From assembly GCA_030041435.1 (NCBI GenBank), contig JASHNW010000090.1, forward strand, positions 1-64,000: a stretch of 64,000 bases of DNA, given 5' to 3'. This document shows, piece by piece, positions 1-64,000 of the stretch; positions within the stretch are counted from its first letter, which is position 1; every line of letters starts with the position of its first letter. The notes under the pieces were generated by a model. The model saw only the letters and a list, made by a program, of their open reading frames with translations. It made no database searches and was not told the DNA's origin. Both the position numbers and the translations under genes were made by a program. The stretch is from Acidobacteriaceae bacterium. Lineage in GTDB: Bacteria > Acidobacteriota > Terriglobia > Terriglobales > Acidobacteriaceae.

Positions 1-180
1 CTCGATTACAACCGGGTGCGCCCTCACAGCTCGCTCGGATATCTGACCCCGGAGGAATTTCTCAGAGGCTATGCAAATGTGGAAAGCAAACACCGCTTTC
101 CACATTCGCACAGCCCCGGCGGCGGCGAGATTATCTCGCTGCTAAACTCAACCCCGAGCACTCTCACTTACCCGGACTAA
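1..180 (+). CDS. IS3-family transposase (OrfB), C-terminal fragment
   Basis: The first 59 codons of the window are open and end at TAA. They read LDYNRVRPHSSLGYLTPEEF near the start, which is the conserved end of the rve/DDE integrase domain in IS3-family OrfB transposases (YNxxRPHSSLGYxTP). The catalytic DDE residues would lie upstream, outside the window. The fragment is cut by the window edge and need not be broken in the genome. The remaining tail is typical of the low-complexity end of this family. Confidence 0.85.
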   Translation, partial: LDYNRVRPHSSLGYLTPEEFLRGYANVESKHRFPHSHSPGGGEIISLLNSTPSTLTYPD

Positions 181-197
181 ACCAAGGGAGCAGCTCA
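1..197 (+). mobile_element. Right end of an IS3-family insertion sequence
   Basis: The transposase fragment is followed by about 17 bases that end GGGAGCAGCTCA at 186-197. IS3-family elements finish with a terminal inverted repeat ending in CA shortly after the orfB stop, so the element boundary is placed at 197. A boundary at 201 (GTCA) is also possible. The left end and target duplication are outside the window, so the exact boundary is inferred. Confidence 0.55.
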
Positions 198-380
198 GTC
201 AGACTCCTTCTTCTTCAGAAGTCGCCTCACTCTGCTCTGAATCGCTGCGTCTGATAGACCCCGCTTACGCAAAATGCTTTTCAGGGCATTATTCTCGCGC
301 CTGCAAGCGTCTGCTGCCTCGTGAATCGCAACCATCATCTTTATGACCGATTTCACTCCATCAGGTACATCTCCGCTCAT
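195..380 (-). CDS. Small hypothetical protein, possibly truncated by the IS
   Basis: A 61-residue basic protein starts at the ATG at 380, preceded by a purine-rich AGAGAG stretch. It reads MSGDVPDGVKSVIKMMVAIHE and ends in a lysine- and arginine-rich helix (RRLLKKKESD). I do not recognise a family. Its stop codon lies at 195-197, inside the predicted IS terminal repeat, so the natural C-terminus may have been replaced when the element inserted. A longer upstream reading exists, but the ribosome site favours the internal start. It could also be a non-functional remnant. Confidence 0.45.
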   Translation of the reverse strand: MSGDVPDGVKSVIKMMVAIHEAADACRRENNALKSILRKRGLSDAAIQSRVRRLLKKKESD

Positions 381-562
381 GGCGATCTCTCTTTTCGGGC
401 TCGCGTTATGATGCCCGCATGAAGTCGTCCGCGCAGCCGAATTCCGTGAGTCCTCGCCCCCGCCCGGAGATGGTTGAAGGCCAGGAAGCCTTTGATCGTT
501 TTCAGAGTGCGATGAAGGCAGTTTTGACAGTTCCCAAGAGTGCTGTACCAAACCCATTCGGC

Positions 563-606
563 CACAAAAGGAAAAAGCCGACTACCCCGAAGGGCTAATC
601 GGCTTT
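563..606 (-). terminator. Rho-independent terminator after the IS1595-type transposase
   Basis: On the minus strand the stem AAAGCCGA pairs with TCGGCTTT around an inner CCC/GGG pair and a TTCG tetraloop, followed by a T-rich tract (TTTTTCCTTTT). It lies 29 bases beyond the transposase stop at 635. Confidence 0.8.
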
Positions 607-634
607 CCGTTTTCCGCGTCCTTGCCGTTTGGTC

Positions 635-1609
635 TCAGTTAATCCATTCTTTTTGACTCGCATCCTTGCCCGTCAGGGCGTTCCAGGTGAGCCGCTTGCC
701 CAGAATCTGAGTGCAGGCAAAGGTAAATCTGTCGGCGTCGTTCAAAGGATTATCCTTCGTCGCCCGATTGTTGAAGCGATACGACTGCTCATCCAGGTAG
801 CGGAAAAGATGGAATGGCTCAACGCTCACATACGTTCCCGATAATCCGCGCTTTACCAGAGACCAGAAGTTCTCCAGACCGTTTGTATGCACGCGACCAT
901 TGACGTATTGAACGGCATGGTCAATGATTTCGTGTTTATATTCCTCGCTCAGGCCCTTGTATCCGCCCATTTCGTCAGTGAAGAGAGCCGCGCCAGCAGC
1001 GACGTGCTTGCGAACGATGGGCTGTAAAGTCTTTTTGAGGCGATCAGGAATGACCTGGGTGCGAACGTGGCCTCCGCGCTCCAGGACTCCCATTACGATT
1101 ATCTTGTCCTCAACATTGCGCCCCTGGCCTGAGATGCGACGGGCTTTCACGTCCTTGTGCATATTCCTGGCCTTCCCGCCGATAAATGTTTCGTCGGCTT
1201 CCACTTCGCCTGTGAGCATGGAATCAAACGATCCCTGATGCAGAGCGAAGCGGATTCTGTGCGCCATGTGCCAGGCCGATTTTTGCGTGATTCCAAGCGA
1301 ACGGGAAATTTCCATGCTGCTGATGCCATTCTTTGAATTAACGATCAGCCACATGGCTGGAAGCCATTTTTCAAGTCCGAGCGCGGAATCTTCAAAGATC
1401 GTTCCCACCTTGAGTGAGAATTTAGCCTGTGGGTGTTTGCCATAGCACTTGTAGAGCCGCGCCGATTCCAGGTAGGTCACATGGTCAGAGCCGCAACGCG
1501 GGCAGAGAACCTTGCCGTCTAGCCAGCGCAGAGCGATCAGGAACTGACGGCAATTCTCATAATCCGCGAAAAAGAGGATGGCTTCCTGAAGTGTCTTCGG
1601 TGTTTCCAT
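635..1609 (-). CDS. IS1595-family transposase
   Basis: This 324-residue protein has the IS1595/ISXO2-like layout: an N-terminal zinc-ribbon region (CPRCGSDHV near residue 40, later YKC), a helical segment, then a DDE-type catalytic domain. Visible motifs are GEVEADETFIGG (first catalytic Asp), FTDEMGGY (second) and NGLENFWSLVKRGLSGTYV (third acidic position with the typical HTNG..E pattern). The length is normal. The chosen ATG at 1609 has no clear Shine-Dalgarno; a TTG two codons upstream is an alternative. A terminator follows. I could not pair terminal inverted repeats around it, so the limits of the mobile unit are unknown. Confidence 0.9.
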   Translation of the reverse strand: METPKTLQEAILFFADYENCRQFLIALRWLDGKVLCPRCGSDHVTYLESARLYKCYGKHPQAKFSLKVGTIFEDSALGLEKWLPAMWLIVNSKNGISSMEISRSLGITQKSAWHMAHRIRFALHQGSFDSMLTGEVEADETFIGGKARNMHKDVKARRISGQGRNVEDKIIVMGVLERGGHVRTQVIPDRLKKTLQPIVRKHVAAGAALFTDEMGGYKGLSEEYKHEIIDHAVQYVNGRVHTNGLENFWSLVKRGLSGTYVSVEPFHLFRYLDEQSYRFNNRATKDNPLNDADRFTFACTQILGKRLTWNALTGKDASQKEWIN

Positions 1610-1757
1610 GCTCAAAGTATGCTGGAAATTGTCCGGTCAGTCAAGTAAATAATCACCCGAAGTAATTACCTTTCAGGGGTCTCAGGCGAAACCTGTACCT
1701 GCCGGCAAACAGGGTACTTGGCGGCAGAAGTACCGCAAGGGGGAAAGGAGGGCCCCC

Positions 1758-2321
1758 CTACGAAGCCACCTTCATCCGCTCTCCCGCGCCCACCGCCTCG
1801 ATGATCGCCTTGCTGAACGCCGGAATGTCATCCGGCTTGCGGCTCGAGATGAAATGCCCATCCGTCACCACTTCCTTGTCCACCCAGATGGCTCCGGCAT
1901 TCTTCAGATCCGTCTTGAGCGACGGCCACGAAGTAAAAGTCTTTGCCTTCACAACTCCGGCTTCAATCAGCGTCCATGGACCGTGGCAAATGGCCGCAAT
2001 CGGCCTTCCCGTCGCCGCAAATTCCTTCACAAAGCTTACCGCCTTGGGGTCCATCCGCAACCGGTCGGGATTCATCACCCCACCTAGCAGCACCAGCGCG
2101 TCGTAGTCCTGGGCCCGGGCCTGCTCCAGCGGCTTGTCGACTTTCACCTGGTCGCCCCACTCCTTGATCTTCCATCCTCTGATCTCGCCGCTCCTCGGCG
2201 AGATCACTTCCGTTTTCGCCCCAGCCTGGTCCAGCGCTTTACGCGGCTCGGTGAGTTCCACCTGTTCAAACCCATCCGTTGCCAGAATCGCAATCCTCTT
2301 GCCCTGCAGGCTCCCTGTCAT
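1758..2321 (-). CDS. PfpI/DJ-1 family protein (class I glutamine amidotransferase-like)
   Basis: A 187-residue DJ-1/PfpI domain protein. The nucleophile elbow is AICHGPW with Cys112 and His113, and Glu19 in DGFEQVEL matches the conserved acid that tunes the cysteine. Family members act as intracellular proteases, glyoxalases or protein/nucleotide deglycases against methylglyoxal damage; the substrate cannot be told from sequence. The ATG at 2321 was chosen because AGGAGG lies six bases upstream; an ATG at 2327 would touch that site. It is transcribed divergently from pstS. Confidence 0.88.
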   Translation of the reverse strand: MTGSLQGKRIAILATDGFEQVELTEPRKALDQAGAKTEVISPRSGEIRGWKIKEWGDQVKVDKPLEQARAQDYDALVLLGGVMNPDRLRMDPKAVSFVKEFAATGRPIAAICHGPWTLIEAGVVKAKTFTSWPSLKTDLKNAGAIWVDKEVVTDGHFISSRKPDDIPAFSKAIIEAVGAGERMKVAS

Positions 2322-2505
2322 ACTCATCCTCCTCTGGATTTGAGTGCTGTCTTTCAGGTAAGAAGTCACCCGCAGGGCCTGCGTTGCCAATTTCATCGCA
2401 CCGAAACAATCTGCCAAATTCTCCTGACTGTAACGTTTCGCCGGTTTCTTTCATGTACATTTCCGGGTGGAACCGGCTGACAACATAGATCTGTGGAGGG
2501 TTTTC

Positions 2506-3558
2506 ATGGGCAAGCGAAGTATGACCGCGCTGGTTGCGGTCGCGGTGATGGGCGCATTGAGCGCCTGCAATTCGTCGAACAACAATGTCACGATCTCAGG
2601 AGCGGGCAGCACGTTCATCAATCCGGTCATGACGCGGTGGACAGCCGATTTCTCACATCTGCATCCCAACATTCAAATCAATTACCAGTCCATCGGGTCG
2701 GGCGCCGGCATTCAGCAGGTGAAGGCGAAGACGGTCGACTTCGGCGCTTCCGATGCGGCTCTCAGCGACCAGCAGATGAGCACGATGGAACCGGTAATCC
2801 AGATTCCTGAGAGCGCGGGCCCGGTTTGCATTACATACAATTTGCCGGGGTTGACCGACCCGCTCCGTCTCTCCTCCGACGCGCTGGCCGGCATTTTCCT
2901 TGGCAAGATCAAGACCTGGACCGATCCACTGCTCGCCAAAGACAACCCGGGTGTCAAACTGCCGAAGCTGCCTGTCGTGGTGTCGCACCGCTCCGAGGCC
3001 AGCGGCACAACGTCGATTTTCACGACTTACCTCGCCGCTGTCAGCCCCGATTGGGCGGAGAAAGTAGGGAAGGGAACGGCAGTCAGCTGGCCGGTGGGAA
3101 TCGGCGGTAAGGGCAGTGAAGGTGTCACCGGCAACATCCGCAACACGCCCGGCGCCATCGGCTACGTCGAGCTCACTTACGCGCAGCAGAACCACCTGCC
3201 TACAGTCGCCATGGAGAACGCCGCCGGCCAGTATGTGCAGCCCACCGCCGCCGGCACCACCGCAGCCATCGCGGCCTACACCGCGCAGCTAACGCAGGAC
3301 CCGCGCAGCCCCATCGTCAACCCGCCTGCCAGCGCTCTGGATGCTTATCCGATCTCCGGCCTCACCTTCCTCATCATCCCCAAAGATGGACCGGATAAGG
3401 CCAAACGCACCGCCCTCAAGCAGTTCGCGGAGTACATGATCACCGATGGCCAGGCAACCGCCGGCGGCCTGAACTATGCTCCGCTGCCCGACGGCGTCAA
3501 ACAGTACGATCAGCAGCAGCTGCAGCAGATGACTGCGGCTGGACAGCCGATCAGCTAA
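2506..3558 (+). CDS. pstS: Phosphate ABC transporter substrate-binding lipoprotein PstS
   Basis: A 350-residue periplasmic phosphate-binding protein. The N-terminus is a lipoprotein signal with lipobox LSAC (Cys21). Phosphate-binding motifs are in order: SGAGSTFINPV, YQSIGSGAGIQQV, VDFGASDAAL, SHRSEASGTTSIFT and AIGYVELTYA. The start at 2506 follows GGAGGG. The usual partners pstC, pstA, pstB and phoU are not adjacent: the gene is flanked by a divergent PfpI gene and a terminator, so it is a single-gene unit here. The transport genes are presumably elsewhere. Confidence 0.92.
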   Translation: MGKRSMTALVAVAVMGALSACNSSNNNVTISGAGSTFINPVMTRWTADFSHLHPNIQINYQSIGSGAGIQQVKAKTVDFGASDAALSDQQMSTMEPVIQIPESAGPVCITYNLPGLTDPLRLSSDALAGIFLGKIKTWTDPLLAKDNPGVKLPKLPVVVSHRSEASGTTSIFTTYLAAVSPDWAEKVGKGTAVSWPVGIGGKGSEGVTGNIRNTPGAIGYVELTYAQQNHLPTVAMENAAGQYVQPTAAGTTAAIAAYTAQLTQDPRSPIVNPPASALDAYPISGLTFLIIPKDGPDKAKRTALKQFAEYMITDGQATAGGLNYAPLPDGVKQYDQQQLQQMTAAGQPIS

Positions 3559-3583
3559 AGCACCACGCGGGCAAAAAGAAGAA

Positions 3584-3607
3584 GGGGCGCCGGGCTGCGC
3601 CCCTTTT
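3584..3607 (+). terminator. Terminator of pstS, possibly bidirectional
   Basis: GGGGCGC pairs with GCGCCCC around a six-base loop and is followed by TTTT. It lies between the convergent pstS and outer-membrane protein genes. An A-rich stretch on the left (3573-3583) would let it serve the minus strand too. Confidence 0.85.
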
Positions 3608-3628
3608 CCATCCTTGCGCGCCAGGTCC

Positions 3629-4492
3629 TCAGAAGCTGACTGCGAAGCCCAGCGACAGGATTGGATAGAAGCGTGCCGGAGAGGCATCGTTGGCAATCTT
3701 CTGCTGTTGCGCAGCGATATTCGCCTGCACGGCCGGATCGGATGCGATCGTTTCGCAGGCGCCAGGAGTATCGGGGTAGCAGACGGTTCCAGCCAGGTTC
3801 AGTGCTGCCTTCGGGTCGCCTTCGTAGGCGAAGCCAACTTCCAGCGGCATGCTGAAGTGGCGCCCGCTGCGTGGCAGCATGTTTCCGAAGCCCGCCGTTA
3901 GCTTCGGCGCCGCCTTGTTGAATTTCACGCTGCCTGTGCCCATGACCGGATCGGTGGTGCTGCTGATATAGGTGACGTTGTTCAGCGTGAACGAGTCTCC
4001 GCCCGGAACCGCTGCGTTGCCGGTGATCTGGTTCCCGTTGTAAAGGAGCGCGCCCGGACTGATGTGAAAACCGCCGGCAAAGGGGAACCAGTCCAGGCCG
4101 GCTTCCGCCGAGCGGAAGCGCAAATTGCCGTCATAGTGGATGCCGTCGCTGGTCAGACTGTCGGTGTAGCTGAAGAAATTTGCGCCGCCCCGCAGATTCA
4201 GGTGGCCAGCGAGAGGAGTAGCGGCTTCCACTCCTATGCCGAGCAGCCCGACTTTGACACCGAGAGCAAGCCCGGTAAAGGGCGTCGAATGGACGGACGC
4301 AGCCGACGCAGTCGCGTGTCCACTTCCGTTTGCCGGAATCGCTGCGCCGTCAGGAGACAGATTCGCGAAAGCGCCGGTGACCTTCAGCGACGAACTGAAG
4401 TCGAGCGGTGTCGTGACCAGCCCGGCAGGTTGCTGGGAAAAGGCGGGTGAAAGAGACAACAAGAGCAGAGGCATCAGGGGGAAAGCGCGCAT
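3629..4492 (-). CDS. Probable outer-membrane beta-barrel protein
   Basis: A 287-residue protein with a Sec signal peptide (MRAFPLMPLLLLSLSPAFSQ). Alternating hydrophobic segments such as GLALGVKVGLLGIGVEA, FHISPGALLY and LEVGFAYEGD, and a terminal beta strand ending in phenylalanine (ILSLGFAVSF), fit a small barrel recognised by the BAM complex. AGGAG precedes the ATG. No enzyme motif is seen and no named family is recognised. It converges with pstS and is monocistronic by spacing. Confidence 0.7.
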   Translation of the reverse strand: MRAFPLMPLLLLSLSPAFSQQPAGLVTTPLDFSSSLKVTGAFANLSPDGAAIPANGSGHATASAASVHSTPFTGLALGVKVGLLGIGVEAATPLAGHLNLRGGANFFSYTDSLTSDGIHYDGNLRFRSAEAGLDWFPFAGGFHISPGALLYNGNQITGNAAVPGGDSFTLNNVTYISSTTDPVMGTGSVKFNKAAPKLTAGFGNMLPRSGRHFSMPLEVGFAYEGDPKAALNLAGTVCYPDTPGACETIASDPAVQANIAAQQQKIANDASPARFYPILSLGFAVSF

Positions 4493-4659
4493 GCAGGTTT
4501 CTCCTCGTCAATGAAGTGCTGCGACACCGGGGGATTGCGAGCAGTCAGGTGCGTGCGCCTCACTTCTTCGCGTCCTGAGACAAACGGCCAGCGGAACCAA
4601 CGTGAGGTGACAGGCAACTTCCTGACAGCCGTTGAACGAGATATGGCCGGAAGCGTATG

Positions 4660-5241
4660 TCAGTTAACGGCCGCGAGCAATCCCGCTCTCGGGGCATCGC
4701 GCAGGGGGACCGATCCCAGCCGGTCGCGCATGCGAGCCGCAATTTCCACGAGATTGCGTAACCGGCCTTCCACCGCCGAAGAAAGCCCTTCTTCCGCCAG
4801 AGCGAGCTGCGATTCCAGGAGAAAACTGGTGACGGCGTTTTTCAGCTCCGCATCGACTGCAGCGGAAGCCGCAGCCGCGGCCTGCTGCTGCTCGCGTTGC
4901 CTGCGCGCCAGCGCTGCCCGCACCTCGCGTTCCATGCGCGCCGTCCCGGCCAACGCGAAACTGATCTGGAGTGGAATCGCAAGCCCTGCCGCTTTCCAGA
5001 CGAGGTCTGCGCCCTCAGGATCGGAGTCGGCGAGCATCTGATCCACAATCACGACTGCGTAGCCGCGCCGATCCAGCAGGCGCAGAGCGGCCGCCCTGCT
5101 CGATGCAATCTCGACTGTGAGGGCAAGGCGGCTTGCGACCGCCGCCGCCGTCTCCTCAATGCCGTCAATCGCGGTCACGATCAGGGCAGTCTGCAGCGCC
5201 ACGCCTGCTTCCCGGCAGCTGCCATCCGGATGCGCCTTCAT
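4660..5241 (-). CDS. Receiver-like protein with a degenerate, His-less dimerisation helix
   Basis: A 193-residue protein whose ATG overlaps the stop of the NtrC-type regulator (ATGA at 5238-5241), so it is translationally coupled to it. Residues 18-110 look like a receiver domain: hydrophobic strand LIVTAID, phospho-acceptor-like Asp67 in VVIVDQML. The conserved lysine and an acidic pair are not convincing. Residues 131-176 (AELKNAVTSFLLESQLALAE, then EGRLRNLVEIAARMRDRL) resemble the DHp helices of acidobacterial receiver-kinases, where the motif is HELNN; here Ala131 stands at the histidine position. No ATPase domain follows. It may be a non-catalytic partner of the kinase encoded upstream. 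Confidence 0.7.
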   Translation of the reverse strand: MKAHPDGSCREAGVALQTALIVTAIDGIEETAAAVASRLALTVEIASSRAAALRLLDRRGYAVVIVDQMLADSDPEGADLVWKAAGLAIPLQISFALAGTARMEREVRAALARRQREQQQAAAAASAAVDAELKNAVTSFLLESQLALAEEGLSSAVEGRLRNLVEIAARMRDRLGSVPLRDAPRAGLLAAVN

Positions 5242-6692
5242 TGCGTCACCCCGTACTCTTTCAGCTTGCGATACAACGTCGTTTTGCCGATGTCGAGCAG
5301 GCGCGCGGCGAGCAACTTGTCGCCCTTCACCTGATCGAGCGTGGTCAGGATGGCCCTTTTCTCCATTTCCGCAAGGGTCTCGACAGCGAAGGCCGCGCCG
5401 GCACCCTCCGCTGGCTGCGTTCGCCTGCCGGCGCTGGCCTGCATCCACGAATCGCGAATGCTGGTGGTCATCTCGCCCATCTCGATCACTTCGCCGGATG
5501 AGAGATTGCAGGCTCGGTCGATGGCGTTCGACAGCTCACGGACGTTTCCCGGCCAGGAATATTCCATTAACCAGGAGAGGGTCTCAGCGCTCAGACGGAA
5601 GGTTCGCCCCATTTCCCGGCTGTTCCGCTCGAGGAAGTGCGCCGCCAGAAGCGGAATATCCTCTTTCCGCTCGCGCAACGGCGGCAGTGTGAGTTTCACC
5701 ACATTGAGGCGATAGTAAAGGTCGCGCCGGAATTTGCCCTGCTCCACCATTCCATTCAAATCCTGATGGGTGGCGGCGAGGACGCGTGCCTGGATGGGCA
5801 CCGCGTGACTGCCTCCCAGGGGACGGACTTCCTTTTCCTGGAGGGCGCGCAGCAGCTTCGCCTGCAGATCGAGCGGAAGCTCGGCAACCTCATCCAGAAA
5901 GACGGTGCCGCCGCCAGCGGCTACAAGCAGTCCGTCGTTGGGCCGGTGGGCGCCGGTAAACGCCCCCTTCACGTGCCCGAAAAGCTCACTCTCGATCAGA
6001 GTGGGGGCCAGCGACCCGCAATCCACCGGGACGAAAGGCTTACTCTTTCCCGGCCCATTCGAGTGGATGGCCCGTGCGACCAACTCCTTGCCGGTCCCGC
6101 TCTCCCCCAGGATCAGCACCGGATGGGCGCTCTGTGCGACCCGAGCCAGAATGCGGAACATCCTTTCCATCTCAGAGCTCTGGCCCAGGATATTGCCCAT
6201 TCCGCAGCTGTTGCGGAGCCGCTCGCGCAGACCCCGGCTGGCGAGTTCCAGACTGCGCTTCGCAGCCAGCCGACTCAGGACAGCGCCCAGCTGCTCGGCC
6301 GAAAATGGCTTGACCAGATAATCGCTCGCGCCACCGCGCAGAGCTTCCAGCGTCAGCTGGACGGTCGAGGCCGAAGTCATCCAGACCACAGCAACATCGG
6401 GCCGAAGCTGTCGCAATTCCTCCAGCAGGTGAAATCCTTCGCCGGTGGCAATGGCTTCATCCACCAGCACGAGGTCTGCGCCTTTTGCAAGAAGCAGCCC
6501 ACGCGCCGGCTCCGTCAACTCGGTTTCGTGGGGAACGAGACCCTGGCTTACAGCGATGTCGCAGCAAGCGCGCCGGATGAGTGGGTCCCGGTCAGCCACC
6601 AGCACGTGAAAGGGTGCTGAGTCCTGCATCATGGGCAGTGGCATCGTGCTCCCGTACCTTTGGAGTGGTGCTGCTTCCCATCCTCGCATCAT
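5238..6692 (-). CDS. NtrC-family sigma-54-dependent response regulator
   Basis: A 484-residue regulator: receiver domain (about 28-140; phospho-acceptor Asp78 in LVLVDEA, Lys128 in YLVKPF), AAA+ sigma-54 activator domain (Walker A GESGTGKE at 196-203, GAFTGA loop at 243-248, Walker B GGTVFLDEVAEL), and a C-terminal Fis-type helix-turn-helix (LAARLLDIGKTTLYRKLKEYG). The intact GAFTGA loop predicts activation of RpoN-dependent promoters. Its ATG at 6692 overlaps the kinase stop (ATGA), which favours this start; internal methionines at 6644 or later are alternatives. It is the middle gene of a three-gene operon. Confidence 0.93.
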   Translation of the reverse strand: MMRGWEAAPLQRYGSTMPLPMMQDSAPFHVLVADRDPLIRRACCDIAVSQGLVPHETELTEPARGLLLAKGADLVLVDEAIATGEGFHLLEELRQLRPDVAVVWMTSASTVQLTLEALRGGASDYLVKPFSAEQLGAVLSRLAAKRSLELASRGLRERLRNSCGMGNILGQSSEMERMFRILARVAQSAHPVLILGESGTGKELVARAIHSNGPGKSKPFVPVDCGSLAPTLIESELFGHVKGAFTGAHRPNDGLLVAAGGGTVFLDEVAELPLDLQAKLLRALQEKEVRPLGGSHAVPIQARVLAATHQDLNGMVEQGKFRRDLYYRLNVVKLTLPPLRERKEDIPLLAAHFLERNSREMGRTFRLSAETLSWLMEYSWPGNVRELSNAIDRACNLSSGEVIEMGEMTTSIRDSWMQASAGRRTQPAEGAGAAFAVETLAEMEKRAILTTLDQVKGDKLLAARLLDIGKTTLYRKLKEYGVTQ

Positions 6693-7618
6693 CGGCGTCC
6701 ATTCTGGTCACCGGACCCATGTTCCAAAGGTAAGCATGGGGTTACGTTAGTCAGGGGAAACTCGATCTCGATGCGCGCACCATGGCTGGGAGGCTCCACG
6801 GCTCGCACCCGTCCGCCAGCCTCTTCCACCAGTTGCCGAACGATGCTCAATCCCAACCCGTGATGAGGCGAATCGGGCCACGGCCGTCCCGCGCGCCGGG
6901 TAGAAAATCCGGATTCAAAGATTCGCTCCAGCAACTCCGCGGGGATTCCGGGGCCATCGTCTTCCACCGATAGCACGACAGTTTGCGGCTCGGTACTCTC
7001 CGCGGGCTGTTCCCAGATATCCATGCCGGTGTCATCCGCTCCACTCGGCAGCGTCCAAAAAAAGTTCCTGCCGCCGCCCCGCTGGGCCGTGATGCGAATT
7101 CGCCCGCCGGCCGGCATGGCGTCGGCGGCGTTGCGCACCAGGTTGAGAAGAATCCGGGTGAGGCTCTCTTCGCCGAGCCGCGGGATTCCGGCACAGGGCA
7201 AACAAGCGATTTGCACTTCAACGGTGGGACCGGCCACAGCGGACAGCAGACCGCTCAGCTCGTGCACCGCGGCGGCCACATCGGTGACGGGAGCCTCGAT
7301 CGGAGAGCACCCCTGCGCCAGCGTCGCCGTGCGCGCAATGGCGGAAAGGCGCTTCACCAGGTGATTCGAGGCCGCGGCGATCGACCCAATTTCGTTGGCA
7401 AAATGGGCGTGCGGCGCAGTCAGGACTCCAGGCTCGGCAACCAATTCAGAGCAAAGCTTCAGTGCGGTTACCAAATTCCGCGCGTCATGTGCGATGCCCG
7501 CCAGTGCCAGCGACTGTCCGCCCGAGAGGATGGGTGCTTCCGAGGAGCTTTGGCGGGATGGATAGCGTGGCTGAATAAATGGGTGTGGAGGCGGAACGGT
7601 CAGTGCGTTTTGTGCCAT
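6689..7618 (-). CDS. Soluble sensor histidine kinase
   Basis: A 309-residue histidine kinase without membrane segments or a recognisable sensor domain. The phospho-acceptor His44 lies in AGIAHDARNLVTAL. The HATPase domain has the N box LLNLVRNAADAMPAGG, G1 DDGPGIP and G2 HGLGLSIV. AGAGGA precedes the ATG at 7618; longer upstream readings lack one. It heads an operon with an NtrC-type regulator and a pseudo-receiver, both joined by four-base stop-start overlaps, so the input is probably cytoplasmic or supplied by a partner protein. It is divergent from rph across about 310 bases. Confidence 0.9.
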   Translation of the reverse strand: MAQNALTVPPPHPFIQPRYPSRQSSSEAPILSGGQSLALAGIAHDARNLVTALKLCSELVAEPGVLTAPHAHFANEIGSIAAASNHLVKRLSAIARTATLAQGCSPIEAPVTDVAAAVHELSGLLSAVAGPTVEVQIACLPCAGIPRLGEESLTRILLNLVRNAADAMPAGGRIRITAQRGGGRNFFWTLPSGADDTGMDIWEQPAESTEPQTVVLSVEDDGPGIPAELLERIFESGFSTRRAGRPWPDSPHHGLGLSIVRQLVEEAGGRVRAVEPPSHGARIEIEFPLTNVTPCLPLEHGSGDQNGRR

Positions 7619-7928
7619 GGAGTCGTCCTCTTTCAGCAGAAATCCGGAGCGGATCCCCTTCGGTTTGCCCAACTGGGTTTGTAATCTGTGCTGCCATAGA
7701 ACACGTCGTGTGCCAAACCTGGACTCGGAGGGTAAGCCACTCAAAACAAGTTGGTTAAGTATGAAATTGGGCATTGCCGATGCGGTGCATTCGCGGAAAT
7801 TTTTCCCAAACTGGAATTGCTGCCAGGCATGCACGGAGTTAACTACATTCGATTCAATAGCATGGCGGAGGAGGCCACATTGGAACCGCGTTTTTCCTGT
7901 TCCCAAATCGGAAACGTACAATAGCGAG
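7619..7928. other. Divergent intergenic region between the histidine kinase and rph
   Basis: This 310-base region is more AT-rich than its surroundings and must hold both promoters. The only elements I can point to are a TACAAT box at 7917-7922 just before rph and an imperfect inverted repeat (GGAAA TT TTTCC) at 7795-7806. No small gene is supported. Confidence 0.5.
7917..7922 (+). promoter_or_regulatory. Candidate -10 box giving a leaderless rph transcript
   Basis: TACAAT ends six bases before the rph GTG at 7929. A transcript starting at the usual distance would begin at or next to the start codon. No good -35 is seen. Confidence 0.4.
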
Positions 7929-8675
7929 GTGACCGATACTTTTTTCCGCAGCGATGACCGCAGGCCATCGCAGATGCGTCCCGTGCGACTCACGCCCGGC
8001 TACGTCCAGGTTCCGGAGGGATCAGTTCTCGTGGAAGTCGGCCACACCCGCGTGCTATGCAACGCTACGGTGGAGCAGGGTGTACCCGCCTGGCTCCGCA
8101 ACGGCGGGCGTGGCTGGGTCACCGCCGAATACGGCATGCTTCCACGCGCCACGCTGACCCGGACACCGCGAGAATCGGAACGGGGCAAAGTAGGCGGGCG
8201 AACCCATGAAATTCAACGGCTGATCGGCCGTTCTCTCCGCGCGGTGGTCGACATGCAGGCGCTGGGCGAACGCACGGTCATTCTGGACTGCGATGTCCTG
8301 CAGGCAGACGGCGGCACGCGGACAGCAGCCATCACCGGAGCCTGCGCGGCTCTCTCCATCGCGTTCAGCCGCATGGTGGCAAGCGGGGCGCTGAAAGCCT
8401 CGCCGCTGACACAACTGGTCGCCGCCACCAGCGTTGGCATTGTGGAAGGAAACGTTCTTCTCGATCTTGCCTACGAAGAGGATTCGCAGGCCGCAGTCGA
8501 TATGAACCTGGTGATGACCGAAAGCGGAGATATGGTCGAAGTGCAGGCTACCGCGGAGCGGCGGGTATTTCCGCGCGCACGGCTGCTGGAGATGATGGAC
8601 TTTGCGGAGGCCGGCATCCGCCAGCTGCATGAACTGCAGCGCGCTGCGATTGCCTCGGCGCAGACAAATTCGTAG
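7929..8675 (+). CDS. rph: Ribonuclease PH
   Basis: A 248-residue phosphorolytic 3'-5' exoribonuclease that trims tRNA 3' ends. It matches the family end to end: SDDRRPSQMRPVRLTPGYVQ, EGSVLVEVGHTRVLCNATVE, RTHEIQRLIGRSLRAVVDM, LDCDVLQADGGTRTAAITGA and a C-terminal EVQATAE motif. The GTG at 7929 was chosen because it restores the conserved arginine-rich N-terminus; the next ATG (7974) would remove it. There is little Shine-Dalgarno, and a -10-like box lies directly upstream. It stands alone, divergent from the kinase operon. Confidence 0.94.
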   Translation: MTDTFFRSDDRRPSQMRPVRLTPGYVQVPEGSVLVEVGHTRVLCNATVEQGVPAWLRNGGRGWVTAEYGMLPRATLTRTPRESERGKVGGRTHEIQRLIGRSLRAVVDMQALGERTVILDCDVLQADGGTRTAAITGACAALSIAFSRMVASGALKASPLTQLVAATSVGIVEGNVLLDLAYEEDSQAAVDMNLVMTESGDMVEVQATAERRVFPRARLLEMMDFAEAGIRQLHELQRAAIASAQTNS

Positions 8676-8808
8676 GGTACTGGCAGAGCTCCGGATTGCG
8701 GAAAGCGAATTCACCCGCGGTTACTTCCGCCAACTGCACAACGCCTGTTCCGGCACGATAAAATGGACTGGGAAAAATTTCTACAATTTTGAGCGCAGGA
8801 GAGGAACT

Positions 8809-9816
8809 ATGTCCACGAATCTGACACCCGGAAAACTGGCGGGCCTGAAGTCCGTTTCGAACGCGCGGGGCGTGATCGCCGCCGCTGCTATGGATCAGCG
8901 GGGGTCGCTGAAGAAATCGCTGGCGAAGGAAAAGGGCGTGGCGGAGGTGCCCGACTCTGCGCTCGTGGAGTTCAAGGAGCTGGTTACCGAAGTTCTCACC
9001 CGCCATGCGTCGGCTATTCTGCTCGATCCGGAATACGGCCTTCCGGCCGCGAAGCGCCGGAATGGCAAGGGGCTGCTGCTTGCTTATGAGAAGACCGGCT
9101 ACGATGCTGCATTGCCTGGCCGCCTGCCTGACCTGCTCGATCTGTGGAGCGTCCGCCGTCTGAAGGAAGCCGGCGCGGACTGCATCAAGGTGCTGCTGTA
9201 CTACACGCCCTACGAAAAATCGCCGATCAACGAGCACAAGTACGCCTGGGTAGAGCGCATCGGCGACGAGTGCCGCGCTCACGATATCCCGTTCTTCCTC
9301 GAGCTGGTGGGTTACGCTGTGCACGGCGAAGAGGAAAAGAGCCTCGCCTATGCGAAGCGCAAGCCCGACGTCGTGACAGGCTCCATGGAAGAGTTTGGTA
9401 AGGAGCGCTACGGGGTCGATGTTCTGAAAGTCGAAGTCCCCATTCAGATGGAATTCGTCGCCGGGACGCGCGCCTTCAAGGGCGAGCAGGCCTACACGCG
9501 CGCCGAGGCTCTGGAGCATTTCCGCCTCGCCGCCTCCTCCACGCACAAGCCGTTCATCTATCTCTCCGCGGGCGTGTCGAATCCTGTCTTCATCGAGACC
9601 TTGGAACTGGCCGGCGAGTCGGGTGCGCCCTTCAATGGCGTCCTTTGCGGTCGCGCCACCTGGAAGGACGGCATCGCCGTTTACGCGAAACAGGGCGCGA
9701 AGGCGTTTGAGGAATGGCTGAACACGAAGGGTGTCGAGAACATCGAGAACGTGAACCAGGCGCTCAAGGGCGCGCACTCCTGGTACGACAAGGTCAACGT
9801 GCCGGCGCTGGTTTAA
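8809..9816 (+). CDS. lacD: Tagatose-1,6-bisphosphate aldolase (LacD-type class I aldolase)
   Basis: A 335-residue class I aldolase of the LacD family, which splits tagatose 1,6-bisphosphate (often also fructose 1,6-bisphosphate) into glyceraldehyde 3-phosphate and dihydroxyacetone phosphate. Visible motifs are AAAMDQRGSLKK, LLDPEYGLPA and the Schiff-base lysine Lys207 in VDVLKVEVPI. Length is close to the family norm. AGGAGAGGA precedes the ATG. No other tagatose-pathway gene is nearby, so a general glycolytic or gluconeogenic aldolase role is as likely as tagatose catabolism. A strong terminator follows. Confidence 0.88.
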   Translation: MSTNLTPGKLAGLKSVSNARGVIAAAAMDQRGSLKKSLAKEKGVAEVPDSALVEFKELVTEVLTRHASAILLDPEYGLPAAKRRNGKGLLLAYEKTGYDAALPGRLPDLLDLWSVRRLKEAGADCIKVLLYYTPYEKSPINEHKYAWVERIGDECRAHDIPFFLELVGYAVHGEEEKSLAYAKRKPDVVTGSMEEFGKERYGVDVLKVEVPIQMEFVAGTRAFKGEQAYTRAEALEHFRLAASSTHKPFIYLSAGVSNPVFIETLELAGESGAPFNGVLCGRATWKDGIAVYAKQGAKAFEEWLNTKGVENIENVNQALKGAHSWYDKVNVPALV

Positions 9817-9844
9817 GCGAAGAATCAGGGAGAAAACGCTGAGG

Positions 9845-9873
9845 ACGCCGTGGCAATTTGCCACGGCGTTTTT
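9845..9873 (+). terminator. Terminator after lacD
   Basis: ACGCCGTGGC and GCCACGGCGT form a long stem with a short AT loop, followed by TTTTT. It starts 29 bases past the lacD stop. Confidence 0.9.
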
Positions 9874-10215
9874 CTGTCTCCAATCTTCAGGGGGGCGAGG
9901 ATTCCTAAAGGAGACAGCATCACGCGCCGGCGACAGGCATCCGCATGAGCCGCGTTCTTGGCCAGGAGCATTTCCCCGGCGACGTGGTTGCCGGCGCGGT
10001 TGCGGGATGGCCGATCAGCCACCACGTCTTCGGTGCCCATCGCCGTCCCTGGGCGGATCCGGGTCACTGATCCCGGCGCGGGCGGCTGACCGCAGCCAGT
10101 TCCCGGTCCCGGCTGCAGCCGTGGAAAATAATTTTCCCGATCCTGCAACTTTTTCGCGACTAACCGCGCAAGTCCGGGTTCCCAGGTCCAACCTGTTTCA
10201 CCAGGAGGCCTGTCC
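9874..10215 (+). other. Intergenic region with a short palindrome
   Basis: About 340 bases without a supported gene. The one clear element is the perfect inverted repeat GGAAAATAATTTTCC at 10123-10137, 78 bases before the next start codon, a possible operator. An AGGAGG ribosome site lies at the right edge. Confidence 0.4.
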
Positions 10216-11025
10216 ATGAAGAGCACCCATGCTCTTTTCTGCCTTCTGCTCGCTGCGCCCCTGAGTACGTACGCAGCCGAGCAGATTATCCCCGCAGGCT
10301 CGCTCATTTCGTGCACCGTCGCCGAGCCGAAAATCAACTCGAAGACAACCGCCATTGGCGATCCGGTGCTTTGCCAGATCGGCCATTCGGAACGCTATGG
10401 GCGCTCCGTCCTGCCCTATGACAGCTATCTCGTCGGCCGTTTCGAAGACTACAAAGATCCTGGGCACTTCGTCGGCAAGGGCTGGATGGAACTCCGTTTC
10501 GACCGCATGGTGATTGAGCCGGACACCATCATCCCCATCGAAGCCCGGGTTGTAGACGTACCCGGCTACAACGTCGATCGCTACGGGCGCATCCTCGGCA
10601 AAGGCCATGCCGTGCGTGACACTGTGACGTGGATGATCCCCATTCTCTGGCCCATTGACCTCATCAACCTGCCGCGCCGCGGCCCCCGTCCCACGCTGAA
10701 GGAAGAGACCCGGCTCACACTGAAGGTGATGGACGACCTCGGCATTCCGCAAGTCGATCAGCAGCCGTATCAGCAGACTCCTTCCGGCCTGCTCCAGCGT
10801 CAGCCGAGTGCGTACCGGGAGGATCAGCCCCCCGCGCCACCACCCAGCCCAATCGCTGAAGAGGCGCCGGCTCCGTATGTTCCGCCGCCGGCTCCACCGG
10901 TTGTCGCGATGGTGGCTCCGCCCCCGGTGTATTACTATCCGGCTCCGCCGATGTACGCGCTGCCGCCCCCGCGCAGCGTAATCGTCATCCGGAACGGCTA
11001 CGCGTACCGGGTGTGGGTTCGGTAG
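10216..11025 (+). CDS. Secreted protein with a proline-rich C-terminus, VirB10/TrbI-like fold possible
   Basis: A 269-residue protein with a Sec signal (MKSTHALFCLLLAAPLSTYA). Residues 22-175 contain IPAGSLISCTV, LPYDSYLVGRFEDY, KGWMELRFDRMVI and IPIEARVVD, a pattern I associate with the beta-barrel domain of VirB10/TrbI proteins, but no other secretion genes are present. Residues 178-255 are rich in Pro, Gln, Tyr and Ala and are probably disordered. AGGAGG precedes the ATG. A terminator follows, so it is monocistronic. Function unknown; a periplasmic structural role is a guess. Confidence 0.75.
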   Translation: MKSTHALFCLLLAAPLSTYAAEQIIPAGSLISCTVAEPKINSKTTAIGDPVLCQIGHSERYGRSVLPYDSYLVGRFEDYKDPGHFVGKGWMELRFDRMVIEPDTIIPIEARVVDVPGYNVDRYGRILGKGHAVRDTVTWMIPILWPIDLINLPRRGPRPTLKEETRLTLKVMDDLGIPQVDQQPYQQTPSGLLQRQPSAYREDQPPAPPPSPIAEEAPAPYVPPPAPPVVAMVAPPPVYYYPAPPMYALPPPRSVIVIRNGYAYRVWVR

Positions 11026-11049
11026 GACGTTCGGCCGGATCACCGACGC

Positions 11050-11087
11050 AGCGCCGCGGCCTCTGGCTGCGGCGCTCACTCGTTTTT
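11050..11087 (+). terminator. Terminator after the proline-rich secreted protein
   Basis: AGCGCCGC pairs with GCGGCGCT around an 11-base loop; a TTTTT run follows six bases later. Confidence 0.7.
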
Positions 11088-11178
11088 CGCATTGCTGATG
11101 CGGCCAGCCAGGGTCATGCGGCAAGGGCTGGGCCTGTCTCTGAGGTTTCTTCACCAAGCGACCGTCCAATCGCCGTTC

Positions 11179-11198
11179 GCGTGTCATCTCTGACACGC
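11179..11198. promoter_or_regulatory. Perfect 20-base palindrome upstream of the L,D-transpeptidase operon
   Basis: GCGTGTCATCTCTGACACGC has eight-base arms around TCTC. It lies about 124 bases before the L,D-transpeptidase start and has no T tract, so it is more like an operator than a terminator. No binding protein can be named. Confidence 0.45.
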
Positions 11199-11321
11199 CG
11201 TGGTTGTCTAAACACGCGGGCCCCGCTCACACCATCGTCGAACTGATTTGTTTTCAGTGCGCAACGGTTGGCCCGTTCCATGCACTTCCTCGCGGCGCAG
11301 AACAACGCAGCGAGGTGAGCG

Positions 11322-12107
11322 ATGCAAGCGCACGAAGCAATCTCTGAAGGTCTCCTGGTTCTCTCCGCAGTTGTTCTCTCCGTCATGCTTCCGCATCGCG
11401 AACTGGTCCGGCAGAAAACTGCGGCTGTCACGATGGTGAAAAGCCGGTCGGCCGCCGCCGCTCCGGTTGCTGTGCCAAAGCAAGTTCCCGTTCATCCGGC
11501 TGCGCCCGTCACCAAAATCCACGCTGCGCATCCGCCGGTACCGACAGTCGTTCACACCCGCCTCATTGTCGTTAGCCTTGAAGATCGCCGCCTGGCCCTC
11601 GTTGAGGACGGGCAGGTGAAAGAGGCCTGCACCGTCGCGGTTGGCAAAGACTCGACGCCCAGCCCCACCGGCACGTTCACCATCGTCGAGCGCGTCTCCA
11701 ACCCGACCTACTACCACGACGGCAAAGTGATTCCTCCGGGCCCCGGAAATCCGGTTGGCGACCGCTGGATGGGTCTCAGCAAACCCGGCTATGGGATTCA
11801 CGGGACGAATGCTCCCAAATCCATTGGGAAGGCCGCCTCGCATGGATGCATTCGCATGAGCCGCCGCGACCTGGAAAACCTGTTCGCGCAGGTTCGAGCC
11901 GGCGACACGGTGGAGATCATCGGCGCACGCAACCAGGAGACCGCAGCTGTGTTCGGTGCGCCCGCAACGCCTGCTGCGACGGTCCCAGCGCAAATGACGC
12001 TGGCCGAGGCCGCCACGCAAACGTCAGCGCAGGCCCAGGCGACGCCCACGGGCCTCGCTGCCGCAACAGCTGTTGCAGCCCCTGGGGCTATGGCGCTGGG
12101 GCAGTAA
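11322..12107 (+). CDS. L,D-transpeptidase (YkuD/ErfK family)
   Basis: A 261-residue enzyme anchored by one N-terminal membrane segment (about residues 9-24), followed by an Ala/Pro/Val linker. The YkuD domain (about 78-195) contains PTGTFTIVERVSNPTY and the catalytic motif HGTNAPKSIGKAASHGCIRM with His174 and Cys176. Such enzymes make 3-3 peptidoglycan crosslinks or attach proteins to the wall. The C-terminus after 200 is Ala/Thr-rich and disordered. GAGGTGAG precedes the ATG. It is first in a tight operon with a small membrane protein (24-base gap) and an SPFH protein, which suggests a shared envelope task. Confidence 0.9.
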   Translation: MQAHEAISEGLLVLSAVVLSVMLPHRELVRQKTAAVTMVKSRSAAAAPVAVPKQVPVHPAAPVTKIHAAHPPVPTVVHTRLIVVSLEDRRLALVEDGQVKEACTVAVGKDSTPSPTGTFTIVERVSNPTYYHDGKVIPPGPGNPVGDRWMGLSKPGYGIHGTNAPKSIGKAASHGCIRMSRRDLENLFAQVRAGDTVEIIGARNQETAAVFGAPATPAATVPAQMTLAEAATQTSAQAQATPTGLAAATAVAAPGAMALGQ

Positions 12108-12131
12108 GCCAGGAACGGATCGAGGATCCCC

Positions 12132-12299
12132 ATGGAACTATTCGCGGAAACTCTGAGCGTCGTCGGAGCCCTGCTGCTGAGTGTCTCGTGCGGGCTGCTG
12201 GCAGAGGAACTGTTGTTCGGAGGTCTGGTCCGGCTGTTCTTCGCTCCAAAGCCGGCGCCCAGCAGTACATCGGAGCGGAACGAGACGAAGGAACCGTAA
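12132..12299 (+). CDS. Small single-pass membrane protein
   Basis: A 55-residue protein: MELFAETLSVVGALLLSVSC and a further hydrophobic stretch to about residue 37, then a short polar tail (SSTSERNETKEP). It begins 24 bases after the L,D-transpeptidase stop and ends 23 bases before the SPFH gene, with a weak AGGA before the ATG. Position and composition support a real gene. A role as a small partner of the SPFH membrane protein is inference from context only. Confidence 0.6.
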   Translation: MELFAETLSVVGALLLSVSCGLLAEELLFGGLVRLFFAPKPAPSSTSERNETKEP

Positions 12300-12322
12300 G
12301 AACCGAAACAAGGAGAACGTCC

Positions 12323-13756
12323 ATGCTTGCGCTGAAGTATCTGCTCATCGTCGCGGGAGTCGTGATGCTGGCTGCCGCCCTCGCCATCACGCTGTACGAC
12401 CTGTGGTTGCTGATTGCACATCGCCGGAAGCTGGCCGCAGGCGAACATCCTACATTCGCCGACGACTTCCATGACGCCCTGCGCGGCGCTCTGCCGGGCT
12501 CCGATTCCGCCGCAGAAACCAGTGCCGAGCCGGTGATGGAGGAGTCAGGCCCCATCCGCTGGCGCGCCGCCGTGGCTCTCGCGTTGGGAGCCTCGCTTCC
12601 GCTGCTGGTCGCCGCCGGCATCGTCGTTATCCCCGCCGGCATGGGTGGCGTGCGCATCAGCCAGATGAGCGGAACTCTGCCCGGCACCCTCTACTCGGGC
12701 GCGCATTTTGTCACGCCGCTGGTGGAGAGCGTCCAGCTCTTCGATCTGCGCGACAAGCTGTTCACGGCAGGCGTCGTCGACGGCGAAGCGGCGAAGAAGA
12801 CTGCTTTTGAGCCGCAGCCACTCGACGTGCAGTCGAAAGAAGGTCTCGACATCGGTCTCGCCATCACGGTGCGTTACCGGCTCGATCCTCATCGGCTCGA
12901 CTACATCGAGAGCCACCTGCCGCAGCCCGTCGACTCGCAGATTGTTCCCGCCGTGGTGGACAGCGCGTGGCGCGATCTGGCGCCGGCTTACACAGTGCGG
13001 GAAATCTTCAGTGCGAAACGCGAAGAGGTGCGCCGCGACGCTTCCGCCACGATCACGAAAAAGCTGGGCGCAGATGGCATTTTGGTTGAGGAAGTCATGC
13101 TGCGGAACATCCAGTTGCCGCCGCAGTATGCACAAGGGCTGCAGGATCTGCTCCTCAAAGAGCAGCAGGACGATCAGATGGCGGTCCAAACCGACATCCA
13201 GCAGAAGCAGGTGCGCATTGCCGAACTCCAGGCCGAAGCCGACGCTGCCCAGAAGGTGAAGGAGGCCGAAGGCGACGCGAAATCGAAGGTCGTCGAAGCC
13301 AAAGGCGAAGCGGATGCCATGCAGTACACCCTGCCGCTGAAGCAGAAGCAGATTGAGCAGTCGAAACTGGAAGCCGAAGCGCGCAAGGAAGCAACCATTG
13401 AGAATGCCGATGCCGATGCCCAGGCCAAGGTCATCGACAGCAAAGCGGAGGTGCAGCGCCGCGAGCTGCTGGCTGGCGCCGAAGCCGACCGCATCCGCCT
13501 CACGGCGGCGGCCGACGATGCGCAGATGCAGACCGAGGCGAAGCTGCTGAACCAGTCGCCACTGCTCATCAACAAAATCATCGCCGAACGCCTGTCGGAC
13601 AAAATCCAGGTGGTCATGGTCCCGTCCGACGGCAAATTCTTCTTCGCCAACGATGTTTTCCGCGGGCTCGACGCCAGTCCGGCGCTGAAGCAGCAAATGC
13701 AACAGCAGATGGATGGCGATCCGTCGCCCGCGGCCCCCAGCGACTCCAGCCACTGA
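12323..13756 (+). CDS. SPFH-domain (prohibitin/flotillin-like) membrane protein
   Basis: A 477-residue membrane scaffold protein. Two hydrophobic segments (about 4-32 and 75-100) precede an SPFH domain (about 100-280: GTLYSGAHFVTPLVESVQLFD, GLDIGLAITVRYRLD, IVPAVVDSAWRDLA). Residues 280-420 are a long coiled coil rich in Ala/Glu/Lys (QKVKEAEGDAKSKVVEAKGE), as in flotillins. The C-terminus is Gln/Pro-rich. AAGGAG precedes the ATG. SPFH proteins oligomerise into membrane microdomains that host proteases or wall enzymes; the neighbouring L,D-transpeptidase is a plausible client. Confidence 0.88.
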   Translation: MLALKYLLIVAGVVMLAAALAITLYDLWLLIAHRRKLAAGEHPTFADDFHDALRGALPGSDSAAETSAEPVMEESGPIRWRAAVALALGASLPLLVAAGIVVIPAGMGGVRISQMSGTLPGTLYSGAHFVTPLVESVQLFDLRDKLFTAGVVDGEAAKKTAFEPQPLDVQSKEGLDIGLAITVRYRLDPHRLDYIESHLPQPVDSQIVPAVVDSAWRDLAPAYTVREIFSAKREEVRRDASATITKKLGADGILVEEVMLRNIQLPPQYAQGLQDLLLKEQQDDQMAVQTDIQQKQVRIAELQAEADAAQKVKEAEGDAKSKVVEAKGEADAMQYTLPLKQKQIEQSKLEAEARKEATIENADADAQAKVIDSKAEVQRRELLAGAEADRIRLTAAADDAQMQTEAKLLNQSPLLINKIIAERLSDKIQVVMVPSDGKFFFANDVFRGLDASPALKQQMQQQMDGDPSPAAPSDSSH

Positions 13757-13926
13757 GGAGGAGCCGCATCCGCCCTCCTGGCTTGTAAAGCACAGGCTCT
13801 GGGGAGGACGGACCCGAACCCGGTCCTGGCCGCCGCAACCAGGCGGCCGGGGCAGGGAACTGACGCGTCGAGATCGCAAGCGCCGGCAAACCCTCGCAAA
13901 GAGCCAGAGCCATGGACGCAGCACGA

Positions 13927-13932
13927 TATAAT
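13927..13932 (+). promoter_or_regulatory. Perfect -10 box (TATAAT) close to a start codon
   Basis: TATAAT lies 12 bases before the ATG at 13945, within the 13-base string GATATAATCCGCC, which recurs exactly at 60025-60037 before another gene. Transcription would start about six bases before the ATG. Confidence 0.5.
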
Positions 13933-13944
13933 CCGCCCCAGCTA

Positions 13945-15168
13945 ATGTTCTTCAGGGTCAGGCTCTTTTTGACGGCAGCGGCGCTGCTGTGGCTGCTTCC
14001 TGTGGCGCGTGCCGCCACTTGGGATGGGCCGGCCGCCGACCTGGCCCGGCAGATCGCGCAAATTGCCGGTCCTGGTCCCGCGAAGCTCGTCGTCCGTAAC
14101 AACTCGTCCATCGCGGGCGGCGAGATTCCGGTCATTCGCCAGCTTTTCGAGCGCGATCTGCGCGGATTCGGGATCGTGGCCGGGGGCAGTGACAGCGCCA
14201 CCGTTATTCGCATCACGCTGTCGCAGAACGTCCAGGGCGGATTGTGGGTGGCTGAAGTCCAGGAGGGAACCGAGCGTCGCGTCACCATGCTTCGAGTCAG
14301 CCTTGACGCGCCGCCCGCAGCTCCCGGCGGTCCCATGCTTACTTTGCGCCGTACTCTTGTTCTCAGCGGGCCCGACCCGATCCTGGACGCTGCCATTTTC
14401 CCTGTTCCCGGCGAGCAGCGCCTGGTAGTTTTGGAACCCGAGCGCGTGGCCGTCTACCTGAGGAGCACGACCACGCTGGCTGCGCCCACGGCGACTGCAC
14501 CCGTCTGGACCGAATCGCAGTCCTTCCCCATCGCGCACTCACGCCCTTTTCCGCGCGATATGCGCGGACGCCTGTTTCCTGCGCAGGATCACCTCTTCGA
14601 TGCGTATCTGCCCGGTGTGCTTTGTGCCGGCGCCAGCACCGGTGGCCAGCTGGCCGTCTCCTGCTCTGACAGCGATGATGCCTGGCCCATCACCTCCGCA
14701 CAGCGGGCCTTCTACAACTCGATGCGCGACGATTTCACGGGAATCCTCGTGCCAGGTTTCGGTATGGAACTGGCCCCTTTCTACACAGCAACTGACATCC
14801 CGCGGACCAGCGGCTCCGCCATCCTGCTCAACGAAGTGAATGGCAACGTCCTCCTGGTTGAGAACGCCGTCGCCGGACTGGTCAGCGGCACGAACGACTG
14901 GGGCAGCGATTTTGCAGTCATCCGTTCCGGCTGTGGGTCTGGCGCGCAGGTGCTCGTATCCGGCTCCGGGCCGGCGGTAACGGGCGACAGCCTCAGCGCA
15001 TTCGAAATCCCGGGGCGCGATGCCATCCCGGTCAGTGCGCCGATGCCGATCGACGGCTCGATTACCGCGATGATCGCGGCGCCCGACGGCACAACCGCCA
15101 ACATGATCGTGAGGCGCGATGCGCCCACGCGCTACGAGGTGTGGAATGTTGCGGCGCTTTGCAATTAG
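13945..15168 (+). CDS. Secreted protein of unknown function, first gene of a two-component operon
   Basis: A 407-residue exported protein with signal peptide MFFRVRLFLTAAALLWLLPV and cleavage near ARA-ATW. The mature part begins DGPAADLARQIAQIAGPGPA and contains several predicted beta strands; no catalytic motif stands out and I do not recognise a family. The ATG at 13945 was preferred because it starts the signal peptide; no Shine-Dalgarno is seen. The downstream solute-binding-protein gene overlaps its end by 23 bases and a sensor kinase pair follows, so it may belong to an envelope-sensing module. Confidence 0.7.
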   Translation: MFFRVRLFLTAAALLWLLPVARAATWDGPAADLARQIAQIAGPGPAKLVVRNNSSIAGGEIPVIRQLFERDLRGFGIVAGGSDSATVIRITLSQNVQGGLWVAEVQEGTERRVTMLRVSLDAPPAAPGGPMLTLRRTLVLSGPDPILDAAIFPVPGEQRLVVLEPERVAVYLRSTTTLAAPTATAPVWTESQSFPIAHSRPFPRDMRGRLFPAQDHLFDAYLPGVLCAGASTGGQLAVSCSDSDDAWPITSAQRAFYNSMRDDFTGILVPGFGMELAPFYTATDIPRTSGSAILLNEVNGNVLLVENAVAGLVSGTNDWGSDFAVIRSGCGSGAQVLVSGSGPAVTGDSLSAFEIPGRDAIPVSAPMPIDGSITAMIAAPDGTTANMIVRRDAPTRYEVWNVAALCN

Positions 15169-16492
15169 CGGATTCCTGTTTTGCCTCGTCCTCACGGCCG
15201 GTGCGCGCACGCGTCCGCGCTATGGCGGCACCCTGCGCATGGAAACGACGGGCGACCCGTGGCAGATGCCCGACGGCGTTGCGCGCCGCCTCGTGCTCGA
15301 CACGCTTACGACTATCGGCGAATCCGGTGCAGCCCACCCCGCCCTGGCCATCCGCTGGGAATCTCAGGACGCCGCTCATCGGTGGGAGTTTGTACTTCGG
15401 CCGGGCGTTCGCTTCCACGACGGTACGCCTTTGACGGCTGAATCGGTGATTGCTTCGCTCGATCAGGTTTGTGCTAACGGTTCCATCGGCCCGTGCCCGT
15501 GGAGCGCGGTGCATGCTGTCGGCTCCTCCGTCATTTTCGTTGCGGATTCGCCGGTGCCCGACTTGCCCGAACTCCTTGCTCAAACCGGGTTCGACATCTT
15601 TCGGAAGGACTCAAACGGCGCGATGGATGGCACCGGGCCGTTCCGCGTAAGCGGTTTCCAGAACGGAGCCCTGATCCTGACGGCGAACGACGATTCCTGG
15701 CAGGGGAGGCCATTTCTCGACTCGATCGCAATCGATCCCCATCGTGCGATTCGCGATCAGTGGCTCGATCTCAGCGTTGGCAATGCCGACATGGTGGAAG
15801 TGCCGCCGGAAATGCTGCGCCAGGCGCAACAGCAGCGGCTCAACGTTCTCGTGTCGCGTCCCGTGGACCTGCTGGCGCTGACAATCGCTCCTGACGGGCC
15901 GCTGTCCAGCCCTGGGGTGCGCCAATCCATTGCGCTCGCCGTCGATCGGGCGGCACTGTGCAACGTCATTTTTCAGAAGCAGGGAGAAATCACCGCCAGC
16001 CTGCTGCCGGAGTCGCTCAGTGGCTATGCGTTCCTTTTTTCCACCGACCGCGACCTGGACCGCGCGCGTGTGCTGCGAGGCGGCGCTACGCTGCCGGTGC
16101 TGGTCCTTGCTGTCGACGACACTGGCGCCTCCATGCAGCTTGCTGCGGAACGCCTGGTTCTCAACCTGCATGAGGCCGGTTTCAACGTGCAAATTGCTTC
16201 CTCCAACTCTCATCCGGCCTCGCTTACCTTGCGGCGCGTGTATCTCCAGGCGGCGAGCCCGCGCGCAGCTCTGGACGAAATGCTGGCGCGTTTCGGGCAG
16301 AATGGTACAGTGTCCGGCACAGACCCAGCCTCGGTGTGGCAGTCCGAGCAAGCCGCACTGGCGAACGCGACCATCGTTCCGCTGCTGTGGCTTCCGCGCG
16401 CCTGGGCGGTCGGCGAACGGGTGCGCGATCTGAGCCTTTCGCCCGATGGCATGCCTTCGCTGGCCAACGCGTCGGTGGAGGGCACGCAGTGA
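15146..16492 (+). CDS. ABC transporter family 5 extracellular solute-binding protein
   Basis: A 448-residue SBP_bac_5 (DppA/OppA-like) protein with a short N-terminal signal (MLRRFAISGFLFCLVLTAGA). Typical patterns are RYGGTLRM, WEFVLRPGVRFHDGTPLTAE, DGTGPFRVSGFQNGALILTA and SPGVRQSIALAVDRAAL. The ATG at 15146 follows GAGGTGTGG and overlaps the upstream gene. No permease or ATPase genes follow; instead the next gene is an NtrY-like kinase joined by a GTGA overlap. The protein may therefore present a ligand to the kinase rather than feed a transporter, which is inference. Confidence 0.85.
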   Translation: MLRRFAISGFLFCLVLTAGARTRPRYGGTLRMETTGDPWQMPDGVARRLVLDTLTTIGESGAAHPALAIRWESQDAAHRWEFVLRPGVRFHDGTPLTAESVIASLDQVCANGSIGPCPWSAVHAVGSSVIFVADSPVPDLPELLAQTGFDIFRKDSNGAMDGTGPFRVSGFQNGALILTANDDSWQGRPFLDSIAIDPHRAIRDQWLDLSVGNADMVEVPPEMLRQAQQQRLNVLVSRPVDLLALTIAPDGPLSSPGVRQSIALAVDRAALCNVIFQKQGEITASLLPESLSGYAFLFSTDRDLDRARVLRGGATLPVLVLAVDDTGASMQLAAERLVLNLHEAGFNVQIASSNSHPASLTLRRVYLQAASPRAALDEMLARFGQNGTVSGTDPASVWQSEQAALANATIVPLLWLPRAWAVGERVRDLSLSPDGMPSLANASVEGTQ

Positions 16493-18279
16493 CCCTTCGC
16501 CAAAAACTGCTGCTGATGTTTTCGCTGACCGTCGTTGGCGTCGTCGCAGCCGTGGCGTGGACGGTATCGCTGCGTGTGCGCCGGGTTTTTGAAGGCCTCG
16601 ATCGCGAGCAGACCTCGGCTCTGGTGGCTCAGTTTCAACGCGAATTCGACGAGCAGGCCGCAGATATGGCCGCCGCGCTGGGGCGTATGGCCGACAGCGA
16701 TCCACTGCGCCGCATGGCCTTCGAATTCAGCAACGGCGGCGACACGGCGCCATACCTGACCGTCGCCGAGCCGCTCGCTCAGGAGTATCGCCTCGACTAT
16801 CTCGAACTGGCAGGGCACGATGGAACCATCATTTCGTCGGCGCAATGGCCGGCACGGTTCGGATACGCGGAACCTGCGGTTGCGGACGCCGGAAGGCCGC
16901 CATTTCTCAAGCAGGAAGAGCTTCCCGACGGCACTTCACGAGTGGGCCTCTTTGCGGTGCGCGCCGTAACCGGATCGAATCCGCCGCTGTATCTGATCGG
17001 GGGCCGGGAGCTCGATGCCGAATTCCTTCGTAACTTTCCCGCCACCCCCGGGGCACAAATCTATCTTTACCGCGACCTTACTGTCTCCTTCGATCCCGCC
17101 AACTTTGCCGGTTCCACGCCGATTCCTGCGGGCGCTGCGCAGTTCCGGCAGATTGTCGACCAGGCGCGCTCCGCGGGCCGCAACGCCACCGGTATCGTGT
17201 ATCTCACGCGGCGGCGGGAAGACAGCGTCGATGCGACGGCCATCCCGCTGAAGGGCGCAGACCAGTCGGTCCTGGCCGTCCTGGTGATTGCCAATTCCCG
17301 GCGCGGCATGGTGGAAGTGCAGAACCACATTCGCGCCATCGCTTACGGCGTCGCCGGCATCGGCATTCTCTTCGCCATCGCGGCCAGCCTGTGGATCGCC
17401 GCCCGAATCTCCGCTCCCATCGAAGAACTGGCGCGGGCCGCAACGCAGGTGGCTGCCGGCGACTGGGATACCAGAGTGGACATTCGCGCAGGCGACGAGG
17501 TGGGCGTTCTGGCCCGAAGCTTTAACCACATGGTGCACGAACTGGCCGACCATCGCGATCGGCTGGTGCAGAGCGAGCGCGTCGCGGCGTGGCGCGAACT
17601 GGCCCGGCGTCTGGCCCACGAGCTGAAGAACCCGCTCTTTCCCCTGCAAATCACCGTCGAAAACATGCTGCGCGCGCGCAAGCTCCCGCGCATCCAGTTC
17701 GACGAGGTTTTCGACGAAAGCACGGCCACCCTGCAGGCCGAGATCAACAATCTGAGAACCATCGTCGCCCGCTTCAGCGACTTCTCTAAAATGCCCGAGC
17801 CGCAGATGGAAAAGATGGATGCCCGCGACGCTGTACGCAGGGTGCTCGCACTGTATGGTCCGGCGCTGGACGAAAAGCACATCGCCATCGGAACTGCCAT
17901 CGCCTCAGAGCCACTGCCCATCCGCGGCGACCCGGAACTTCTCCATCGCGCACTCTCCAACATCGTTCTCAATGCCATGGACGCCATGCCCGACGGAGGC
18001 ACGCTCACGGTTTCGGCCTCGCGCTCGGCTGAGAGCGCTCGCATCGCCGTAGCCGACAGCGGCGCTGGTCTCAGCGAGGAGGAGTGCCAGCGCCTGTTTA
18101 CGCCGTACTACACCACGCGGCACCACGGCACAGGGCTGGGCCTGGCGATCGTGCAATCGGTGGTCACCGATCATTTTGGCAGCGTTACTGTGGAGCGCCC
18201 TGACAACGGCGGCGCCCGCTTCGTGATTTTTCTGCCAATTGCCGAGTCCGTTCTCGCTTTGCCGGAGAGCACCGCATGA
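16489..18279 (+). CDS. NtrY-like membrane sensor histidine kinase
   Basis: A 596-residue kinase. Order: membrane segment (about 7-25), periplasmic sensor region (about 35-280), second membrane segment (about 284-306), HAMP (WIAARISAPIEELARAATQV...), HisKA with His377 in RRLAHELKNPLFPLQITVEN, and HATPase with LSNIVLNAMDAMPDGG, DSGAGLS and HGTGLGLAIV. The start is GTG at 16489, overlapping the previous stop (GTGA) and preceded by GGAGGG. An ATG upstream is less likely. It is coupled to a sigma-54 activator by an ATGA overlap, the usual NtrY-NtrX arrangement. Confidence 0.92.
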   Translation: MTLRQKLLLMFSLTVVGVVAAVAWTVSLRVRRVFEGLDREQTSALVAQFQREFDEQAADMAAALGRMADSDPLRRMAFEFSNGGDTAPYLTVAEPLAQEYRLDYLELAGHDGTIISSAQWPARFGYAEPAVADAGRPPFLKQEELPDGTSRVGLFAVRAVTGSNPPLYLIGGRELDAEFLRNFPATPGAQIYLYRDLTVSFDPANFAGSTPIPAGAAQFRQIVDQARSAGRNATGIVYLTRRREDSVDATAIPLKGADQSVLAVLVIANSRRGMVEVQNHIRAIAYGVAGIGILFAIAASLWIAARISAPIEELARAATQVAAGDWDTRVDIRAGDEVGVLARSFNHMVHELADHRDRLVQSERVAAWRELARRLAHELKNPLFPLQITVENMLRARKLPRIQFDEVFDESTATLQAEINNLRTIVARFSDFSKMPEPQMEKMDARDAVRRVLALYGPALDEKHIAIGTAIASEPLPIRGDPELLHRALSNIVLNAMDAMPDGGTLTVSASRSAESARIAVADSGAGLSEEECQRLFTPYYTTRHHGTGLGLAIVQSVVTDHFGSVTVERPDNGGARFVIFLPIAESVLALPESTA

Positions 18280-19649
18280 TCAAAGCCGACATCCTGATCG
18301 TCGACGATGAGGCCAACACGCTGGCCTCGCTGGCCCGCGCCTTTCGCCTTGCCGGCCACGAAGCCACCGTTTGCGACAACGCTGCACGGGCTCTCGATCT
18401 CGCCAAATCGCGCCCCTTCGACCTTATCCTCTCCGATGTGGTCATGCCCGGCCGCGACGGCTTGTCGCTGCTTGAGGATTTGAAGACAAGCGGCATCGCC
18501 GCCCCGGTGGTTATGATGTCCGGCCAGGCCCACATTGAAATGGCGGTCAGGGCCACGCGGCTGGGCGCGCTCGACTTTCTTGAAAAGCCGATCTCGACGG
18601 ACAAACTGCTGCTGACGGTCGACAACGCGCTCAGGCTGAAGCGGCTGGAAACCGAGAATCGAGACTTGCGCCGCCGGGTCGGCAAGCACGAACTGGTATG
18701 GACCGGTGAGGCCATGCGTCGTGTGATGGCGCAGCTGGACCGCGTAGCGGCCAGCGAATCGCGCGTCTGCATCTACGGCGAAACGGGCACTGGCAAAGAG
18801 CTCGCAGCGCGTACGCTGCACCAGAAAAGTGCGCGAGCGTCCGGTCCTTTTGTCACCCTCAATTGCGCGGCGATCCCAGCCGAGCTCATCGAATCGGAGC
18901 TCTTCGGACACGAAAAGGGATCCTTCACGGGCGCGGCGCAGCGACACATCGGCAAATTCGAGCAGGCGCACCGCGGCACGCTGTTCCTCGACGAGGTTGG
19001 GGACATGCCCCTGGCTCTGCAGACCCGGCTGTTGCGCGTCCTCGAAGAATCCGAAGTCGAGCGCATTGGTGGCGACAAGCCGGTCACAGTTGACGTTCGG
19101 GTGGTGGTGGCAACGCACCGCAATCTCCAGAAAATGGTCGACGAGGGCAGTTTCCGGCGCGATCTCTACCATCGAGTTGTGGTCTTTCCCATTACGATGC
19201 CGCCTCTGCGGGAACGACGCGAAGACATCCCCACGCTGGTTGAGTATTTCGCCAGTCAGGTCTGTGCGCTGAATGGCTGGAAAGCCGTACCCTTTGCAGC
19301 GGATGCCGTCGCGGCATTAAGCCACTACGACTGGCCGGGCAACATTCGGGAACTCCGCAATTCCGTCGAGCGCATGCTGCTGCTGGCGACCGACATAGTG
19401 GATTGCGCGACGGTGGAATCAGCTCTGCCGCCAGCGCTGTCGGCATCCTCCGGCTGTGCGCCGGATGCGTCTGGCAGGGGACCGCTCGCCGAGCGCGTAG
19501 CCAGCTTCGAGCGCGCGACGCTTCTCGCAGAACTGAACCGGCATCAGGGTCACATCACTAACACGGCGAAGGCGCTGGGGCTCGAACGCAGTCACTTTTA
19601 TAAGAAGTGCCAGCAACTCGGCATCGATCTGCGCGCCGAGAGGCAATAA
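18276..19649 (+). CDS. NtrX-like sigma-54-dependent response regulator
   Basis: A 457-residue regulator. Receiver domain with Asp10/Asp11, phospho-acceptor Asp54 (LILSDVVMPG) and Lys104; AAA+ domain with Walker A GETGTGKE (168-175), the sigma-54 contact loop GSFTGA (215-220; Ser in place of the commoner Ala) and LFLDEVGDMPL; Fis-type C-terminus (ITNTAKALGLERSHFYKKCQQLG). Its ATG overlaps the kinase stop (ATGA). It ends four bases before the convergent DUF5715 gene, so no terminator fits between them. Confidence 0.93.
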   Translation: MIKADILIVDDEANTLASLARAFRLAGHEATVCDNAARALDLAKSRPFDLILSDVVMPGRDGLSLLEDLKTSGIAAPVVMMSGQAHIEMAVRATRLGALDFLEKPISTDKLLLTVDNALRLKRLETENRDLRRRVGKHELVWTGEAMRRVMAQLDRVAASESRVCIYGETGTGKELAARTLHQKSARASGPFVTLNCAAIPAELIESELFGHEKGSFTGAAQRHIGKFEQAHRGTLFLDEVGDMPLALQTRLLRVLEESEVERIGGDKPVTVDVRVVVATHRNLQKMVDEGSFRRDLYHRVVVFPITMPPLRERREDIPTLVEYFASQVCALNGWKAVPFAADAVAALSHYDWPGNIRELRNSVERMLLLATDIVDCATVESALPPALSASSGCAPDASGRGPLAERVASFERATLLAELNRHQGHITNTAKALGLERSHFYKKCQQLGIDLRAERQ

Positions 19650-19653
19650 AACG

Positions 19654-20478
19654 TCAGCGAATGCCGGCGGCCAGCAGAGTTGTGCTCGCGCGACGGCGAG
19701 GAGCGCGAGGCGCGACCTTCGGCACATAGCTGCTGTACACCGTAATGTGGAAGCAGGCCTGGTAAAACTCCTCCTCCACGTCGATCTTGCCCGCGGTCTG
19801 CAGGGGGAGCAGCCATGCACGCATCCACGCGATTTCAGACAGCGACAGTCCCTTCTTGCCGATGTCTATCGCTGCGCCGGTGAGATGCGGGGAGGCCAGA
19901 TCCCCGTCGGCGGCGGCCGCGTTGCCGTTGATCTGCATCAGGGCGCGCTGGAAAGCGACCGTCCGCACGGCGGAGTTCACCTGCAAGGGGCGATGGAAGC
20001 GGGCGTAGTGCACGCGCGCCAGATCGGCAAGGAAGCGGGCAGTCCAGGGACGGCAATAGCGTCGATCTGAGGGAAGTCCCGGATTGACGAGCAGGGTGTA
20101 GCTCGCCGGAATCGCCACCAGGCTGCCGTCGGCCTCCAACTGGTCGAGCTGCTCGTCGTCCTGGATGCGCAGCAGACCCTCCGCGTCATCGCGCTCGTTC
20201 TGACGCAGCAGCGACGCGCGCGAACCACGCAGCGGCGGAACGAAGCGCACGCGGGCCAGGGCCGGTATGGTCGCGTGGCGAGCGGCCGGCTGGGTTTTCA
20301 GGAGTGCGTGAGAGGAAGAAATGCGCGTCCGGTGGCGATGCGACACTGACACATGGCGGTCATGAGCCGGCCGGCGATGGGGACGCGTGGCCGCTACCGG
20401 ATGGCGGACGGTGGATGCAAAACCAGGCAGCGCCAACGCGAACGCAAGCGCAACAACAAAAGAGAGACGAATGGGCAT
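19654..20478 (-). CDS. DUF5715 family secreted protein, peptidase M15-like
   Basis: A 274-residue protein with a signal peptide (MPIRLSFVVALAFALALPGF) and a His/Arg-rich linker. The C-terminal half carries LQVNSAVRTVAFQRALMQIN, SPHLTGAAIDIGKKGLS and FYQACFHITVYSSY. The S-x-H-x-x-G-x-A-x-D and later H-x-T pattern matches zinc ligands of the D-Ala-D-Ala carboxypeptidase (M15/DUF5715) fold, so a periplasmic peptidoglycan role is likely but unproven. The ATG at 20478 was chosen for the signal peptide; the ribosome site is weak. Confidence 0.8.
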   Translation of the reverse strand: MPIRLSFVVALAFALALPGFASTVRHPVAATRPHRRPAHDRHVSVSHRHRTRISSSHALLKTQPAARHATIPALARVRFVPPLRGSRASLLRQNERDDAEGLLRIQDDEQLDQLEADGSLVAIPASYTLLVNPGLPSDRRYCRPWTARFLADLARVHYARFHRPLQVNSAVRTVAFQRALMQINGNAAAADGDLASPHLTGAAIDIGKKGLSLSEIAWMRAWLLPLQTAGKIDVEEEFYQACFHITVYSSYVPKVAPRAPRRRASTTLLAAGIR

Positions 20479-20757
20479 TTTCAGGGGACCGCAAAAAGAA
20501 TCCGTGCGAGCTCCTTCAGAGTAACTGACCCGCATCCTCTGAAAAAGTAGCAAGCCGGGTTCCTTGAAAATACCGCGGAGAGGGGTAGATCGGTCCATGG
20601 CATTTGGCTTGCAGCAGGCAGTGGCCGGATTCGGTTGGTGCACCCACCCACCCGTGCCCCTGGCGAATTTCATCCGCCTCTTGTGGCCCTCGGAGTACAA
20701 TTCCTGGAAACTACCGCAACGCAGCTCGCCGCGCCGAATATTTTCGGAGGTTTTCCC

Positions 20758-21510
20758 ATGACCGAAGCTGTCATCCAGCCCGAAGCGTCTGCTCCGCCGC
20801 TCAGCCAGGGCCAGCGTGTCCTCGACACCTTTATCGCGCCTTCCAAAACCTTTACAGACATCCTGCGCAGTTCCAGTTGGTGGTTGCCGTGGCTCATCGG
20901 CATTGCGGTCTCGCTGTCGCTCGGATATTCGATCCAGCAAAAAATCGGCTGGAACAAGGTCTACGACAACGTCGTCCGCCAGAGTCCGGCGCAGCAGCAG
21001 CGGCTCGATCAGTTGTCAGCAGACCAGCAGGTCAGAGCAAAGCAGGTGGGAGCCGGGATTACCAAGGGGATATTCTGGGCATCTCCGGCCCTCGGGCTTC
21101 TCTTCGCGGTCATTATGGCAGCGGTTCTGATGGCAACGATCAACTTTGGCTTTGGGGGCCGCTCGAAATTCGGGCAAATGTTTGCCCTCGTGATGTATGG
21201 AACGCTGCCACTTGCGATCAAGGCCCTGCTCGGGATCATCACGATCTATGCCGGCGTCGATCCCGACTCATTCAACGTCAATAACTACGTTGGAACGAAC
21301 ATCGGCTACTACCTTTCTCTCGACACGCCGAGGTGGCTCATGGCGCTCGGCACTTCAATCGATGTCGTTACCATCTGGACGCTCATCCTCCTCACGATCG
21401 GATGTTCCATCCTCGGCAAAGTCTCGCGCGGCAAGGCGGCGGGAGCGGTCTGGGGCTGGTGGGTGCTCTTTGTGCTGTTTCGTGTGATCGGCGCGGCGAT
21501 CGGCGGATAA
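20758..21510 (+). CDS. Yip1-domain integral membrane protein
   Basis: A 250-residue membrane protein with a cytoplasmic N-terminus (VLDTFIAPSKTFTDILRSSS matches the start of bacterial Yip1 domains) and about five membrane segments (WWLPWLIGIAVSLSLGY; ALGLLFAVIMAAVLMATINF; FALVMYGTLPLAIKALLGII; IWTLILLTIGCSIL; AVWGWWVLFVLFRVIGAAI). CGGAGG precedes the ATG. The molecular role of bacterial Yip1 proteins is not known. It stands alone and is convergent with the EF-G paralogue gene. Confidence 0.85.
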   Translation: MTEAVIQPEASAPPLSQGQRVLDTFIAPSKTFTDILRSSSWWLPWLIGIAVSLSLGYSIQQKIGWNKVYDNVVRQSPAQQQRLDQLSADQQVRAKQVGAGITKGIFWASPALGLLFAVIMAAVLMATINFGFGGRSKFGQMFALVMYGTLPLAIKALLGIITIYAGVDPDSFNVNNYVGTNIGYYLSLDTPRWLMALGTSIDVVTIWTLILLTIGCSILGKVSRGKAAGAVWGWWVLFVLFRVIGAAIGG

Positions 21511-21529
21511 CTCCAATCTGCAGGCATCA

Positions 21530-21559
21530 ACAAGGGCCGCCATTGCCGGCAGCCCTTGT
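21530..21559. terminator. Hairpin between convergent Yip1 and EF-G-like genes
   Basis: ACAAGGGC pairs with GCCCTTGT around a 14-base GC-rich inner part. There is no T run on either side, so intrinsic termination is doubtful. Confidence 0.35.
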
Positions 21560-21734
21560 GGTTTGCGCTCGATATTCGCCAGTCCGCGGCAGTTTCTGGG
21601 TTGCTGTGGCCTTTCGGATGCAGTGCAGGGCCGCCGCGCTCTGCGAGTCGCGTCGTCCTGAGTGCGGCGGCTTCGGGATACACCGGCTCAGGAATTGCGA
21701 TAAGACGGACAGGAATTCGCTTCCATCGGAGCAG

Positions 21735-23891
21735 CTACTCTTCCTCTTCTTCTCCAGTGGGCTTCTTCACGTTCGCCACAATCTTTTCGGCGATTGGTTG
21801 CGGGACAATATCGTAGTGATCCATCTCCATGTGGAAGCTGCCGCGCCCCTGGGTCATGGCGGTCAGGGTCTGGCCGTAGGTCAGCATCTCGGCCATGGGC
21901 ACTTCGGCGTGAATGATAGTGGTCGATCCGTGGCCCTCCATGCCCTGGACGCGCCCGCGGCGCTGGTTCAGGTCGCCCATCAGCGCACCGGCAAACTCCT
22001 GAGGTCCCTCGATTTCCACGCGCATGATCGGCTCCAGTAACGTCGGCCGGGCCAGTTCCATGCATTTGCGGAAGGCGATGCGTCCGGCCATCTTGAAGGA
22101 AAGTTCATTCGAATCGACATCGTGATAGCTGCCGTCGTAGACGGTGACGCGGAAGTCGACCACCGGATACCCAGCCAGGTAGCCGCGTGCCGCCGACTCC
22201 TGAATGCCTTTCTCAATCGCGGGAATGAATCCGCGCGGAATGGCTCCGCCGAAAACGTCGTTGACGAACTCGAAGCCCGCACCGCGCACCAGCGGTTCCA
22301 TCCTGATCTTGCAGTCGCCGTACTGTCCATGACCGCCGGTCTGCTTCTTGTGCCGGCCCTGCGCCTCGGCACGGCCGCGGATGGTTTCGCGATAGGGAAC
22401 CCGCGGCGCCTTCAGCGTTACCTCCGTGTGGTAGCGCTTGCGCAGCTTGCTCACCAATGACTCGATATGCGGCTGTCCGGCCGCGGCGATCAGGAACTCG
22501 TTCGTCTGGGAGTCGCGGAAGAATCGTACCATCAGGTCTTCTTCCATCAGCTTGTGCACGGCCGGCGCCAGCTTGTCTTCATCGGCCCGCGACTTCGGCT
22601 CGATCGCCCAGGTCATCGCCGGTTCCGGCAAAGTCACCGGCTCGAAGAAAATCTCGTGGCATTTGTCGCCGAGAGTATCGCCGGTGAGCGTCTCTTTCAA
22701 TTTGGCAACTGCGCCCAGATCGCCTGCGTGCAATTCCGTCACTGCGACGGCCGTGCGTCCCTGCATGACCGACAAGTGGGAAAATTTCTCCGCGGTCCGG
22801 CGTGTGAAGTTCTGGGCCGTCGCATCGTTCTTCAGGCACCCGGAGAAGACCTTAAAGAAGCTGATGCGGCCTGCGAAGGGGTCGGTCATGGTCTTGAAGA
22901 CGTAAAGCGCCAGAGGTTCAGCATCGTCCACCCTGCGCATGACGATCTCCGGCGCGGTCTCGCCATCCCCTGACTTCGCCTCCCCATTCGTCGCCGCTGC
23001 CAGGGCGTGGAGCATGGCTCGCGCCGCCACCGGCTCGCGTTCCGTGGGCGCCAGCGCATAGACCTTGATGAAGTCCAGAAGATGATCGGTGGCGACATTC
23101 GCCAGACCGCTTGAATACAGAACGGGGAAGATCCGATCTTCGCGGATAGCCTCATGCAGCGCTGTGATCAGGTGTTGCTCCGGAATCGTTCCTTCGCGGA
23201 AAAACTCTTCCATCAATTCGTCCTTGCCCTCGGCCACCAGCTCCACGAGTGTCTCGTGCGCCGTCTGGGCGGCCTGCTGCAGATGCGCGGGGATCTCCCC
23301 GATCTTGCCGTGTCCATCGCCGCCCGGCGCATAGAAGAAGGCTTCCATCGTAACCAGGTCCACGACGCCTTCAAACCCCTTGTCGCTGGCGATCGGCAAT
23401 TGCACGGGAATGCACTGGCGCCCGAACCGCTCGCCGAGGGCAGCCAGTGTCGCCCCAGCCGATTCGGAAGCGCGAGGGTGATCCATGTGGCTGATGACCA
23501 CGGCACGAGGCAGGTTGAATTCCTCGGCGAATTTCCACACGCGCTCGGTCATCGCTTCCACGCCGCTCACAGCGTGGACCGCCACCAGGGCCGCTTCGAC
23601 GGGCAGCATGGCGGAGCGCGCTTCGTGCACAAACATATGAAAGCCGGGCGTATCGATAAAGTTGATCTTCACGCCGTTCCATTCGGCAAAGGCCACGGCA
23701 TTTTGCATCGTCGTGCCGCGCGCGACATCTTCGTCGTCATATGCGGTTACGGCCGAGCCGTCTTCCACTCGTCCGAGTGTGGGCGTCATGTTGGCGGCAT
23801 GCAGCAGAGCGGAAACGAGGGTGGTTTTGCCGCTGTGCGCATGCCCCACTACAGCCACATTGCGAATCTCACTTCCTGGATAGCTCTTCAT
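21735..23891 (-). CDS. Elongation factor G-like GTPase (EF-G paralogue)
   Basis: A 718-residue translational GTPase with EF-G domain order: G domain, beta barrel, ribosomal S5-like domain and C-terminal domains. G1 is GHAHSGKTTL, but G3 reads DTPGFHMF (canonical DTPGH, whose histidine activates water) and G4 reads SHMD instead of NKxD. Domain IV keeps HKKQTGGHGQYGDCKI and GGAIPRGFIPAIEKGIQE. The tail is TGEEEEE. AGGAG precedes the ATG at 23891. The altered motifs mark it as a divergent paralogue of the EF-G-like class, probably not the main EF-G, and no str-operon genes are nearby. Its role is unknown. Confidence 0.88.
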   Translation of the reverse strand: MKSYPGSEIRNVAVVGHAHSGKTTLVSALLHAANMTPTLGRVEDGSAVTAYDDEDVARGTTMQNAVAFAEWNGVKINFIDTPGFHMFVHEARSAMLPVEAALVAVHAVSGVEAMTERVWKFAEEFNLPRAVVISHMDHPRASESAGATLAALGERFGRQCIPVQLPIASDKGFEGVVDLVTMEAFFYAPGGDGHGKIGEIPAHLQQAAQTAHETLVELVAEGKDELMEEFFREGTIPEQHLITALHEAIREDRIFPVLYSSGLANVATDHLLDFIKVYALAPTEREPVAARAMLHALAAATNGEAKSGDGETAPEIVMRRVDDAEPLALYVFKTMTDPFAGRISFFKVFSGCLKNDATAQNFTRRTAEKFSHLSVMQGRTAVAVTELHAGDLGAVAKLKETLTGDTLGDKCHEIFFEPVTLPEPAMTWAIEPKSRADEDKLAPAVHKLMEEDLMVRFFRDSQTNEFLIAAAGQPHIESLVSKLRKRYHTEVTLKAPRVPYRETIRGRAEAQGRHKKQTGGHGQYGDCKIRMEPLVRGAGFEFVNDVFGGAIPRGFIPAIEKGIQESAARGYLAGYPVVDFRVTVYDGSYHDVDSNELSFKMAGRIAFRKCMELARPTLLEPIMRVEIEGPQEFAGALMGDLNQRRGRVQGMEGHGSTTIIHAEVPMAEMLTYGQTLTAMTQGRGSFHMEMDHYDIVPQPIAEKIVANVKKPTGEEEEE

Positions 23892-24320
23892 AGACTGCTC
23901 CTTGAAGTTCTCATTCCGTGAAAAGTAAATGTGCACGGCCTTCTGGTCAGAGAGCCGCAGGGGTATTGTGTGAGTTTCGAGACATGCGAGTAGAAATCAG
24001 AGGCAGGGAAGCCAGCTGTGACAGTGGGCACAGAAACATCGGGAAGGCGTCGTTCGAGGCGTCGATTGCGAGCCGAATTGGGAGCCGGCGCGCTCGAGGC
24101 GCGGGCCGGAGGGTCCTCTTCCCGCATGGTGCAGCACCCGGTTGGACGCGAGTACGGAGTCGTCCGGCACCCGCGTCCGCAGAAACAGGGATGGTAGCAC
24201 AGGGGAGCCGGTGCAGGGGAAGGTAACATCAGAGCAGCCAGACGGCCGGATTCAGGCGTCCGTTGAAACCGGGAGCCTGCTGCGATCCGCTGTGCTCCGG
24301 CTTACTATGTTGCTGAGGAG
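23892..24320. other. Intergenic region upstream of the EF-G paralogue
   Basis: About 430 bases between divergent genes. I see no supported gene, RNA or strong promoter box; overlapping minus-strand readings have arginine/serine-rich compositions typical of noise in GC-rich DNA. Confidence 0.4.
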
Positions 24321-24548
24321 ATGGCGTCGGCCGTACGCGGCGCATCCCAGAAGAAAGTGCGCCGCAATTTCAACTGGATCTGGTACGTCGGCGCGGCGGT
24401 CTGGTTCTATGACGCCGCCATCGCCATGCATCGGGGCGCGCTGCGTGCGGGCCTCGTGGAGGCGGGTATTTCTGCCGCCTTTCTGGCTGTCGCCCAGTTC
24501 TACCGCCGCCAGGCCAGGCGGCCTCCGCGGCGTGACAAGCAGCGCTGA
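24321..24548 (+). CDS. Small membrane protein of unknown function
   Basis: A 75-residue protein: basic N-terminus (ASQKKVRRNFNW), a hydrophobic stretch IWYVGAAVWFYDAAIAMHRG, a second AGLVEAGISAAFLAVAQFYR, and a basic tail (RRQARRPPRRDKQR). This looks like a two-helix membrane protein with positive ends inside. GAGGAG abuts the ATG, closer than ideal. It converges with the aminotransferase gene. No family recognised. Confidence 0.5.
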   Translation: MASAVRGASQKKVRRNFNWIWYVGAAVWFYDAAIAMHRGALRAGLVEAGISAAFLAVAQFYRRQARRPPRRDKQR

Positions 24549-24568
24549 CATGGCCCCTGGGTTCCGCT

Positions 24569-25963
24569 TCAGTGCGCCGCCGCGGCCAACTCCGGTTTGG
24601 TCATTTCCTGCTCCGCCAGGGTCACGCAGTCTTCGAGAATGTGGAGCGCAACGGCTGCCTCTTCTTCCCTGACAATGAGCGGCGGGGCGAGACGAATCGA
24701 GTTCTCGCCGCAACCCAAAATCAGCAGGCCGCGCTCGAAGGCCAGGTCCACAATCCGGTCGCGAATGGCCGCGGAGGCTTCGCGCGTTTCCTGATTCCGG
24801 ACGATCTCGAGCCCAATCATGAGACCGCGGCCGCGAACCTCACCAATCGCCGGATGCTTCTTCGGCCAGTTCCGGAGCCGTTCGAGAATGGCTCCGCCCT
24901 GGTGCGCGGCGTTGGCTATCCCCTCCCGCTCGAGGACATCGAGAGTGGCAAGTGCCGCGGCGATGCAGACCGGATTGCCCCCGAACGTCGACGCATGGGA
25001 GCCGGGTTTCCAGTCCATAATCTCGGCCCGGGTCATGCAAACGCCGAGCGGCATACCGGAGGCGATGCCTTTCGCCATACAGACAATGTCTGGCTGCACG
25101 CCGGTGTGCTCGATGGCCCACCACTTGCCTGTGCGGCCCGCGCCGGACTGCACCTCGTCGGCAACCAGAAGAATGCCGTATTTGTCGCAGATGCGCCGCA
25201 ACTCCTGCATGAAGCTGGTCGGCGCTACGACGTAGCCGCCCTCCCCCTGGACGGGCTCGACGAAGATCGCGGCAACCTCCTCGGGCGGCAGGACGGTGCG
25301 GAAAAGCTTCTCCTCGATGTAGCGTGCGCACCCCAAAGCAAACTCTTCTGCGTCCTGGGGTCCGCCGGAACACCCCCGGTATGCATATGGATAGCGAACG
25401 TGCGTCACGCCTGGTACCAGTGGCGCGAAGCGACGCCGCTGTTGCGGCTTCGATGCCGTCAGAGACAGCGCTCCCATCGTTCGTCCATGGAATGCTCCGA
25501 AGAACGCGACGATGTTTTGCCGGCCGGTGTGATAGCGCGCAACCTTAAGGGCGCACTCGATCGCTTCAGCGCCGGAGTTGCCGTAGTAGAAGCGGTGCGG
25601 GCCGGGCATGGGGGCGATGGCCGAGAGCCGTTCGGAGAGGGTGACGAGGCCTTCGTAGTAGAAATCCGTCCCTGACATGTGAATCAGCTCGCCCGCCTGC
25701 TTTTGGATCGCACTGACTACTTCGGGATGGCAGTGGCCGGTGGAGACCACAGCAATGCCAGCAGCAAAATCCAGGAACTCGTTGCCATCCATATCTTCCA
25801 CGCGGACACCACGTCCTCGCTTTGCCACCATGGGATAGGAGCGCGTGTAACTGGGGGAGATCAGCCGGTCATCGGCGTCGACAATGGCGCTGGACTTTGG
25901 CCCCGGCAGCGGCGTCCTGAGCTTTGGGCCGTACTGCGCGAACATTTCCTTCGAAACAGTCAT
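24569..25963 (-). CDS. gabT: Class III aminotransferase, GabT-like (4-aminobutyrate aminotransferase)
   Basis: A 464-residue PLP enzyme of the ornithine/GABA aminotransferase class. Landmarks: GNSGAEAIECALKVARY, AFHGRTMGALSLTASK, IFVEPVQGEGGYVV, Asp269 in LLVADEVQSGAGRTGKWW and the PLP lysine Lys298 in CMAKGIASGMPLG. The length is in the GabT range, longer than ArgD. It converts an omega-amino acid such as 4-aminobutyrate plus 2-oxoglutarate to a semialdehyde and glutamate; exact substrate is not certain. AAGGAG precedes the ATG at 25963. No succinate-semialdehyde dehydrogenase gene is adjacent. Confidence 0.85.
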   Translation of the reverse strand: MTVSKEMFAQYGPKLRTPLPGPKSSAIVDADDRLISPSYTRSYPMVAKRGRGVRVEDMDGNEFLDFAAGIAVVSTGHCHPEVVSAIQKQAGELIHMSGTDFYYEGLVTLSERLSAIAPMPGPHRFYYGNSGAEAIECALKVARYHTGRQNIVAFFGAFHGRTMGALSLTASKPQQRRRFAPLVPGVTHVRYPYAYRGCSGGPQDAEEFALGCARYIEEKLFRTVLPPEEVAAIFVEPVQGEGGYVVAPTSFMQELRRICDKYGILLVADEVQSGAGRTGKWWAIEHTGVQPDIVCMAKGIASGMPLGVCMTRAEIMDWKPGSHASTFGGNPVCIAAALATLDVLEREGIANAAHQGGAILERLRNWPKKHPAIGEVRGRGLMIGLEIVRNQETREASAAIRDRIVDLAFERGLLILGCGENSIRLAPPLIVREEEAAVALHILEDCVTLAEQEMTKPELAAAAH

Positions 25964-26330
25964 GGTTCTCTCCTTCAGGTGGATGGGCGGCTCGTGGACC
26001 AACGGCTGGGCGATGGCGCTGCTGGTGAGAGTCTTCTTCGGCCACGGCGCAGATGGAAGGGGGTGCGCCGCGGGCAGCGATGACTAGTCGCTGCCGAAGA
26101 GATTAGGTCGCGTTCTGGTGGGCAGAACGCAAAAAAAGAGCCGCGGAGCGATGGCGCGGACGAAGGCCCCACTCCAGTTCCCGCGGCTAAATCCGTTCGA
26201 GATGGCTGAATGTTGGCGCATCCGGTCTGCTCGCCCTGAGAATAGCACGGCAATGCAGCGATTTGACAGCGCTGAAGCGCGGTCAGCGGGCATAATACTT
26301 GTGCCGCGTGCAATAACCGAGGAGCGTAAC

Positions 26331-27614
26331 GTGAATCTTCGCGTGCCCTCATTGGCGATTCTGTTCTGCGCGGGGCTCGCAGTCCTCGCGCAGAAGATTG
26401 AAATCACGCCCAACCCAGTCCTCATCGACCAGACGGCCGCCCTTCGCGTCACAGGCCTGCAACCCAATGCCGCGGTCACCGTGCAGGCCGATCTCGTAGA
26501 CGGAGCCGGTCATGGCTGGAAATCGGAAGCTCAATTCACTGCCGATGCTGAGGGCACGGTCAACCCAGCCACGCAGGCGCCCGTCAAAGGCTCTTATCGA
26601 AGCGTTTCAGCGATGGGCCTCATCTGGTCGATGCGTTCGCCGGACCGGGACGTGCACGTTTATGTGCCTCCTCGTGAACTTGTCTCGCAGATCATTCACT
26701 TTCACCTGCTGCAGGACGGCAGGGAGATCGCAACAGGGCAACTGGTTCAGGCCGTTATCGCGGATGGAGTCCGCCGCGTGGATCTCAAAGGCGATCTCCA
26801 TGGGGCGCTCTTCCTTCCGGCCTCAGAGGGGAAACATCCCGGAATCCTCGTGCTCGGCGGATCGGAAGGCGGCGCTCCAATGGCGCGCGCGGCATGGCTG
26901 GCGTCGCATGGGTACGCGGCACTTGCTTTGGCCTATTTCCATTACGAAGGTCTGCCGGACATGCTGCGTGACATTCCGCTCGAATATTTTGGGGAGGCGC
27001 TTGCCTGGATGGCGCAGCGGCCGGAAATCGACGGCAGGCGGCTCGGCGTGATGGGCACTTCGCGCGGCGGCGAGCTGGCCTTGCAGCTGGGGTCGATCTA
27101 TCCGGAGATTCATGCCGTCGCCGCCTATGTTCCGGCCAATGTGCGGTATCCCTCCTGCTGCGGCCGGCCATTCGGTGCAGCCTGGACCCTTCGCGGTGAA
27201 CCGCTCGCCTGGGCGCTGCCGCAGCTCCATCGCGACCCCGCCGCCATGATGCGAGCCATGATCGCAGTCGAGAACACGCGCGGGCCGATTCTGATGATCG
27301 GCGCCGAGAGTGACGGGGTTTGGCCCTCGGCCGAGATGGTGCGGGCTGCGGCGGATCGGCTGCGGCAGCAGCACTTCGCCTATCCCGTGGTCGTGCTGAT
27401 CTATCCGCACGCGGGGCATCGCGCGGGCATGCCGGCGATCATTCCCGCGTGGCACAACGGCTTTCCTCATCCGCTCACCGGCCGGCCGATGGACCTGGGT
27501 GGTACGCCCGAGGGGAACGCTGCGTCCACGCTCGATGCGATCCCTCGGGTGCTCGACTTCCTGAGCCAGAGCCTGGGCGGCGCTGCGCCGCCTGCCCCCG
27601 CGGCTGCGCAGTGA
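26331..27614 (+). CDS. Exported acyl-CoA thioesterase/BAAT-like alpha/beta hydrolase
   Basis: A 427-residue protein with a signal peptide (MNLRVPSLAILFCAGLAVLA). Residues 25-140 resemble the N-terminal beta domain of acyl-CoA thioester hydrolase/bile acid-CoA:amino acid N-acyltransferase; residues 155-400 are the BAAT C-terminal hydrolase domain with GILVLGGSEGG, nucleophile Ser244 in GTSRGGELA, Asp327 and His362 as triad. Serine (not the cysteine of N-acyltransferases) suggests hydrolysis. Export is odd for CoA thioesters, so the true substrate is probably another ester, thioester or amide. The GTG at 26331 follows GAGGAG and starts the signal peptide. Confidence 0.85.
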   Translation: MNLRVPSLAILFCAGLAVLAQKIEITPNPVLIDQTAALRVTGLQPNAAVTVQADLVDGAGHGWKSEAQFTADAEGTVNPATQAPVKGSYRSVSAMGLIWSMRSPDRDVHVYVPPRELVSQIIHFHLLQDGREIATGQLVQAVIADGVRRVDLKGDLHGALFLPASEGKHPGILVLGGSEGGAPMARAAWLASHGYAALALAYFHYEGLPDMLRDIPLEYFGEALAWMAQRPEIDGRRLGVMGTSRGGELALQLGSIYPEIHAVAAYVPANVRYPSCCGRPFGAAWTLRGEPLAWALPQLHRDPAAMMRAMIAVENTRGPILMIGAESDGVWPSAEMVRAAADRLRQQHFAYPVVVLIYPHAGHRAGMPAIIPAWHNGFPHPLTGRPMDLGGTPEGNAASTLDAIPRVLDFLSQSLGGAAPPAPAAAQ

Positions 27615-27629
27615 CGCGCCGGAATTCCG

Positions 27630-27635
27630 TATACT
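27630..27635 (+). promoter_or_regulatory. Candidate -10 box for nuoI, leaderless
   Basis: TATACT ends six bases before the nuoI ATG, and no Shine-Dalgarno lies between. This suggests a separate, leaderless transcript 15-20 bases after the upstream gene ends. Confidence 0.4.
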
Positions 27636-27641
27636 AGAGCC

Positions 27642-28136
27642 ATGTCGATTGTGCGCAACGCGGCCGCCATTGCCAAGGGGATGAGCATTACGTTTCGGGA
27701 GATATTTCAGCCTACCGAGGTGGAGAACTATCCCGACGGCAAAGGCCCAACGCGGGGGGCGGTGCTGCAGGAGCGCTACCGCGGCGCGCATGTGCTGCAG
27801 CGAGACGAGAACGGCCTCGAGAAATGCGTGGCGTGCTTTCTGTGCGCTGCGGCGTGTCCCTCGAACTGCATTTACATCGAGGCAGCTGAAAATACGGCGG
27901 AGAAGCGCATCTCCAGCTCCGAGCGTTATGCGAAGGTCTACAACATCGACTACAACCGCTGCATCTTCTGTGGTTACTGCGTCGAAGCGTGCCCGACGGA
28001 CGCCATCACCCACGGTCACGGGTTCGAGCTGGCGAGCCTGAACGCCACGAATCTGGTGATGCGCAAAGAGGACATGCTGGTTCCGGCGGTCGGCATGCCA
28101 GGGCAGCTGGCGGCGCACTCCGATTCCGTGAAATAG
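27642..28136 (+). CDS. nuoI: NADH-quinone oxidoreductase subunit I (2x[4Fe-4S] ferredoxin-like)
   Basis: A 164-residue NuoI with both cluster motifs: Cys62/65/68/72 (KCVACFLCAAACPSNC) and Cys107/110/113/117 (RCIFCGYCVEACPTDAI). The N-terminal amphipathic helix (AAAIAKGMSITFREIFQ) matches the membrane-edge helix of complex I subunit I. NuoI relays electrons in the peripheral arm. Usually nuoI is embedded in a nuo operon with nuoH and nuoJ; here it has no nuo neighbours, so it is either dispersed or an extra copy. Confidence 0.9.
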   Translation: MSIVRNAAAIAKGMSITFREIFQPTEVENYPDGKGPTRGAVLQERYRGAHVLQRDENGLEKCVACFLCAAACPSNCIYIEAAENTAEKRISSSERYAKVYNIDYNRCIFCGYCVEACPTDAITHGHGFELASLNATNLVMRKEDMLVPAVGMPGQLAAHSDSVK

Positions 28137-28276
28137 CGGGGCCCTCCGCCCATCTTCTGCGTCCAGAGCGCACGACTGTCACGAAATGCTCCTCCTCGTC
28201 GCCGAGGTTGGCCGATCGTGCCGGATGGGGCCGCGCCAGCCGCGCCAGCGTTACAATCCTGGCGAACGGGCGTGCG

Positions 28277-28693
28277 ATGAAGGGTATCTCGATGCAATCC
28301 ATTCTTTCCTGCCGCAAACGTTCCTTCTGTCTCGGCGTCTTACTGGCGGCCGGCTGCGCCGGTGGCGGCGCTTTCGCTCAAAGCGCACCTCCGACAACCA
28401 CCGTGCCGACGATGCCGGGCGCGCCGCCTGCCTTGGGGAACGTTAATCCCGATGAGCAGTCGGGCAGCATGGCGGAGAAGATGGCGCGGGAGCGCAACGC
28501 GATTCGCCAGAAGGAGATTGTGGACGACACCAACCGACTGCTGGCGCTTGCGCAGCAACTGAAAGAGGCGGTGGACAAGAGCAGCAAGGACGAGCTGTCG
28601 CTCGATGTGGTGAAGAAGGCGGCTGAGATCGAGAAGCTGGCGAAGTCAGTAAAGAACAAGATGCGCGCGGAGGCGGGCGAACCGATCAACTGA
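28277..28693 (+). CDS. Secreted small helical protein of unknown function
   Basis: A 138-residue protein with a signal peptide (CRKRSFCLGVLLAAGCAGGG, then AFA-Q as likely cleavage), a Pro/Thr-rich linker (PPTTTVPTMPGAPP) and a charged helical C-terminus (RQKEIVDDTNRLLALAQQLK and onwards) likely to form a coiled coil. The ATG at 28277 gives MKGISMQ; the ATG at 28292 has a better AAGGG spacing and may be the real start. No family name recognised. Confidence 0.65.
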   Translation: MKGISMQSILSCRKRSFCLGVLLAAGCAGGGAFAQSAPPTTTVPTMPGAPPALGNVNPDEQSGSMAEKMARERNAIRQKEIVDDTNRLLALAQQLKEAVDKSSKDELSLDVVKKAAEIEKLAKSVKNKMRAEAGEPIN

Positions 28694-28919
28694 TCGCCCT
28701 GGGAGTGCCAGCCACCCCCTAGCCACTGGGGCGGTGACATGGGCATTAAGATACCTGGCTGAAGTGGATCATATTGGCCTGACCGAATAGCCCGTTTCAT
28801 CCGAGCCAACTCACCGGGATCTGAAAGGCGAGGCGAAGGAGAGATCGTGCACGGGTTACGTTAAGAGGGTGGGGTGGAACGCAGGCTGGGCGCCCGCATC
28901 GATCCGCCAGGAGGTTGCC

Positions 28920-29492
28920 GTGAGGATTCTGTTTTCGTTGACCGTTCTGATCGCGTTGCCGTGCACCGCTGCCGTTTCCAGTTTCGCGCAGAGCCCGCAG
29001 TATCTTTCGCCCTCTGAAGCCGGGCCTCACGGCTCCGCTCCGGGCATGCAGGTGAAGCAGCTGAGCGACAGCAACGGCCAGAAGGATTATGCCGTGATCT
29101 TTCGTCCGGGGGACGAGCCCTTCGCCGGCCTGACGCAGTTTGCGCAGCAGTATCACGTGCAGAGCGCGCACTTCACAGGGATTGGCGGATTCAGCGATGC
29201 ACGGCTGGCCTGGTTCGACCTGGAGAAGAAGATGTTCCGCGTGATCCCGATCGACAGCCAGGTGGAAGTGGTGTCGCTGATCGGGGACATTGGGCTGCTG
29301 GATGGCAAGCCGCAGGTGCACATGCACTGCGTGGTGGCGCTGCCCGACGGAACGACACGCGGCGGCCACATCCTTGGGGCGCATGTGTCGCCGCTGCTGG
29401 AGGTATTTGTGACCGCCGATCCGACGCCGCTGATCAAGAAACGCGACCCGCAGCGTGGGCTGACGCTGATGGAGCCGGCAGCCAAGCCTTGA
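28920..29492 (+). CDS. Exported PPC/DUF296-domain protein
   Basis: A 190-residue protein with a signal peptide (RILFSLTVLIALPCTAAVSS) followed by a PPC (plants and prokaryotes conserved, DUF296) domain: YAVIFRPGDEPFAGLTQFA, HFTGIGGFSDARLAWFD, QVHMHCVVALPDGTTRGGHI and LGAHVSPLLEVFVT. The HMH and GGH histidines match the metal-binding positions seen in bacterial members. Most bacterial PPC proteins are cytosolic; export is unusual. The GTG at 28920 follows AGGAGG, which fixes the start. Confidence 0.85.
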   Translation: MRILFSLTVLIALPCTAAVSSFAQSPQYLSPSEAGPHGSAPGMQVKQLSDSNGQKDYAVIFRPGDEPFAGLTQFAQQYHVQSAHFTGIGGFSDARLAWFDLEKKMFRVIPIDSQVEVVSLIGDIGLLDGKPQVHMHCVVALPDGTTRGGHILGAHVSPLLEVFVTADPTPLIKKRDPQRGLTLMEPAAKP

Positions 29493-29666
29493 ATCTTTCG
29501 ATGCGGTGCGCGCCCGCGGGCGAGGCGCCCCGGCAGTCGTCCGCGTCAGGCGGGGTTGAGAAGGGCAGATTTCCACGGGGCGGGGCGTGCCAAGTGGGAT
29601 GGGGTGGAGCGGCGGCTCGCCCTTTTTGGGGATGATGGGCGGCGCGAATTGGCGGAAAATAGGTGC

Positions 29667-30836
29667 ATGAGCGATCCGAGTGCGATGACCGACGTGGCCG
29701 GAGCGGTGGAAGAGATTAAGGCGGGGCGGATGATCGTCGTAGTGGACGACGAGGACCGCGAAAACGAGGGCGACCTGACCCTGGCGGCGGAGCACGTGAC
29801 GCCGGAAGCCATCAATTTTATGACGAAGTACGGGCGCGGGCTGGTGTGCCTGACGCTAACCGAGGAGCGCGCAGATTATCTGCGGCTGGGGCCGATGACG
29901 CAGGAGAACTCCTCGCGGTTCGGGACGGCGTTTACGGAGACGATTGAGGCGCGGGAGGGCGTGACGACGGGGATTTCGGCGTACGACCGGGCGCACACGA
30001 TCCAGGTTGCGATCGATCCGCAGTCGACGGCGCAGGATCTGGCGCGGCCGGGGCATGTATTTCCGCTGCGGGCGCGCAAGGGCGGGGTGCTGGTGCGGGC
30101 GGGGCAGACAGAGGCGTCAGTAGACCTGGCGCGGTTGGCGGGGCTGATTCCGGCCGGGGTGATCTGCGAGGTGATGAAGGACGACGGCACGATGGCGCGG
30201 GTGCCGGACCTGATCGAGTTCTGCAATGAACACGGGCTGAAGATGCTGACCGTGGCGGAGCTGATCCGGTACCGTCTGCAGCACGAGCGGTACATCGTGC
30301 GCGTAGCGGAGAGCGCGATGCCCACGGAGTGGGGCGAATTCCGCATGATTGCCTACGAGAGCGAGGTGCATGGCGGAGAGAGCCATGTGGCGCTGGTGCG
30401 CGGCGACGTGAGCGGACCTGAGCCCATACTGGTGCGGGTGCACTCGCATTGCCTGGCGGGCGATGTGTTTGGGACGACGCTGTGCGACTGCCAGCGGACG
30501 ATGCAGCAGTCGCTGAGAATGATTGCGGAGGCGGGACGCGGGGCGCTCATTTATCTGCACAACGCGAGCAGGGGATTCGAGGTGGACAGGAGCGTCGAAC
30601 CAGGACGGATCGTGTTCCATCGCGAGGCGCGGGCGCGCGAGCGGCATGAGGATCGGCGGCAGCGGATCCTGCGCGAGGTGGGGCTGGGCGGGCAAATTCT
30701 GGCGGATCTGGGGATTCACCGCATCCGGCTGTTGAGCAACACACCGACGCATGTGCCGGCACTGCAGGGATTCAGCGTGGAGATCGTGGAGCAGGTGGCG
30801 ATTCCGATGGACGCACCGGCGACGCAGAAAATCTAA
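29667..30836 (+). CDS. ribB: RibBA-type protein: DHBP synthase with a degenerate GTP cyclohydrolase II half
   Basis: A 389-residue fusion. Residues 10-205 are 3,4-dihydroxy-2-butanone-4-phosphate synthase ([62 protein letters not shown]), which should work. Residues 215-380 resemble GTP cyclohydrolase II and keep the zinc ligands Cys262, Cys273 and Cys275, but the GTP-binding/catalytic RQEGRGIGL region reads HNASRGFEV (298-306) and the DTVEANxxLG segment is missing. Only DHBP formation for riboflavin synthesis is therefore predicted. The ATG at 29667 has a weak ribosome site. Confidence 0.88.
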
Positions 30837-30849
30837 ACGCGCGGAGGGG

Positions 30850-30908
30850 GATCACGAGGTCCTTCGCTGACTTCGCAAGCTGCGCGCGGAGTCGACTCAG
30901 GATGACAT
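30850..30908. repeat. Intergenic repeat of the CCTTCG...CTCAGGATGACA type
   Basis: The segment contains GGTCCTTCGCTGACTTCGC, then TGCGCGCGGAGTCGACTCAG and GGATGACA. On the minus strand it would translate as NECHPES...EVSEGPRD, close to the CHPERSEGPRD peptides commonly mis-annotated from dispersed intergenic repeats in acidobacteria and other GC-rich genomes. One copy is seen here. Confidence 0.5.
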
Positions 30909-31586
30909 TCATTTTTCTGACTGGCTCTGTGCCGGTACTCCGGCCTCATCTTCGTCAGGTTGAGGGAAGTCCTGCAGCAGGCCGCGCGCGGCGAGGTCGC
31001 CGCGGAGCTGCGCCACGTCGGTGAACTGGACGGCCCGAAGGCCGAGGGCTTCAGCGGCGTGAATGTTCTCGGGCTTGTCATCGATGAAGAGGGCTTCGGC
31101 GGGCGCGACGCCGAGCCGTTCGCAGGTGAAAGTGTAGATGGCGGGGTCGGGCTTAGCCATGCGAAGCTCACAGGACCAGGTGAGGTGTGTGAAGCGGGCG
31201 ATCCACGCGAAGTCGGGACTGCGGCGCATGAGGCGGAGCAGGTCAGGGCCCATGTTGGAGAGTATGGCGGTGCGGAGTCCGGCATTCTGGAGGGCTGTCA
31301 CCCAGGCAAGCATGGGGCGGTTGAGGCTGGTCCAGAGGAGGACATCGTTCTCGATGAGGGTTTCAATCTGGGCCGGGGTGAAGGTGCGGCCGATGTCGCG
31401 GGCGAAGTTGCTCCACCAGGCGGCGGCGTCGATCAGGCCGAGGTCGTAGGCGTGGCGGTCGCGCCAGTAGAGGCGGTCGAATGCGGGCTCGTCGAGGCCG
31501 GTGAGCGCGAGGATGTTGCGGTGAGCGTCGGGGTTCCGCCGGCAGAGGACCATGCCGTAGTCGAAGATAGCGGCGCGAAGGGGCAT
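30909..31586 (-). CDS. HAD-superfamily hydrolase (YihX-like)
   Basis: A 225-residue haloacid dehalogenase-like phosphatase. Motif I is FDYGMVL (nucleophile Asp; the second Asp is Gly, as in YihX and epoxide-hydrolase-like subgroups), motif II ILSNMG, motif III Lys in RMAKPDPAIY, motif IV FIDDKPENIHAA. A helical cap lies between motifs I and II. Such enzymes often dephosphorylate sugar phosphates; the substrate is unknown. There is no Shine-Dalgarno before the ATG at 31586; a TATACC box eight bases upstream suggests a near-leaderless message. Confidence 0.85.
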   Translation of the reverse strand: MPLRAAIFDYGMVLCRRNPDAHRNILALTGLDEPAFDRLYWRDRHAYDLGLIDAAAWWSNFARDIGRTFTPAQIETLIENDVLLWTSLNRPMLAWVTALQNAGLRTAILSNMGPDLLRLMRRSPDFAWIARFTHLTWSCELRMAKPDPAIYTFTCERLGVAPAEALFIDDKPENIHAAEALGLRAVQFTDVAQLRGDLAARGLLQDFPQPDEDEAGVPAQSQSEK

Positions 31587-31595
31587 AAAGACAGG

Positions 31596-31623
31596 GTATA
31601 GCGTATAGCGGGTAGCGTGTAGC
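31596..31623. repeat. Four tandem 7-base repeats
   Basis: GTATAGC, GTATAGC, GGGTAGC and GTGTAGC follow each other without gaps directly upstream of the HAD gene. The first unit supplies the TATACC box on the minus strand. Such heptamer arrays can vary in copy number between strains. Confidence 0.6.
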
Positions 31624-31737
31624 GGACGGCTCGGGGATTGGAGGCAGTTGTGGCTGCCCTGGGCTGCGTGGGAATTCAAAGAACAGAGGAAATTTAAGAG
31701 AGCCGTATGCTCCCGGGTTGGTTTACGGTAATATATG

Positions 31738-31761
31738 TCGTATACGACGCGTCGTATACGA
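31738..31761. promoter_or_regulatory. 24-base perfect palindrome, likely operator of the ICMT-MarR operon
   Basis: Two copies of the self-complementary decamer TCGTATACGA are separated by CGCG, making one perfect 24-base palindrome that ends 25 bases before the ICMT-like gene start. TATA-rich sequence lies just to the left. The downstream MarR-family gene in the same operon is the natural candidate for binding it, in an autoregulatory loop. Confidence 0.7.
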
Positions 31762-31786
31762 AAGACATTCAGAAAGGAGATGAGAA

Positions 31787-32365
31787 ATGACGATCGCGGC
31801 CGATGCGTGGTTGTGGATCCAGTATGTGTGGATAGCTTTGGTGGTGGTGTGGATCGCCGGCATGTTTGTGACACGGGCGACGGTACGGCGGCAGTCGTCG
31901 AGCTCGCGCTTCTGGCAGACGGGGATCGTGCTGTTGGGCGCGTGGCTGCTCTTTGTGCAGACGACCGGCTTCGCGTGGATGGACGGAACGGTAGTTGCGC
32001 AGACGGCAGTGGTGGAATGGATGGGTTTCGGAATCACGCTGGCGGGTGTCGCGTTCGCGATCTGGGCAAGGGTGACGCTGGGTGCGAACTGGAGCGGCGT
32101 GGTTGCGGTGAAGGAGGAACACAGGCTGGTGCGGCGCGGGCCGTATCGTATCGTGCGACATCCGATTTATACGGGAATCCTGACGGGGCTGGCGGGGACC
32201 GCCCTCGCACGGGGGTCGCTGCACAGTATTCTGGCACTGCCGGTGTGCGGGTTCGGGTTCTGGCTGAAATCGCTGACCGAGGAGCGGTTTATGGTGGAGC
32301 AGTTCGGCGAGGAGTACATGGGCTATCGGCACGCAGTGCGGGCGCTGGTGCCGTTTATCTTCTGA
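31787..32365 (+). CDS. Isoprenylcysteine carboxyl methyltransferase (ICMT)-family membrane protein
   Basis: A 192-residue integral membrane protein with four to five hydrophobic segments and the ICMT/PEMT signature GPYRIVRHPIYTGILTGLAG followed by EERFMVEQFGEEYMGYRHAV, which forms the S-adenosylmethionine pocket. Bacteria lack prenylated CAAX proteins, so the true acceptor is unknown (phospholipid or small molecule possible). AAGGAG precedes the ATG. It is first in an operon with a MarR regulator nine bases downstream and an aminotransferase, and sits right after a strong palindrome. Confidence 0.85.
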   Translation: MTIAADAWLWIQYVWIALVVVWIAGMFVTRATVRRQSSSSRFWQTGIVLLGAWLLFVQTTGFAWMDGTVVAQTAVVEWMGFGITLAGVAFAIWARVTLGANWSGVVAVKEEHRLVRRGPYRIVRHPIYTGILTGLAGTALARGSLHSILALPVCGFGFWLKSLTEERFMVEQFGEEYMGYRHAVRALVPFIF

Positions 32366-32374
32366 GGAGCAAGA

Positions 32375-32839
32375 TTGAGGGGGACGAAGCAGGGACAGGA
32401 AAGCGCGCTGCGGGAGCTGGCGCAGCAGATGGAAGCGCAGTTGCATGCGATCCGCAGACGGCTGCGGCGGCAGCTGGAGGCGGAGTATGCGAAGGGCGAG
32501 GTGACGGGGCCGCAGCGGCTGGTAATGGAAGCACTGGTTCGGTCGGACGGAATGAGCCTGAAGGAGCTGAGTGAGAAGGTGAGCCTTGCGCACAGCACGG
32601 TGTCGGGCATTGTGGACCGGCTTCAGATACGCGGAATGGTGACGCGGCGCACGCTGGAGATCGACCGGAGAGTGACGCAGGTCGCCGTGTCCGACGCGGT
32701 GCGGCATTTTATGCAGAAGAAAGCGCCTGAACTGACGCTGCATCCGCTGCTGGACGCATTGCGCCGGGCGACGCCGGCGGAGAGGCGCGCGGTGCGCGAG
32801 GGACTGGCGACGCTGGAGAGGCTGCTGGATGGGGAATGA
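32375..32839 (+). CDS. MarR-family transcriptional regulator
   Basis: A 154-residue winged-helix protein. Helix-turn-helix: MSLKELSEKVSLAHSTVSGI and VDRLQIRGMVTRR; wing: EIDRRVTQVAVSDA. Basic N-terminal helix (HAIRRRLRRQLEAEY) and charged C-terminal dimerisation helices frame it. The start is TTG at 32375, with GAGGAG six bases upstream. It lies between the ICMT-like gene and an aminotransferase whose ATG overlaps its end by 11 bases. It is the best candidate to bind the 24-base palindrome and respond to a small-molecule ligand. Confidence 0.88.
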   Translation: MRGTKQGQESALRELAQQMEAQLHAIRRRLRRQLEAEYAKGEVTGPQRLVMEALVRSDGMSLKELSEKVSLAHSTVSGIVDRLQIRGMVTRRTLEIDRRVTQVAVSDAVRHFMQKKAPELTLHPLLDALRRATPAERRAVREGLATLERLLDGE

Positions 32840-34028
32840 AGGCGTGCGCTTTTCCGCGCGAACGGCGTGGGACCTGGAGGAGACGCCCCTGGCGCGGGCG
32901 TTGCGGGAGCGGCGGGTTTCAGGCCGGGGGATCCTTGACCTGACGGCGTCGAACCCAACGCAGTGCGGCTTTGCTTACGACGAGGCGGGGATTTTGGCGG
33001 CGCTGGCCGAGCCTGGGGCGATGCAGTACGATCCGGACCCGCGGGGGATGCTGCGGGCGCGGGAGGCGGTTTGCCAATACTATGCCCAGCGCGGCGCCAA
33101 GGTTGGGCCGGACCGGGTTTTTCTGACGACGAGCACGAGCGAGGCGTATAGCTGGCTGTTCCGGCTGCTGTGCGATGCGGGGGACGAAGTGCTGATCGCG
33201 CAGCCGAGCTATCCGTTATTCGATTTTCTGGCGCAGATCGAGCACGTTCGGTTGAAGGCCTATCCGTTGTTCTACGACCACGGGTGGCAAATCGATCTGG
33301 CGGGGTTGCGGGACCGGATGACGCCGCGGACGAAGGCGATTGCGGTCGTGCATCCGAACAACCCGACGGGTCATTACACGCGCGAGCGGCGAGAACTGGA
33401 GAAGCTGTGCCGGGAATTTGGGCTGGCGTTGATTGTCGACGAGGTTTTTCTGGACTACGCGATCGGCAGCGCGGCTGGAAGCAGCTTCGCGTCCGGTGAA
33501 CATCCGGTTCTGACGTTTGTGCTGAGCGGGATCAGCAAGATTGCGGCTCTGCCGCAGATGAAGGCGGCCTGGATTTGCGCATTCGGCCCCACGGCGTTCG
33601 GGCCGGAGCGGGAGCTGCGCGAAGCTCTGGCTCGACTGGAGGTGGTGGCCGATACGTTTCTGTCGATGAATGCACCGGTGCAGTGCGCGCTGCCGGCGTG
33701 GCTGGCAGGGTGCGGCGAAATGCAGGGGCAGATTCGGGCGCGGACGGCGGCGAATCTGCGGGCGGTGGATGAAGCGCTCGCGCGGCATCCGGCGATCACG
33801 CGGCTGGCGGTGGAGGCGGGCTGGTATGCGGTGTTGCGGGTTCCGGCGCTGGGGCGAGATGAGGACCTGGCGGTGCGACTGGTGGAGGAGCGCGGGGTGA
33901 GCGTGCATCCGGGTTACTTCTTCGGGTTTAGCGGAGATGGATGGCTGGTGGTGAGCTTGCTGACGCCGGAGGGGGAGTTTAGGAGGGGCGTGGAGGAGAT
34001 TTGCGCCGCGTGCGGCGCCGCGGCCTGA
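32829..34028 (+). CDS. Fold type I pyridoxal-phosphate aminotransferase (class I/II)
   Basis: A 399-residue aspartate/tyrosine aminotransferase-like enzyme. Landmarks: YDPDPRGMLRAREAVCQYYA, HPNNPTG (175-181), LIVDEVFLDYA and the PLP lysine Lys237 in LSGISKIAALPQMKAAW. The usual Ser-x-x-Lys motif is followed by an atypical AALPQ in place of the more common G-x-R pattern, so substrate prediction is unsafe. It overlaps the MarR gene end by 11 bases and GGAGAGG precedes the ATG, so it is co-transcribed with the regulator. Confidence 0.88.
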   Translation: MGNEGVRFSARTAWDLEETPLARALRERRVSGRGILDLTASNPTQCGFAYDEAGILAALAEPGAMQYDPDPRGMLRAREAVCQYYAQRGAKVGPDRVFLTTSTSEAYSWLFRLLCDAGDEVLIAQPSYPLFDFLAQIEHVRLKAYPLFYDHGWQIDLAGLRDRMTPRTKAIAVVHPNNPTGHYTRERRELEKLCREFGLALIVDEVFLDYAIGSAAGSSFASGEHPVLTFVLSGISKIAALPQMKAAWICAFGPTAFGPERELREALARLEVVADTFLSMNAPVQCALPAWLAGCGEMQGQIRARTAANLRAVDEALARHPAITRLAVEAGWYAVLRVPALGRDEDLAVRLVEERGVSVHPGYFFGFSGDGWLVVSLLTPEGEFRRGVEEICAACGAAA

Positions 34029-34166
34029 GGAGAGATTCTTCGGGGTCGCGTTGACGGCTGCACGGAGGGCGAGTCTACCGGCGTGACACCGCGCAGCTGA
34101 TGGAGTTGCGAACCCAGGTGGCGATGGGTTTGGGCCTGTTCCGGGAAGATGTGCGAGGAGGGGCTG

Positions 34167-34835
34167 ATGCACACAGGATCTGCAGGGTGGATTCTGGTGC
34201 TGGCAGTGGGTGGACTGGTACTGCCGGCGCAGGCGAAGGCGAAGAAGGACCAGGGCCTTCCGCAGCTGTTCTGCCAGGCGCGATACGTCTACGTGCAGAC
34301 GTTCGAGGGCGACCCGCTCAACGTGAGCGTGGTACCCGAAGATCGCGCAGCGGCGAATGAACTCACGGAGCAGCTGCAGGCGTGGAAGCGGTACGTTCTC
34401 GTGAACGAACGGCACGAGGCGGACCTGGTCTTTGTCGTCCGCACCGGTCGAGCGGCAACCGCGGAGGCAGGGAATTGGCACGGAGGCCCGGCAGGAGCGG
34501 ATCAGGATCCTGCGGGGATGGGACAGAATCCCAGGGGCATGGGGCCGAGTGGGCCGGGGATGAATCCAGGCGGCCAGGGACCGGGGACGCCGAACAGCAT
34601 TGGCGTGGCGGAGAGTGGCGGCAACGGCGGAGTGGGCGGCGCCGTGGGACCGAAGGACGATCTGCTCGCGATCTACGAGAAGCCCGGGAACGTGCAGACG
34701 CAGGAGCCGCTGTGGCGGCGCTCTCTGCGAGGCGGGCTGGGCCCAAACCTGCCGTTGTTCGAGCAGGTGAAGAGCGCGGTGGATGCGGCCTGCAAAGCTG
34801 AATCCGCGACAGGCGGAGCGGCGCCGGCGAAGTGA
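34167..34835 (+). CDS. Secreted protein with a glycine/proline-rich insert
   Basis: A 222-residue exported protein (signal HTGSAGWILVLAVGGLVLPA). A structured start (LPQLFCQARYVYVQTFEGDP, ADLVFVVRTGR) is followed by about 60 residues dominated by Gly, Pro, Asn and Met (PGMNPGGQGPGTPNSIGVAE) and a conserved-looking end (LLAIYEKPGNVQTQEPLWRR). The ATG at 34167 follows AGGAGG; an ATG six codons upstream lacks one. No family recognised. Confidence 0.65.
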   Translation: MHTGSAGWILVLAVGGLVLPAQAKAKKDQGLPQLFCQARYVYVQTFEGDPLNVSVVPEDRAAANELTEQLQAWKRYVLVNERHEADLVFVVRTGRAATAEAGNWHGGPAGADQDPAGMGQNPRGMGPSGPGMNPGGQGPGTPNSIGVAESGGNGGVGGAVGPKDDLLAIYEKPGNVQTQEPLWRRSLRGGLGPNLPLFEQVKSAVDAACKAESATGGAAPAK

Positions 34836-34875
34836 GGCTCGCGTTCGGCGGTCAGCAGATATGTAATCAACACAG

Positions 34876-35334
34876 TTACGGATGGCCGGCGATGAAGTCC
34901 GCGATGTTCTTCATCTGCTGCGTCCAGCCTTTGTCGTGGTTCTCGAAGGCTTCCTTATAGCGGTTGGGAGGCAGATCGTTGAAGCCGCACTCGGAGAGGT
35001 CGAGACGCGTGCCGCCGGAGGCGGTGGACTGGAGGCGGAACTCGACGAGAGTCGGAACTTCCCTCGAATAGTCCATCTTCGGATCGATGGCGTAAGGGTG
35101 CCAGGTGAAGGCAAAGTACTGCTCAGGGTCGATCTGCTGAACAACGGCGCGCCAGGTGACGTTTTCGAAGCCGGGATGAGTGATGGGGCCGTGAGCTTCT
35201 TCGCCGACCTGGAACGGGGCTTCGAGCCTCACGCGGAACCACTCGCCGAATTCGTTGTGGTCGGTGAGGGCGCGCCAGACGCGGGAGACAGGGGCACTGA
35301 GTTCGGTGTCTTTTTCGATGCAGTCGGGTTCCAT
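34876..35334 (-). CDS. SRPBCC-fold protein (AHSA1/START-like)
   Basis: A 152-residue single-domain SRPBCC protein. It begins with the typical strand IEKDTELSAPVSRVWRALTD, continues GEWFRVRLEAPFQVGE and FAFTWHPY, and ends with a long C-terminal helix (GWTQQMKNIADFIAGH) that closes the hydrophobic ligand cavity. AHSA1-type bacterial members are of unknown function. CGGAGG precedes the ATG. It lies 34 bases downstream of map on the same strand and may be co-transcribed. Confidence 0.88.
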   Translation of the reverse strand: MEPDCIEKDTELSAPVSRVWRALTDHNEFGEWFRVRLEAPFQVGEEAHGPITHPGFENVTWRAVVQQIDPEQYFAFTWHPYAIDPKMDYSREVPTLVEFRLQSTASGGTRLDLSECGFNDLPPNRYKEAFENHDKGWTQQMKNIADFIAGHP

Positions 35335-35368
35335 GGGCAGCCTCCGGAAGCATGGTACGCCAACCCGG

Positions 35369-36130
35369 CTACGCAGCGGTGAGGATCATGGGCTCGTCTT
35401 TGGTGATGACCAGAGTGTGTTCGTAGTGGGCGGCGAGACCGCGGTCGGCGGTGCGGACGGTCCAGCCGTCTTTGGCGAGGACGGTGCGGCCGGAGCGGCT
35501 GGCAATGATGGGCTCGACGGTGATGACGAGGCCTTCGGTGAGCAGGGTGGAGGCAGAAGGGTCGGGCCAGTTGGGGACGCTGGGCTTCTCGTGGATGGTG
35601 CGGCCGATGCCGTGGCCGCAGAGGTCGCGGATAACATGGAAGCCCTCAGCGGCGACCTGATGCTCGACGGCGCGGCCGATGTCGAGCACGCGATTGCCGG
35701 CGCGGGCAGCGCGCATGGCTTCGTGGAAGGCTCGCTGGGCGCAGGCGGCGAGACGATTACCCAGCGCGGAAGGCGCGGCGGATTCGGGGCCGGCGCCGAC
35801 GATGACGGTTTCGGCGGCGTCGGCCATGAATCCGTCCTTCTGAATGGTGACGTCGAGCTTGAGCAGATCGCCGTTGCGGAGTTTGCGGGCGGAGGGGACG
35901 CCGTGGACAACTTCGTCGTTGACGCTGATGCAGCTGACGCCGGGGAAATTGTAGACGACAGTGGGGCCAGAGACGGCTCCGTTGCGGACCATGACGTTGC
36001 TGCCGATGCGGTCGAGTTCGGAGGTGGTGATGCCGGAACGGGCGGCGGATTTCATCGCCTCGAGCATGAGGCGGACGACGCGGCCGGCGGCGCGCATGGC
36101 AGCGAGTTCTTCGGGCGTGGAAATGGACAT
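35369..36130 (-). CDS. map: Type I methionine aminopeptidase
   Basis: A 253-residue MetAP that removes N-terminal methionine from new proteins. The metal ligands are visible: two Asp in LKLDVTIQKDGFMADAAET, His in CGHGIGR, Glu in TVEPII and Glu in HYEHTLVI. VNDEVVHGVPS carries the substrate-side histidine. The length equals the bacterial norm. The ATG at 36130 was chosen because the family starts with a few residues before EELAAMRAAGRVV; the ribosome site is weak. It follows the YmdB-like gene by 59 bases and precedes the SRPBCC gene. Confidence 0.95.
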   Translation of the reverse strand: MSISTPEELAAMRAAGRVVRLMLEAMKSAARSGITTSELDRIGSNVMVRNGAVSGPTVVYNFPGVSCISVNDEVVHGVPSARKLRNGDLLKLDVTIQKDGFMADAAETVIVGAGPESAAPSALGNRLAACAQRAFHEAMRAARAGNRVLDIGRAVEHQVAAEGFHVIRDLCGHGIGRTIHEKPSVPNWPDPSASTLLTEGLVITVEPIIASRSGRTVLAKDGWTVRTADRGLAAHYEHTLVITKDEPMILTAA

Positions 36131-36189
36131 GGCGTTGTTTTCTCTGCAGTTATTGTCGCAGCACGGATGAGCTTCTCGCGCCGGAGCGG

Positions 36190-36987
36190 CTATTCGCCCA
36201 GCAGCAGGCGTTCGGTGGAGAGGGCGCGGCCGGTGGAGGGGTCGCATTCGATGAGAAGGGCGGCCATGCGGGGGTCACCTTTGGCGGCTTCAAATTTGGA
36301 GGGCATGCCGGTGAGGAAGCGATCGAGGACGAGCTGCTTTTCGACGCCGATGATGGAGTCGTAGGGGCCGCTCATGCCGACGTCGGTCTGATAGGCGGTG
36401 CCGCGGGTGAGGACGCGGTTGTCGGCGGTGGGGATGTGGGTATGAGTGCCGATGACCGCGGTGACCCGGCCGTCGAGATACCAGCCGAGGGCGGCCTTCT
36501 CGCTGGTGGCCTCAGCATGCATGTCGACGACGATGACTTTGGCTGAGATTTTTGCAAGCAGAGCGTCGGCGACACGGAAGGGATCGTCGCTGCTGGCCAT
36601 GAAGACGCGGCCCTGAAGATTGACCACGGCGTACTCCAGCCCGGAGGGCAGCGTGCCCTGGTACCAGCCGTAGCCGGGACTGCCGGGGGCGTAATTGGCG
36701 GGGCGAATGACACGGCGGGGGCGATCGTGGCTGTGCGCCGGCGCGGAGTTGAGATAGTCGATGATTTCTTTTTTGTCCCAGATGTGGTTGCCGGTGGTGA
36801 GGACGTGAGCGCCGAGGTCGAAGAGGTCGTCGGCGATGGCGGGCGTGAGGCCGAATCCGCCGGCGGCATTTTCGGCATTGACGATGAGGAGGTCGACCTG
36901 GCGGCCGGCGACGACGTGGCCGATGTGCTCGCGGACGATGCGGCGACCCGCGCTGCCGAAAACGTCGCCGACGAAGAGGATGCGCAA
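36190..36987 (-). CDS. YmdB-like metallophosphoesterase (TIGR00282)
   Basis: A 265-residue calcineurin-like phosphodiesterase of the YmdB family. Motifs: ILFVGDVFGSAGRR, VNAENAAGG, TTGNHIWDK, VDMHAEATSEKAA and GTHTHIPTADNRVL supply the two-metal site. Family members hydrolyse 2',3'-cyclic nucleotides and affect sporulation, biofilm or RNA turnover in Firmicutes; the role here is unknown. The start codon is TTG at 36987 with GGAG eight bases upstream. A TATAAT box lies at 37011-37016 on this strand. It heads a likely operon with map. Confidence 0.92.
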   Translation of the reverse strand: MRILFVGDVFGSAGRRIVREHIGHVVAGRQVDLLIVNAENAAGGFGLTPAIADDLFDLGAHVLTTGNHIWDKKEIIDYLNSAPAHSHDRPRRVIRPANYAPGSPGYGWYQGTLPSGLEYAVVNLQGRVFMASSDDPFRVADALLAKISAKVIVVDMHAEATSEKAALGWYLDGRVTAVIGTHTHIPTADNRVLTRGTAYQTDVGMSGPYDSIIGVEKQLVLDRFLTGMPSKFEAAKGDPRMAALLIECDPSTGRALSTERLLLGE

Positions 36988-37122
36988 ATTTGAGCTCCGA
37001 AGAAAAACCGATTATAGCGGCTGCGGCGGGCGGAGACCGCAGGCCGGCATGAACAGACAGGTGAGAGCAATTGTTACAAACTCGCGGTGTTCGGGCTGAC
37101 CGGACCTGTGGTAGGTTGGTGC

Positions 37123-37542
37123 ATGGCCGTCAATACCCGATTCGCAACAGGCGTTCACGCTCTGGCCCTGCTGGCTGCCGAACCGGATGCGCTGCAGACC
37201 TCGGACGACGTGGCACGCAAGCTCAACACCAATCCCGTAGTCATTCGCCGCGTATTCTCGCTGCTGCACCAGGCAGGCCTGGTGGAGAGTCAGAAGGGAC
37301 CGCATGGCGGATCGAAGCTGGCGAAGTCGGCGAAGTCGATAACACTGGCGGAAATATATGGAGCGCTGGACGGAGGAGAGCTGTTCCACACGGCGGCGTT
37401 CGAAGGTGCGGAGACCGGGAAGATGCGGTCGAAGCTGAAAGGCGTGTTTGCCGGGGCGGAAGCCGCCTTGCGCGACGAGCTGGGGAAGACGTCACTGGCC
37501 GACCTGGTGAAGAAGTCCGGGAAGAAGGGGAAGAAGAAGTAA
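37123..37542 (+). CDS. Rrf2-family transcriptional regulator (no cysteine cluster)
   Basis: A 139-residue winged-helix regulator: AVNTRFATGVHALALLA, helix-turn-helix LQTSDDVARKLNTNPVVIRR, wing GLVESQKGPHGGSKLAK, and ITLAEIYGALDG. It lacks the three cysteines that hold an iron-sulphur cluster in IscR/NsrR, so it resembles the YwnA subgroup, which senses by other means. The tail is Lys-rich (KKSGKKGKKK). The ATG at 37123 is favoured by the family N-terminus. It is a single-gene unit divergent from the YmdB-like gene. Confidence 0.88.
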   Translation: MAVNTRFATGVHALALLAAEPDALQTSDDVARKLNTNPVVIRRVFSLLHQAGLVESQKGPHGGSKLAKSAKSITLAEIYGALDGGELFHTAAFEGAETGKMRSKLKGVFAGAEAALRDELGKTSLADLVKKSGKKGKKK

Positions 37543-37695
37543 GGACACCCTGCAAACCCTTCAACTCAGAGTTGCCAGGAGAGTGCTGGATGCAATCCAG
37601 CCGGCCGTGCCGGAATGGCCGTTCGTTGCCTAACTACGGCATTCGCACTTTGTCATTTACTCCTGAATCAGATCCATTGCAGAACGTGAAAGCAT

Positions 37696-39150
37696 TTAAG
37701 CTCGCGCGAGCCCGGCCAGCGGCTTGCGCGAGTCCTTCAGCCAGCGCGAGCAAAGCAACAGCGCGATGACGATGAGGGCGAGGGTGAGGCCGAGCCAGAG
37801 GCCGGAGAGTCCCCAGCGCAATCCGAAGCAGAGGAATGCGCCCAGCGGGAGGCCGAGGACCCAGTAGCCGGCGAGATTCATGAACATGGGGAAGCGGGTT
37901 TCGCCGAGGCCGCGCAGCGTGCCGGTGGAGACGCTCTGGATGCCGTCGAAGATCTGGAAGCCGGCAACGATGGCGAGGATATGCGCGCCGAGGGTAAGGA
38001 CGCGCGGGTCGTGCGTCCAGATGCCGATGATAGCGCGCGGAATGGTGAGGAGGATGACCGCCATGCAGGCCATGAATCCTGCGCCGAGGACGATGGCCAG
38101 AGTTCCGGTGCGCCGAGCGTGAGCTGGATTGCCGGCGCCGATCGCGTGTCCGACGGCCACCGCGGCTCCCTGGGAGATGCCCAGCGGGACCATGTAGGTG
38201 TAGGCCGCGCAGCAGAGGACGATTTCGTGCGTGGCGAGGGCGATGGGGCCCAGGTGCGCGGACATGACGGTGGCTGCGCCGAAGGCGGCGATTTCCAGGA
38301 TGAGCTGCGAGGCGGCAGGCAGGCCGAGGCGGAGAAGTTCGCGGAGGCGTGTCCAATCCGGCCCGGGCCAGTGGGCGAAGAGGGCATGGCCGCGATCGGA
38401 TTCGTGCGCCCAGGCGGCGTAAACGAGCACAGCGGCCATGTACACGCGGGCGGCGCAGGTAGAGAGCGCGGAGCCGCGGACGCCCATGGCAGGGAAGCCA
38501 AAGTGACCGTAGATGAGGATCCAGTTGCCGCCGAGGTTGACCAGGTTGGCGGTGATGAGGGCGAAAGCGACGGGGCGAACGCGGCCGACGCCCTGAAGAT
38601 AGCGGCGGAATCCGCCGTAGACGAGCAGGGGGAATGTGCCCCAGTTGAGGACGTTGACGTAGGCGCGGGTCAGCGAGGCGACGGTGGGATCGACGCCGTG
38701 GCCGGTGAACTGGACTTCGGCGGCGAGCATGAACAGCATGAGCAGCGGCGTGAAGGTGAGGGCGATGTACATTCCCTGGGCGAGGGAGCGGTGGCAGTCG
38801 TCGAAGCGGCGCGCGCCCCAGGACTGGGCGACGAGCGTATCGAGGCCGAGCAGCAAGCCGATGCCGAAAAGCGAGGGCGCGTAGTAAATGGCGTTGCCGA
38901 GTCCGACGGCACCGATGGCGGCAGGGCCGAGGCGGCCGACCATGACAAGATCGACGATGGTCATGGTCATCCAGCCGAGCTCGGAGAGCACAACCGGGAT
39001 AGCGAGTGTGAGCAGAGCGCGGAGCTCTTCGGCGAGCCGCGTGGGGCGGTCGTGTTGTTGATCGAAGGTGCGCACCACGGGACTCTCCGCGTCTGAAGCG
39101 GCGGCTGCGGGGAGCCGGGTTTCGCGCTCGGAGGACCTCTCGGAAGACAT
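37696..39150 (-). CDS. MATE-family efflux transporter
   Basis: A 484-residue transporter with 12 predicted membrane helices in two homologous halves. Typical MATE patterns: IPVVLSELGWMTMTIVDLVM, GLGNAIYYAPSLFGIGLLLG and, in the second half, GLPAASQLILEIAAFGAATV and GISQGAAVAVGHAIGAG. MATE proteins export cationic drugs or metabolites using sodium or proton gradients. There is no Shine-Dalgarno before the ATG, but a TACAAT box 11 bases upstream (39162-39167) suggests a very short leader. It is divergent from the tRNA-Ser gene. Confidence 0.92.
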   Translation of the reverse strand: MSSERSSERETRLPAAAASDAESPVVRTFDQQHDRPTRLAEELRALLTLAIPVVLSELGWMTMTIVDLVMVGRLGPAAIGAVGLGNAIYYAPSLFGIGLLLGLDTLVAQSWGARRFDDCHRSLAQGMYIALTFTPLLMLFMLAAEVQFTGHGVDPTVASLTRAYVNVLNWGTFPLLVYGGFRRYLQGVGRVRPVAFALITANLVNLGGNWILIYGHFGFPAMGVRGSALSTCAARVYMAAVLVYAAWAHESDRGHALFAHWPGPDWTRLRELLRLGLPAASQLILEIAAFGAATVMSAHLGPIALATHEIVLCCAAYTYMVPLGISQGAAVAVGHAIGAGNPAHARRTGTLAIVLGAGFMACMAVILLTIPRAIIGIWTHDPRVLTLGAHILAIVAGFQIFDGIQSVSTGTLRGLGETRFPMFMNLAGYWVLGLPLGAFLCFGLRWGLSGLWLGLTLALIVIALLLCSRWLKDSRKPLAGLARA

Positions 39151-39258
39151 GGGGATGGCCTATTGTAGATGGCGGAGTGGGAGAGGGAGCGCGTGGTAGA
39201 TTTGAGGTAGCGAGCAGTCGTCCTCTGGGTGGCGATTGCAGCGCTTCCGCAGGGACGC

Positions 39259-39348
39259 GGAGAGATGGCCGAGTGGCTGAAGGCGCACGCTTGGAAAGCG
39301 TGTATGCTCGAAAGGGCATCCAGGGTTCGAATCCCTGTCTCTCCGCCA
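39259..39348 (+). tRNA. tRNA-Ser (anticodon GGA)
   Basis: A 90-base class II tRNA. The acceptor GGAGAGA pairs with TCTCTCC, followed by discriminator G and encoded CCA. The anticodon loop TTGGAAA between CACGC and GCGTG gives GGA (39293-39295), reading UCC and UCU serine codons. A long variable arm (TGCTC GAAA GGGCA) and the T arm CAGGG TTCGAAT CCCTG are intact. Its last 17 bases plus the next base are repeated at 51613-51630. Confidence 0.97.
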
Positions 39349-39349
39349 T
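39332..39349 (+). repeat. Left copy of the 18-base tRNA-Ser end repeat (attL candidate)
   Basis: TCCCTGTCTCTCCGCCAT covers the 3' side of the T arm, the acceptor strand and CCA plus one base. An exact second copy lies at 51613-51630. This is the position where tyrosine integrases commonly recombine. Confidence 0.7.
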
Positions 39350-39883
39350 ATCCATCATTAACACTCTTGTTTTCAATCGCTTAGAGTGGCCAAGCCTCGG
39401 GCAATCTCACTCCAGAAGCCTTACAAAACCTTACCACTGTACACTTTTGCCCTGTTTCACTGGACATCGAGGCGAATCGATTTGATCCGCCATCGGGATG
39501 TGGTTTTCGATGACGACGGAAACGGCTCCCTGACCGCTGAAAAGCTGGCAGAGAAGCTGATTCGAGAGATGGTCAAAGGGGTCAAGTCCCGCGTTAAGTG
39601 CCAGGGTTGTTCACGCGCTCGCCGCCCCGCAACACAAGATCGCCGCGCACACAGTAGTGTTCACTGTCACGTTAGGAGGCGCACTTGTGACCGAGAACGC
39701 GAACTGTGCCTTCCTGTTCTCACCAGTGGCAGTGATCGCCAACGAGAATGTGCCCGTTGCGCTGGTTGACCGGTCATGGTTCCATCTACCTGAAGCCAGC
39801 GCCACTGCCTGGGCAGGCTCCTTTCACAGATGTCTGTCTCATTCCGCTGGCACAGAATTCGCTGAGCACGCCAAGGACGCCTG
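39350..39883. other. Region without an intact gene next to tRNA-Ser
   Basis: About 530 bases. No integrase domain is recognisable in any frame. A minus-strand stretch at 39611-39805 (TGTFSLAITATGENRKAQFA, then FSVTSAPPNVTVNTT) resembles the edge of an Ig-like repeat of a secreted protein and may be a remnant. A plus-strand stretch at 39482-39592 (DDDGNGSLTAEKLAEKLIRE) looks protein-like but has no clear start or family. The area is probably decayed DNA at the edge of an insertion. Confidence 0.45.
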
Positions 39884-41074
39884 CTACCCGTGGTGCACGG
39901 CCGAGGCGAAAGGCGCCAAGAGGGCGACGGCCACCGCCGCGACGACGGGAACGCAGAGGACTTCCACCGTGCTCCGCGCAGCCAGCCAACCGCCCAGCAT
40001 GGGGCCAGTCGTTCCCCCGATGAGCGCGACCGCCATGATGGCCCCGAATACCGTGCCAGTCTCTGATGGGAAGCGGTCGCCGGCGATGGCGAGCGTTGTG
40101 GGAAAGATCGGGGCCATACCGAGGGAGAGGATGCTGAACCCGGCGATCATCCCGGCGTATCCGTTGTGCGCGGGTGCGCTGATCGCTGCAATGCCTGAGC
40201 CGGAAACAAGAAGAGCGCAGGAGAGCAGCAGCAGTGCCCGGCCGTTCAGGCGGTGCGAGACGAATGACGCAAGGAGACGTCCGGCTCCGAGGGCGACCGT
40301 AACGGCGACCAGGGCGAGATCGGCTCGATTGCCTGACACATCAAAGATGTCAGCCGTCAGCTTGCCGGCCCACACGAAGACACAGTTTTCATTCGCCGAC
40401 TCGAAAAGCAGAAGAGTCGCAAAAATCCAGATGGCCGGATGCAGGAGGCTCCGGAGCAGCACACGCGGAGGCGTGCCGGCACGCAGCCCTGGTGGAAATC
40501 GCATTGGCAGCAGAAGCAGCAGAATGAGGGCTGGTGCGGCGGCGAGGAGACGCAGCGTCGCCGCTGAAGACAGACGGCCGTGCGCGACGGACATCAGCAG
40601 AGGAGCCGCGATGGCTCCGAGGCTGAAGGAGAATCCGAGGAGATTGAGCGAGGACGCGCGGCTGGAGGCACGCAGGACGGAGACGATGGCGTTGGCGACG
40701 GTGTTGAGAATGCCGCCGCCGAGGCCGTACGCAATCGCGGCAGCGGCGAGCGCGGGATACGTGGACAGCCAGGGCATGATGGCCAGCGCTCCGGCAACGA
40801 GAACCAGCGACACAGCAAGGATGAGCTTCGCGCCGGCCTTATCGAAGACCGGCCCAATGACGATGGTCGCGATCAACACGCCCGCCAGCGGCAGCGAACC
40901 GAGGCTTCCCGCATGGGCCGCACTCACGCGCAGCGCAGGCAGCAGCGAACCCATCAGCAGCAGCACGATTCCGAACACGAACATGCAGGCGTTCACGAGC
41001 AGAATCTGAGCCCCGAGCGCGGCGGGGTCGGAAGCCGCGGCGGTCAGAGCATCCGCGGAATTTCCCGTTTTCAT
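39884..41074 (-). CDS. MFS transporter, probably for a sugar
   Basis: A 396-residue major facilitator with 12 predicted helices. The first half has VNACMFVFGIVLLLMGSLLP and IVIGPVFDKAGAKLILAVSL (a variant of the loop 2-3 motif); a central loop separates the halves near residue 200. The pattern is closest to FucP/sugar:proton symporters, and its place at the end of an isomerase-glycosidase-kinase operon supports import of the released sugar. The ATG overlaps the ROK kinase stop (ATGA at 41071-41074). It is the last gene of the operon. Confidence 0.85.
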   Translation of the reverse strand: MKTGNSADALTAAASDPAALGAQILLVNACMFVFGIVLLLMGSLLPALRVSAAHAGSLGSLPLAGVLIATIVIGPVFDKAGAKLILAVSLVLVAGALAIMPWLSTYPALAAAAIAYGLGGGILNTVANAIVSVLRASSRASSLNLLGFSFSLGAIAAPLLMSVAHGRLSSAATLRLLAAAPALILLLLLPMRFPPGLRAGTPPRVLLRSLLHPAIWIFATLLLFESANENCVFVWAGKLTADIFDVSGNRADLALVAVTVALGAGRLLASFVSHRLNGRALLLLSCALLVSGSGIAAISAPAHNGYAGMIAGFSILSLGMAPIFPTTLAIAGDRFPSETGTVFGAIMAVALIGGTTGPMLGGWLAARSTVEVLCVPVVAAVAVALLAPFASAVHHG

Positions 41075-41979
41075 TGCCTGACCTGGTCGAAACAGATTTT
41101 GGCCAGACCAAGCAGCGGGGCGCGGCTGCCCAGGCTGCTGCGCACCACGCGCACCTGGCCGCCCGCCAGCGGCTGCGCCCACTTTCGCAGAGTTCGGCGG
41201 GCCGGCGCGAGGAGGAGATTGCCTGCAGCCGCCATACCCCCTCCAACGACGATGACCTGCGGATTGAGGATGTCGACCACCGCAGCGAGCGCGATGCCAA
41301 GCGCATCGCCTGCGTCGGCCAGAATGCGGCGGGCCCGGGCATCGCCACCACGAGCCAGTGCAACAATGCGCTCCGGCGTAACGGAAGCGCCGAAGACTCG
41401 GTTGCCGGCGCGACCGATGCCGGGACCGGTGGCGTGGTATTCGAGGCAGCCCATCGCTTTGTAGACCGCGAGGAACTTTTCGCGTACGGGCAGCCATCCG
41501 AGGCATCCGGCCAGTTCGCCGGAGCCCCGCAACAGACGTCTGCCGCTGATGATCCCCGCGCCTATCCCGGTCCCGACAGCGACAAAGACGACATCGCTGC
41601 AATCCTGCGCGCGACCCTGCCAGGTTTCGCCGAGCACGCAGGCGTTCCGGTCGCTCTCGAGCAGGACCGGCAGGCCGAGCCGCTTGTGCAGCATCCGCGC
41701 CAGCGGCATACGCGTCCACTTGCGAAGATTGGGAGCCCACACGGTGCCATCGGGACGAGCCAGGCCGGGTACCGCGACACCCACAGCGCAGGCTCCTTCG
41801 CGCGGAAGCTGCGAGAGGAGCTGTGCAATCGCATCGACAATTTGCGCGCCTCCTGCGGCGGGTGTGGGGACCTGCGATCGATGCGAGATCTCACCTGAGG
41901 GAGTGACGCGGGCAACGGCGATCTTCGTACCGCCAAGATCGGCGACAAGGACAAAGCGACTGCCTGATCTGCGCCTCAC
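41071..41979 (-). CDS. ROK-family sugar kinase, zinc motif absent
   Basis: A 302-residue ROK kinase. The phosphate loop is ADLGGTKIAVARV (Asp14), the catalytic Asp lies in LLESDRNACVLGE, and GTGIGAGIISG and VIVVGGGMAAAGNL are typical. The usual GH-x(9-11)-CxCGxxGC zinc site is altered: the His region reads AGCLGW and the CxCG part reads KFLAVYKAM, with only GCLEYHATG kept. It probably phosphorylates the monosaccharide made by the upstream glycosidase. The start is GTG at 41979, overlapping the glycosidase stop (GTGA). Confidence 0.9.
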   Translation of the reverse strand: MRRRSGSRFVLVADLGGTKIAVARVTPSGEISHRSQVPTPAAGGAQIVDAIAQLLSQLPREGACAVGVAVPGLARPDGTVWAPNLRKWTRMPLARMLHKRLGLPVLLESDRNACVLGETWQGRAQDCSDVVFVAVGTGIGAGIISGRRLLRGSGELAGCLGWLPVREKFLAVYKAMGCLEYHATGPGIGRAGNRVFGASVTPERIVALARGGDARARRILADAGDALGIALAAVVDILNPQVIVVGGGMAAAGNLLLAPARRTLRKWAQPLAGGQVRVVRSSLGSRAPLLGLAKICFDQVRQ

Positions 41980-44291
41980 CTGCGATCCAGACTTACCACC
42001 CAGATGCCGTGCGGGGGAAGGGTCCTGCGGAGAATCGTGGCTCCATTCTGCTGATCGAATGCGACCTCCGAGCCGACGATCACATCGTGAGCTGCGCTGG
42101 GCGTCCAGGGCAGGCTGATCGAAATAGAAGCGTCCGCGGGCCGATCGGAGTGGCTGAACACGAAAACGAGCTGACCATCTGCCGCAATCAATCGCCGCAC
42201 TTCGACGTCGTCCGTGCCGGATCCTGAGACTCGAACCCGCGGCGCGACACCGGCGGACGCGGCCAGTGCCAGAAGCAGCGCACGCGTGCCGGCGTCGTGT
42301 GTTCTCTGATACGAGAGCCCGAGAAACGAACCAACGAGGATGGCGGTCCCGCTGCCGAAGCGATGGCAGACGATGGCGGCCGCGCCTGAAGGAAACGTCG
42401 CCAGCGTGCGCGCGTCCGGCGCCGGCTCCAGATCCTCTTCGAACGCCGCACCGGGCAAGACCTGGCCCGCGGAGAGACCGGAAAAGGCGGCAGAAGCCTC
42501 GATCGCGATTTCCGGCTTCTCTTCGGGACGAATCAGCGATTCACGCGCGCCAAACACCTGGTCCAAACCGAATCCCGGAATGACGGGACTCGCGTGCCCG
42601 CGTTCGTCGTTCCATGCCAACCTCGCTTCGGCCACGACGGTACCTCCGCCCTGAATGTACTGGCGGATCAGGCCACCAGCGCTCTGCGAAAGCATAACCG
42701 GATACGGAAGGAAAACGATGCGGTATTGGCTGAGACGCAGCAAATCCGACGACGACAGGCTGACGAAATCGACCGGAATCAGCTTTTCAAGAAAGGCACG
42801 GTACAGGCCCAGCAGCGAGTCGCGTTCGGCATTGCCCAGCGTCGAGGGCGACGGTTGACGGCCGCCCACCATGTAGGAAAGCCGGTCGTAAACGATGGCG
42901 ACGCGCGCCGCGGCCGGTTCAGACGCGTCGATTCTGGCGGCGTTGGCAGCGATAAGAGCCGCAGTTTTGCCCGCCGCGCGAGCGCGGTCCGTGAGTGTTC
43001 CGTCCAGATGGATCAGTCCATAGCCGTTCGACTCGAACCCCGAACTCATCGGATACCAGGCGTAGGTCGCCGTTTCGCGAGCGCCATGCGAGATCGCCTG
43101 CCACATCCAGAATTCTTCGTCCTGCGGCGTAACCGGATCGGCGATGCGCATACCGGTCGCGCCCTGGCCAGCCTGCAGCTCACCAATCCAGAATCCCTTA
43201 CCGAAGGCGTGCCCTGCGGAACGCGTGAAATCGAGCCCGGCAGTCAGCATCCACCACGGCCACGGCCGCGAAGACTCGGAGTGTTTGGGATAAATCGAGG
43301 TGCCGTAGAAATCGGCTGTTGCGGACATCTTCCAGTCGTCCGGCTCTCCATAGCCGTCGGTCGGCTGCGTGAAAAGCCCCGGGGCATCGGCGTGACTGGT
43401 GATCGGATGACCGCGGTCAGCGCTGCGAATGGCGTCGACGCGGGTCTTCAGGTCGCCGGCCAGCTTATCGTCGATGAAGGCGCGCCAGTCAATGTAATCG
43501 GTGTAGGAGAGGATCGTCGAGAAGCGAGGCGCCTGCACCTGATCCCAGCTTGTGAACTGCCGATACCAGGCAGCGTTCAGCGCGTCGAGGGTTCCGTATT
43601 TCGCCTGCAGCCACTCACGAAAGCGCGCCTGGGTGGCCTGGCAAAAGCAAAACTCCGGATCCCTGATCCAGGAAAAATCGGCCCAGTTGATCACATGCGG
43701 CTCGCTCCACACATCCCAGCCGTAAAGAGCGGGAAAGCGATTGGCGTCGCGCGAGAGAGCCCCGAGGAAGCTGGTGATTTCGCGTCGAACTGCGGCGTAA
43801 TCGATGCAATATCCGGGAGCCGATTGCGAGTCGATCACGATGCCGCTGCGGTCGACGAAGCGGCTGTCAGGAAACTGCCGTCCGATCCAGTCGGGAGCCG
43901 AATCGAGATAGACCTGAATGATGACTTTGAGCCCACGGTCGCCGGCGAGCTTCAGCAGCAGGTCCAGGTTACTGAAGTTGTAGACACCACGCCGGGGCTC
44001 AGCGGTCGACCAATCGACCCAGGTCTTGACGGTGTTGAATCCCACTCCTTTGATCGAGTCGAGATCGGCTCCCCAGGCTGCGGAGCTGCCGGCGTCGATG
44101 CGGCTCATCATCGGAGCGCGTGCCGTTCCACCTCCATACCAGACGGCGAGGGGGAAAAATGCGGCCGGTGCAGTTCCCGCGTTAGCCGAACCAGCCGGCG
44201 TTGCCTGGCCGAGCACGGCCGCTATTGCGAACGCAGCGGCGATGCGCCCGGCACGCAGGCGAACGTCGCAACCAGCCCCGCGACCCATCAT
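41976..44291 (-). CDS. Exported GH42-like glycoside hydrolase (beta-galactosidase type)
   Basis: A 771-residue enzyme with a signal peptide (about 1-36). The TIM barrel begins WGADLDSIKGVGFNTVKTWV; the acid/base is Glu197 in GWDVWSEPHV and the nucleophile is Glu371 in FWIGELQAGQG, both in the GH42 arrangement. A trimerisation-like domain (about 465-680: RVAIVYDRLSYMVGG, YRIVFLPYPVMLSQSAGGLI) and a small C-terminal beta domain follow. The asparagine usually before the acid/base is Ser here. It likely releases a terminal sugar outside the cytoplasm. Its ATG overlaps the isomerase stop (ATGA). Confidence 0.87.
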   Translation of the reverse strand: MMGRGAGCDVRLRAGRIAAAFAIAAVLGQATPAGSANAGTAPAAFFPLAVWYGGGTARAPMMSRIDAGSSAAWGADLDSIKGVGFNTVKTWVDWSTAEPRRGVYNFSNLDLLLKLAGDRGLKVIIQVYLDSAPDWIGRQFPDSRFVDRSGIVIDSQSAPGYCIDYAAVRREITSFLGALSRDANRFPALYGWDVWSEPHVINWADFSWIRDPEFCFCQATQARFREWLQAKYGTLDALNAAWYRQFTSWDQVQAPRFSTILSYTDYIDWRAFIDDKLAGDLKTRVDAIRSADRGHPITSHADAPGLFTQPTDGYGEPDDWKMSATADFYGTSIYPKHSESSRPWPWWMLTAGLDFTRSAGHAFGKGFWIGELQAGQGATGMRIADPVTPQDEEFWMWQAISHGARETATYAWYPMSSGFESNGYGLIHLDGTLTDRARAAGKTAALIAANAARIDASEPAAARVAIVYDRLSYMVGGRQPSPSTLGNAERDSLLGLYRAFLEKLIPVDFVSLSSSDLLRLSQYRIVFLPYPVMLSQSAGGLIRQYIQGGGTVVAEARLAWNDERGHASPVIPGFGLDQVFGARESLIRPEEKPEIAIEASAAFSGLSAGQVLPGAAFEEDLEPAPDARTLATFPSGAAAIVCHRFGSGTAILVGSFLGLSYQRTHDAGTRALLLALAASAGVAPRVRVSGSGTDDVEVRRLIAADGQLVFVFSHSDRPADASISISLPWTPSAAHDVIVGSEVAFDQQNGATILRRTLPPHGIWVVSLDRR

Positions 44292-45040
44292 TGTCTGCCC
44301 TGAATGAACTTCTCGTAAGCCTCAAAGACGCGCTGATTGTGGTCGGGAGGCAGGCCGACGTTGGGCGAGACAAAGGTCGGCGGTGGAACGCCGGCTTTCG
44401 CGAGGAGCGCTCCCGTTTCCGCGATGAGAGACATCGCGATCGATACGGCAGCGATGGTGGAACCCGCGGCAAACTTCTCCGCCAGCCCGTCGATCGATAT
44501 CAATGCATCTTCGGGCGGCACGCAGTTATCGATGGCAATGTTGGAAGCATCCGCGAGCGTCTTGCCGCTGGAATGCTTTGCCTCACGCTGCTTCCGGTTC
44601 TGGTGCGAGGAAACCGAGACTACGGTCAGGCCGCGCTTCCCCGCCTCGATGGCCATTTCCACCGGAGCGGCGTTGAGTCCGCCATGTGAAAAAACCAGCA
44701 TGCAATCGCCGGCGCGGAGATTGTAGCTCTGCAGAACGATTTCTACGTAGCCCTCGCGCTGCTCCAGCCACAGCAGTTCGCGCGCGCCGCCGGGGCCAAC
44801 CACGTTGAACCACATCAGACGGGGATCGTAAATAGGCTGGAAACCAACAAAGCTGCCGTAACGCGGAAAGATATCGAGGACAGGAATGACGGAATGACCG
44901 CTGCCGAATAAAAAGACGCGTCCCTGCGACTGGATCGAATGCGCGAAGGCCTGCGCAGCCTGCGCGATCTTTTCGCCCTGCGTTTCGCGAATCTCGCGCA
45001 GGATCGCTCCCACGCGTTCCAGATATTGCTCATAAACCAT
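44288..45040 (-). CDS. SIS-domain sugar phosphate-binding protein (UPF0309-like isomerase)
   Basis: A 250-residue SIS protein. Motifs: RVFLFGSGHSVIPVLDIFPR, DCMLVFSHGGLNAAPVEMAI and LTVVSVSSHQNRKQRE form the phosphosugar pocket; HSSGKTLADASNIAIDNCVP is typical of the UPF0309/sugar isomerase group. It may isomerise or bind a (amino)sugar phosphate made by the ROK kinase. The ATG at 45040 follows AGGAG by about ten bases; longer upstream readings lack one. It heads the four-gene operon 45040-39884, in which every junction is a four-base overlap. Confidence 0.85.
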   Translation of the reverse strand: MVYEQYLERVGAILREIRETQGEKIAQAAQAFAHSIQSQGRVFLFGSGHSVIPVLDIFPRYGSFVGFQPIYDPRLMWFNVVGPGGARELLWLEQREGYVEIVLQSYNLRAGDCMLVFSHGGLNAAPVEMAIEAGKRGLTVVSVSSHQNRKQREAKHSSGKTLADASNIAIDNCVPPEDALISIDGLAEKFAAGSTIAAVSIAMSLIAETGALLAKAGVPPPTFVSPNVGLPPDHNQRVFEAYEKFIQGRQ

Positions 45041-45257
45041 TTGCCCTGATCTCCTGTAAGTCGGTAAATTTTGTTCTGGCAACGGCCTCGTTCTGCACGT
45101 GGGCTGGAGCATTTTCACTTTCGGCCCAGGGAAGAAACCAGCATCTGCGTGGCCATTCCGTCAAAGAAGGGCCACACAGAACGGAGCTGACCATCCCATA
45201 GTAAAGGTGAAAATTCTCTAAAAGACCCAGGCGATGGGCTGCGACCAGGAGAACCAC

Positions 45258-46052
45258 ATGGAACATACGCGAAGAGACTTTCTGGTTCTGGCCGGGGCGA
45301 GCGCAACGGCCATGGGCGCGCAGGTGGTGGGGCAGCCAGGCATCGCACGCGAACAGGGCGACGCGCCCGCGCGAGTGATGGCGGTTGCTGCGCATCCCGG
45401 CGATGGATTTTTCAGCATGGGAGCGCCGGTGGCGCTGGCGGCCGCGCAGCAGGGCGCAGGGTGTTTCCTGAGCCTCTCCCTCGGCAGCCGCGGATCGGCG
45501 ACCATTCCCGCGCCGCGCTACGGCGACATGCAGCGCGACGCTTCGCAGCAGGCCGCGCAGAAGCTGCGTTCGCAGGCGATCTTTCTGGACTACGAAGACG
45601 GCGAGATTCCGGTGAACGACGAAATTAAGTTCGCGGTTTGCGACAAAATTCGCGAGTTTCAGCCCTCGATCGTCCTCACGCACTGGAAGGGGAGCTGGCA
45701 TAAGGACCATCAGGCCTGCCATGCGATCGTGGAGGACGCGATTTTCTACGCGGGCTTGCCGGCGATCGCACGCTCGCGGCCGGCCCATTCCGTGGGCAAG
45801 ACCTGGTACGCCTGGAACTGGGAGGACGCCGACGCATTTCGCGCCGACACGTATCTCGACATTACGCCGGTCTACGAGCCGTGGATGGAGGCGTGCGCGC
45901 TGTTTCCTATGTGGCGCGGAGAAAACGGCTTCCGTTACAACGACTATTATCAGAGCCATGCCGTCGCAACCGGATGTCTTTGCGGAGCGAAGTACGCGGT
46001 GGCGCTGATGTCTCCGCCGGAACAACTGGTGCGGCATCTCCAGGCGCTGTAA
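45258..46052 (+). CDS. Tat-exported PIG-L-like deacetylase with an altered active site
   Basis: A 264-residue protein with a twin-arginine signal (TRRDFLVLAGASATAMGA). The PIG-L/LmbE fold is clear: VMAVAAHPGDGFFSMGAPVA and LTHWKGSWHKDHQACHAIVE. Zinc ligands His46, Asp49 and His151 (HKDH) are kept, but the first Asp of the canonical AHPDD, the general base in MshB-type enzymes, is Gly48. Activity on an N-acetylated sugar is possible only if another residue substitutes. AGGAG precedes the ATG. It is divergent from the sugar operon and convergent with a TonB-dependent receptor. Confidence 0.85.
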   Translation: MEHTRRDFLVLAGASATAMGAQVVGQPGIAREQGDAPARVMAVAAHPGDGFFSMGAPVALAAAQQGAGCFLSLSLGSRGSATIPAPRYGDMQRDASQQAAQKLRSQAIFLDYEDGEIPVNDEIKFAVCDKIREFQPSIVLTHWKGSWHKDHQACHAIVEDAIFYAGLPAIARSRPAHSVGKTWYAWNWEDADAFRADTYLDITPVYEPWMEACALFPMWRGENGFRYNDYYQSHAVATGCLCGAKYAVALMSPPEQLVRHLQAL

Positions 46053-46056
46053 GAAC

Positions 46057-46097
46057 GCGCCGGATCGCAGAGCGAAGGCGAACACGCGATCCGGCGC
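46057..46097. terminator. Twelve-base-pair hairpin between convergent genes
   Basis: GCGCCGGATCGC and GCGATCCGGCGC form a perfect stem around a 17-base loop, five bases after the deacetylase stop and before the converging receptor gene. No T run follows, so it may be a structural or Rho-assisted terminator, or a REP-like element. Confidence 0.5.
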
Positions 46098-46263
46098 TGC
46101 CAGGCAGGCGAGAAGATTGCGCCGAAGACGGGGTAACCGGTTCCGGATGAAGATCCCGCCTGAGCAATTGCAGGGCATTCTGGTCGTCCGTAACAACCTG
46201 CACGCGGAGCGACTGCGCCGCGGCACACAACGAAGCACACCGTGGCGCGAAGTCGTGCCGAGA

Positions 46264-49200
46264 CTAGAAGCGATAGTGCATCGACACCTGGAGGATGCGC
46301 TGGGTGGAGTTTGTGCCGATTATTTTGCCCAGGAAGCCGACATCATAGTCGGGCAGCCAGCTATCGGGCGGCGCATAGCTGGCGATGTTCCCCACGTTGA
46401 AGGCTTCGCCGCGCAGCTCCAGCGTCTGTTCCCTGGCAACCGTGAACACCTTGAATGCACCAACATCCACCTTGCGGTACCCCGGCGCGCGCTCGGAGCC
46501 GTTTTGGGCGTTGCCGAAGTAGTTGTACGATTCGTTGCCGTAGGCACAGGCCCCGGAGTAAGCCGGGCTCCCGTTGGGGAAGTAGCTTTGCTGGCTGGGG
46601 TTGCCGTTCGCATCAAATGCCAGGCACGGTACGGCGGAAGGATCGGTACCGAACCAGTTCTGGATTGTGCGATGGACGATGTGTAGCGGCCGGAAGTAGG
46701 TCACGTGGTTCTCGTAGTCCCCGACGTTGTAGTCCTGAGGGCCATACATGGTGATCGGGAACCCGGAATAGAGGACGGCATCGCCGGAGAGCTGCCATCC
46801 GCCAAAGGCTTCGTCCATCGCGCGGTTCCAGTTGCTGCCGAACCGCCTGCCGCGCCCGAAGGGCATGTGGAAGATGCCATAGGCGGTCAGAGAGTTGCGC
46901 GTGTCGTATCCTGCCGGCCCGTAATCCCCCCTGGGATCGTAGATGTTCTGGAAGAAAGAGCTGAACTCGGCGACGCTGGCAACGCCATAGAAACCTGCAT
47001 TGTCGGTCATCGCGCGGGCCCATGTGTAGTTCACGTTGTAGTCCATGCCGCTGGAGGCCTTATGGCGCAGCGTGGCCTGCATGGCGTTGTAATTGGAGAA
47101 GCCCTCCGACTGGGTTTCAGCGAGATACCCGAAGTTGCCCACGAGCCCACAGAAAGGAGCGGGTGGCGCAATGGTGCCGCTACAGTCGTTGGAGGCAAGC
47201 AGACCGGTAGCGGGGGTGGGCCACTGGTTGGCTTGTTCCGGCACAACCAGATGCTGGCCAAGCTGTCCCACGTAGGTCACCTGCGCCGAAGTAGCGCCGT
47301 TCACCGCATACTGCCACGCGAGATTGAACTGCTGAACCAGCGCCGGGCGCAGGTTTCCGGACCAGGCGTTGAACTGACCGTAGTTGAAGGACTGAGAGCC
47401 GGATGAGCTGTTGAACCCGTTTTCAGCTTTAACCGGCGCCGCTCCCGCCGTGGTAAGGGTTGGGGCGACCGGAGCGTAGGCGAAATTCGACAGGAACGGC
47501 GGATTCTGGGTCAGGCGCAGGTTGGCGCCCGTGCCTTCCAGCCAGTCCGTAATGCCGTAGCCGCCGCGGAAGACAAGCCGGGAGCTGACCTGCAGTGCAA
47601 AGCCGACGCGAGGCATGAAGTTGGTCCAGACCGGGTTGTAGAGCGCGCGGCTGGCGCCGTTTTTGCCGGCGTACTCCAGAATCTGAGCAGCCGTCGCCGT
47701 TGGATTGGGGTGAACAAGATCGCTGTTGATGATGTTCGCTTCCTTGTTATTTACCTCGTAGAGCGGCTGGTCGTAGCCCCAGCGCAGGCCCAGGTTCAGG
47801 GTCAGGTTGTGGCGGACTCTCCAGTCGTCCTGCGCGAAGACGGCATTGCGGTACTGCCGATAGCCCACATCCCCGGCGACGCCGCCGACCGCGTCGCCGG
47901 CGGATTCGTCCAGCACAAAGTCCGCAAATCCATAGCCGTACTGGGGCACGGAGGCAGATGGGTTCGCCGTGTACGTGCCGTTGTAACTGAAACTCCCCAA
48001 TGCTCCGGCATTGCCGGGATAAAAGCTGTTCTGCTGATAGCGCACGATTTGCCCGCCGAAGCGGAGGTTGTGCGTACCCTTCAACCAGGTGAACAGATCG
48101 GAATAGAAGAAGTTATTTTCGTGAAACTTGGTCGAAATCGCCGTGGTTCCCACGTTGCTCTCGGAGCTGGAGAAACTCATCAGCGAGAAGCCCTGGAACG
48201 CCTGGTTGGAAAAGGGAATTCCAATCTTGCTGTCGCCGCTGGTGCCGAAGAACCCAGTGGAGTCGAAAGGCTCGCCCTGCAGCCAGATGGCGCGGGAGAT
48301 GCCGGCTCGGAACTCGTTCTGCATGGATGGCGAGAAGGTGTGTATCTCATTCAGCGCCAGGTTCAGGAAGGGATAATCGTTGGCCGTGGGGAAGGTAATC
48401 GCCAGGGTGGACTTGACGGGCAGGTCGTAGGCGTCGCCGTCGCTGAAGCGCCCCATCAGCGTGTCGTGCGGGCTGATCGTGTAGTCGACGCGCACGTCGC
48501 CCTGGTTGTTGTGCGTCTGGCCCTTGAACGGTCCCCAGTAGTTGCCCACGTCGACATAGCCGCCAACGGGAGCGTGATTCGGCAGCGGATAGTACTCGGG
48601 ATGCGCAAAAAGGAATTTGGCAACCGGATTGTTGACCGGGATCTGGTTGCACGTCATGGGGCTGGTGGAGCAGTTCCCGTAAGCAGTGGCGCTGTCATAT
48701 GCGCCTCCGTTGTTTGTGTTGTAAAGCTGAATTGGGGACTGGTTGTAGTAGCTGCTCAATGCGATCTCGTGAAAATCTCCGTTGCGCATGTCCGGAGTTG
48801 CCACTGTGAGCTGCCCAAGCCCCCCGCTGTGATAGCGGAAACCTTCGTAATCTGCGAAAAGGAACAGCTTGTCCCGCTTGATGGGACCGCCGACCGTCCC
48901 GCCGAACTGCTCCTGCGTGAATGGCGTGATCGGCAGTCCGTAGTAGTTGTTGTACCAGGAGTTGGCACTGGCCAGATTATTGTCCTGGTAGTACATGTAT
49001 ACGCTTCCGTGATAGTGGTTGGTGCCTGATTTGGTTACAACGAGTATCTCGCCGCCGTTCACGTTGCCATATTCGGCGTCGGCGTTGCCGGTGATCACCT
49101 TCTCCTGGGCGATGCTGTCAGGAGCAGGGTTATACGCGGCCAGGTTGTTGATGGTTTCGTTCATCTCGATGCCGTCCAGCACATAGTTGTTCCCCTGCTG

Positions 49201-49797
49201 GCGGTTACCGTTGAAGGAGGGGATCCCAGCGGAGCCGGTGTCACGCTCGTTGCCGAAGCCGGCCGCCATGGAATCGAGCGAGGGGTTGACCGCGCCGGGC
49301 ACGAACAATGTATCGGTCTGGAAGTTCAAGCCATTGTTGGGGACGTTTTCCAGAGCCTCGGTGTCGAAAGTCGCGCCGGTTGTGATGTTCTGCGTTTGCA
49401 GCAGAGGCGAAGTTTCCGAAGTGACAGTAATCGTCGTGCTGGCGCTGCCGACGTGCAGGATTGCGTCAACCTTGGCGATCTGATCGATCTGAAGCGGAAA
49501 CGCGTTGATCTGGACGGTTCTGAAGCCGGAAGCCCGGACCGTGACAGTGTATGTGCCGATGGGCAGAAACTGGATGTTGTACTCGCCGTCCTTATCGGTG
49601 AGTGTCCTCGTGTTCACGCCGGTCGAGACATTGGTTGCGGTGACACTGGCGCCGGCAATGACCGCACCGCTGGGATCGGTGACGGTGCCGCGGATGCTCC
49701 CGGTGATGGTCTGGGCCAGCGTGCCGGTGACGGCGAAGGCGAGAACTGCAAACGCCATGGCCGCAGCCCTGATCAGGTGCGTCGAAATCCTGTGCAT
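46264..49797 (-). CDS. Oar-type TonB-dependent receptor with carboxypeptidase-regulatory-like domain
   Basis: A 1,177-residue outer-membrane receptor. After a signal peptide (to about ALAQ) comes a CarboxypepD_reg-like domain (SIRGTVTDPSGAVIAGASVT, DKDGEYNIQFLPIGTYTVTV), a plug (FNGNRQQGNNYVLDGIEMNE, GNVNGGEILVVTKSGTNHYH) and a long barrel of the Oar family ending in HYRF. No classic TonB box was identified. These receptors are typical of acidobacteria and presumably import glycans or other large substrates. GGAGG precedes the ATG at 49797. It is divergent from a GntR regulator with a palindromic site between them. Confidence 0.93.
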   Translation of the reverse strand: MHRISTHLIRAAAMAFAVLAFAVTGTLAQTITGSIRGTVTDPSGAVIAGASVTATNVSTGVNTRTLTDKDGEYNIQFLPIGTYTVTVRASGFRTVQINAFPLQIDQIAKVDAILHVGSASTTITVTSETSPLLQTQNITTGATFDTEALENVPNNGLNFQTDTLFVPGAVNPSLDSMAAGFGNERDTGSAGIPSFNGNRQQGNNYVLDGIEMNETINNLAAYNPAPDSIAQEKVITGNADAEYGNVNGGEILVVTKSGTNHYHGSVYMYYQDNNLASANSWYNNYYGLPITPFTQEQFGGTVGGPIKRDKLFLFADYEGFRYHSGGLGQLTVATPDMRNGDFHEIALSSYYNQSPIQLYNTNNGGAYDSATAYGNCSTSPMTCNQIPVNNPVAKFLFAHPEYYPLPNHAPVGGYVDVGNYWGPFKGQTHNNQGDVRVDYTISPHDTLMGRFSDGDAYDLPVKSTLAITFPTANDYPFLNLALNEIHTFSPSMQNEFRAGISRAIWLQGEPFDSTGFFGTSGDSKIGIPFSNQAFQGFSLMSFSSSESNVGTTAISTKFHENNFFYSDLFTWLKGTHNLRFGGQIVRYQQNSFYPGNAGALGSFSYNGTYTANPSASVPQYGYGFADFVLDESAGDAVGGVAGDVGYRQYRNAVFAQDDWRVRHNLTLNLGLRWGYDQPLYEVNNKEANIINSDLVHPNPTATAAQILEYAGKNGASRALYNPVWTNFMPRVGFALQVSSRLVFRGGYGITDWLEGTGANLRLTQNPPFLSNFAYAPVAPTLTTAGAAPVKAENGFNSSSGSQSFNYGQFNAWSGNLRPALVQQFNLAWQYAVNGATSAQVTYVGQLGQHLVVPEQANQWPTPATGLLASNDCSGTIAPPAPFCGLVGNFGYLAETQSEGFSNYNAMQATLRHKASSGMDYNVNYTWARAMTDNAGFYGVASVAEFSSFFQNIYDPRGDYGPAGYDTRNSLTAYGIFHMPFGRGRRFGSNWNRAMDEAFGGWQLSGDAVLYSGFPITMYGPQDYNVGDYENHVTYFRPLHIVHRTIQNWFGTDPSAVPCLAFDANGNPSQQSYFPNGSPAYSGACAYGNESYNYFGNAQNGSERAPGYRKVDVGAFKVFTVAREQTLELRGEAFNVGNIASYAPPDSWLPDYDVGFLGKIIGTNSTQRILQVSMHYRF

Positions 49798-50008
49798 TTT
49801 TCCTGCCTCCAAAAGCGTCGTTCGCACTGCAGCCCGGAACGCTGCTCATTCCCCTGATGCAGACGTTCCGTGATCCACGGAATGCAGGAGAGACACCGGA
49901 GAAAACCTGCTAAGGCAGCGGGTCGCTTCGCATCCCGGCCATTCCGAAAGTTCCGGATGGAGTTGAATTGAAGCACGAGACGATTTTCTTTGTCAATCCG
50001 ATAATCCA

Positions 50009-50022
50009 GTCTTATAGAAGAC
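50009..50022. promoter_or_regulatory. Inverted repeat between the receptor and GntR genes, candidate operator
   Basis: GTCTTATAGAAGAC has perfect arms GTCTT/AAGAC around ATAG; a further AAAGAC follows at 50025-50030. GntR/HutC-type operators are short palindromes of this size, and the site lies in the shared divergent promoter region. Confidence 0.5.
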
Positions 50023-50081
50023 ATAAAGACCGAATGTCGCAAGTCTGGCACTTGACGCGGCGCTGGTTTTGGATTTATGTC

Positions 50082-50870
50082 ATGGATTCAATGAACGCAC
50101 AAGCCTTGCCGCAGGTGACGCCGCTGGACCGAGGGAACGGCATCCCTCTTTACCACCAGATCCAGCGCCAGCTCATGGAACAGATACGTTCCGGCGCCCT
50201 CCGGCAGAGCGACCCGGTGCCGCCGGTGCAGGAGATCGCCGCACGCTACGGCGTGAGCCTGATGACCGCCCGCCAGGCGGTCCGCTCGCTTTGCGATCTG
50301 GGCCTGACGTACAGCAGGCAGGGCAAGGGCACCTTCGTCTCAAACACCAAGCTCGAGAAGAATTTTCGCCAGGTGATGTCGTTCACCGAAGAGATGAAAA
50401 CCCGCGGTACGACACCCAAATCCAAAGTGCTGTCGTTTCGCATTCAGGTCGCGCCGGCCGAGGTGCGAAAAGCCCTGAACCTGAGCGCCGGCGAGAAGGT
50501 ATTCCGGCTGCATCGGGTACGCTACGGCGACAACGTGCCGCTGGGGATCGAGTGCAGTTGCCTCCCGGTCTGGCTCTGCCCCGCCTTGCTGAAGGATTAC
50601 GACACAGCTTCGTCGCTGTACCGCACGCTGGAGCTGCACGGAGTTTTTCTGATGACGGCCAGCGAGGTGGTGGAAGTGGGCCGCGCGAACGCGGATGACG
50701 CGAAGCTCCTGCGCATCGCGCCCAGGAGCCCGGTGTTCCTCTTCACGCGCATCTCCTTTCTCGAGGACGGCAAACCGGTGGAGTTCGTTAAATCGACCTA
50801 TCGGGGGGACCGCTACAAGATCGTCAACCGGCTCACACGCGTGCGGTCTGATGGGGCAACTACCCCATGA
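50082..50870 (+). CDS. GntR-family regulator, HutC/UTRA subfamily
   Basis: A 262-residue one-component regulator. The N-terminal winged helix starts GNGIPLYHQIQRQLMEQIRS and continues PPVQEIAARYGVSLMTARQA, VRSLCDLGLTYSRQGKGTFV. Residues about 95-255 are a UTRA ligand domain (VFRLHRVRYGDNVPLGIECS, FLFTRISFLEDGKPVEFVKS, YRGDRYK). UTRA proteins bind sugars, amino sugar phosphates or amino acids. The start is uncertain: ATGs at 50034, 50082 and 50091 all lack a good ribosome site. It is divergent from the Oar-type receptor, which it probably controls. Confidence 0.9.
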   Translation: MDSMNAQALPQVTPLDRGNGIPLYHQIQRQLMEQIRSGALRQSDPVPPVQEIAARYGVSLMTARQAVRSLCDLGLTYSRQGKGTFVSNTKLEKNFRQVMSFTEEMKTRGTTPKSKVLSFRIQVAPAEVRKALNLSAGEKVFRLHRVRYGDNVPLGIECSCLPVWLCPALLKDYDTASSLYRTLELHGVFLMTASEVVEVGRANADDAKLLRIAPRSPVFLFTRISFLEDGKPVEFVKSTYRGDRYKIVNRLTRVRSDGATTP

Positions 50871-51043
50871 GGAGCTGGATTCCGCTCGGGAAAATCGTGT
50901 GAAGAGGGCCGACTCGCGACTGCGAAGCTATTCATCCGGATCTGGCAGGCGAGCCGGTTGCTCTTCAGAAAAATTGCGGTCTCTGAACGGTCCGTAAGGC
51001 TCTGCGGCCAAAAAGGGGTCGTGTGGCCGCCAATACGGAGGCT

Positions 51044-51562
51044 GCTCCCACCGGCGCATGCGGGTGCCGACGGCTTCCTGCTGGACGTACTGCAGGACAT
51101 GCCGCTCAACGGCCGGGACTTTACGCAGATGCTGGCGGTGTTGCCGGGCTATGCGGGGTACTCCGGCGGGGGCGGCGGTTCCGTGAACGGCACGCGGCGC
51201 GACATGGTGAACTGGCAGATCGAGGGGGCCGACAACAACGATCTGTGGTGGAACGCGCCGGCCGTGAATCAGGGAGGCGTCTCCGGGACGCGGGGATCAC
51301 ACTTCCGATTGACGCGATCGAGCAGTTCTCGGCGGTAACGGAGGCGAGCCCGGAAACCGGGCGCAACCAGGGCGCCACGGTCGATCCGGTGATCAAGTCG
51401 AGCACCAACGCCTTCGGCAGCGCCTACTACTACAACCGCAACGAGGCGCTGGCCGCGCAATCGCAGCTGCTGGCGACGAAGCCGGAGCTGCACAACCAGC
51501 AGTTTGGCTTCTCGACGGGCGGACCGATCTGGCGGGATCACGCCTTCTTCTTTGTGAGTTAA
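51044..51562 (+). pseudogene. Fragment of an Oar-type TonB-dependent receptor, frameshifted and truncated
   Basis: Only part of the plug is left: DVLQDMPLNGRDFTQMLAVL, NGTRRDMVNWQIEGADNNDL, then in another frame GITLPIDAIEQFSAVTEASP, AFGSAYYYNRNEALAAQSQL and GFSTGGPIWRDHAFFF before a stop. The frame changes at the G run 51292-51295, where one extra G would restore it. The signal peptide, N-terminal domain and the whole barrel are missing. It lies just left of the right-hand tRNA repeat. Confidence 0.85.
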
Positions 51563-51932
51563 TTGGCCGAGGCTCTTCTCGAAGGCCGCCAGGTCGCGGT
51601 CCATGCCGCCACTCCCTGTCTCTCCGCCATCACTTCTCGATATCTTCGCGTCGCCCATGCAAGACAGACAAGAAATTTACAGATATGCCAGGTCTGGATT
51701 TTCAGGATTTCCGAAAAATGCGCCCAACAGGCCTTCGTTGGCCCTTTTCATTTGACAGCGGAGGAGTCTCCGATCAAATCGCTGGTGGCTGCAAGAGTGC
51801 GCAAGGGGACTGATATAACCCCCGGTTCGACCATTCGGCTCGCTGGCCCTCCGCCGAGCCCGAATCGTACGGATTTTTCGGTGACGCCGGCGCGTCGCGT
51901 TGTGCAGAGTGAAGTCGCCACTGTCTGCGCTT
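51563..51932. other. Region around the right repeat with no supported gene
   Basis: About 370 bases between the receptor fragment and the convergent metallohydrolase gene. It contains the 18-base copy of the tRNA-Ser end at 51613-51630. Open readings exist but have no recognisable domain, start site or codon pattern that I trust. No integrase remnant is seen. Confidence 0.45.
51613..51630 (+). repeat. Right copy of the 18-base tRNA-Ser end repeat (attR candidate)
   Basis: TCCCTGTCTCTCCGCCAT matches 39332-39349 base for base, in the same orientation. The bases on both sides differ from the tRNA, and upstream there is no T-arm 5' strand, so this is not a second tRNA gene. Confidence 0.7.
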
Positions 51933-53465
51933 TCATTTCCAGTTAACGTAAACCGGATTGCTCAACAGGAGCAGCCGCCCTTCGCTGTCGCGAACCTCGG
52001 CAAGGATCCAGTGGCGCCCTCCGTCGGCGCGCCACTGAAAGTGCAGAGACTGTTCGGCTGCGGTGATTGCCTGCGGCTGCGCGTCCGGCAGTTCCCTGCC
52101 ATCCGCGAAGAAGTGCACAGAGTCTCCCTGGCATTCGACTGTGTGCACGTCGATAGCAACAACTTCGTCGCGGCTCGTCTGGAGCATTCCTCCCATGGCT
52201 GCGGTTGCGGCGCCGGCCTGTGCGTCGATGTTGACGAGGCGGTCGCGCGAGCCCGTCAAATCGATGAACACACGGCCCGAGCGGATGCCGTCGAGGATGG
52301 CGGGCGTGGACAGTTCGGTGGCGTACACGACGGTGGTCGGCCATCCGATCGATCCCGGCTGATCGAGCGGGATCATGGGGCGATGGTTGTCGCTGCCACC
52401 GATGGCGGTGAGGCGGTAACCCAGATCGAGCTGGTGTTCCCAGAAGGGAATCCCGGAGAATGCGGGGTTCTGGCTCCCGCCGTTCACGGCTTCCACAGCA
52501 GTCAGCAGATGCATGTCAACCGGATGGGCCGGCGTCCAGCCGCAGCCCATACAGATTTCACCGCTGGGCGCAGCAGGGTGATTGATCGACACCAGCGCTC
52601 CGAGCTTCTGTGCGTTGCGCAGCAACACATTCATGTTGGGCACGGCGGAGCTGCCGAGGCGAAAATCCAGATAATCCGTGGTTCCCAGAAAGTTGAGATG
52701 ACCGTGAAACGTCGTGATTTCGCGGCCAGGAATCAAAAGAACCTTGTCGAAATACGGTTGCAGCTCGCGGATCGCATCGTACTGCGACGTGGCATTGTGG
52801 TCAGTGATGGCGATGAAATCGAGACCCCGGCGGGCAGCCGCATCGACGGTGAAGAAAACCGGGCAGGGAACCAGGTTGCCGGTCTGGCTGGGGCACTGCC
52901 CGTCGCTGTTCGCCGTGTGCATATGGAGATCGCCGCGGTACCAACCGGGCCCGCTGCGGAGCGGCGCACGCAAGCCGGGGGGCTGGTCGGCGACCACGCC
53001 GCTTCGGGTGAAGAAAACCTGAGCCGTGTAATGCGATGTGACCGCCGGCCGAATGTTGGGGACACCGATGAGGACTTTCCATTCTCCGGACGGAATCAGC
53101 CCGGGGAGGCAGGACGGGGTGGCATCGGAAATACCGATGGTCAACAGCGACTTGTTGCCGCCGCTCCAGCAGCGCAGCTCGATGGGATCGAGCACGCCGA
53201 GATCGAGCGCGGTGTGCTGGTCTCTCCCGGTGTACGCAAAGGTGAGCGTAACTCTGCGAACGCCGGCAGGAACGTGGAACGGAACCTCAATGTAGGTATG
53301 ATTCTGCGAGCCGCGGACCTCGCCTTGAAGCACGAGGTCCGGGCTGGATGCGTGCGGCGCAGACGACGGGCTGCGAGCCTGACGCCCTGCGGCAGCCGAC
53401 AACTCCAAGCCAAAGAAGAGGAGGAAAACTGGGGCTGCGAGCCAGCAGGTTCTGAGCCTAACCAC
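51933..53465 (-). CDS. CehA/McbA-like PHP-domain metallohydrolase, exported
   Basis: A 510-residue protein with a signal peptide (VRLRTCWLAAPVFLLFFGLE). An N-terminal beta domain is followed from about residue 175 by a PHP fold: WYRGDLHMHTANSDGQCPSQ, LDFIAITDHNATSQYD, VLLIPGREITTFHGHLNFLG, LVSINHPAAPS and AIGGSDNHRPM supply the metal-binding His/Asp set. CehA/McbA relatives hydrolyse carbamate and phosphodiester-type substrates; the natural substrate here is unknown. The start is GTG at 53465 with GGAGGAGG upstream. It lies 49 bases after the receptor gene on the same strand, so the two are probably co-transcribed. Confidence 0.87.
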   Translation of the reverse strand: MVRLRTCWLAAPVFLLFFGLELSAAAGRQARSPSSAPHASSPDLVLQGEVRGSQNHTYIEVPFHVPAGVRRVTLTFAYTGRDQHTALDLGVLDPIELRCWSGGNKSLLTIGISDATPSCLPGLIPSGEWKVLIGVPNIRPAVTSHYTAQVFFTRSGVVADQPPGLRAPLRSGPGWYRGDLHMHTANSDGQCPSQTGNLVPCPVFFTVDAAARRGLDFIAITDHNATSQYDAIRELQPYFDKVLLIPGREITTFHGHLNFLGTTDYLDFRLGSSAVPNMNVLLRNAQKLGALVSINHPAAPSGEICMGCGWTPAHPVDMHLLTAVEAVNGGSQNPAFSGIPFWEHQLDLGYRLTAIGGSDNHRPMIPLDQPGSIGWPTTVVYATELSTPAILDGIRSGRVFIDLTGSRDRLVNIDAQAGAATAAMGGMLQTSRDEVVAIDVHTVECQGDSVHFFADGRELPDAQPQAITAAEQSLHFQWRADGGRHWILAEVRDSEGRLLLLSNPVYVNWK

Positions 53466-53514
53466 AATTTCCTCCTCCGGAGGCCAATGTTACAAGGGTT
53501 TCGCCCGAAGAGTC

Positions 53515-56500
53515 TTAGTAGAACAATTTCAGAGCGAGCTGGAGCGTCCGCGCCCCAAAGTTTTCGTTACTGTTTTTCGTGCTGGTGATGGAGCTGAACT
53601 TCGTTGTCGTGAAATTCAGCTGGCTGGTGGGCTGGGCAAACGGCGGCGTGTTCGTTGTGTTGAAGGCCTCGGCCCGGAACTGGAGGCGCACCGACTCTGT
53701 GAATTTGAAGTTCTTCAGGACCGACGAATCCAGGTTGCTGAAGTTCGGCCCACGCGCCTGCTCCTGCTCTCCGCCCAGCGGTGAATAATCCGTCTGCCCG
53801 ATTGAGGCAGCCGCGGCCGGCTCGGCGAAGGCGCTGGGGTTCAGCCACTGCGTGTAGTTGTGAGGTCCGGCATAGAGGCCCTGCCCCGGAACCACATCGG
53901 CAAAGCAGCCGAAATCCGCCGTCGTCGCCACCGGGCAGTTGACCGTGAAGGGCTGTCCGCTCTCGTGCGTGTAGAAGAAGTTGACGATCCATCCGCCGAA
54001 AGCCGCATCCTCGCCTTTGTTCATGTTTGCCAGAAACGCCCGGCCGCGGCCGAAGGGCAGGTTGTAACTGCCGGCGACGTGCACCAGATGAGTGGCATCG
54101 GCGTCGCACAGCGCGTAGTCGCGCCGAATGCCGAATCCAGGGAGCCACTCGGCCCGGTACTGCTGGTTGGTGTCGGCCTGAGTATGTTGGTTGCTCATGC
54201 ATTTGCTGAAGGTGTAATTGGCAAGCAGATAGAGGCCGCCGCTCATCTGGTGCTCAAACGTGGTCTGCAGCGAGTTGTAGTTGCTGGCCCCGTTCGTCGT
54301 CTCGTAGGTCGAGTTGCGCGCGAAGCTCGGATACGGGATATAGTTTTGCGAGTTCGTGCCCGGAGGCAGAATCTGCGTGTTGCCGTTGTTGTAGCCGAGA
54401 TTGTCGAGGTGACGTCCCTGGGTGCCCACGTAGCCTGCCTGGATCGAATCGTGTTTTGTGATCAGGTACTGGATTGTCAGGTTATCCGTTTGCACATAGG
54501 GAGTCTGGAAGTTATATTGCCGCCCGTACAGATTCAGGCCCTGACCGCTGCTGATGGTCGGATTCTGGAAGTTGTACTGCGTAAAGGTCTGCTCCAACGT
54601 TGCTGGAGCGCCGCTGGGAAGCAAAATGGGGTGCTGCGAATCGGGACTGGGGAAACTCTGCGTGTACACGAACGGGTAATTGGTTCCGAGAGTGCCGCCA
54701 TAGCCGAGATTGCCCAGCGCTCCGTAGGCCGTGCCGTAGCCGCCACGGACCACCAACGTGGGCAATACGCTGTAGGCGAATCCGACGCGTGGCGCGAAGT
54801 TCGTCGCCTGCGCATTCCCCAGCGTCATGCTGGAAACGCAGTCCAGAGTAATGTTGCTGGCGGTCAGCAGAGCATTGAAGGCGGCCGAGCGCGGCACACT
54901 GCAGCCCTGTTTGGACATGTAGTAGGTTCCCGAGGGCCCATTGCCGCCGACCGGGACAAAGTTTGCCTGGCGGCCGTTGATTTCTGCATATGGGGTGAAG
55001 TAGTCCCAGCGCAGGCCCAGGTTTAGCGTCAGGTTGCGGACCACTTTCCAGTCATCCTGGCCGTAGGCGCCCCAGTACCAGCGATGGTCGTCGGTAGCGG
55101 CGATATTGGAGCCGGAGAAGCTGCTCATTCCGCCCACATAATCGACGCCCCCGTCGCCGGCAGGAAGAGAGGACGGTATCGGCGTGAGGAGCAGATCACC
55201 GATTCCATTCAGGCTGCTGTTCTTGTTGGGAACGTCGGTATATTGCCCGTTGAAGTTGAAGTCTCCGCGCCCCTGCGGTGGCTGCGAAATGTTGCCCTCG
55301 AGATCGTCGATCTGGAGACCGGCCTTAAAGGTGTGATTGCGGTAGACCTTCGTCACGTCGTCGGCGCCTTCGATGCTGTAGACGTACTGCAGGGTCGGCG
55401 TGTAGTTACCGACGCCGATGTGGGTGAGTCCACTGATCGTGATAGGAGGCAGGCCTCCGTTATTGGCAACCTGCTGCACTCCCTGGATGCCGTACTGTGC
55501 GGGAATGCCAAAGGTGTTGCCATAGAACGACTGCTGGAGCTTATCGCTGTGCACCATGCCGACGTGCATGTCTGTGGCCAGCGTCGGCGTAAAGACGTGA
55601 GTGTAGCCAACCGCCCACGCATAAGCGGGGAGGCTGTCGTTACGGCCGCCGGTTTCTCCCACGGCTACGCCAGGAAAGTTCGACGGAACGTAGACAGAGA
55701 AGAGGCTGCGGTCATACACGCCGAACAGGCTGTTGCTGGCGTTGATGTTCTCGTCGATGCGGACGTCCCAGGTATTAGTGTTCTTGTCCTCGATGGGGAC
55801 GTAATTGGAGAAGTTACTGGTCAGTCCCGACGAGGTCTGCGTCGGGTACACGCCGAGCAGCTTGACCGCGTTGGGGTCGAGCCGCCCGGTCGGAATGATG
55901 TTCAGGAGCGCTTCCTGGGCCGGGCTGGTGAAATTCGTCGTATTGTTGCCGGCGAAGCTCGGGCAGCCGGACGTGGTGCAGTTGTAGAACGGATCGCGGA
56001 CGTAGCTTCCCGGCGTGCCGGTCAGGCCGGTGACCGGGTCAAGGCCGCTGGCCGGCAGCTGACGCGTGGTGGCGGGATCGAGAATCGTGCCGTGCGGAAA
56101 GGTGCGGCTGAGGGCGTCCGTGGCCGATCCGCTGTTGTAGGTGATGTTGTCCTGCAGATCGGAAAAGCCGCTGCTGACCATGCCGGTGGTGGGAACGGTC
56201 TCACCGCCCGCGGGCTCGGGCAGCACGAACCTTCCGCCCTGGTAGTCGAAGAACCAGAAGGTCTTGTTCCGCCCGTCCAGAATGTGCGGGATCAGCACCG
56301 GGCCACCCGCCGTTACGCCAAACAGATTCTGGTGATACGCAGGAACCGGTTTAGCTACGCCATTCTTAGTGTTAAAGAAGTAGTTGGCGTTCAGGTCGTT
56401 GTTGCGCACGAACTCCCACAGGTCGCCGTGCAGCCGATTGGTGCCCGACTTGATTTCCGCATTGACGACGCCGCCGGTGGAATGGCCGAATTCTGCGTTG

Positions 56501-57228
56501 AAATCCCCGGATTGCAGTTTGAACTCCTGCACGGCATCCGGTGGCGGAACGATGGCGGCGTTCGTCAGCGTGTAGTTCCCGCCATAGAATTCGATATTGT
56601 CGTTAATGCCGTCGAGGCGAAAATCGTTTTGCCATACGCTGGTTCCGTTTACCGAGAAATACGCGCTCTCGGAGCTGCCGGCGTCTGCGGTGACGCCTCC
56701 CGGCGGAGCGGCGGCGACGCCTGCAGAAAGCTGGGCCAGGGAACCCCAGTCGCGGGTGGCCAGGGGCAGGTCGTTCACCGTTTCGTTCGTGATGGTTTGG
56801 CCGACGGCAGCATTTTGCGCCTGAAGCAGCGGAACCGCGGCGGTTACTGTCACCTGCTGCTGCACGCTCCCCGGTGACATCGGCAGGTCGACGGTCACAA
56901 CCTGCTGCACATGAACGACAATTCCGTGGACAACGTAGTGTTCGAATCCGCTCGACTCTGTCTCAACCGTATAAGTGCTCGGCACGAGGCCGCTGAACAC
57001 GTAGTTCCCGGTTGGCGTGGAGGTGGTTGCGACGCGGATGCCGGTGGCGTCGTTGGTGAGCGTAATTTTTGTGCCGGGAATCACCGCCCCGGAGGGATCC
57101 CGGACGATTCCGGTCAGGCTGCCGGTATCAATCTGTGCGCGCACGCCGAAGGGCATGAGGAGAACAAGGAACGCCGCCAGAATTCCGGCGCTCAGGGTGG
57201 CTCGATACGATCGGGATTGGTGTCTCAC
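53515..57228 (-). CDS. Second Oar-type TonB-dependent receptor
   Basis: A 1,237-residue receptor with signal peptide (ATLSAGILAAFLVLLMPFGV-RAQ), CarboxypepD_reg-like domain (GSLTGIVRDPSGAVIPGTKI, TPTGNYVFSGLVPSTYTVET), plug (FSVNGTSVWQNDFRLDGIND, FGHSTGGVVNAEIKSGTNRL) and a large barrel ending LQLALKLFY. The start is GTG at 57228, seven bases after CGGAGG. It is followed by the PHP hydrolase gene and is divergent from a membrane-anchored regulator, making a receptor-hydrolase-regulator module. The ligand is unknown. Confidence 0.93.
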   Translation of the reverse strand: MRHQSRSYRATLSAGILAAFLVLLMPFGVRAQIDTGSLTGIVRDPSGAVIPGTKITLTNDATGIRVATTSTPTGNYVFSGLVPSTYTVETESSGFEHYVVHGIVVHVQQVVTVDLPMSPGSVQQQVTVTAAVPLLQAQNAAVGQTITNETVNDLPLATRDWGSLAQLSAGVAAAPPGGVTADAGSSESAYFSVNGTSVWQNDFRLDGINDNIEFYGGNYTLTNAAIVPPPDAVQEFKLQSGDFNAEFGHSTGGVVNAEIKSGTNRLHGDLWEFVRNNDLNANYFFNTKNGVAKPVPAYHQNLFGVTAGGPVLIPHILDGRNKTFWFFDYQGGRFVLPEPAGGETVPTTGMVSSGFSDLQDNITYNSGSATDALSRTFPHGTILDPATTRQLPASGLDPVTGLTGTPGSYVRDPFYNCTTSGCPSFAGNNTTNFTSPAQEALLNIIPTGRLDPNAVKLLGVYPTQTSSGLTSNFSNYVPIEDKNTNTWDVRIDENINASNSLFGVYDRSLFSVYVPSNFPGVAVGETGGRNDSLPAYAWAVGYTHVFTPTLATDMHVGMVHSDKLQQSFYGNTFGIPAQYGIQGVQQVANNGGLPPITISGLTHIGVGNYTPTLQYVYSIEGADDVTKVYRNHTFKAGLQIDDLEGNISQPPQGRGDFNFNGQYTDVPNKNSSLNGIGDLLLTPIPSSLPAGDGGVDYVGGMSSFSGSNIAATDDHRWYWGAYGQDDWKVVRNLTLNLGLRWDYFTPYAEINGRQANFVPVGGNGPSGTYYMSKQGCSVPRSAAFNALLTASNITLDCVSSMTLGNAQATNFAPRVGFAYSVLPTLVVRGGYGTAYGALGNLGYGGTLGTNYPFVYTQSFPSPDSQHPILLPSGAPATLEQTFTQYNFQNPTISSGQGLNLYGRQYNFQTPYVQTDNLTIQYLITKHDSIQAGYVGTQGRHLDNLGYNNGNTQILPPGTNSQNYIPYPSFARNSTYETTNGASNYNSLQTTFEHQMSGGLYLLANYTFSKCMSNQHTQADTNQQYRAEWLPGFGIRRDYALCDADATHLVHVAGSYNLPFGRGRAFLANMNKGEDAAFGGWIVNFFYTHESGQPFTVNCPVATTADFGCFADVVPGQGLYAGPHNYTQWLNPSAFAEPAAAASIGQTDYSPLGGEQEQARGPNFSNLDSSVLKNFKFTESVRLQFRAEAFNTTNTPPFAQPTSQLNFTTTKFSSITSTKNSNENFGARTLQLALKLFY

Positions 57229-57543
57229 GGGTGCCTCCGAATGGACAAACGGTTGTTATCGCACACGAGTGGTTTCAGTCTGGAGTGCGACGGATTGGCG
57301 ACCATCATCCCGCTCAGTTCCCATCGGATGGAAGTGTTTACCCAGGTCTCTCCTGTGTGCATACACATGTGAGAAATGCTTGTAACTATCTGAAAAACCG
57401 ACGGATATAAAGCGCGTAAATTTCTGTTAAACTCGCAGAGCGCTTTTCCAGGAATCGTGCGCATTCACCTGGTATTTACCGTGGAAACGTAGTCTGATGG
57501 AGGGTCGATTCTGCCCTCGGTCGCTCACCTGGAGAGAAACACT
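57229..57543. other. Divergent promoter region between receptor and ToxR-like regulator
   Basis: About 315 bases, AT-richer than the genes. It holds the inverted repeat TGTGT-GCAT-ACACA at 57354-57367 and a TATAAA box at 57406-57411. Either could belong to the regulated receptor or the regulator. No small gene is supported. Confidence 0.4.
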
Positions 57544-58914
57544 ATGGGACCTTCTGCCGCTGCTGCACGCCGGGAGAAATCCTTGATTCCAGGCAAGGCG
57601 AAGCCCAGCCTGCCGGACACGGATGCGCGCTGCCAGATCGCTCACCGTGTGGTTGCCAGCCGCCACTTTGCGCGTTCGCCCCTGCTTTCGAAGTTCCTTC
57701 TGTATATTGTTGCCGAAACCGTCGAAGGGCGGGCGAGCGAGATCACAGAACACCAGATCGGGGTTCATGTCTTCGACCGGCCGCTCAGCTATCGCACGAT
57801 TGAGGACAACATCGTTCGCAACTACGCGCGCCAGCTGCGCCGCCGGCTGAGCGAGTACTTCGCAGAAGAGGGAGCCGCGGAGGAACTGCAGATCGATATT
57901 CCATTGGGCGGATACATTCCCGTCTTCATCCCTGCCGGCAACTCCCGCCCCGGCGGAGGAGCCGAGCGGCCTGCTCCCATCAGCATTCGCACCGACGCCG
58001 CCGCGACCCCGGACCAGGTTGCCGTGGCCGTTGCACCTCCGCGTTGGCTGCCGAACCGGCGGGGAATCAAAGAGCTGTTGTTCGGGCTGTATACGGCGGG
58101 CATCTTCGCGGTGGCCTGGTTTGCAGGGGTGCACGTTCGCCCCGCGGCTTCCCCGGTCGCTGGAGCGACAGGAGCCTCGGTGCTCTGGTCATCGCTTTTC
58201 AAGGGCCCCCTTCGCACCTACATTGTTCCCGCGGATGCGGGACTCAACCTGATTGAGGACATCTCCCGGCACCCCTTGCCGCTGGCGGGCTACATCGATG
58301 GCGACTACACGGGAATCTCGATTCCCCAGGTGGACGCCCACAGCGCCGACGATCTGCGCACGCAGGACTTCACCAGCTTCGTCGATCTGCAGATCATTTC
58401 GTCGCTGGCGCGGCTGCCGGAATACGACCCGCAGCACGCCATTTTGCGGTTTCCGCGGGACCTTCGGCTCGATGACCTGAAGAACGCCAACGCGATCATC
58501 ATCGGCTCGGTGGGAAGTAACCCCTGGGCGGCGATCGCCGAGAACAATGCGGACTTCCGCATCGTGTACCGCGAAGGCATGCAAGGCGCCACCATCGTGA
58601 ATGCCCGGCCGCAACCCGGCGAGGCCGCGGAGTATGTGAGTCACTGGAACGAGCCGGCGCACGAGACGTTCGCGCTGATCTCATGCCTACCCAATCTCGA
58701 AGGCAATGGACGGCTGCTGGTGCTGCAGGGGCTGGACGTGGCCGGGACCCAGGCGGCCGGCGAAGCGCTCTTCCACCCGGCTGCGATTGCACCGATCCTG
58801 AGGCGTGCGACGCGCCGGGATGGCTCGCTGGGCTACTTTGAGATTCTGCTGCGTGCCACCAGCATCGAGTCCAACGCCACCGGCACCCGGGTGATCGGCA
58901 GCCGGATCTATTAA
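57544..58914 (+). CDS. Membrane-anchored (ToxR-like) DNA-binding regulator
   Basis: A 456-residue protein. Residues 30-128 match a winged-helix-like domain frequent in acidobacterial regulators and cyclase-like proteins: HFARSPLLSKFLLYIVAETV, ITEHQIGVHVFDRPLSYRTI, VRNYARQLRRRLSEYFAEEG and IDIPLGGYIPVF. A single membrane helix follows at about 176-196 (KELLFGLYTAGIFAVAWFAG). Residues 200-456, outside the membrane, form an alpha/beta domain I do not recognise (LKNANAIIIGSVGSNPWAAI). This layout suggests a one-component sensor that binds DNA inside and a signal in the periplasm. GGAGAG precedes the ATG. Confidence 0.75.
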   Translation: MGPSAAAARREKSLIPGKAKPSLPDTDARCQIAHRVVASRHFARSPLLSKFLLYIVAETVEGRASEITEHQIGVHVFDRPLSYRTIEDNIVRNYARQLRRRLSEYFAEEGAAEELQIDIPLGGYIPVFIPAGNSRPGGGAERPAPISIRTDAAATPDQVAVAVAPPRWLPNRRGIKELLFGLYTAGIFAVAWFAGVHVRPAASPVAGATGASVLWSSLFKGPLRTYIVPADAGLNLIEDISRHPLPLAGYIDGDYTGISIPQVDAHSADDLRTQDFTSFVDLQIISSLARLPEYDPQHAILRFPRDLRLDDLKNANAIIIGSVGSNPWAAIAENNADFRIVYREGMQGATIVNARPQPGEAAEYVSHWNEPAHETFALISCLPNLEGNGRLLVLQGLDVAGTQAAGEALFHPAAIAPILRRATRRDGSLGYFEILLRATSIESNATGTRVIGSRIY

Positions 58915-59090
58915 TAATCGTTACCAAACAATTGAATCCTGCAAGCCGGTTTGCCGCACCATTCTCAGCTGCCGGCGCGTCGTTTTGGCCGGGCGGCGAT
59001 TTCCTCGTCAGCCCGTCAACTCAGCTGTTTCCGAGAGGTCAACGTGCGTTTCGAGTAGAATCCCGGGCGCTTTTCTACTGCCGGGCGGCC

Positions 59091-59534
59091 CTACCGGCTC
59101 GGCCATACGCTGCCGATCAGTGCAGCGACAAAGACAATTTGCAGAAGGAGACGGGGTACAAGCGGCATGGCCGCCTTATGAAAAATCGTGAGATGTTCTC
59201 GGGCGGCTTTCACATTGGCTGGAAACAAACAGCCGAGCATGACGACACCGATTCCTGCGATCCACGGCGCGATGCCGGGAATCTGAAGCCCTGCGGCAAT
59301 TGCGATTTCGGCGAAGCCGGTGATCGAAACCCAGGCGCCTGCGTTTCCCATGGACTCGGGAACCATACGAAGCAGATCCGTTCTTCGTTTGCCCCAGTGC
59401 GCGGAGGCGGTTAGCAGAAACATAGCTCCGAGCGCGGTGCGCAGAGCCATGTGCCAATCTGCGAAGTAATGCCATTCCAACCCGAGGATCCGAAATAGAA
59501 GGAAAGCAGCGATAAGGCAAATGAGAGGCGCCAT
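59091..59534 (-). CDS. DoxX-family membrane protein
   Basis: A 147-residue protein with four predicted membrane helices (PLICLIAAFLLFRILGL; WHMALRTALGAMFLLTASAHW; WVSITGFAEIAIAAGLQIP; LLLQIVFVAALIGSVW). The order and the loops (GKRRTDLLRMVPESM, GCLFPANVKAAREHL) are typical of DoxX-like proteins, some of which act in redox or acid stress. GGAG precedes the ATG at 59534; the longer reading from 59630 is not needed. No operon partner is clear. Confidence 0.8.
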   Translation of the reverse strand: MAPLICLIAAFLLFRILGLEWHYFADWHMALRTALGAMFLLTASAHWGKRRTDLLRMVPESMGNAGAWVSITGFAEIAIAAGLQIPGIAPWIAGIGVVMLGCLFPANVKAAREHLTIFHKAAMPLVPRLLLQIVFVAALIGSVWPSR

Positions 59535-59559
59535 AAGTTGCTTCTCCGGTAAGAAAGAC

Positions 59560-59990
59560 GGCGTAATTCCGACAATGACTTTATACCAGCCCGCCTCAGC
59601 CGTAACTGTCCGCCGGCTTACCATTACCAATCCGGTCTCGATGAGTGCGTTGGCGACCTGGCATCCCTTGAAGCCGCGGTGCCGACGCCCTTTGCCAATC
59701 TTCAGCGCACAGCCATTCGAACTCGAATGAAATCGCCGGATCGTCCGGCAGCGCCCCTATGAGCGCCGGGGTCCGGCAGCAACCTCGATTCGGCGCGCAT
59801 CTCGATCAATTGACCTGTGTCCACCATCTGAAGGCATCTGTAAAAATACTGCAGCAGAGCCGGGATGCTGTCGGCTCCGGTGACGGCCGCGCTACTCCGT
59901 TCTGCTTTCCCGCGGCCTGATCTCGATTGCCAGGTGGCTCCCCATGATCCGGGGGCGGGGCGGATTCCCGGCGATAATCCGATGCCCTGC
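59560..59990 (-). pseudogene. Possible frameshifted gene remnant
   Basis: Three consecutive minus-strand stretches in different frames look protein-like: SIPALLQYFYRCLQMVDTGQ with LIEMRAESRLLPD (about 59765-59870), then LIGALPDDPAISFEFEWLCA (about 59690-59760), then CQVANALIETGLVMVSRRTV (about 59600-59670). I recognise no family. Frameshifts near 59763 and 59675 would be needed, so this is a weak call. The remaining part of the 511-base gap holds only the promoter of the next gene. Confidence 0.25.
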
Positions 59991-60026
59991 AAACGCCTGT
60001 TCGCCTAATTGGACGTGCCGCTCGGA

Positions 60027-60032
60027 TATAAT
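60027..60032 (+). promoter_or_regulatory. Perfect -10 box (TATAAT) before the efflux operon
   Basis: TATAAT lies 13 bases before the GTG at 60046, in the string GATATAATCCGCC that also occurs at 13925-13937. A matching -35 at the right spacing is weak. Confidence 0.5.
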
Positions 60033-60045
60033 CCGCCTAACGTCC

Positions 60046-60456
60046 GTGGAACTCCTTTCCAATCTGATCTGGGTTGCAGTAACCCTTGTTCTTTGGGGCT
60101 GGTGGTTCGCGCACAAGGGCCGCGAGCGCGGAAGGTCGCTGCTTCCCGGCATTGCCGCGCAGTTCATCGCGCTTCTCATGCTGACCGCGATTCTGTTGCC
60201 TGTCATTTCCGTCAGCGACGATCTGCAGGCCGGTCACAACCCAGCCGAAGTGGAGCGCGGTGCGGGAAAGAGCGATCACTATCTTTCGTTCCACCAGGCG
60301 CCCCATCGCGTGCCGGTGACATTGGCGGCCGTGCTGTGCTGTTTCAGGCCCTGTTACCCGCACGCCCTGGCGTGGCATACGCTGCAGGAAGCGCAGCCAA
60401 GGCAGCCGAGCGCGCCGATGCGAACCCTCTGGTCCAGACCCCCGCCCGCCGTCTGA
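60046..60456 (+). CDS. Hypothetical membrane protein at the head of the RND efflux operon
   Basis: A 136-residue protein starting at GTG 60046. It has two hydrophobic helices (LLSNLIWVAVTLVLWGWWFA and IAAQFIALLMLTAILLPVIS) with a basic loop (HKGRERGR) between, then a His/Cys-containing region (HYLSFHQAPHRVPVTL, LCCFRPCYPHALAWH) that might bind metal. No family is recognised. It lies 73 bases before the outer-membrane efflux gene on the same strand, behind a good -10 box, and is probably co-transcribed with the metal efflux genes. Confidence 0.6.
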   Translation: MELLSNLIWVAVTLVLWGWWFAHKGRERGRSLLPGIAAQFIALLMLTAILLPVISVSDDLQAGHNPAEVERGAGKSDHYLSFHQAPHRVPVTLAAVLCCFRPCYPHALAWHTLQEAQPRQPSAPMRTLWSRPPPAV

Positions 60457-60529
60457 CCGTCGCGATCTCTGCGCTCTGTTCTCCGTTCAACAACCACAAT
60501 CGCACGTGTGCGACGACTGGATAGGTACC

Positions 60530-61777
60530 ATGAAATTCAGCCCTATCGGGCCCGGGTTGTTTCTTGCCCTGCTTGCCGCTTCCGCTGCCGCCTGCGCGCA
60601 GGGCCCCGCGCCGCTGACGCTCCAGCAGGTGCTGGACATCGCGCGCGGGAAGAATCCTTCACTGCTGGCTGCCGAACGGCACGTGGCAGCCACCAGGGCA
60701 GCCGAGATTACAGCGGGGTTGCGGCAGAACCCGACCTTTGCACTTTCCGGGGCCGACATAACGCTCCCCGCGAACAATCCCAGCAGCCCATACACCTACG
60801 TTGGGAACATCTCCCGCCTCTTCGAGCGCGGACAAAAACGGCGCTGGCGTCTCGATATGGCCCACGCCACCACCGATGTAACACAGAGCCAGTATGACAA
60901 TCAGGAACGGCAGACGGTTCTGCAGGTGAAGGATGCCTTTACCAATATGCTGGCTGCCAAAGCAGCTCTTCAGGTGGCTCAGGACAATCGGGACAGCTAC
61001 CGCAAGACCGTGGATCTGAGCAAGGACCGGCTGGATGCGGGCGACATCAGCAGGACCGATTTTGAGCGTATCGATCTGCAACTCGCGGAATTCGAATCCG
61101 ATTTCGACAGCGCGAAGCTCGATCTGGTACAGGCCAGCGACTCACTGCAGTTGTTGATGGGCATTGAAACGCCGTCGGGGGACTTCGATATTGTCGGGTC
61201 GCTGGCGCCACCTGGGCTCACGGCAACGCTTCCGCAGATCGAGCAGGAGGCGCTGGCCGCCCGTCCTGACTATCGTGCGGCGCGCCAGGCCGTCACCCTG
61301 GCCGACGCCGGTGTGAAGATGGCGGATGCCGATGCCACGGCAGATCCCACGATCGGCGCGGAATACGAACGCACCGGCGTGTACAACAGCGCCGGTTTTC
61401 AGATTGCGATTCCACTGCGAATCTTCGATCGGAACCAGGGGGAAAAGGAACGCACCCGCTTCGAGGCGCAGTCCGCTCTCTTCACGCAGAATGCCGCACG
61501 CAATCAGGTGCTCAACGACGTGGATCAGGCATGGGCCGGCTATCTCGCCGCCATCGATCTGGCGAAGCGCTACAACGATCACTACGTCGACGAGTCGGCG
61601 AGTGTGCGGGCAAACCTCGAGTTCAGCTATCGGCACGGCGGAGCGACGCTGCTGGACTATCTGGACGCGCTGCGCGATTACCGCCAGATTCACCTCGATG
61701 CCCTGGCTGCCAACCAGCAGGTGTGGCTCAGCATTCACCAACTCAGCTTCGCCGCTGCCACGGAGATCGTCCCATGA
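60530..61777 (+). CDS. TolC-family outer-membrane efflux protein (CzcC/CusC-like)
   Basis: A 415-residue outer-membrane channel subunit with a signal peptide (FSPIGPGLFLALLAASAAAC-AQ). Two repeats of the OEP domain are seen: LTLQQVLDIARGKNPSLLAA...GLRQNPTFALSG and, in the second half, LAARPDYRAARQAVTLADAG. The coiled-coil parts run through SYRKTVDLSKDRLDAGDISR and YRHGGATLLDYLDALRDYR. It is the exit duct of a heavy-metal RND pump. The ATG at 60530 fits the signal peptide; its end overlaps the adaptor gene (ATGA). Confidence 0.9.
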   Translation: MKFSPIGPGLFLALLAASAAACAQGPAPLTLQQVLDIARGKNPSLLAAERHVAATRAAEITAGLRQNPTFALSGADITLPANNPSSPYTYVGNISRLFERGQKRRWRLDMAHATTDVTQSQYDNQERQTVLQVKDAFTNMLAAKAALQVAQDNRDSYRKTVDLSKDRLDAGDISRTDFERIDLQLAEFESDFDSAKLDLVQASDSLQLLMGIETPSGDFDIVGSLAPPGLTATLPQIEQEALAARPDYRAARQAVTLADAGVKMADADATADPTIGAEYERTGVYNSAGFQIAIPLRIFDRNQGEKERTRFEAQSALFTQNAARNQVLNDVDQAWAGYLAAIDLAKRYNDHYVDESASVRANLEFSYRHGGATLLDYLDALRDYRQIHLDALAANQQVWLSIHQLSFAAATEIVP

Positions 61778-62853
61778 AACAGATGCGTCTGCTGTTCCTT
61801 GTTGCTCTGGCACTGTTGCCGCTGGCTGCATGCAGGCGGAGCGAGTCTTTGCCGCAGACATCGACACCCAGGGAAACCGTGGTCGAGACTGCTGTTGTTC
61901 ATCGTCAGCAGGTGGCCAGTCAGCTTGTGCTGCCGGCGCATATGATGGCCAATCCCACGGAAATGGTGCACATCTATCCGCTCATCAGCGGCCGCGTCTT
62001 GTCGCTGCGCATTTTGCCGGGGCAGGAAGTTCGCAAAGGGGAGAAGATCGGGACCTTGCAGAGCAGCGACGCGGCGCAGGCGCGCTCGGATTTTGAGAAG
62101 GCAAAGATCGAGGCCGACCGCGCCGATCTGCAACTGGCGCGGGCGAAAGAGCTGCTGGCGCATGAGGTGATGGCGCAGCGCGATTACGACGATCTGCAGG
62201 CGCTCGACGCTGCGGATCACTCCGAACTGGAGCGTGCACGTCAGACTTTGCACCTGCTGGGGTTCAATGAGAATGACACCTCCGATGTTGTTCCCATCGT
62301 GGCGCCCATCTCGGGAGTGGTGCTGGATGTAGGCACCGGCCCCGGCGAACTACAGCGTTCCCTCGACAATGCGACCGCCATTGCGACCATCGCCAACATC
62401 GACACGATCTGGGTCGTTGGCGATCTTTACCCGCGCGATCAGGCTTCTGTGCACGTCGGCCAGGCGGCTGCCATCACCGTCAACGGCTATCCGGGATTGA
62501 CGCTGCATGGAGCGATTGAGAATATCTCCGATGCTGTCGATCCCGTTTCGCTGACACTCAAGGTTCGCGTGGTACTTCCGAATCCAGGCCATCGCCTCAA
62601 GCCGGATATGTACGCGAATATGACGGTAACCGGCAAGCAGCGCGAAGTCATCGTGGTGCCTGCAACTGCTGTCATCCAGAACGGGCACGACGTGTACGTC
62701 TTTCGCGAAACCGCGCCGGGAAAATACGAGCGCCGCGGCGTCACGCTGGGCAGTACGAGTGCGGACACCGATGAGATCACGCAGGGCCTGAGCGACGGAG
62801 ACAGAGTGGTCACCGCGGGCGCCGAACTTCTGCGCGGCAGCGAGGACGAGTAG
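61774..62853 (+). CDS. RND efflux periplasmic adaptor lipoprotein (CzcB/CusB-like)
   Basis: A 359-residue membrane fusion protein. Lipobox LPLAAC gives an acylated N-terminal Cys. The hairpin and lipoyl domains are visible (VHIYPLISGRVLSLRILPGQ, EVRKGEKIGTLQSSDAAQAR; VPIVAPISGVVLDVGTGPGE), then the barrel (AAITVNGYPGLTLHGAIENI, LKPDMYANMTVTGKQREVIV) and the membrane-proximal domain. It links the inner pump to the outer channel. The ATG overlaps the channel gene stop (ATGA), and the pump gene starts two bases after its own stop. Confidence 0.92.
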   Translation: MKQMRLLFLVALALLPLAACRRSESLPQTSTPRETVVETAVVHRQQVASQLVLPAHMMANPTEMVHIYPLISGRVLSLRILPGQEVRKGEKIGTLQSSDAAQARSDFEKAKIEADRADLQLARAKELLAHEVMAQRDYDDLQALDAADHSELERARQTLHLLGFNENDTSDVVPIVAPISGVVLDVGTGPGELQRSLDNATAIATIANIDTIWVVGDLYPRDQASVHVGQAAAITVNGYPGLTLHGAIENISDAVDPVSLTLKVRVVLPNPGHRLKPDMYANMTVTGKQREVIVVPATAVIQNGHDVYVFRETAPGKYERRGVTLGSTSADTDEITQGLSDGDRVVTAGAELLRGSEDE

Positions 62854-62855
62854 CC

Positions 62856-64000
62856 ATGCAGCCGCTGATGCGCATCCTGCTGCGATACCGCAATGTCGTG
62901 CTGATTGTCTTTGTCGCAGCACTGGCTGTGGGCGCGTACGCCTTTGTGCAGCTGGACATTGAAGCCTACCCCGATCCGTCGCCGCCCATGGTGGAGTTCA
63001 TCACGCAGAACCCGTCGTGGTCGGCCGAGGAGATGGAGCAGCAGGTCACGATTCCTCTGGAAACCGGATTGAACGGCACACCGGAGCTCGATCAGATTCG
63101 CTCGATCAGCATCTTCGGGCTGAGCGACGTGAAGATGTACTTCGACTTCGACAGTAATTACTTTGTCGACCGCCAGGAGGCGCTGAATCGGCTGCAGCAA
63201 GTCACCCTCCCGGCGAATCTGCAGCCGCAGCTCTCGCCGGAGTCGCCGGTAGGGGAGATTTATCGCTACCAGCTCACCGGGCCGGGGTACTCGCTCAACC
63301 AGATCAAGGCGACCCAGGATTGGCTGGTGGTGCGGGAGATCAAGCAGGTTCCGGGCATCATCGATGTGGCGACGTTCGGCGGCACGACGCGGCAATACCA
63401 GGCGGAGGTCGATCCCAATAAGCTGCTGACCTACGGCGTTACGATGACGCAGGTGGTTAACGCGGTTCAGAACAGCAACGCAAACGCGGGCGGCAACTAC
63501 CTCACCGTCGGCAGCCAGAGCGTAAACGTGCGCGGCATCGGTCTGCTGCACTCGCTGGGCGATATGCGGAACATCGTCGTCGCCGAGCACAACGGCGTGC
63601 CCGTGCTGCTGAGCGATGTGGCCGATGTCCGCGAGGGATACCAGCCGCGGCTGGGCAAGGTGGGCCGCAACGGCGATCCCGACGTCGTGGAGGCGATCGT
63701 CCTCCTGCAGAAGGGCGCCAAATCGTTGCCGGCCCTCGCCGCCCTGCGCGCCAGGATCCACGCGCTGAACCACGGTAACCTGCTGCCGCCTGGCATGCAC
63801 ATCAGCACGATCTACGATCGAACGAACCTTATCGACATTACGACTGCAACGGTCCGCCGCGTTGTGATCCTGGGTCTCACGCTCGTCACGCTGGTCCTGC
63901 TCAGCATGCTCGGCGACTGGCGCATCACGCTGATCGCGGCCATCACGATTCCCTTCGCTGTACTTTTCTCCTTCAGCCTGATGGTGCTCACGAACCAGTC
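62856..64000 (+). CDS. Heavy-metal RND pump (CzcA/CusA family), N-terminal part
   Basis: The first 381 residues of an RND transporter of the HME family; the gene continues beyond the window. The first membrane helix (NVVLIVFVAALAVGAYAFVQ) is followed by the family hallmark DIEAYPDPSPPMVEFITQNP and SAEEMEQQVTIPLETGLNG, ISIFGLSDVKMYFDFDSNYF, the periplasmic porter domain (LLTYGVTMTQVVNAVQNSNA) and helices 2 and 3 near the end. The membrane region that carries the metal- or proton-relay residues is not in the window, so the metal cannot be inferred. Confidence 0.93.
   Translation, partial: MQPLMRILLRYRNVVLIVFVAALAVGAYAFVQLDIEAYPDPSPPMVEFITQNPSWSAEEMEQQVTIPLETGLNGTPELDQIRSISIFGLSDVKMYFDFDSNYFVDRQEALNRLQQVTLPANLQPQLSPESPVGEIYRYQLTGPGYSLNQIKATQDWLVVREIKQVPGIIDVATFGGTTRQYQAEVDPNKLLTYGVTMTQVVNAVQNSNANAGGNYLTVGSQSVNVRGIGLLHSLGDMRNIVVAEHNGVPVLLSDVADVREGYQPRLGKVGRNGDPDVVEAIVLLQKGAKSLPALAALRARIHALNHGNLLPPGMHISTIYDRTNLIDITTATVRRVVILGLTLVTLVLLSMLGDWRITLIAAITIPFAVLFSFSLMVLTNQ

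Follow-up and report, generated by a model that had tools for sequence, protein, structure and literature searches.

The window analysed here, a stretch of 64,000 nucleotides from an Acidobacteriaceae genome of 5.77 Mb, holds an intact tRNA-Ser(GGA) gene whose 3′ end recurs 12.3 kb downstream in the same orientation. Between the two copies lies a set of genes for sugar use. The features of the segment and its flanks are the following:

36190–36987, minus strand: left flank, YmdB-like phosphoesterase, 84–86% identical and in the same place in G002, G005, G008 and G011
37696–39150, minus strand: left flank, MatE transporter, conserved next to tRNA-Ser(GGA) genus-wide (Pfam and genome comparison)
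39259–39348, plus strand: tRNA-Ser(GGA), intact, left segment end (ARAGORN; Rfam tRNA)
39332–39349, plus strand: 18-mer copy 1, last 17 tRNA bases plus one base (sequence search)
39350–39883: no recognised gene, G+C 0.552 against 0.63 around (ORF and composition scans)
39426–39448, plus strand: motif common to G011 (+54) and G004 (+45), beside their tRNA-Ser(GGA) (alignments)
39884–41740, minus strand: MFS transporter ORF (PF07690)
41071–41979, minus strand: ROK family kinase, within the sugar operon (PF00480, E 3.3e-52)
41976–44291, minus strand: GH42 beta-galactosidase (PF02449 and PF08532)
44288–45118, minus strand: SIS-domain sugar isomerase (PF13580; NF002805)
45234–46052, plus strand: PIG-L/LmbE type deacetylase, possible Tat signal (PF02585)
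46264–49827, minus strand: TonB-type outer-membrane receptor (PF25183, PF13620)
49968–50870, plus strand: GntR/UTRA regulator (PF00392, PF07702)
51093–51555, plus strand: receptor gene fragment, frameshifted, both ends cut; DNA 78% identical to that of an uninterrupted receptor gene (contig C109)
51556–51612: 57 bases separating the receptor fragment from copy 2
51613–51630, plus strand: 18-mer copy 2, displaced tRNA tail, right segment end (sequence search)
51933–53465, minus strand: right flank, outside the repeats, CehA/McbA family metallohydrolase (NF038032)
53515–57228, minus strand: right flank, another TonB-type receptor, with 82% identity to one adjoining the CehA gene on G004 C119

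The sugar operon named in the original prediction is present and additionally contains the ROK kinase. The MFS ORF shows homology only from about residue 246 onwards, which puts the probable true start of this gene near 41000. The predicted deacetylase was also recovered, as the plus-strand PIG-L gene; the long minus-strand ORF at 45030–46238 has no match in Pfam. What had been called a broken receptor is a fragment with homology over the listed bases only. This cargo (a SIS, GH42, ROK, MFS, GntR and PIG-L cluster plus the receptor) would serve the use of beta-galactosides and amino sugars.

The GH42 gene is patchy in the family (22 of 300 genomes at E 1e-150), and its closest relatives belong to other genera. 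Related sugar clusters occupy other loci in Acidobacteriaceae. The one on G003 C54 likewise comprises PIG-L, GntR, SIS, GH42, MFS and a ROK-like ORF (read from the sequence), while SIS-GH42-MFS is found in G088, G179, G231 and G252, the last two of which also carry GntR and PIG-L. In contrast to SIS-GH42-ROK-MFS clusters such as that of G003 C54, ours has a receptor inside, differs in the placement of PIG-L and GntR, and sits behind a tRNA gene; no tRNA gene was found near the related clusters in the G003 and G009 stretches scanned.

The repeated string, TCCCTGTCTCTCCGCCAT, has exactly two copies in the genome, both on the plus strand. It had been described as covering exactly the part of the tRNA from the T-arm to CCA, but it runs from the last T-loop base to CCA (17 bases) and includes one base outside the tRNA. 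Nothing beyond these 18 bases is common to both sites. With up to three mismatches allowed, there is no third match elsewhere in the window, and shuffled sequence yields a mean of 0.08 such matches. Three further places in the genome differ by two mismatches each: those on C65 and C88 lie within other tRNA-Ser genes and that on C41 adjoins an integrase gene. A dispersed repeat was rejected as an explanation of the 18-mer, since searches of this genome and of relatives gave no dispersion. Rfam recognised the tRNA alone.

The 134-kb contig contains 9 exact direct repeats of at least 18 nt in total, so a repeat of this length is not rare in itself. A repeat made of a tRNA end is: a first-order Markov model predicts about 9e-7 exact forward copies for the 95 kb that follow the tRNA. 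We also scanned 12 genomes of the genus, the present one (G000) included, for tails that differ from the end of the tRNA by at most 3 edits. Downstream and in the same orientation there were six places (one in G000, one in G011 and four in G018). The controls gave none, either downstream in the opposite orientation (0.51 Mb) or upstream in either orientation (0.40 Mb, both strands). Mere repetition of a C/T-rich string is thus extremely unlikely, even though the string is simple and many windows were scanned at the first stage. One result on the side of chance is a 20/22 tail-like match on G004 C81, with no tRNA and no integrase match in the surrounding 16 kb, which may itself be fortuitous.

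The four tails of G018 lie within about 0.65 kb of its tRNA-Ser(GGA), as repeat units with palindromic spacers, so tails can multiply locally. The tail studied here might similarly have been copied without an integrase, by local duplication or other recombination. However, the G018 copies are close, tandem and joined by a shared spacer, whereas here a single copy lies 12.3 kb away and shares only 18 bases, and we regard such copying as improbable.

Two other tails are more comparable. G011 has its own displaced GGA tail 3.1 kb downstream of tRNA-Ser(GGA), and the segment before this tail carries a GNAT gene and a toxin-antitoxin-like pair (Gp49/HTH_37). In our genome, tRNA-Ser(TGA) on C88 has a 20-base tail 3.7 kb downstream, and DNA common to G005 and G006 begins about 55 bases past it. 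Like the GGA locus, this one shows a single displaced 3′ tail in the same orientation and no integrase match among the matches listed for that contig. It differs in its length, in its content (one repeat-rich ORF, no sugar operon) and in the shared DNA just past the tail.

Comparison of congeners revealed a marked asymmetry around tRNA-Ser(GGA): the 5′ side is common to 28 of 28 pairs and the 3′ side to 1 of 28. When 1.3 kb on each side was compared for four tRNA genes, upstream DNA was shared in 15/15 pairs and downstream DNA in 0/15 for GGA. The counts for tRNA-Ser(GCT) were 17 upstream and 1 downstream among 36 distinct pairs, for tRNA-Ser(TGA) 2/10 and 1/10, and for tRNA-Ser(CGA) 2/15 and 1/21, with one row a wrap-around artefact. 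The contrast between sides is therefore clear for GGA and GCT but not for TGA and CGA. Genus synteny is low in general, which makes variability behind tRNA-Ser(GGA) weak evidence. Taken together, the sharing of sides in the 28 pairs, the G011 tail and the tRNA-Ser(TGA) tail of the same genome support, by comparison, the reading of the repeat as an integrase-type scar.

In agreement with the original prediction, no tyrosine integrase was recognised in the segment. PF00589 had 13 matches genome-wide, of which the 12 listed are all on other contigs and the thirteenth is weak; tblastn with three integrase queries gave no match inside the segment. The decayed integrase for which the original prediction suggested a translated search did not appear either: PF00589, tblastn and PHROGs (the latter on six small end ORFs) detected no relic. 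Pfam for the main genes and PHROGs for the same six ORFs named no phage structural or conjugation genes. Elsewhere in the genus, integrase genes do adjoin tails of the tRNA-Ser type (G011 C339, G008 C60 and G000 C41).

The place, orientation and spacing of the repeat fit a displaced tRNA fragment, and we lean slightly towards the view that the segment is the scar of an old integrated element at tRNA-Ser(GGA) whose integrase gene has since been lost. Insertion at the gene's 3′ end by an enzyme of the tyrosine-integrase type would have left both copies of the 18-mer, rebuilding the tRNA and displacing its original last bases by 12.3 kb. Later loss of the integrase gene would mean that the segment, as we propose, is no longer self-mobile. 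The present interior would then be eroded sugar-use cargo with decayed DNA at both ends. Two parts of this scenario are inferred: the role of an integrase in making the repeat, and the arrival of the present interior with the insertion. The observation underlying the original prediction is thus confirmed and its island reading partly supported, in the form of an eroded tRNA-associated island without an integrase.

The data do not show one mobile 12.3-kb island, and that part of the prediction is unsupported given the lack of an integrase relic, the ordinary composition, the accessory right flank, the lack of an empty site and a tRNA-side motif common to two congeners. G+C of the segment is 0.619, against 0.628 upstream and 0.611 to the right, and 83 of 122 contig windows are at least as odd in tetranucleotides; a foreign composition was rejected on these values. 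Among 41 genomes (our own and 40 relatives, none of the same species), the right-flank DNA at 51613–51932 matched only itself (0/40 relatives), and as much as 159 kb behind the tRNA of congeners revealed no shared right flank. The CehA/McbA gene to the right of copy 2 is accessory, present in 2 of 12 genus genomes (our own included). An empty site, joining the tRNA end to the right flank, was not found in the relatives examined, none of which keeps the segment's genes at this tRNA. Neither of the two outcomes that the original prediction had named as counter-evidence, an unvarying presence of these genes here in close relatives or a dispersed 18-mer, was encountered.

These results also bear on a different history, in which the tail is a true scar of an older element but ordinary rearrangement and gene gain put the 12.3 kb together later, at a site prone to breakage, and the repeats do not bound one unit. 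The accessory nature of the right flank, the ordinary composition and the low genus synteny all agree with it, as do the motif common to two congeners and the receptor fragment, which lies near the tail and lacks both its ends. Related clusters also occupy other loci, and the scanned stretches of G003 and G009 contained no tRNA gene. However, the tail must then have survived while all its surroundings changed, and the tRNA-Ser(TGA) tail of the same genome still marks a boundary with shared DNA. We consider later assembly a serious possibility, though not a probable one.

The scar of an integrated element, which we prefer, belongs to a known kind. Islander (PMC4383910) catalogues genomic islands integrated in tDNA. 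It requires an intact tRNA, a 3′ fragment downstream in the same orientation that reaches the gene's 3′ end at 2–200 kb and stays clear of the domain region of coding genes, and an integrase ORF. Our segment resembles these islands in the intact tRNA gene at one end, the position, orientation and 3′ extent of the fragment, and the 12.3-kb length. The fragment also lies outside any gene domain part (the ORF at 51563–51946 has no Pfam match; the scan of the minus-strand ORF at 51269–51658 covered PHROGs). It differs in having no recognised tyrosine integrase ORF, and no shared backbone was found directly past the fragment (51613–51630) in the relatives compared. Since Islander requires an integrase, such scars would be missed.

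Among the papers listed by literature searches, none is on tRNA islands in Acidobacteria, judging by titles and abstract openings. This soil acidobacterium offers a specific example of the way in which genes for sugar use can end up behind a tRNA gene in the Acidobacteriaceae. Moreover, within one genus, tRNA tails are repeatedly found displaced with no recognisable integrase. The effect on current knowledge is modest.

The 541 bp after the tRNA matched our own genome and, weakly, one 58-bp stretch among 150 family genomes; a plasmid search returned a single 52-bp match, within the tRNA itself. A CCTTAC-repeat sequence beside tRNA-Ser(GGA) is common to G000 and G011 and partly present in G004. 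It might serve as arm site for an integrase whose gene lies elsewhere in the genome and which would move integrase-less cassettes at tRNA-Ser genes of the genus (12.3 and 3.7 kb here, 3.1 kb in G011) in trans, but we give this idea very little credence.

The motif at 39426–39448 occurs in 3 of 12 genus genomes, at a single place in each, and a dispersed mobile sequence is accordingly unsupported. It could be either an inherited flank or an arm of the element. The MatE tree places G004 together with G009, a genome in which the motif did not turn up; this tree fits a G000/G004/G011 clade or none. Of 300 family genomes, only G004 and G011 match the small ORF that the motif touches in G004, both of them at tRNA-Ser(GGA).

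The sole tRNA gene of the window, tRNA-Ser(GGA) at 39259-39348, has its 3′ end repeated at the far side of a 12.3-kb segment. The 18-mer TCCCTGTCTCTCCGCCAT occurs exactly at 39332-39349 (copy 1) and 51613-51630 (copy 2), both on the plus strand, as originally predicted. Read from the sequence, it starts with the final base of the T-loop, runs along the 3′ side of both T-stem and acceptor stem to the discriminator and CCA, and ends one base beyond the gene. The predicted T-arm-to-CCA extent thus holds for the 3′ stem strands and CCA, but includes only one T-loop base and reaches one base outside the gene. Chance origin is very unlikely, since by a Markov estimate the 95 kb downstream should hold about 9e-7 exact copies. 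Nor is the 18-mer dispersed, as the 5.77-Mb genome (134 contigs) has no exact copy besides these two, and three places match it with 2 mismatches. With nine exact direct repeats of 18 nt or longer on the 134-kb contig, it is the tRNA origin, and not the length, that sets this one apart. This repeat is a true tRNA fragment, displaced from its gene.

Features of the segment 39332-51630 in left-to-right order
About 530 bp, leftmost: no recognised gene
Minus strand: MFS transporter family gene
Minus strand: ROK kinase
Minus strand: GH42 beta-galactosidase
Minus strand: SIS isomerase
Plus strand: PIG-L type deacetylase
Minus strand: TonB-type receptor
Plus strand: GntR/UTRA regulator
Rightmost: receptor fragment, cut at both ends

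Judging from these families, the segment likely serves the uptake and degradation of a beta-galactoside carrying an amino sugar. The predicted lack of an integrase is supported: among the 12 listed of 13 PF00589 matches in the genome, all lie on other contigs (the remaining one is weak), and no tblastn match fell inside the segment for three integrase queries taken from next to tRNA-Ser genes or tails (C41, C65 and C339 of the congener G011). The best match anywhere on the contig was at 65561-65710 (E 0.001). The suggested check for a decayed integrase at the segment ends revealed none by tblastn or in six small ORFs at both ends, none matching a PHROG better than E 0.02. Compared with Islander-type tRNA islands (PMC4383910), the segment lacks one defining feature, the integrase, and resembles a relic of the class in looks and spacing.

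The best single reading is an eroded, integrase-less tRNA island, which we hold with scarcely more confidence than doubt. The displaced fragment speaks for the predicted integration, while other observations weigh against it. Composition is ordinary (G+C 0.619, against 0.628 upstream and 0.611 on the right side; 83 of 122 contig windows have tetranucleotides as odd or odder). The DNA right of copy 2 was matched in none of 40 relatives. The CehA/McbA hydrolase gene there is present in just two of 12 genus genomes, this one among them, which makes the right flank accessory too; the other version, 73% identical, adjoins on G004 contig C119 a receptor 82% identical to the second one in the window. 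The main rival, a scar surrounding an interior put together later, is a tentative possibility.

On the left, MatE and YmdB-like genes adjoin the tRNA gene, which lies beside MatE in 10 of 11 close MatE loci (those found in named genomes, 68-80% identity); the eleventh contig stops before it. Among eight genus genomes, the 1.3 kb upstream is common to all 28 pairs, whereas the 1.3 kb downstream is common to one (G004-G011). A similar contrast was seen for tRNA-Ser(GCT) (17 vs 1 of 36 pairs) and was absent for the TGA and CGA genes. Synteny is low across the genus (for example, collinear blocks downstream of the tRNA in G008 lie upstream in G009 and G011), so variable content behind the tRNA is by itself no proof of islands. 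A 23-base motif lies +78 from the tRNA end in the own genome, +54 in G011 and +45 in G004, and nowhere else in the 12 genomes. It may be an inherited flank or a shared element arm, and the MatE tree does not decide between them; the former would speak against insertion exactly at the tRNA end and thus against the island reading. In the window at 39000-39750, GC skew drops from ~0.2 upstream of the tRNA to ~0 directly after it and is still low past 51630.

At a threshold of E 1e-150, GH42 relatives were found in 22 of the 300 family genomes, spread over 13 of 79 genera (counts that include the own genome). G097 has the nearest one (71% over residues 22-572), followed by G015 (66%), and congeners rank lower (G009 62%, G003 59%). 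SIS, GH42 and MFS genes stand together in G088, G179, G231 and G252, the last two also with GntR and PIG-L; in the stretches examined of G015, G246, G210, G129 and G097, GH42 has neither SIS nor MFS with it. G003 C54 carries the full gene set, and the stretches scanned in G003 and G009 contain no tRNA gene.

Displaced copies of tRNA-Ser 3′ ends (tails) were also found elsewhere. For tRNA-Ser(GGA), at up to 3 edits, the 12 genomes yielded six downstream same-orientation copies (own genome 1, G011 1, G018 4), none downstream in opposite orientation and none upstream in either. How far the scan reached downstream varied between 1.4 kb (G009) and 159 kb (G003); failing to find a tail in a short stretch carries little weight. 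At the same tRNA-Ser(GGA) in G011 (C42, L043), a tail with a 2-nt deletion stands at +3111; the segment before it holds a toxin-antitoxin-like pair (Gp49/HTH_37) and a GNAT gene. In G018 (C34; L013, L053), four tandem tails lie within ~0.65 kb of the gene at 148571-148660, as part of repeat units whose spacers are palindromic, which indicates that tails can also multiply locally.

The own genome has a second displaced tail at tRNA-Ser(TGA) (C88:10746-14512, L220), 20 exact bases ending 3.7 kb downstream, with a single 1003-aa repeat-rich ORF between. Collinearity with G006 (from +7.1 kb) and G005 (from +8.4 kb) begins ~55 bases past it and covers genes for a 613-aa protein and a second one, which we take to be adenine-phosphoribosyltransferase-like. 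This case is weakened in that the matching junctions in G005 and G006 showed no tail and the DNA upstream of the tRNA was matched in none of seven other genomes. Five further genomes were compared: three extend less than 2 kb downstream, and G008 and G010 (~9 kb) did not match the DNA past the tail.

Of seven tail-like places examined, an integrase adjoins three (G011 C339, G008 C60 and own C41). Those on G005 C46, G011 C5, G002 C347 and G004 C81 did not match the three integrase queries; the G002 place resembles a tRNA interrupted by Ns, and the G004 one may be chance. On G011 C339 (L178), a tyrosine integrase gene at 213-1472 stops a few bases short of a tRNA-Ser type tail, and the G008 C60 integrase, 74% identical to it, is placed likewise.
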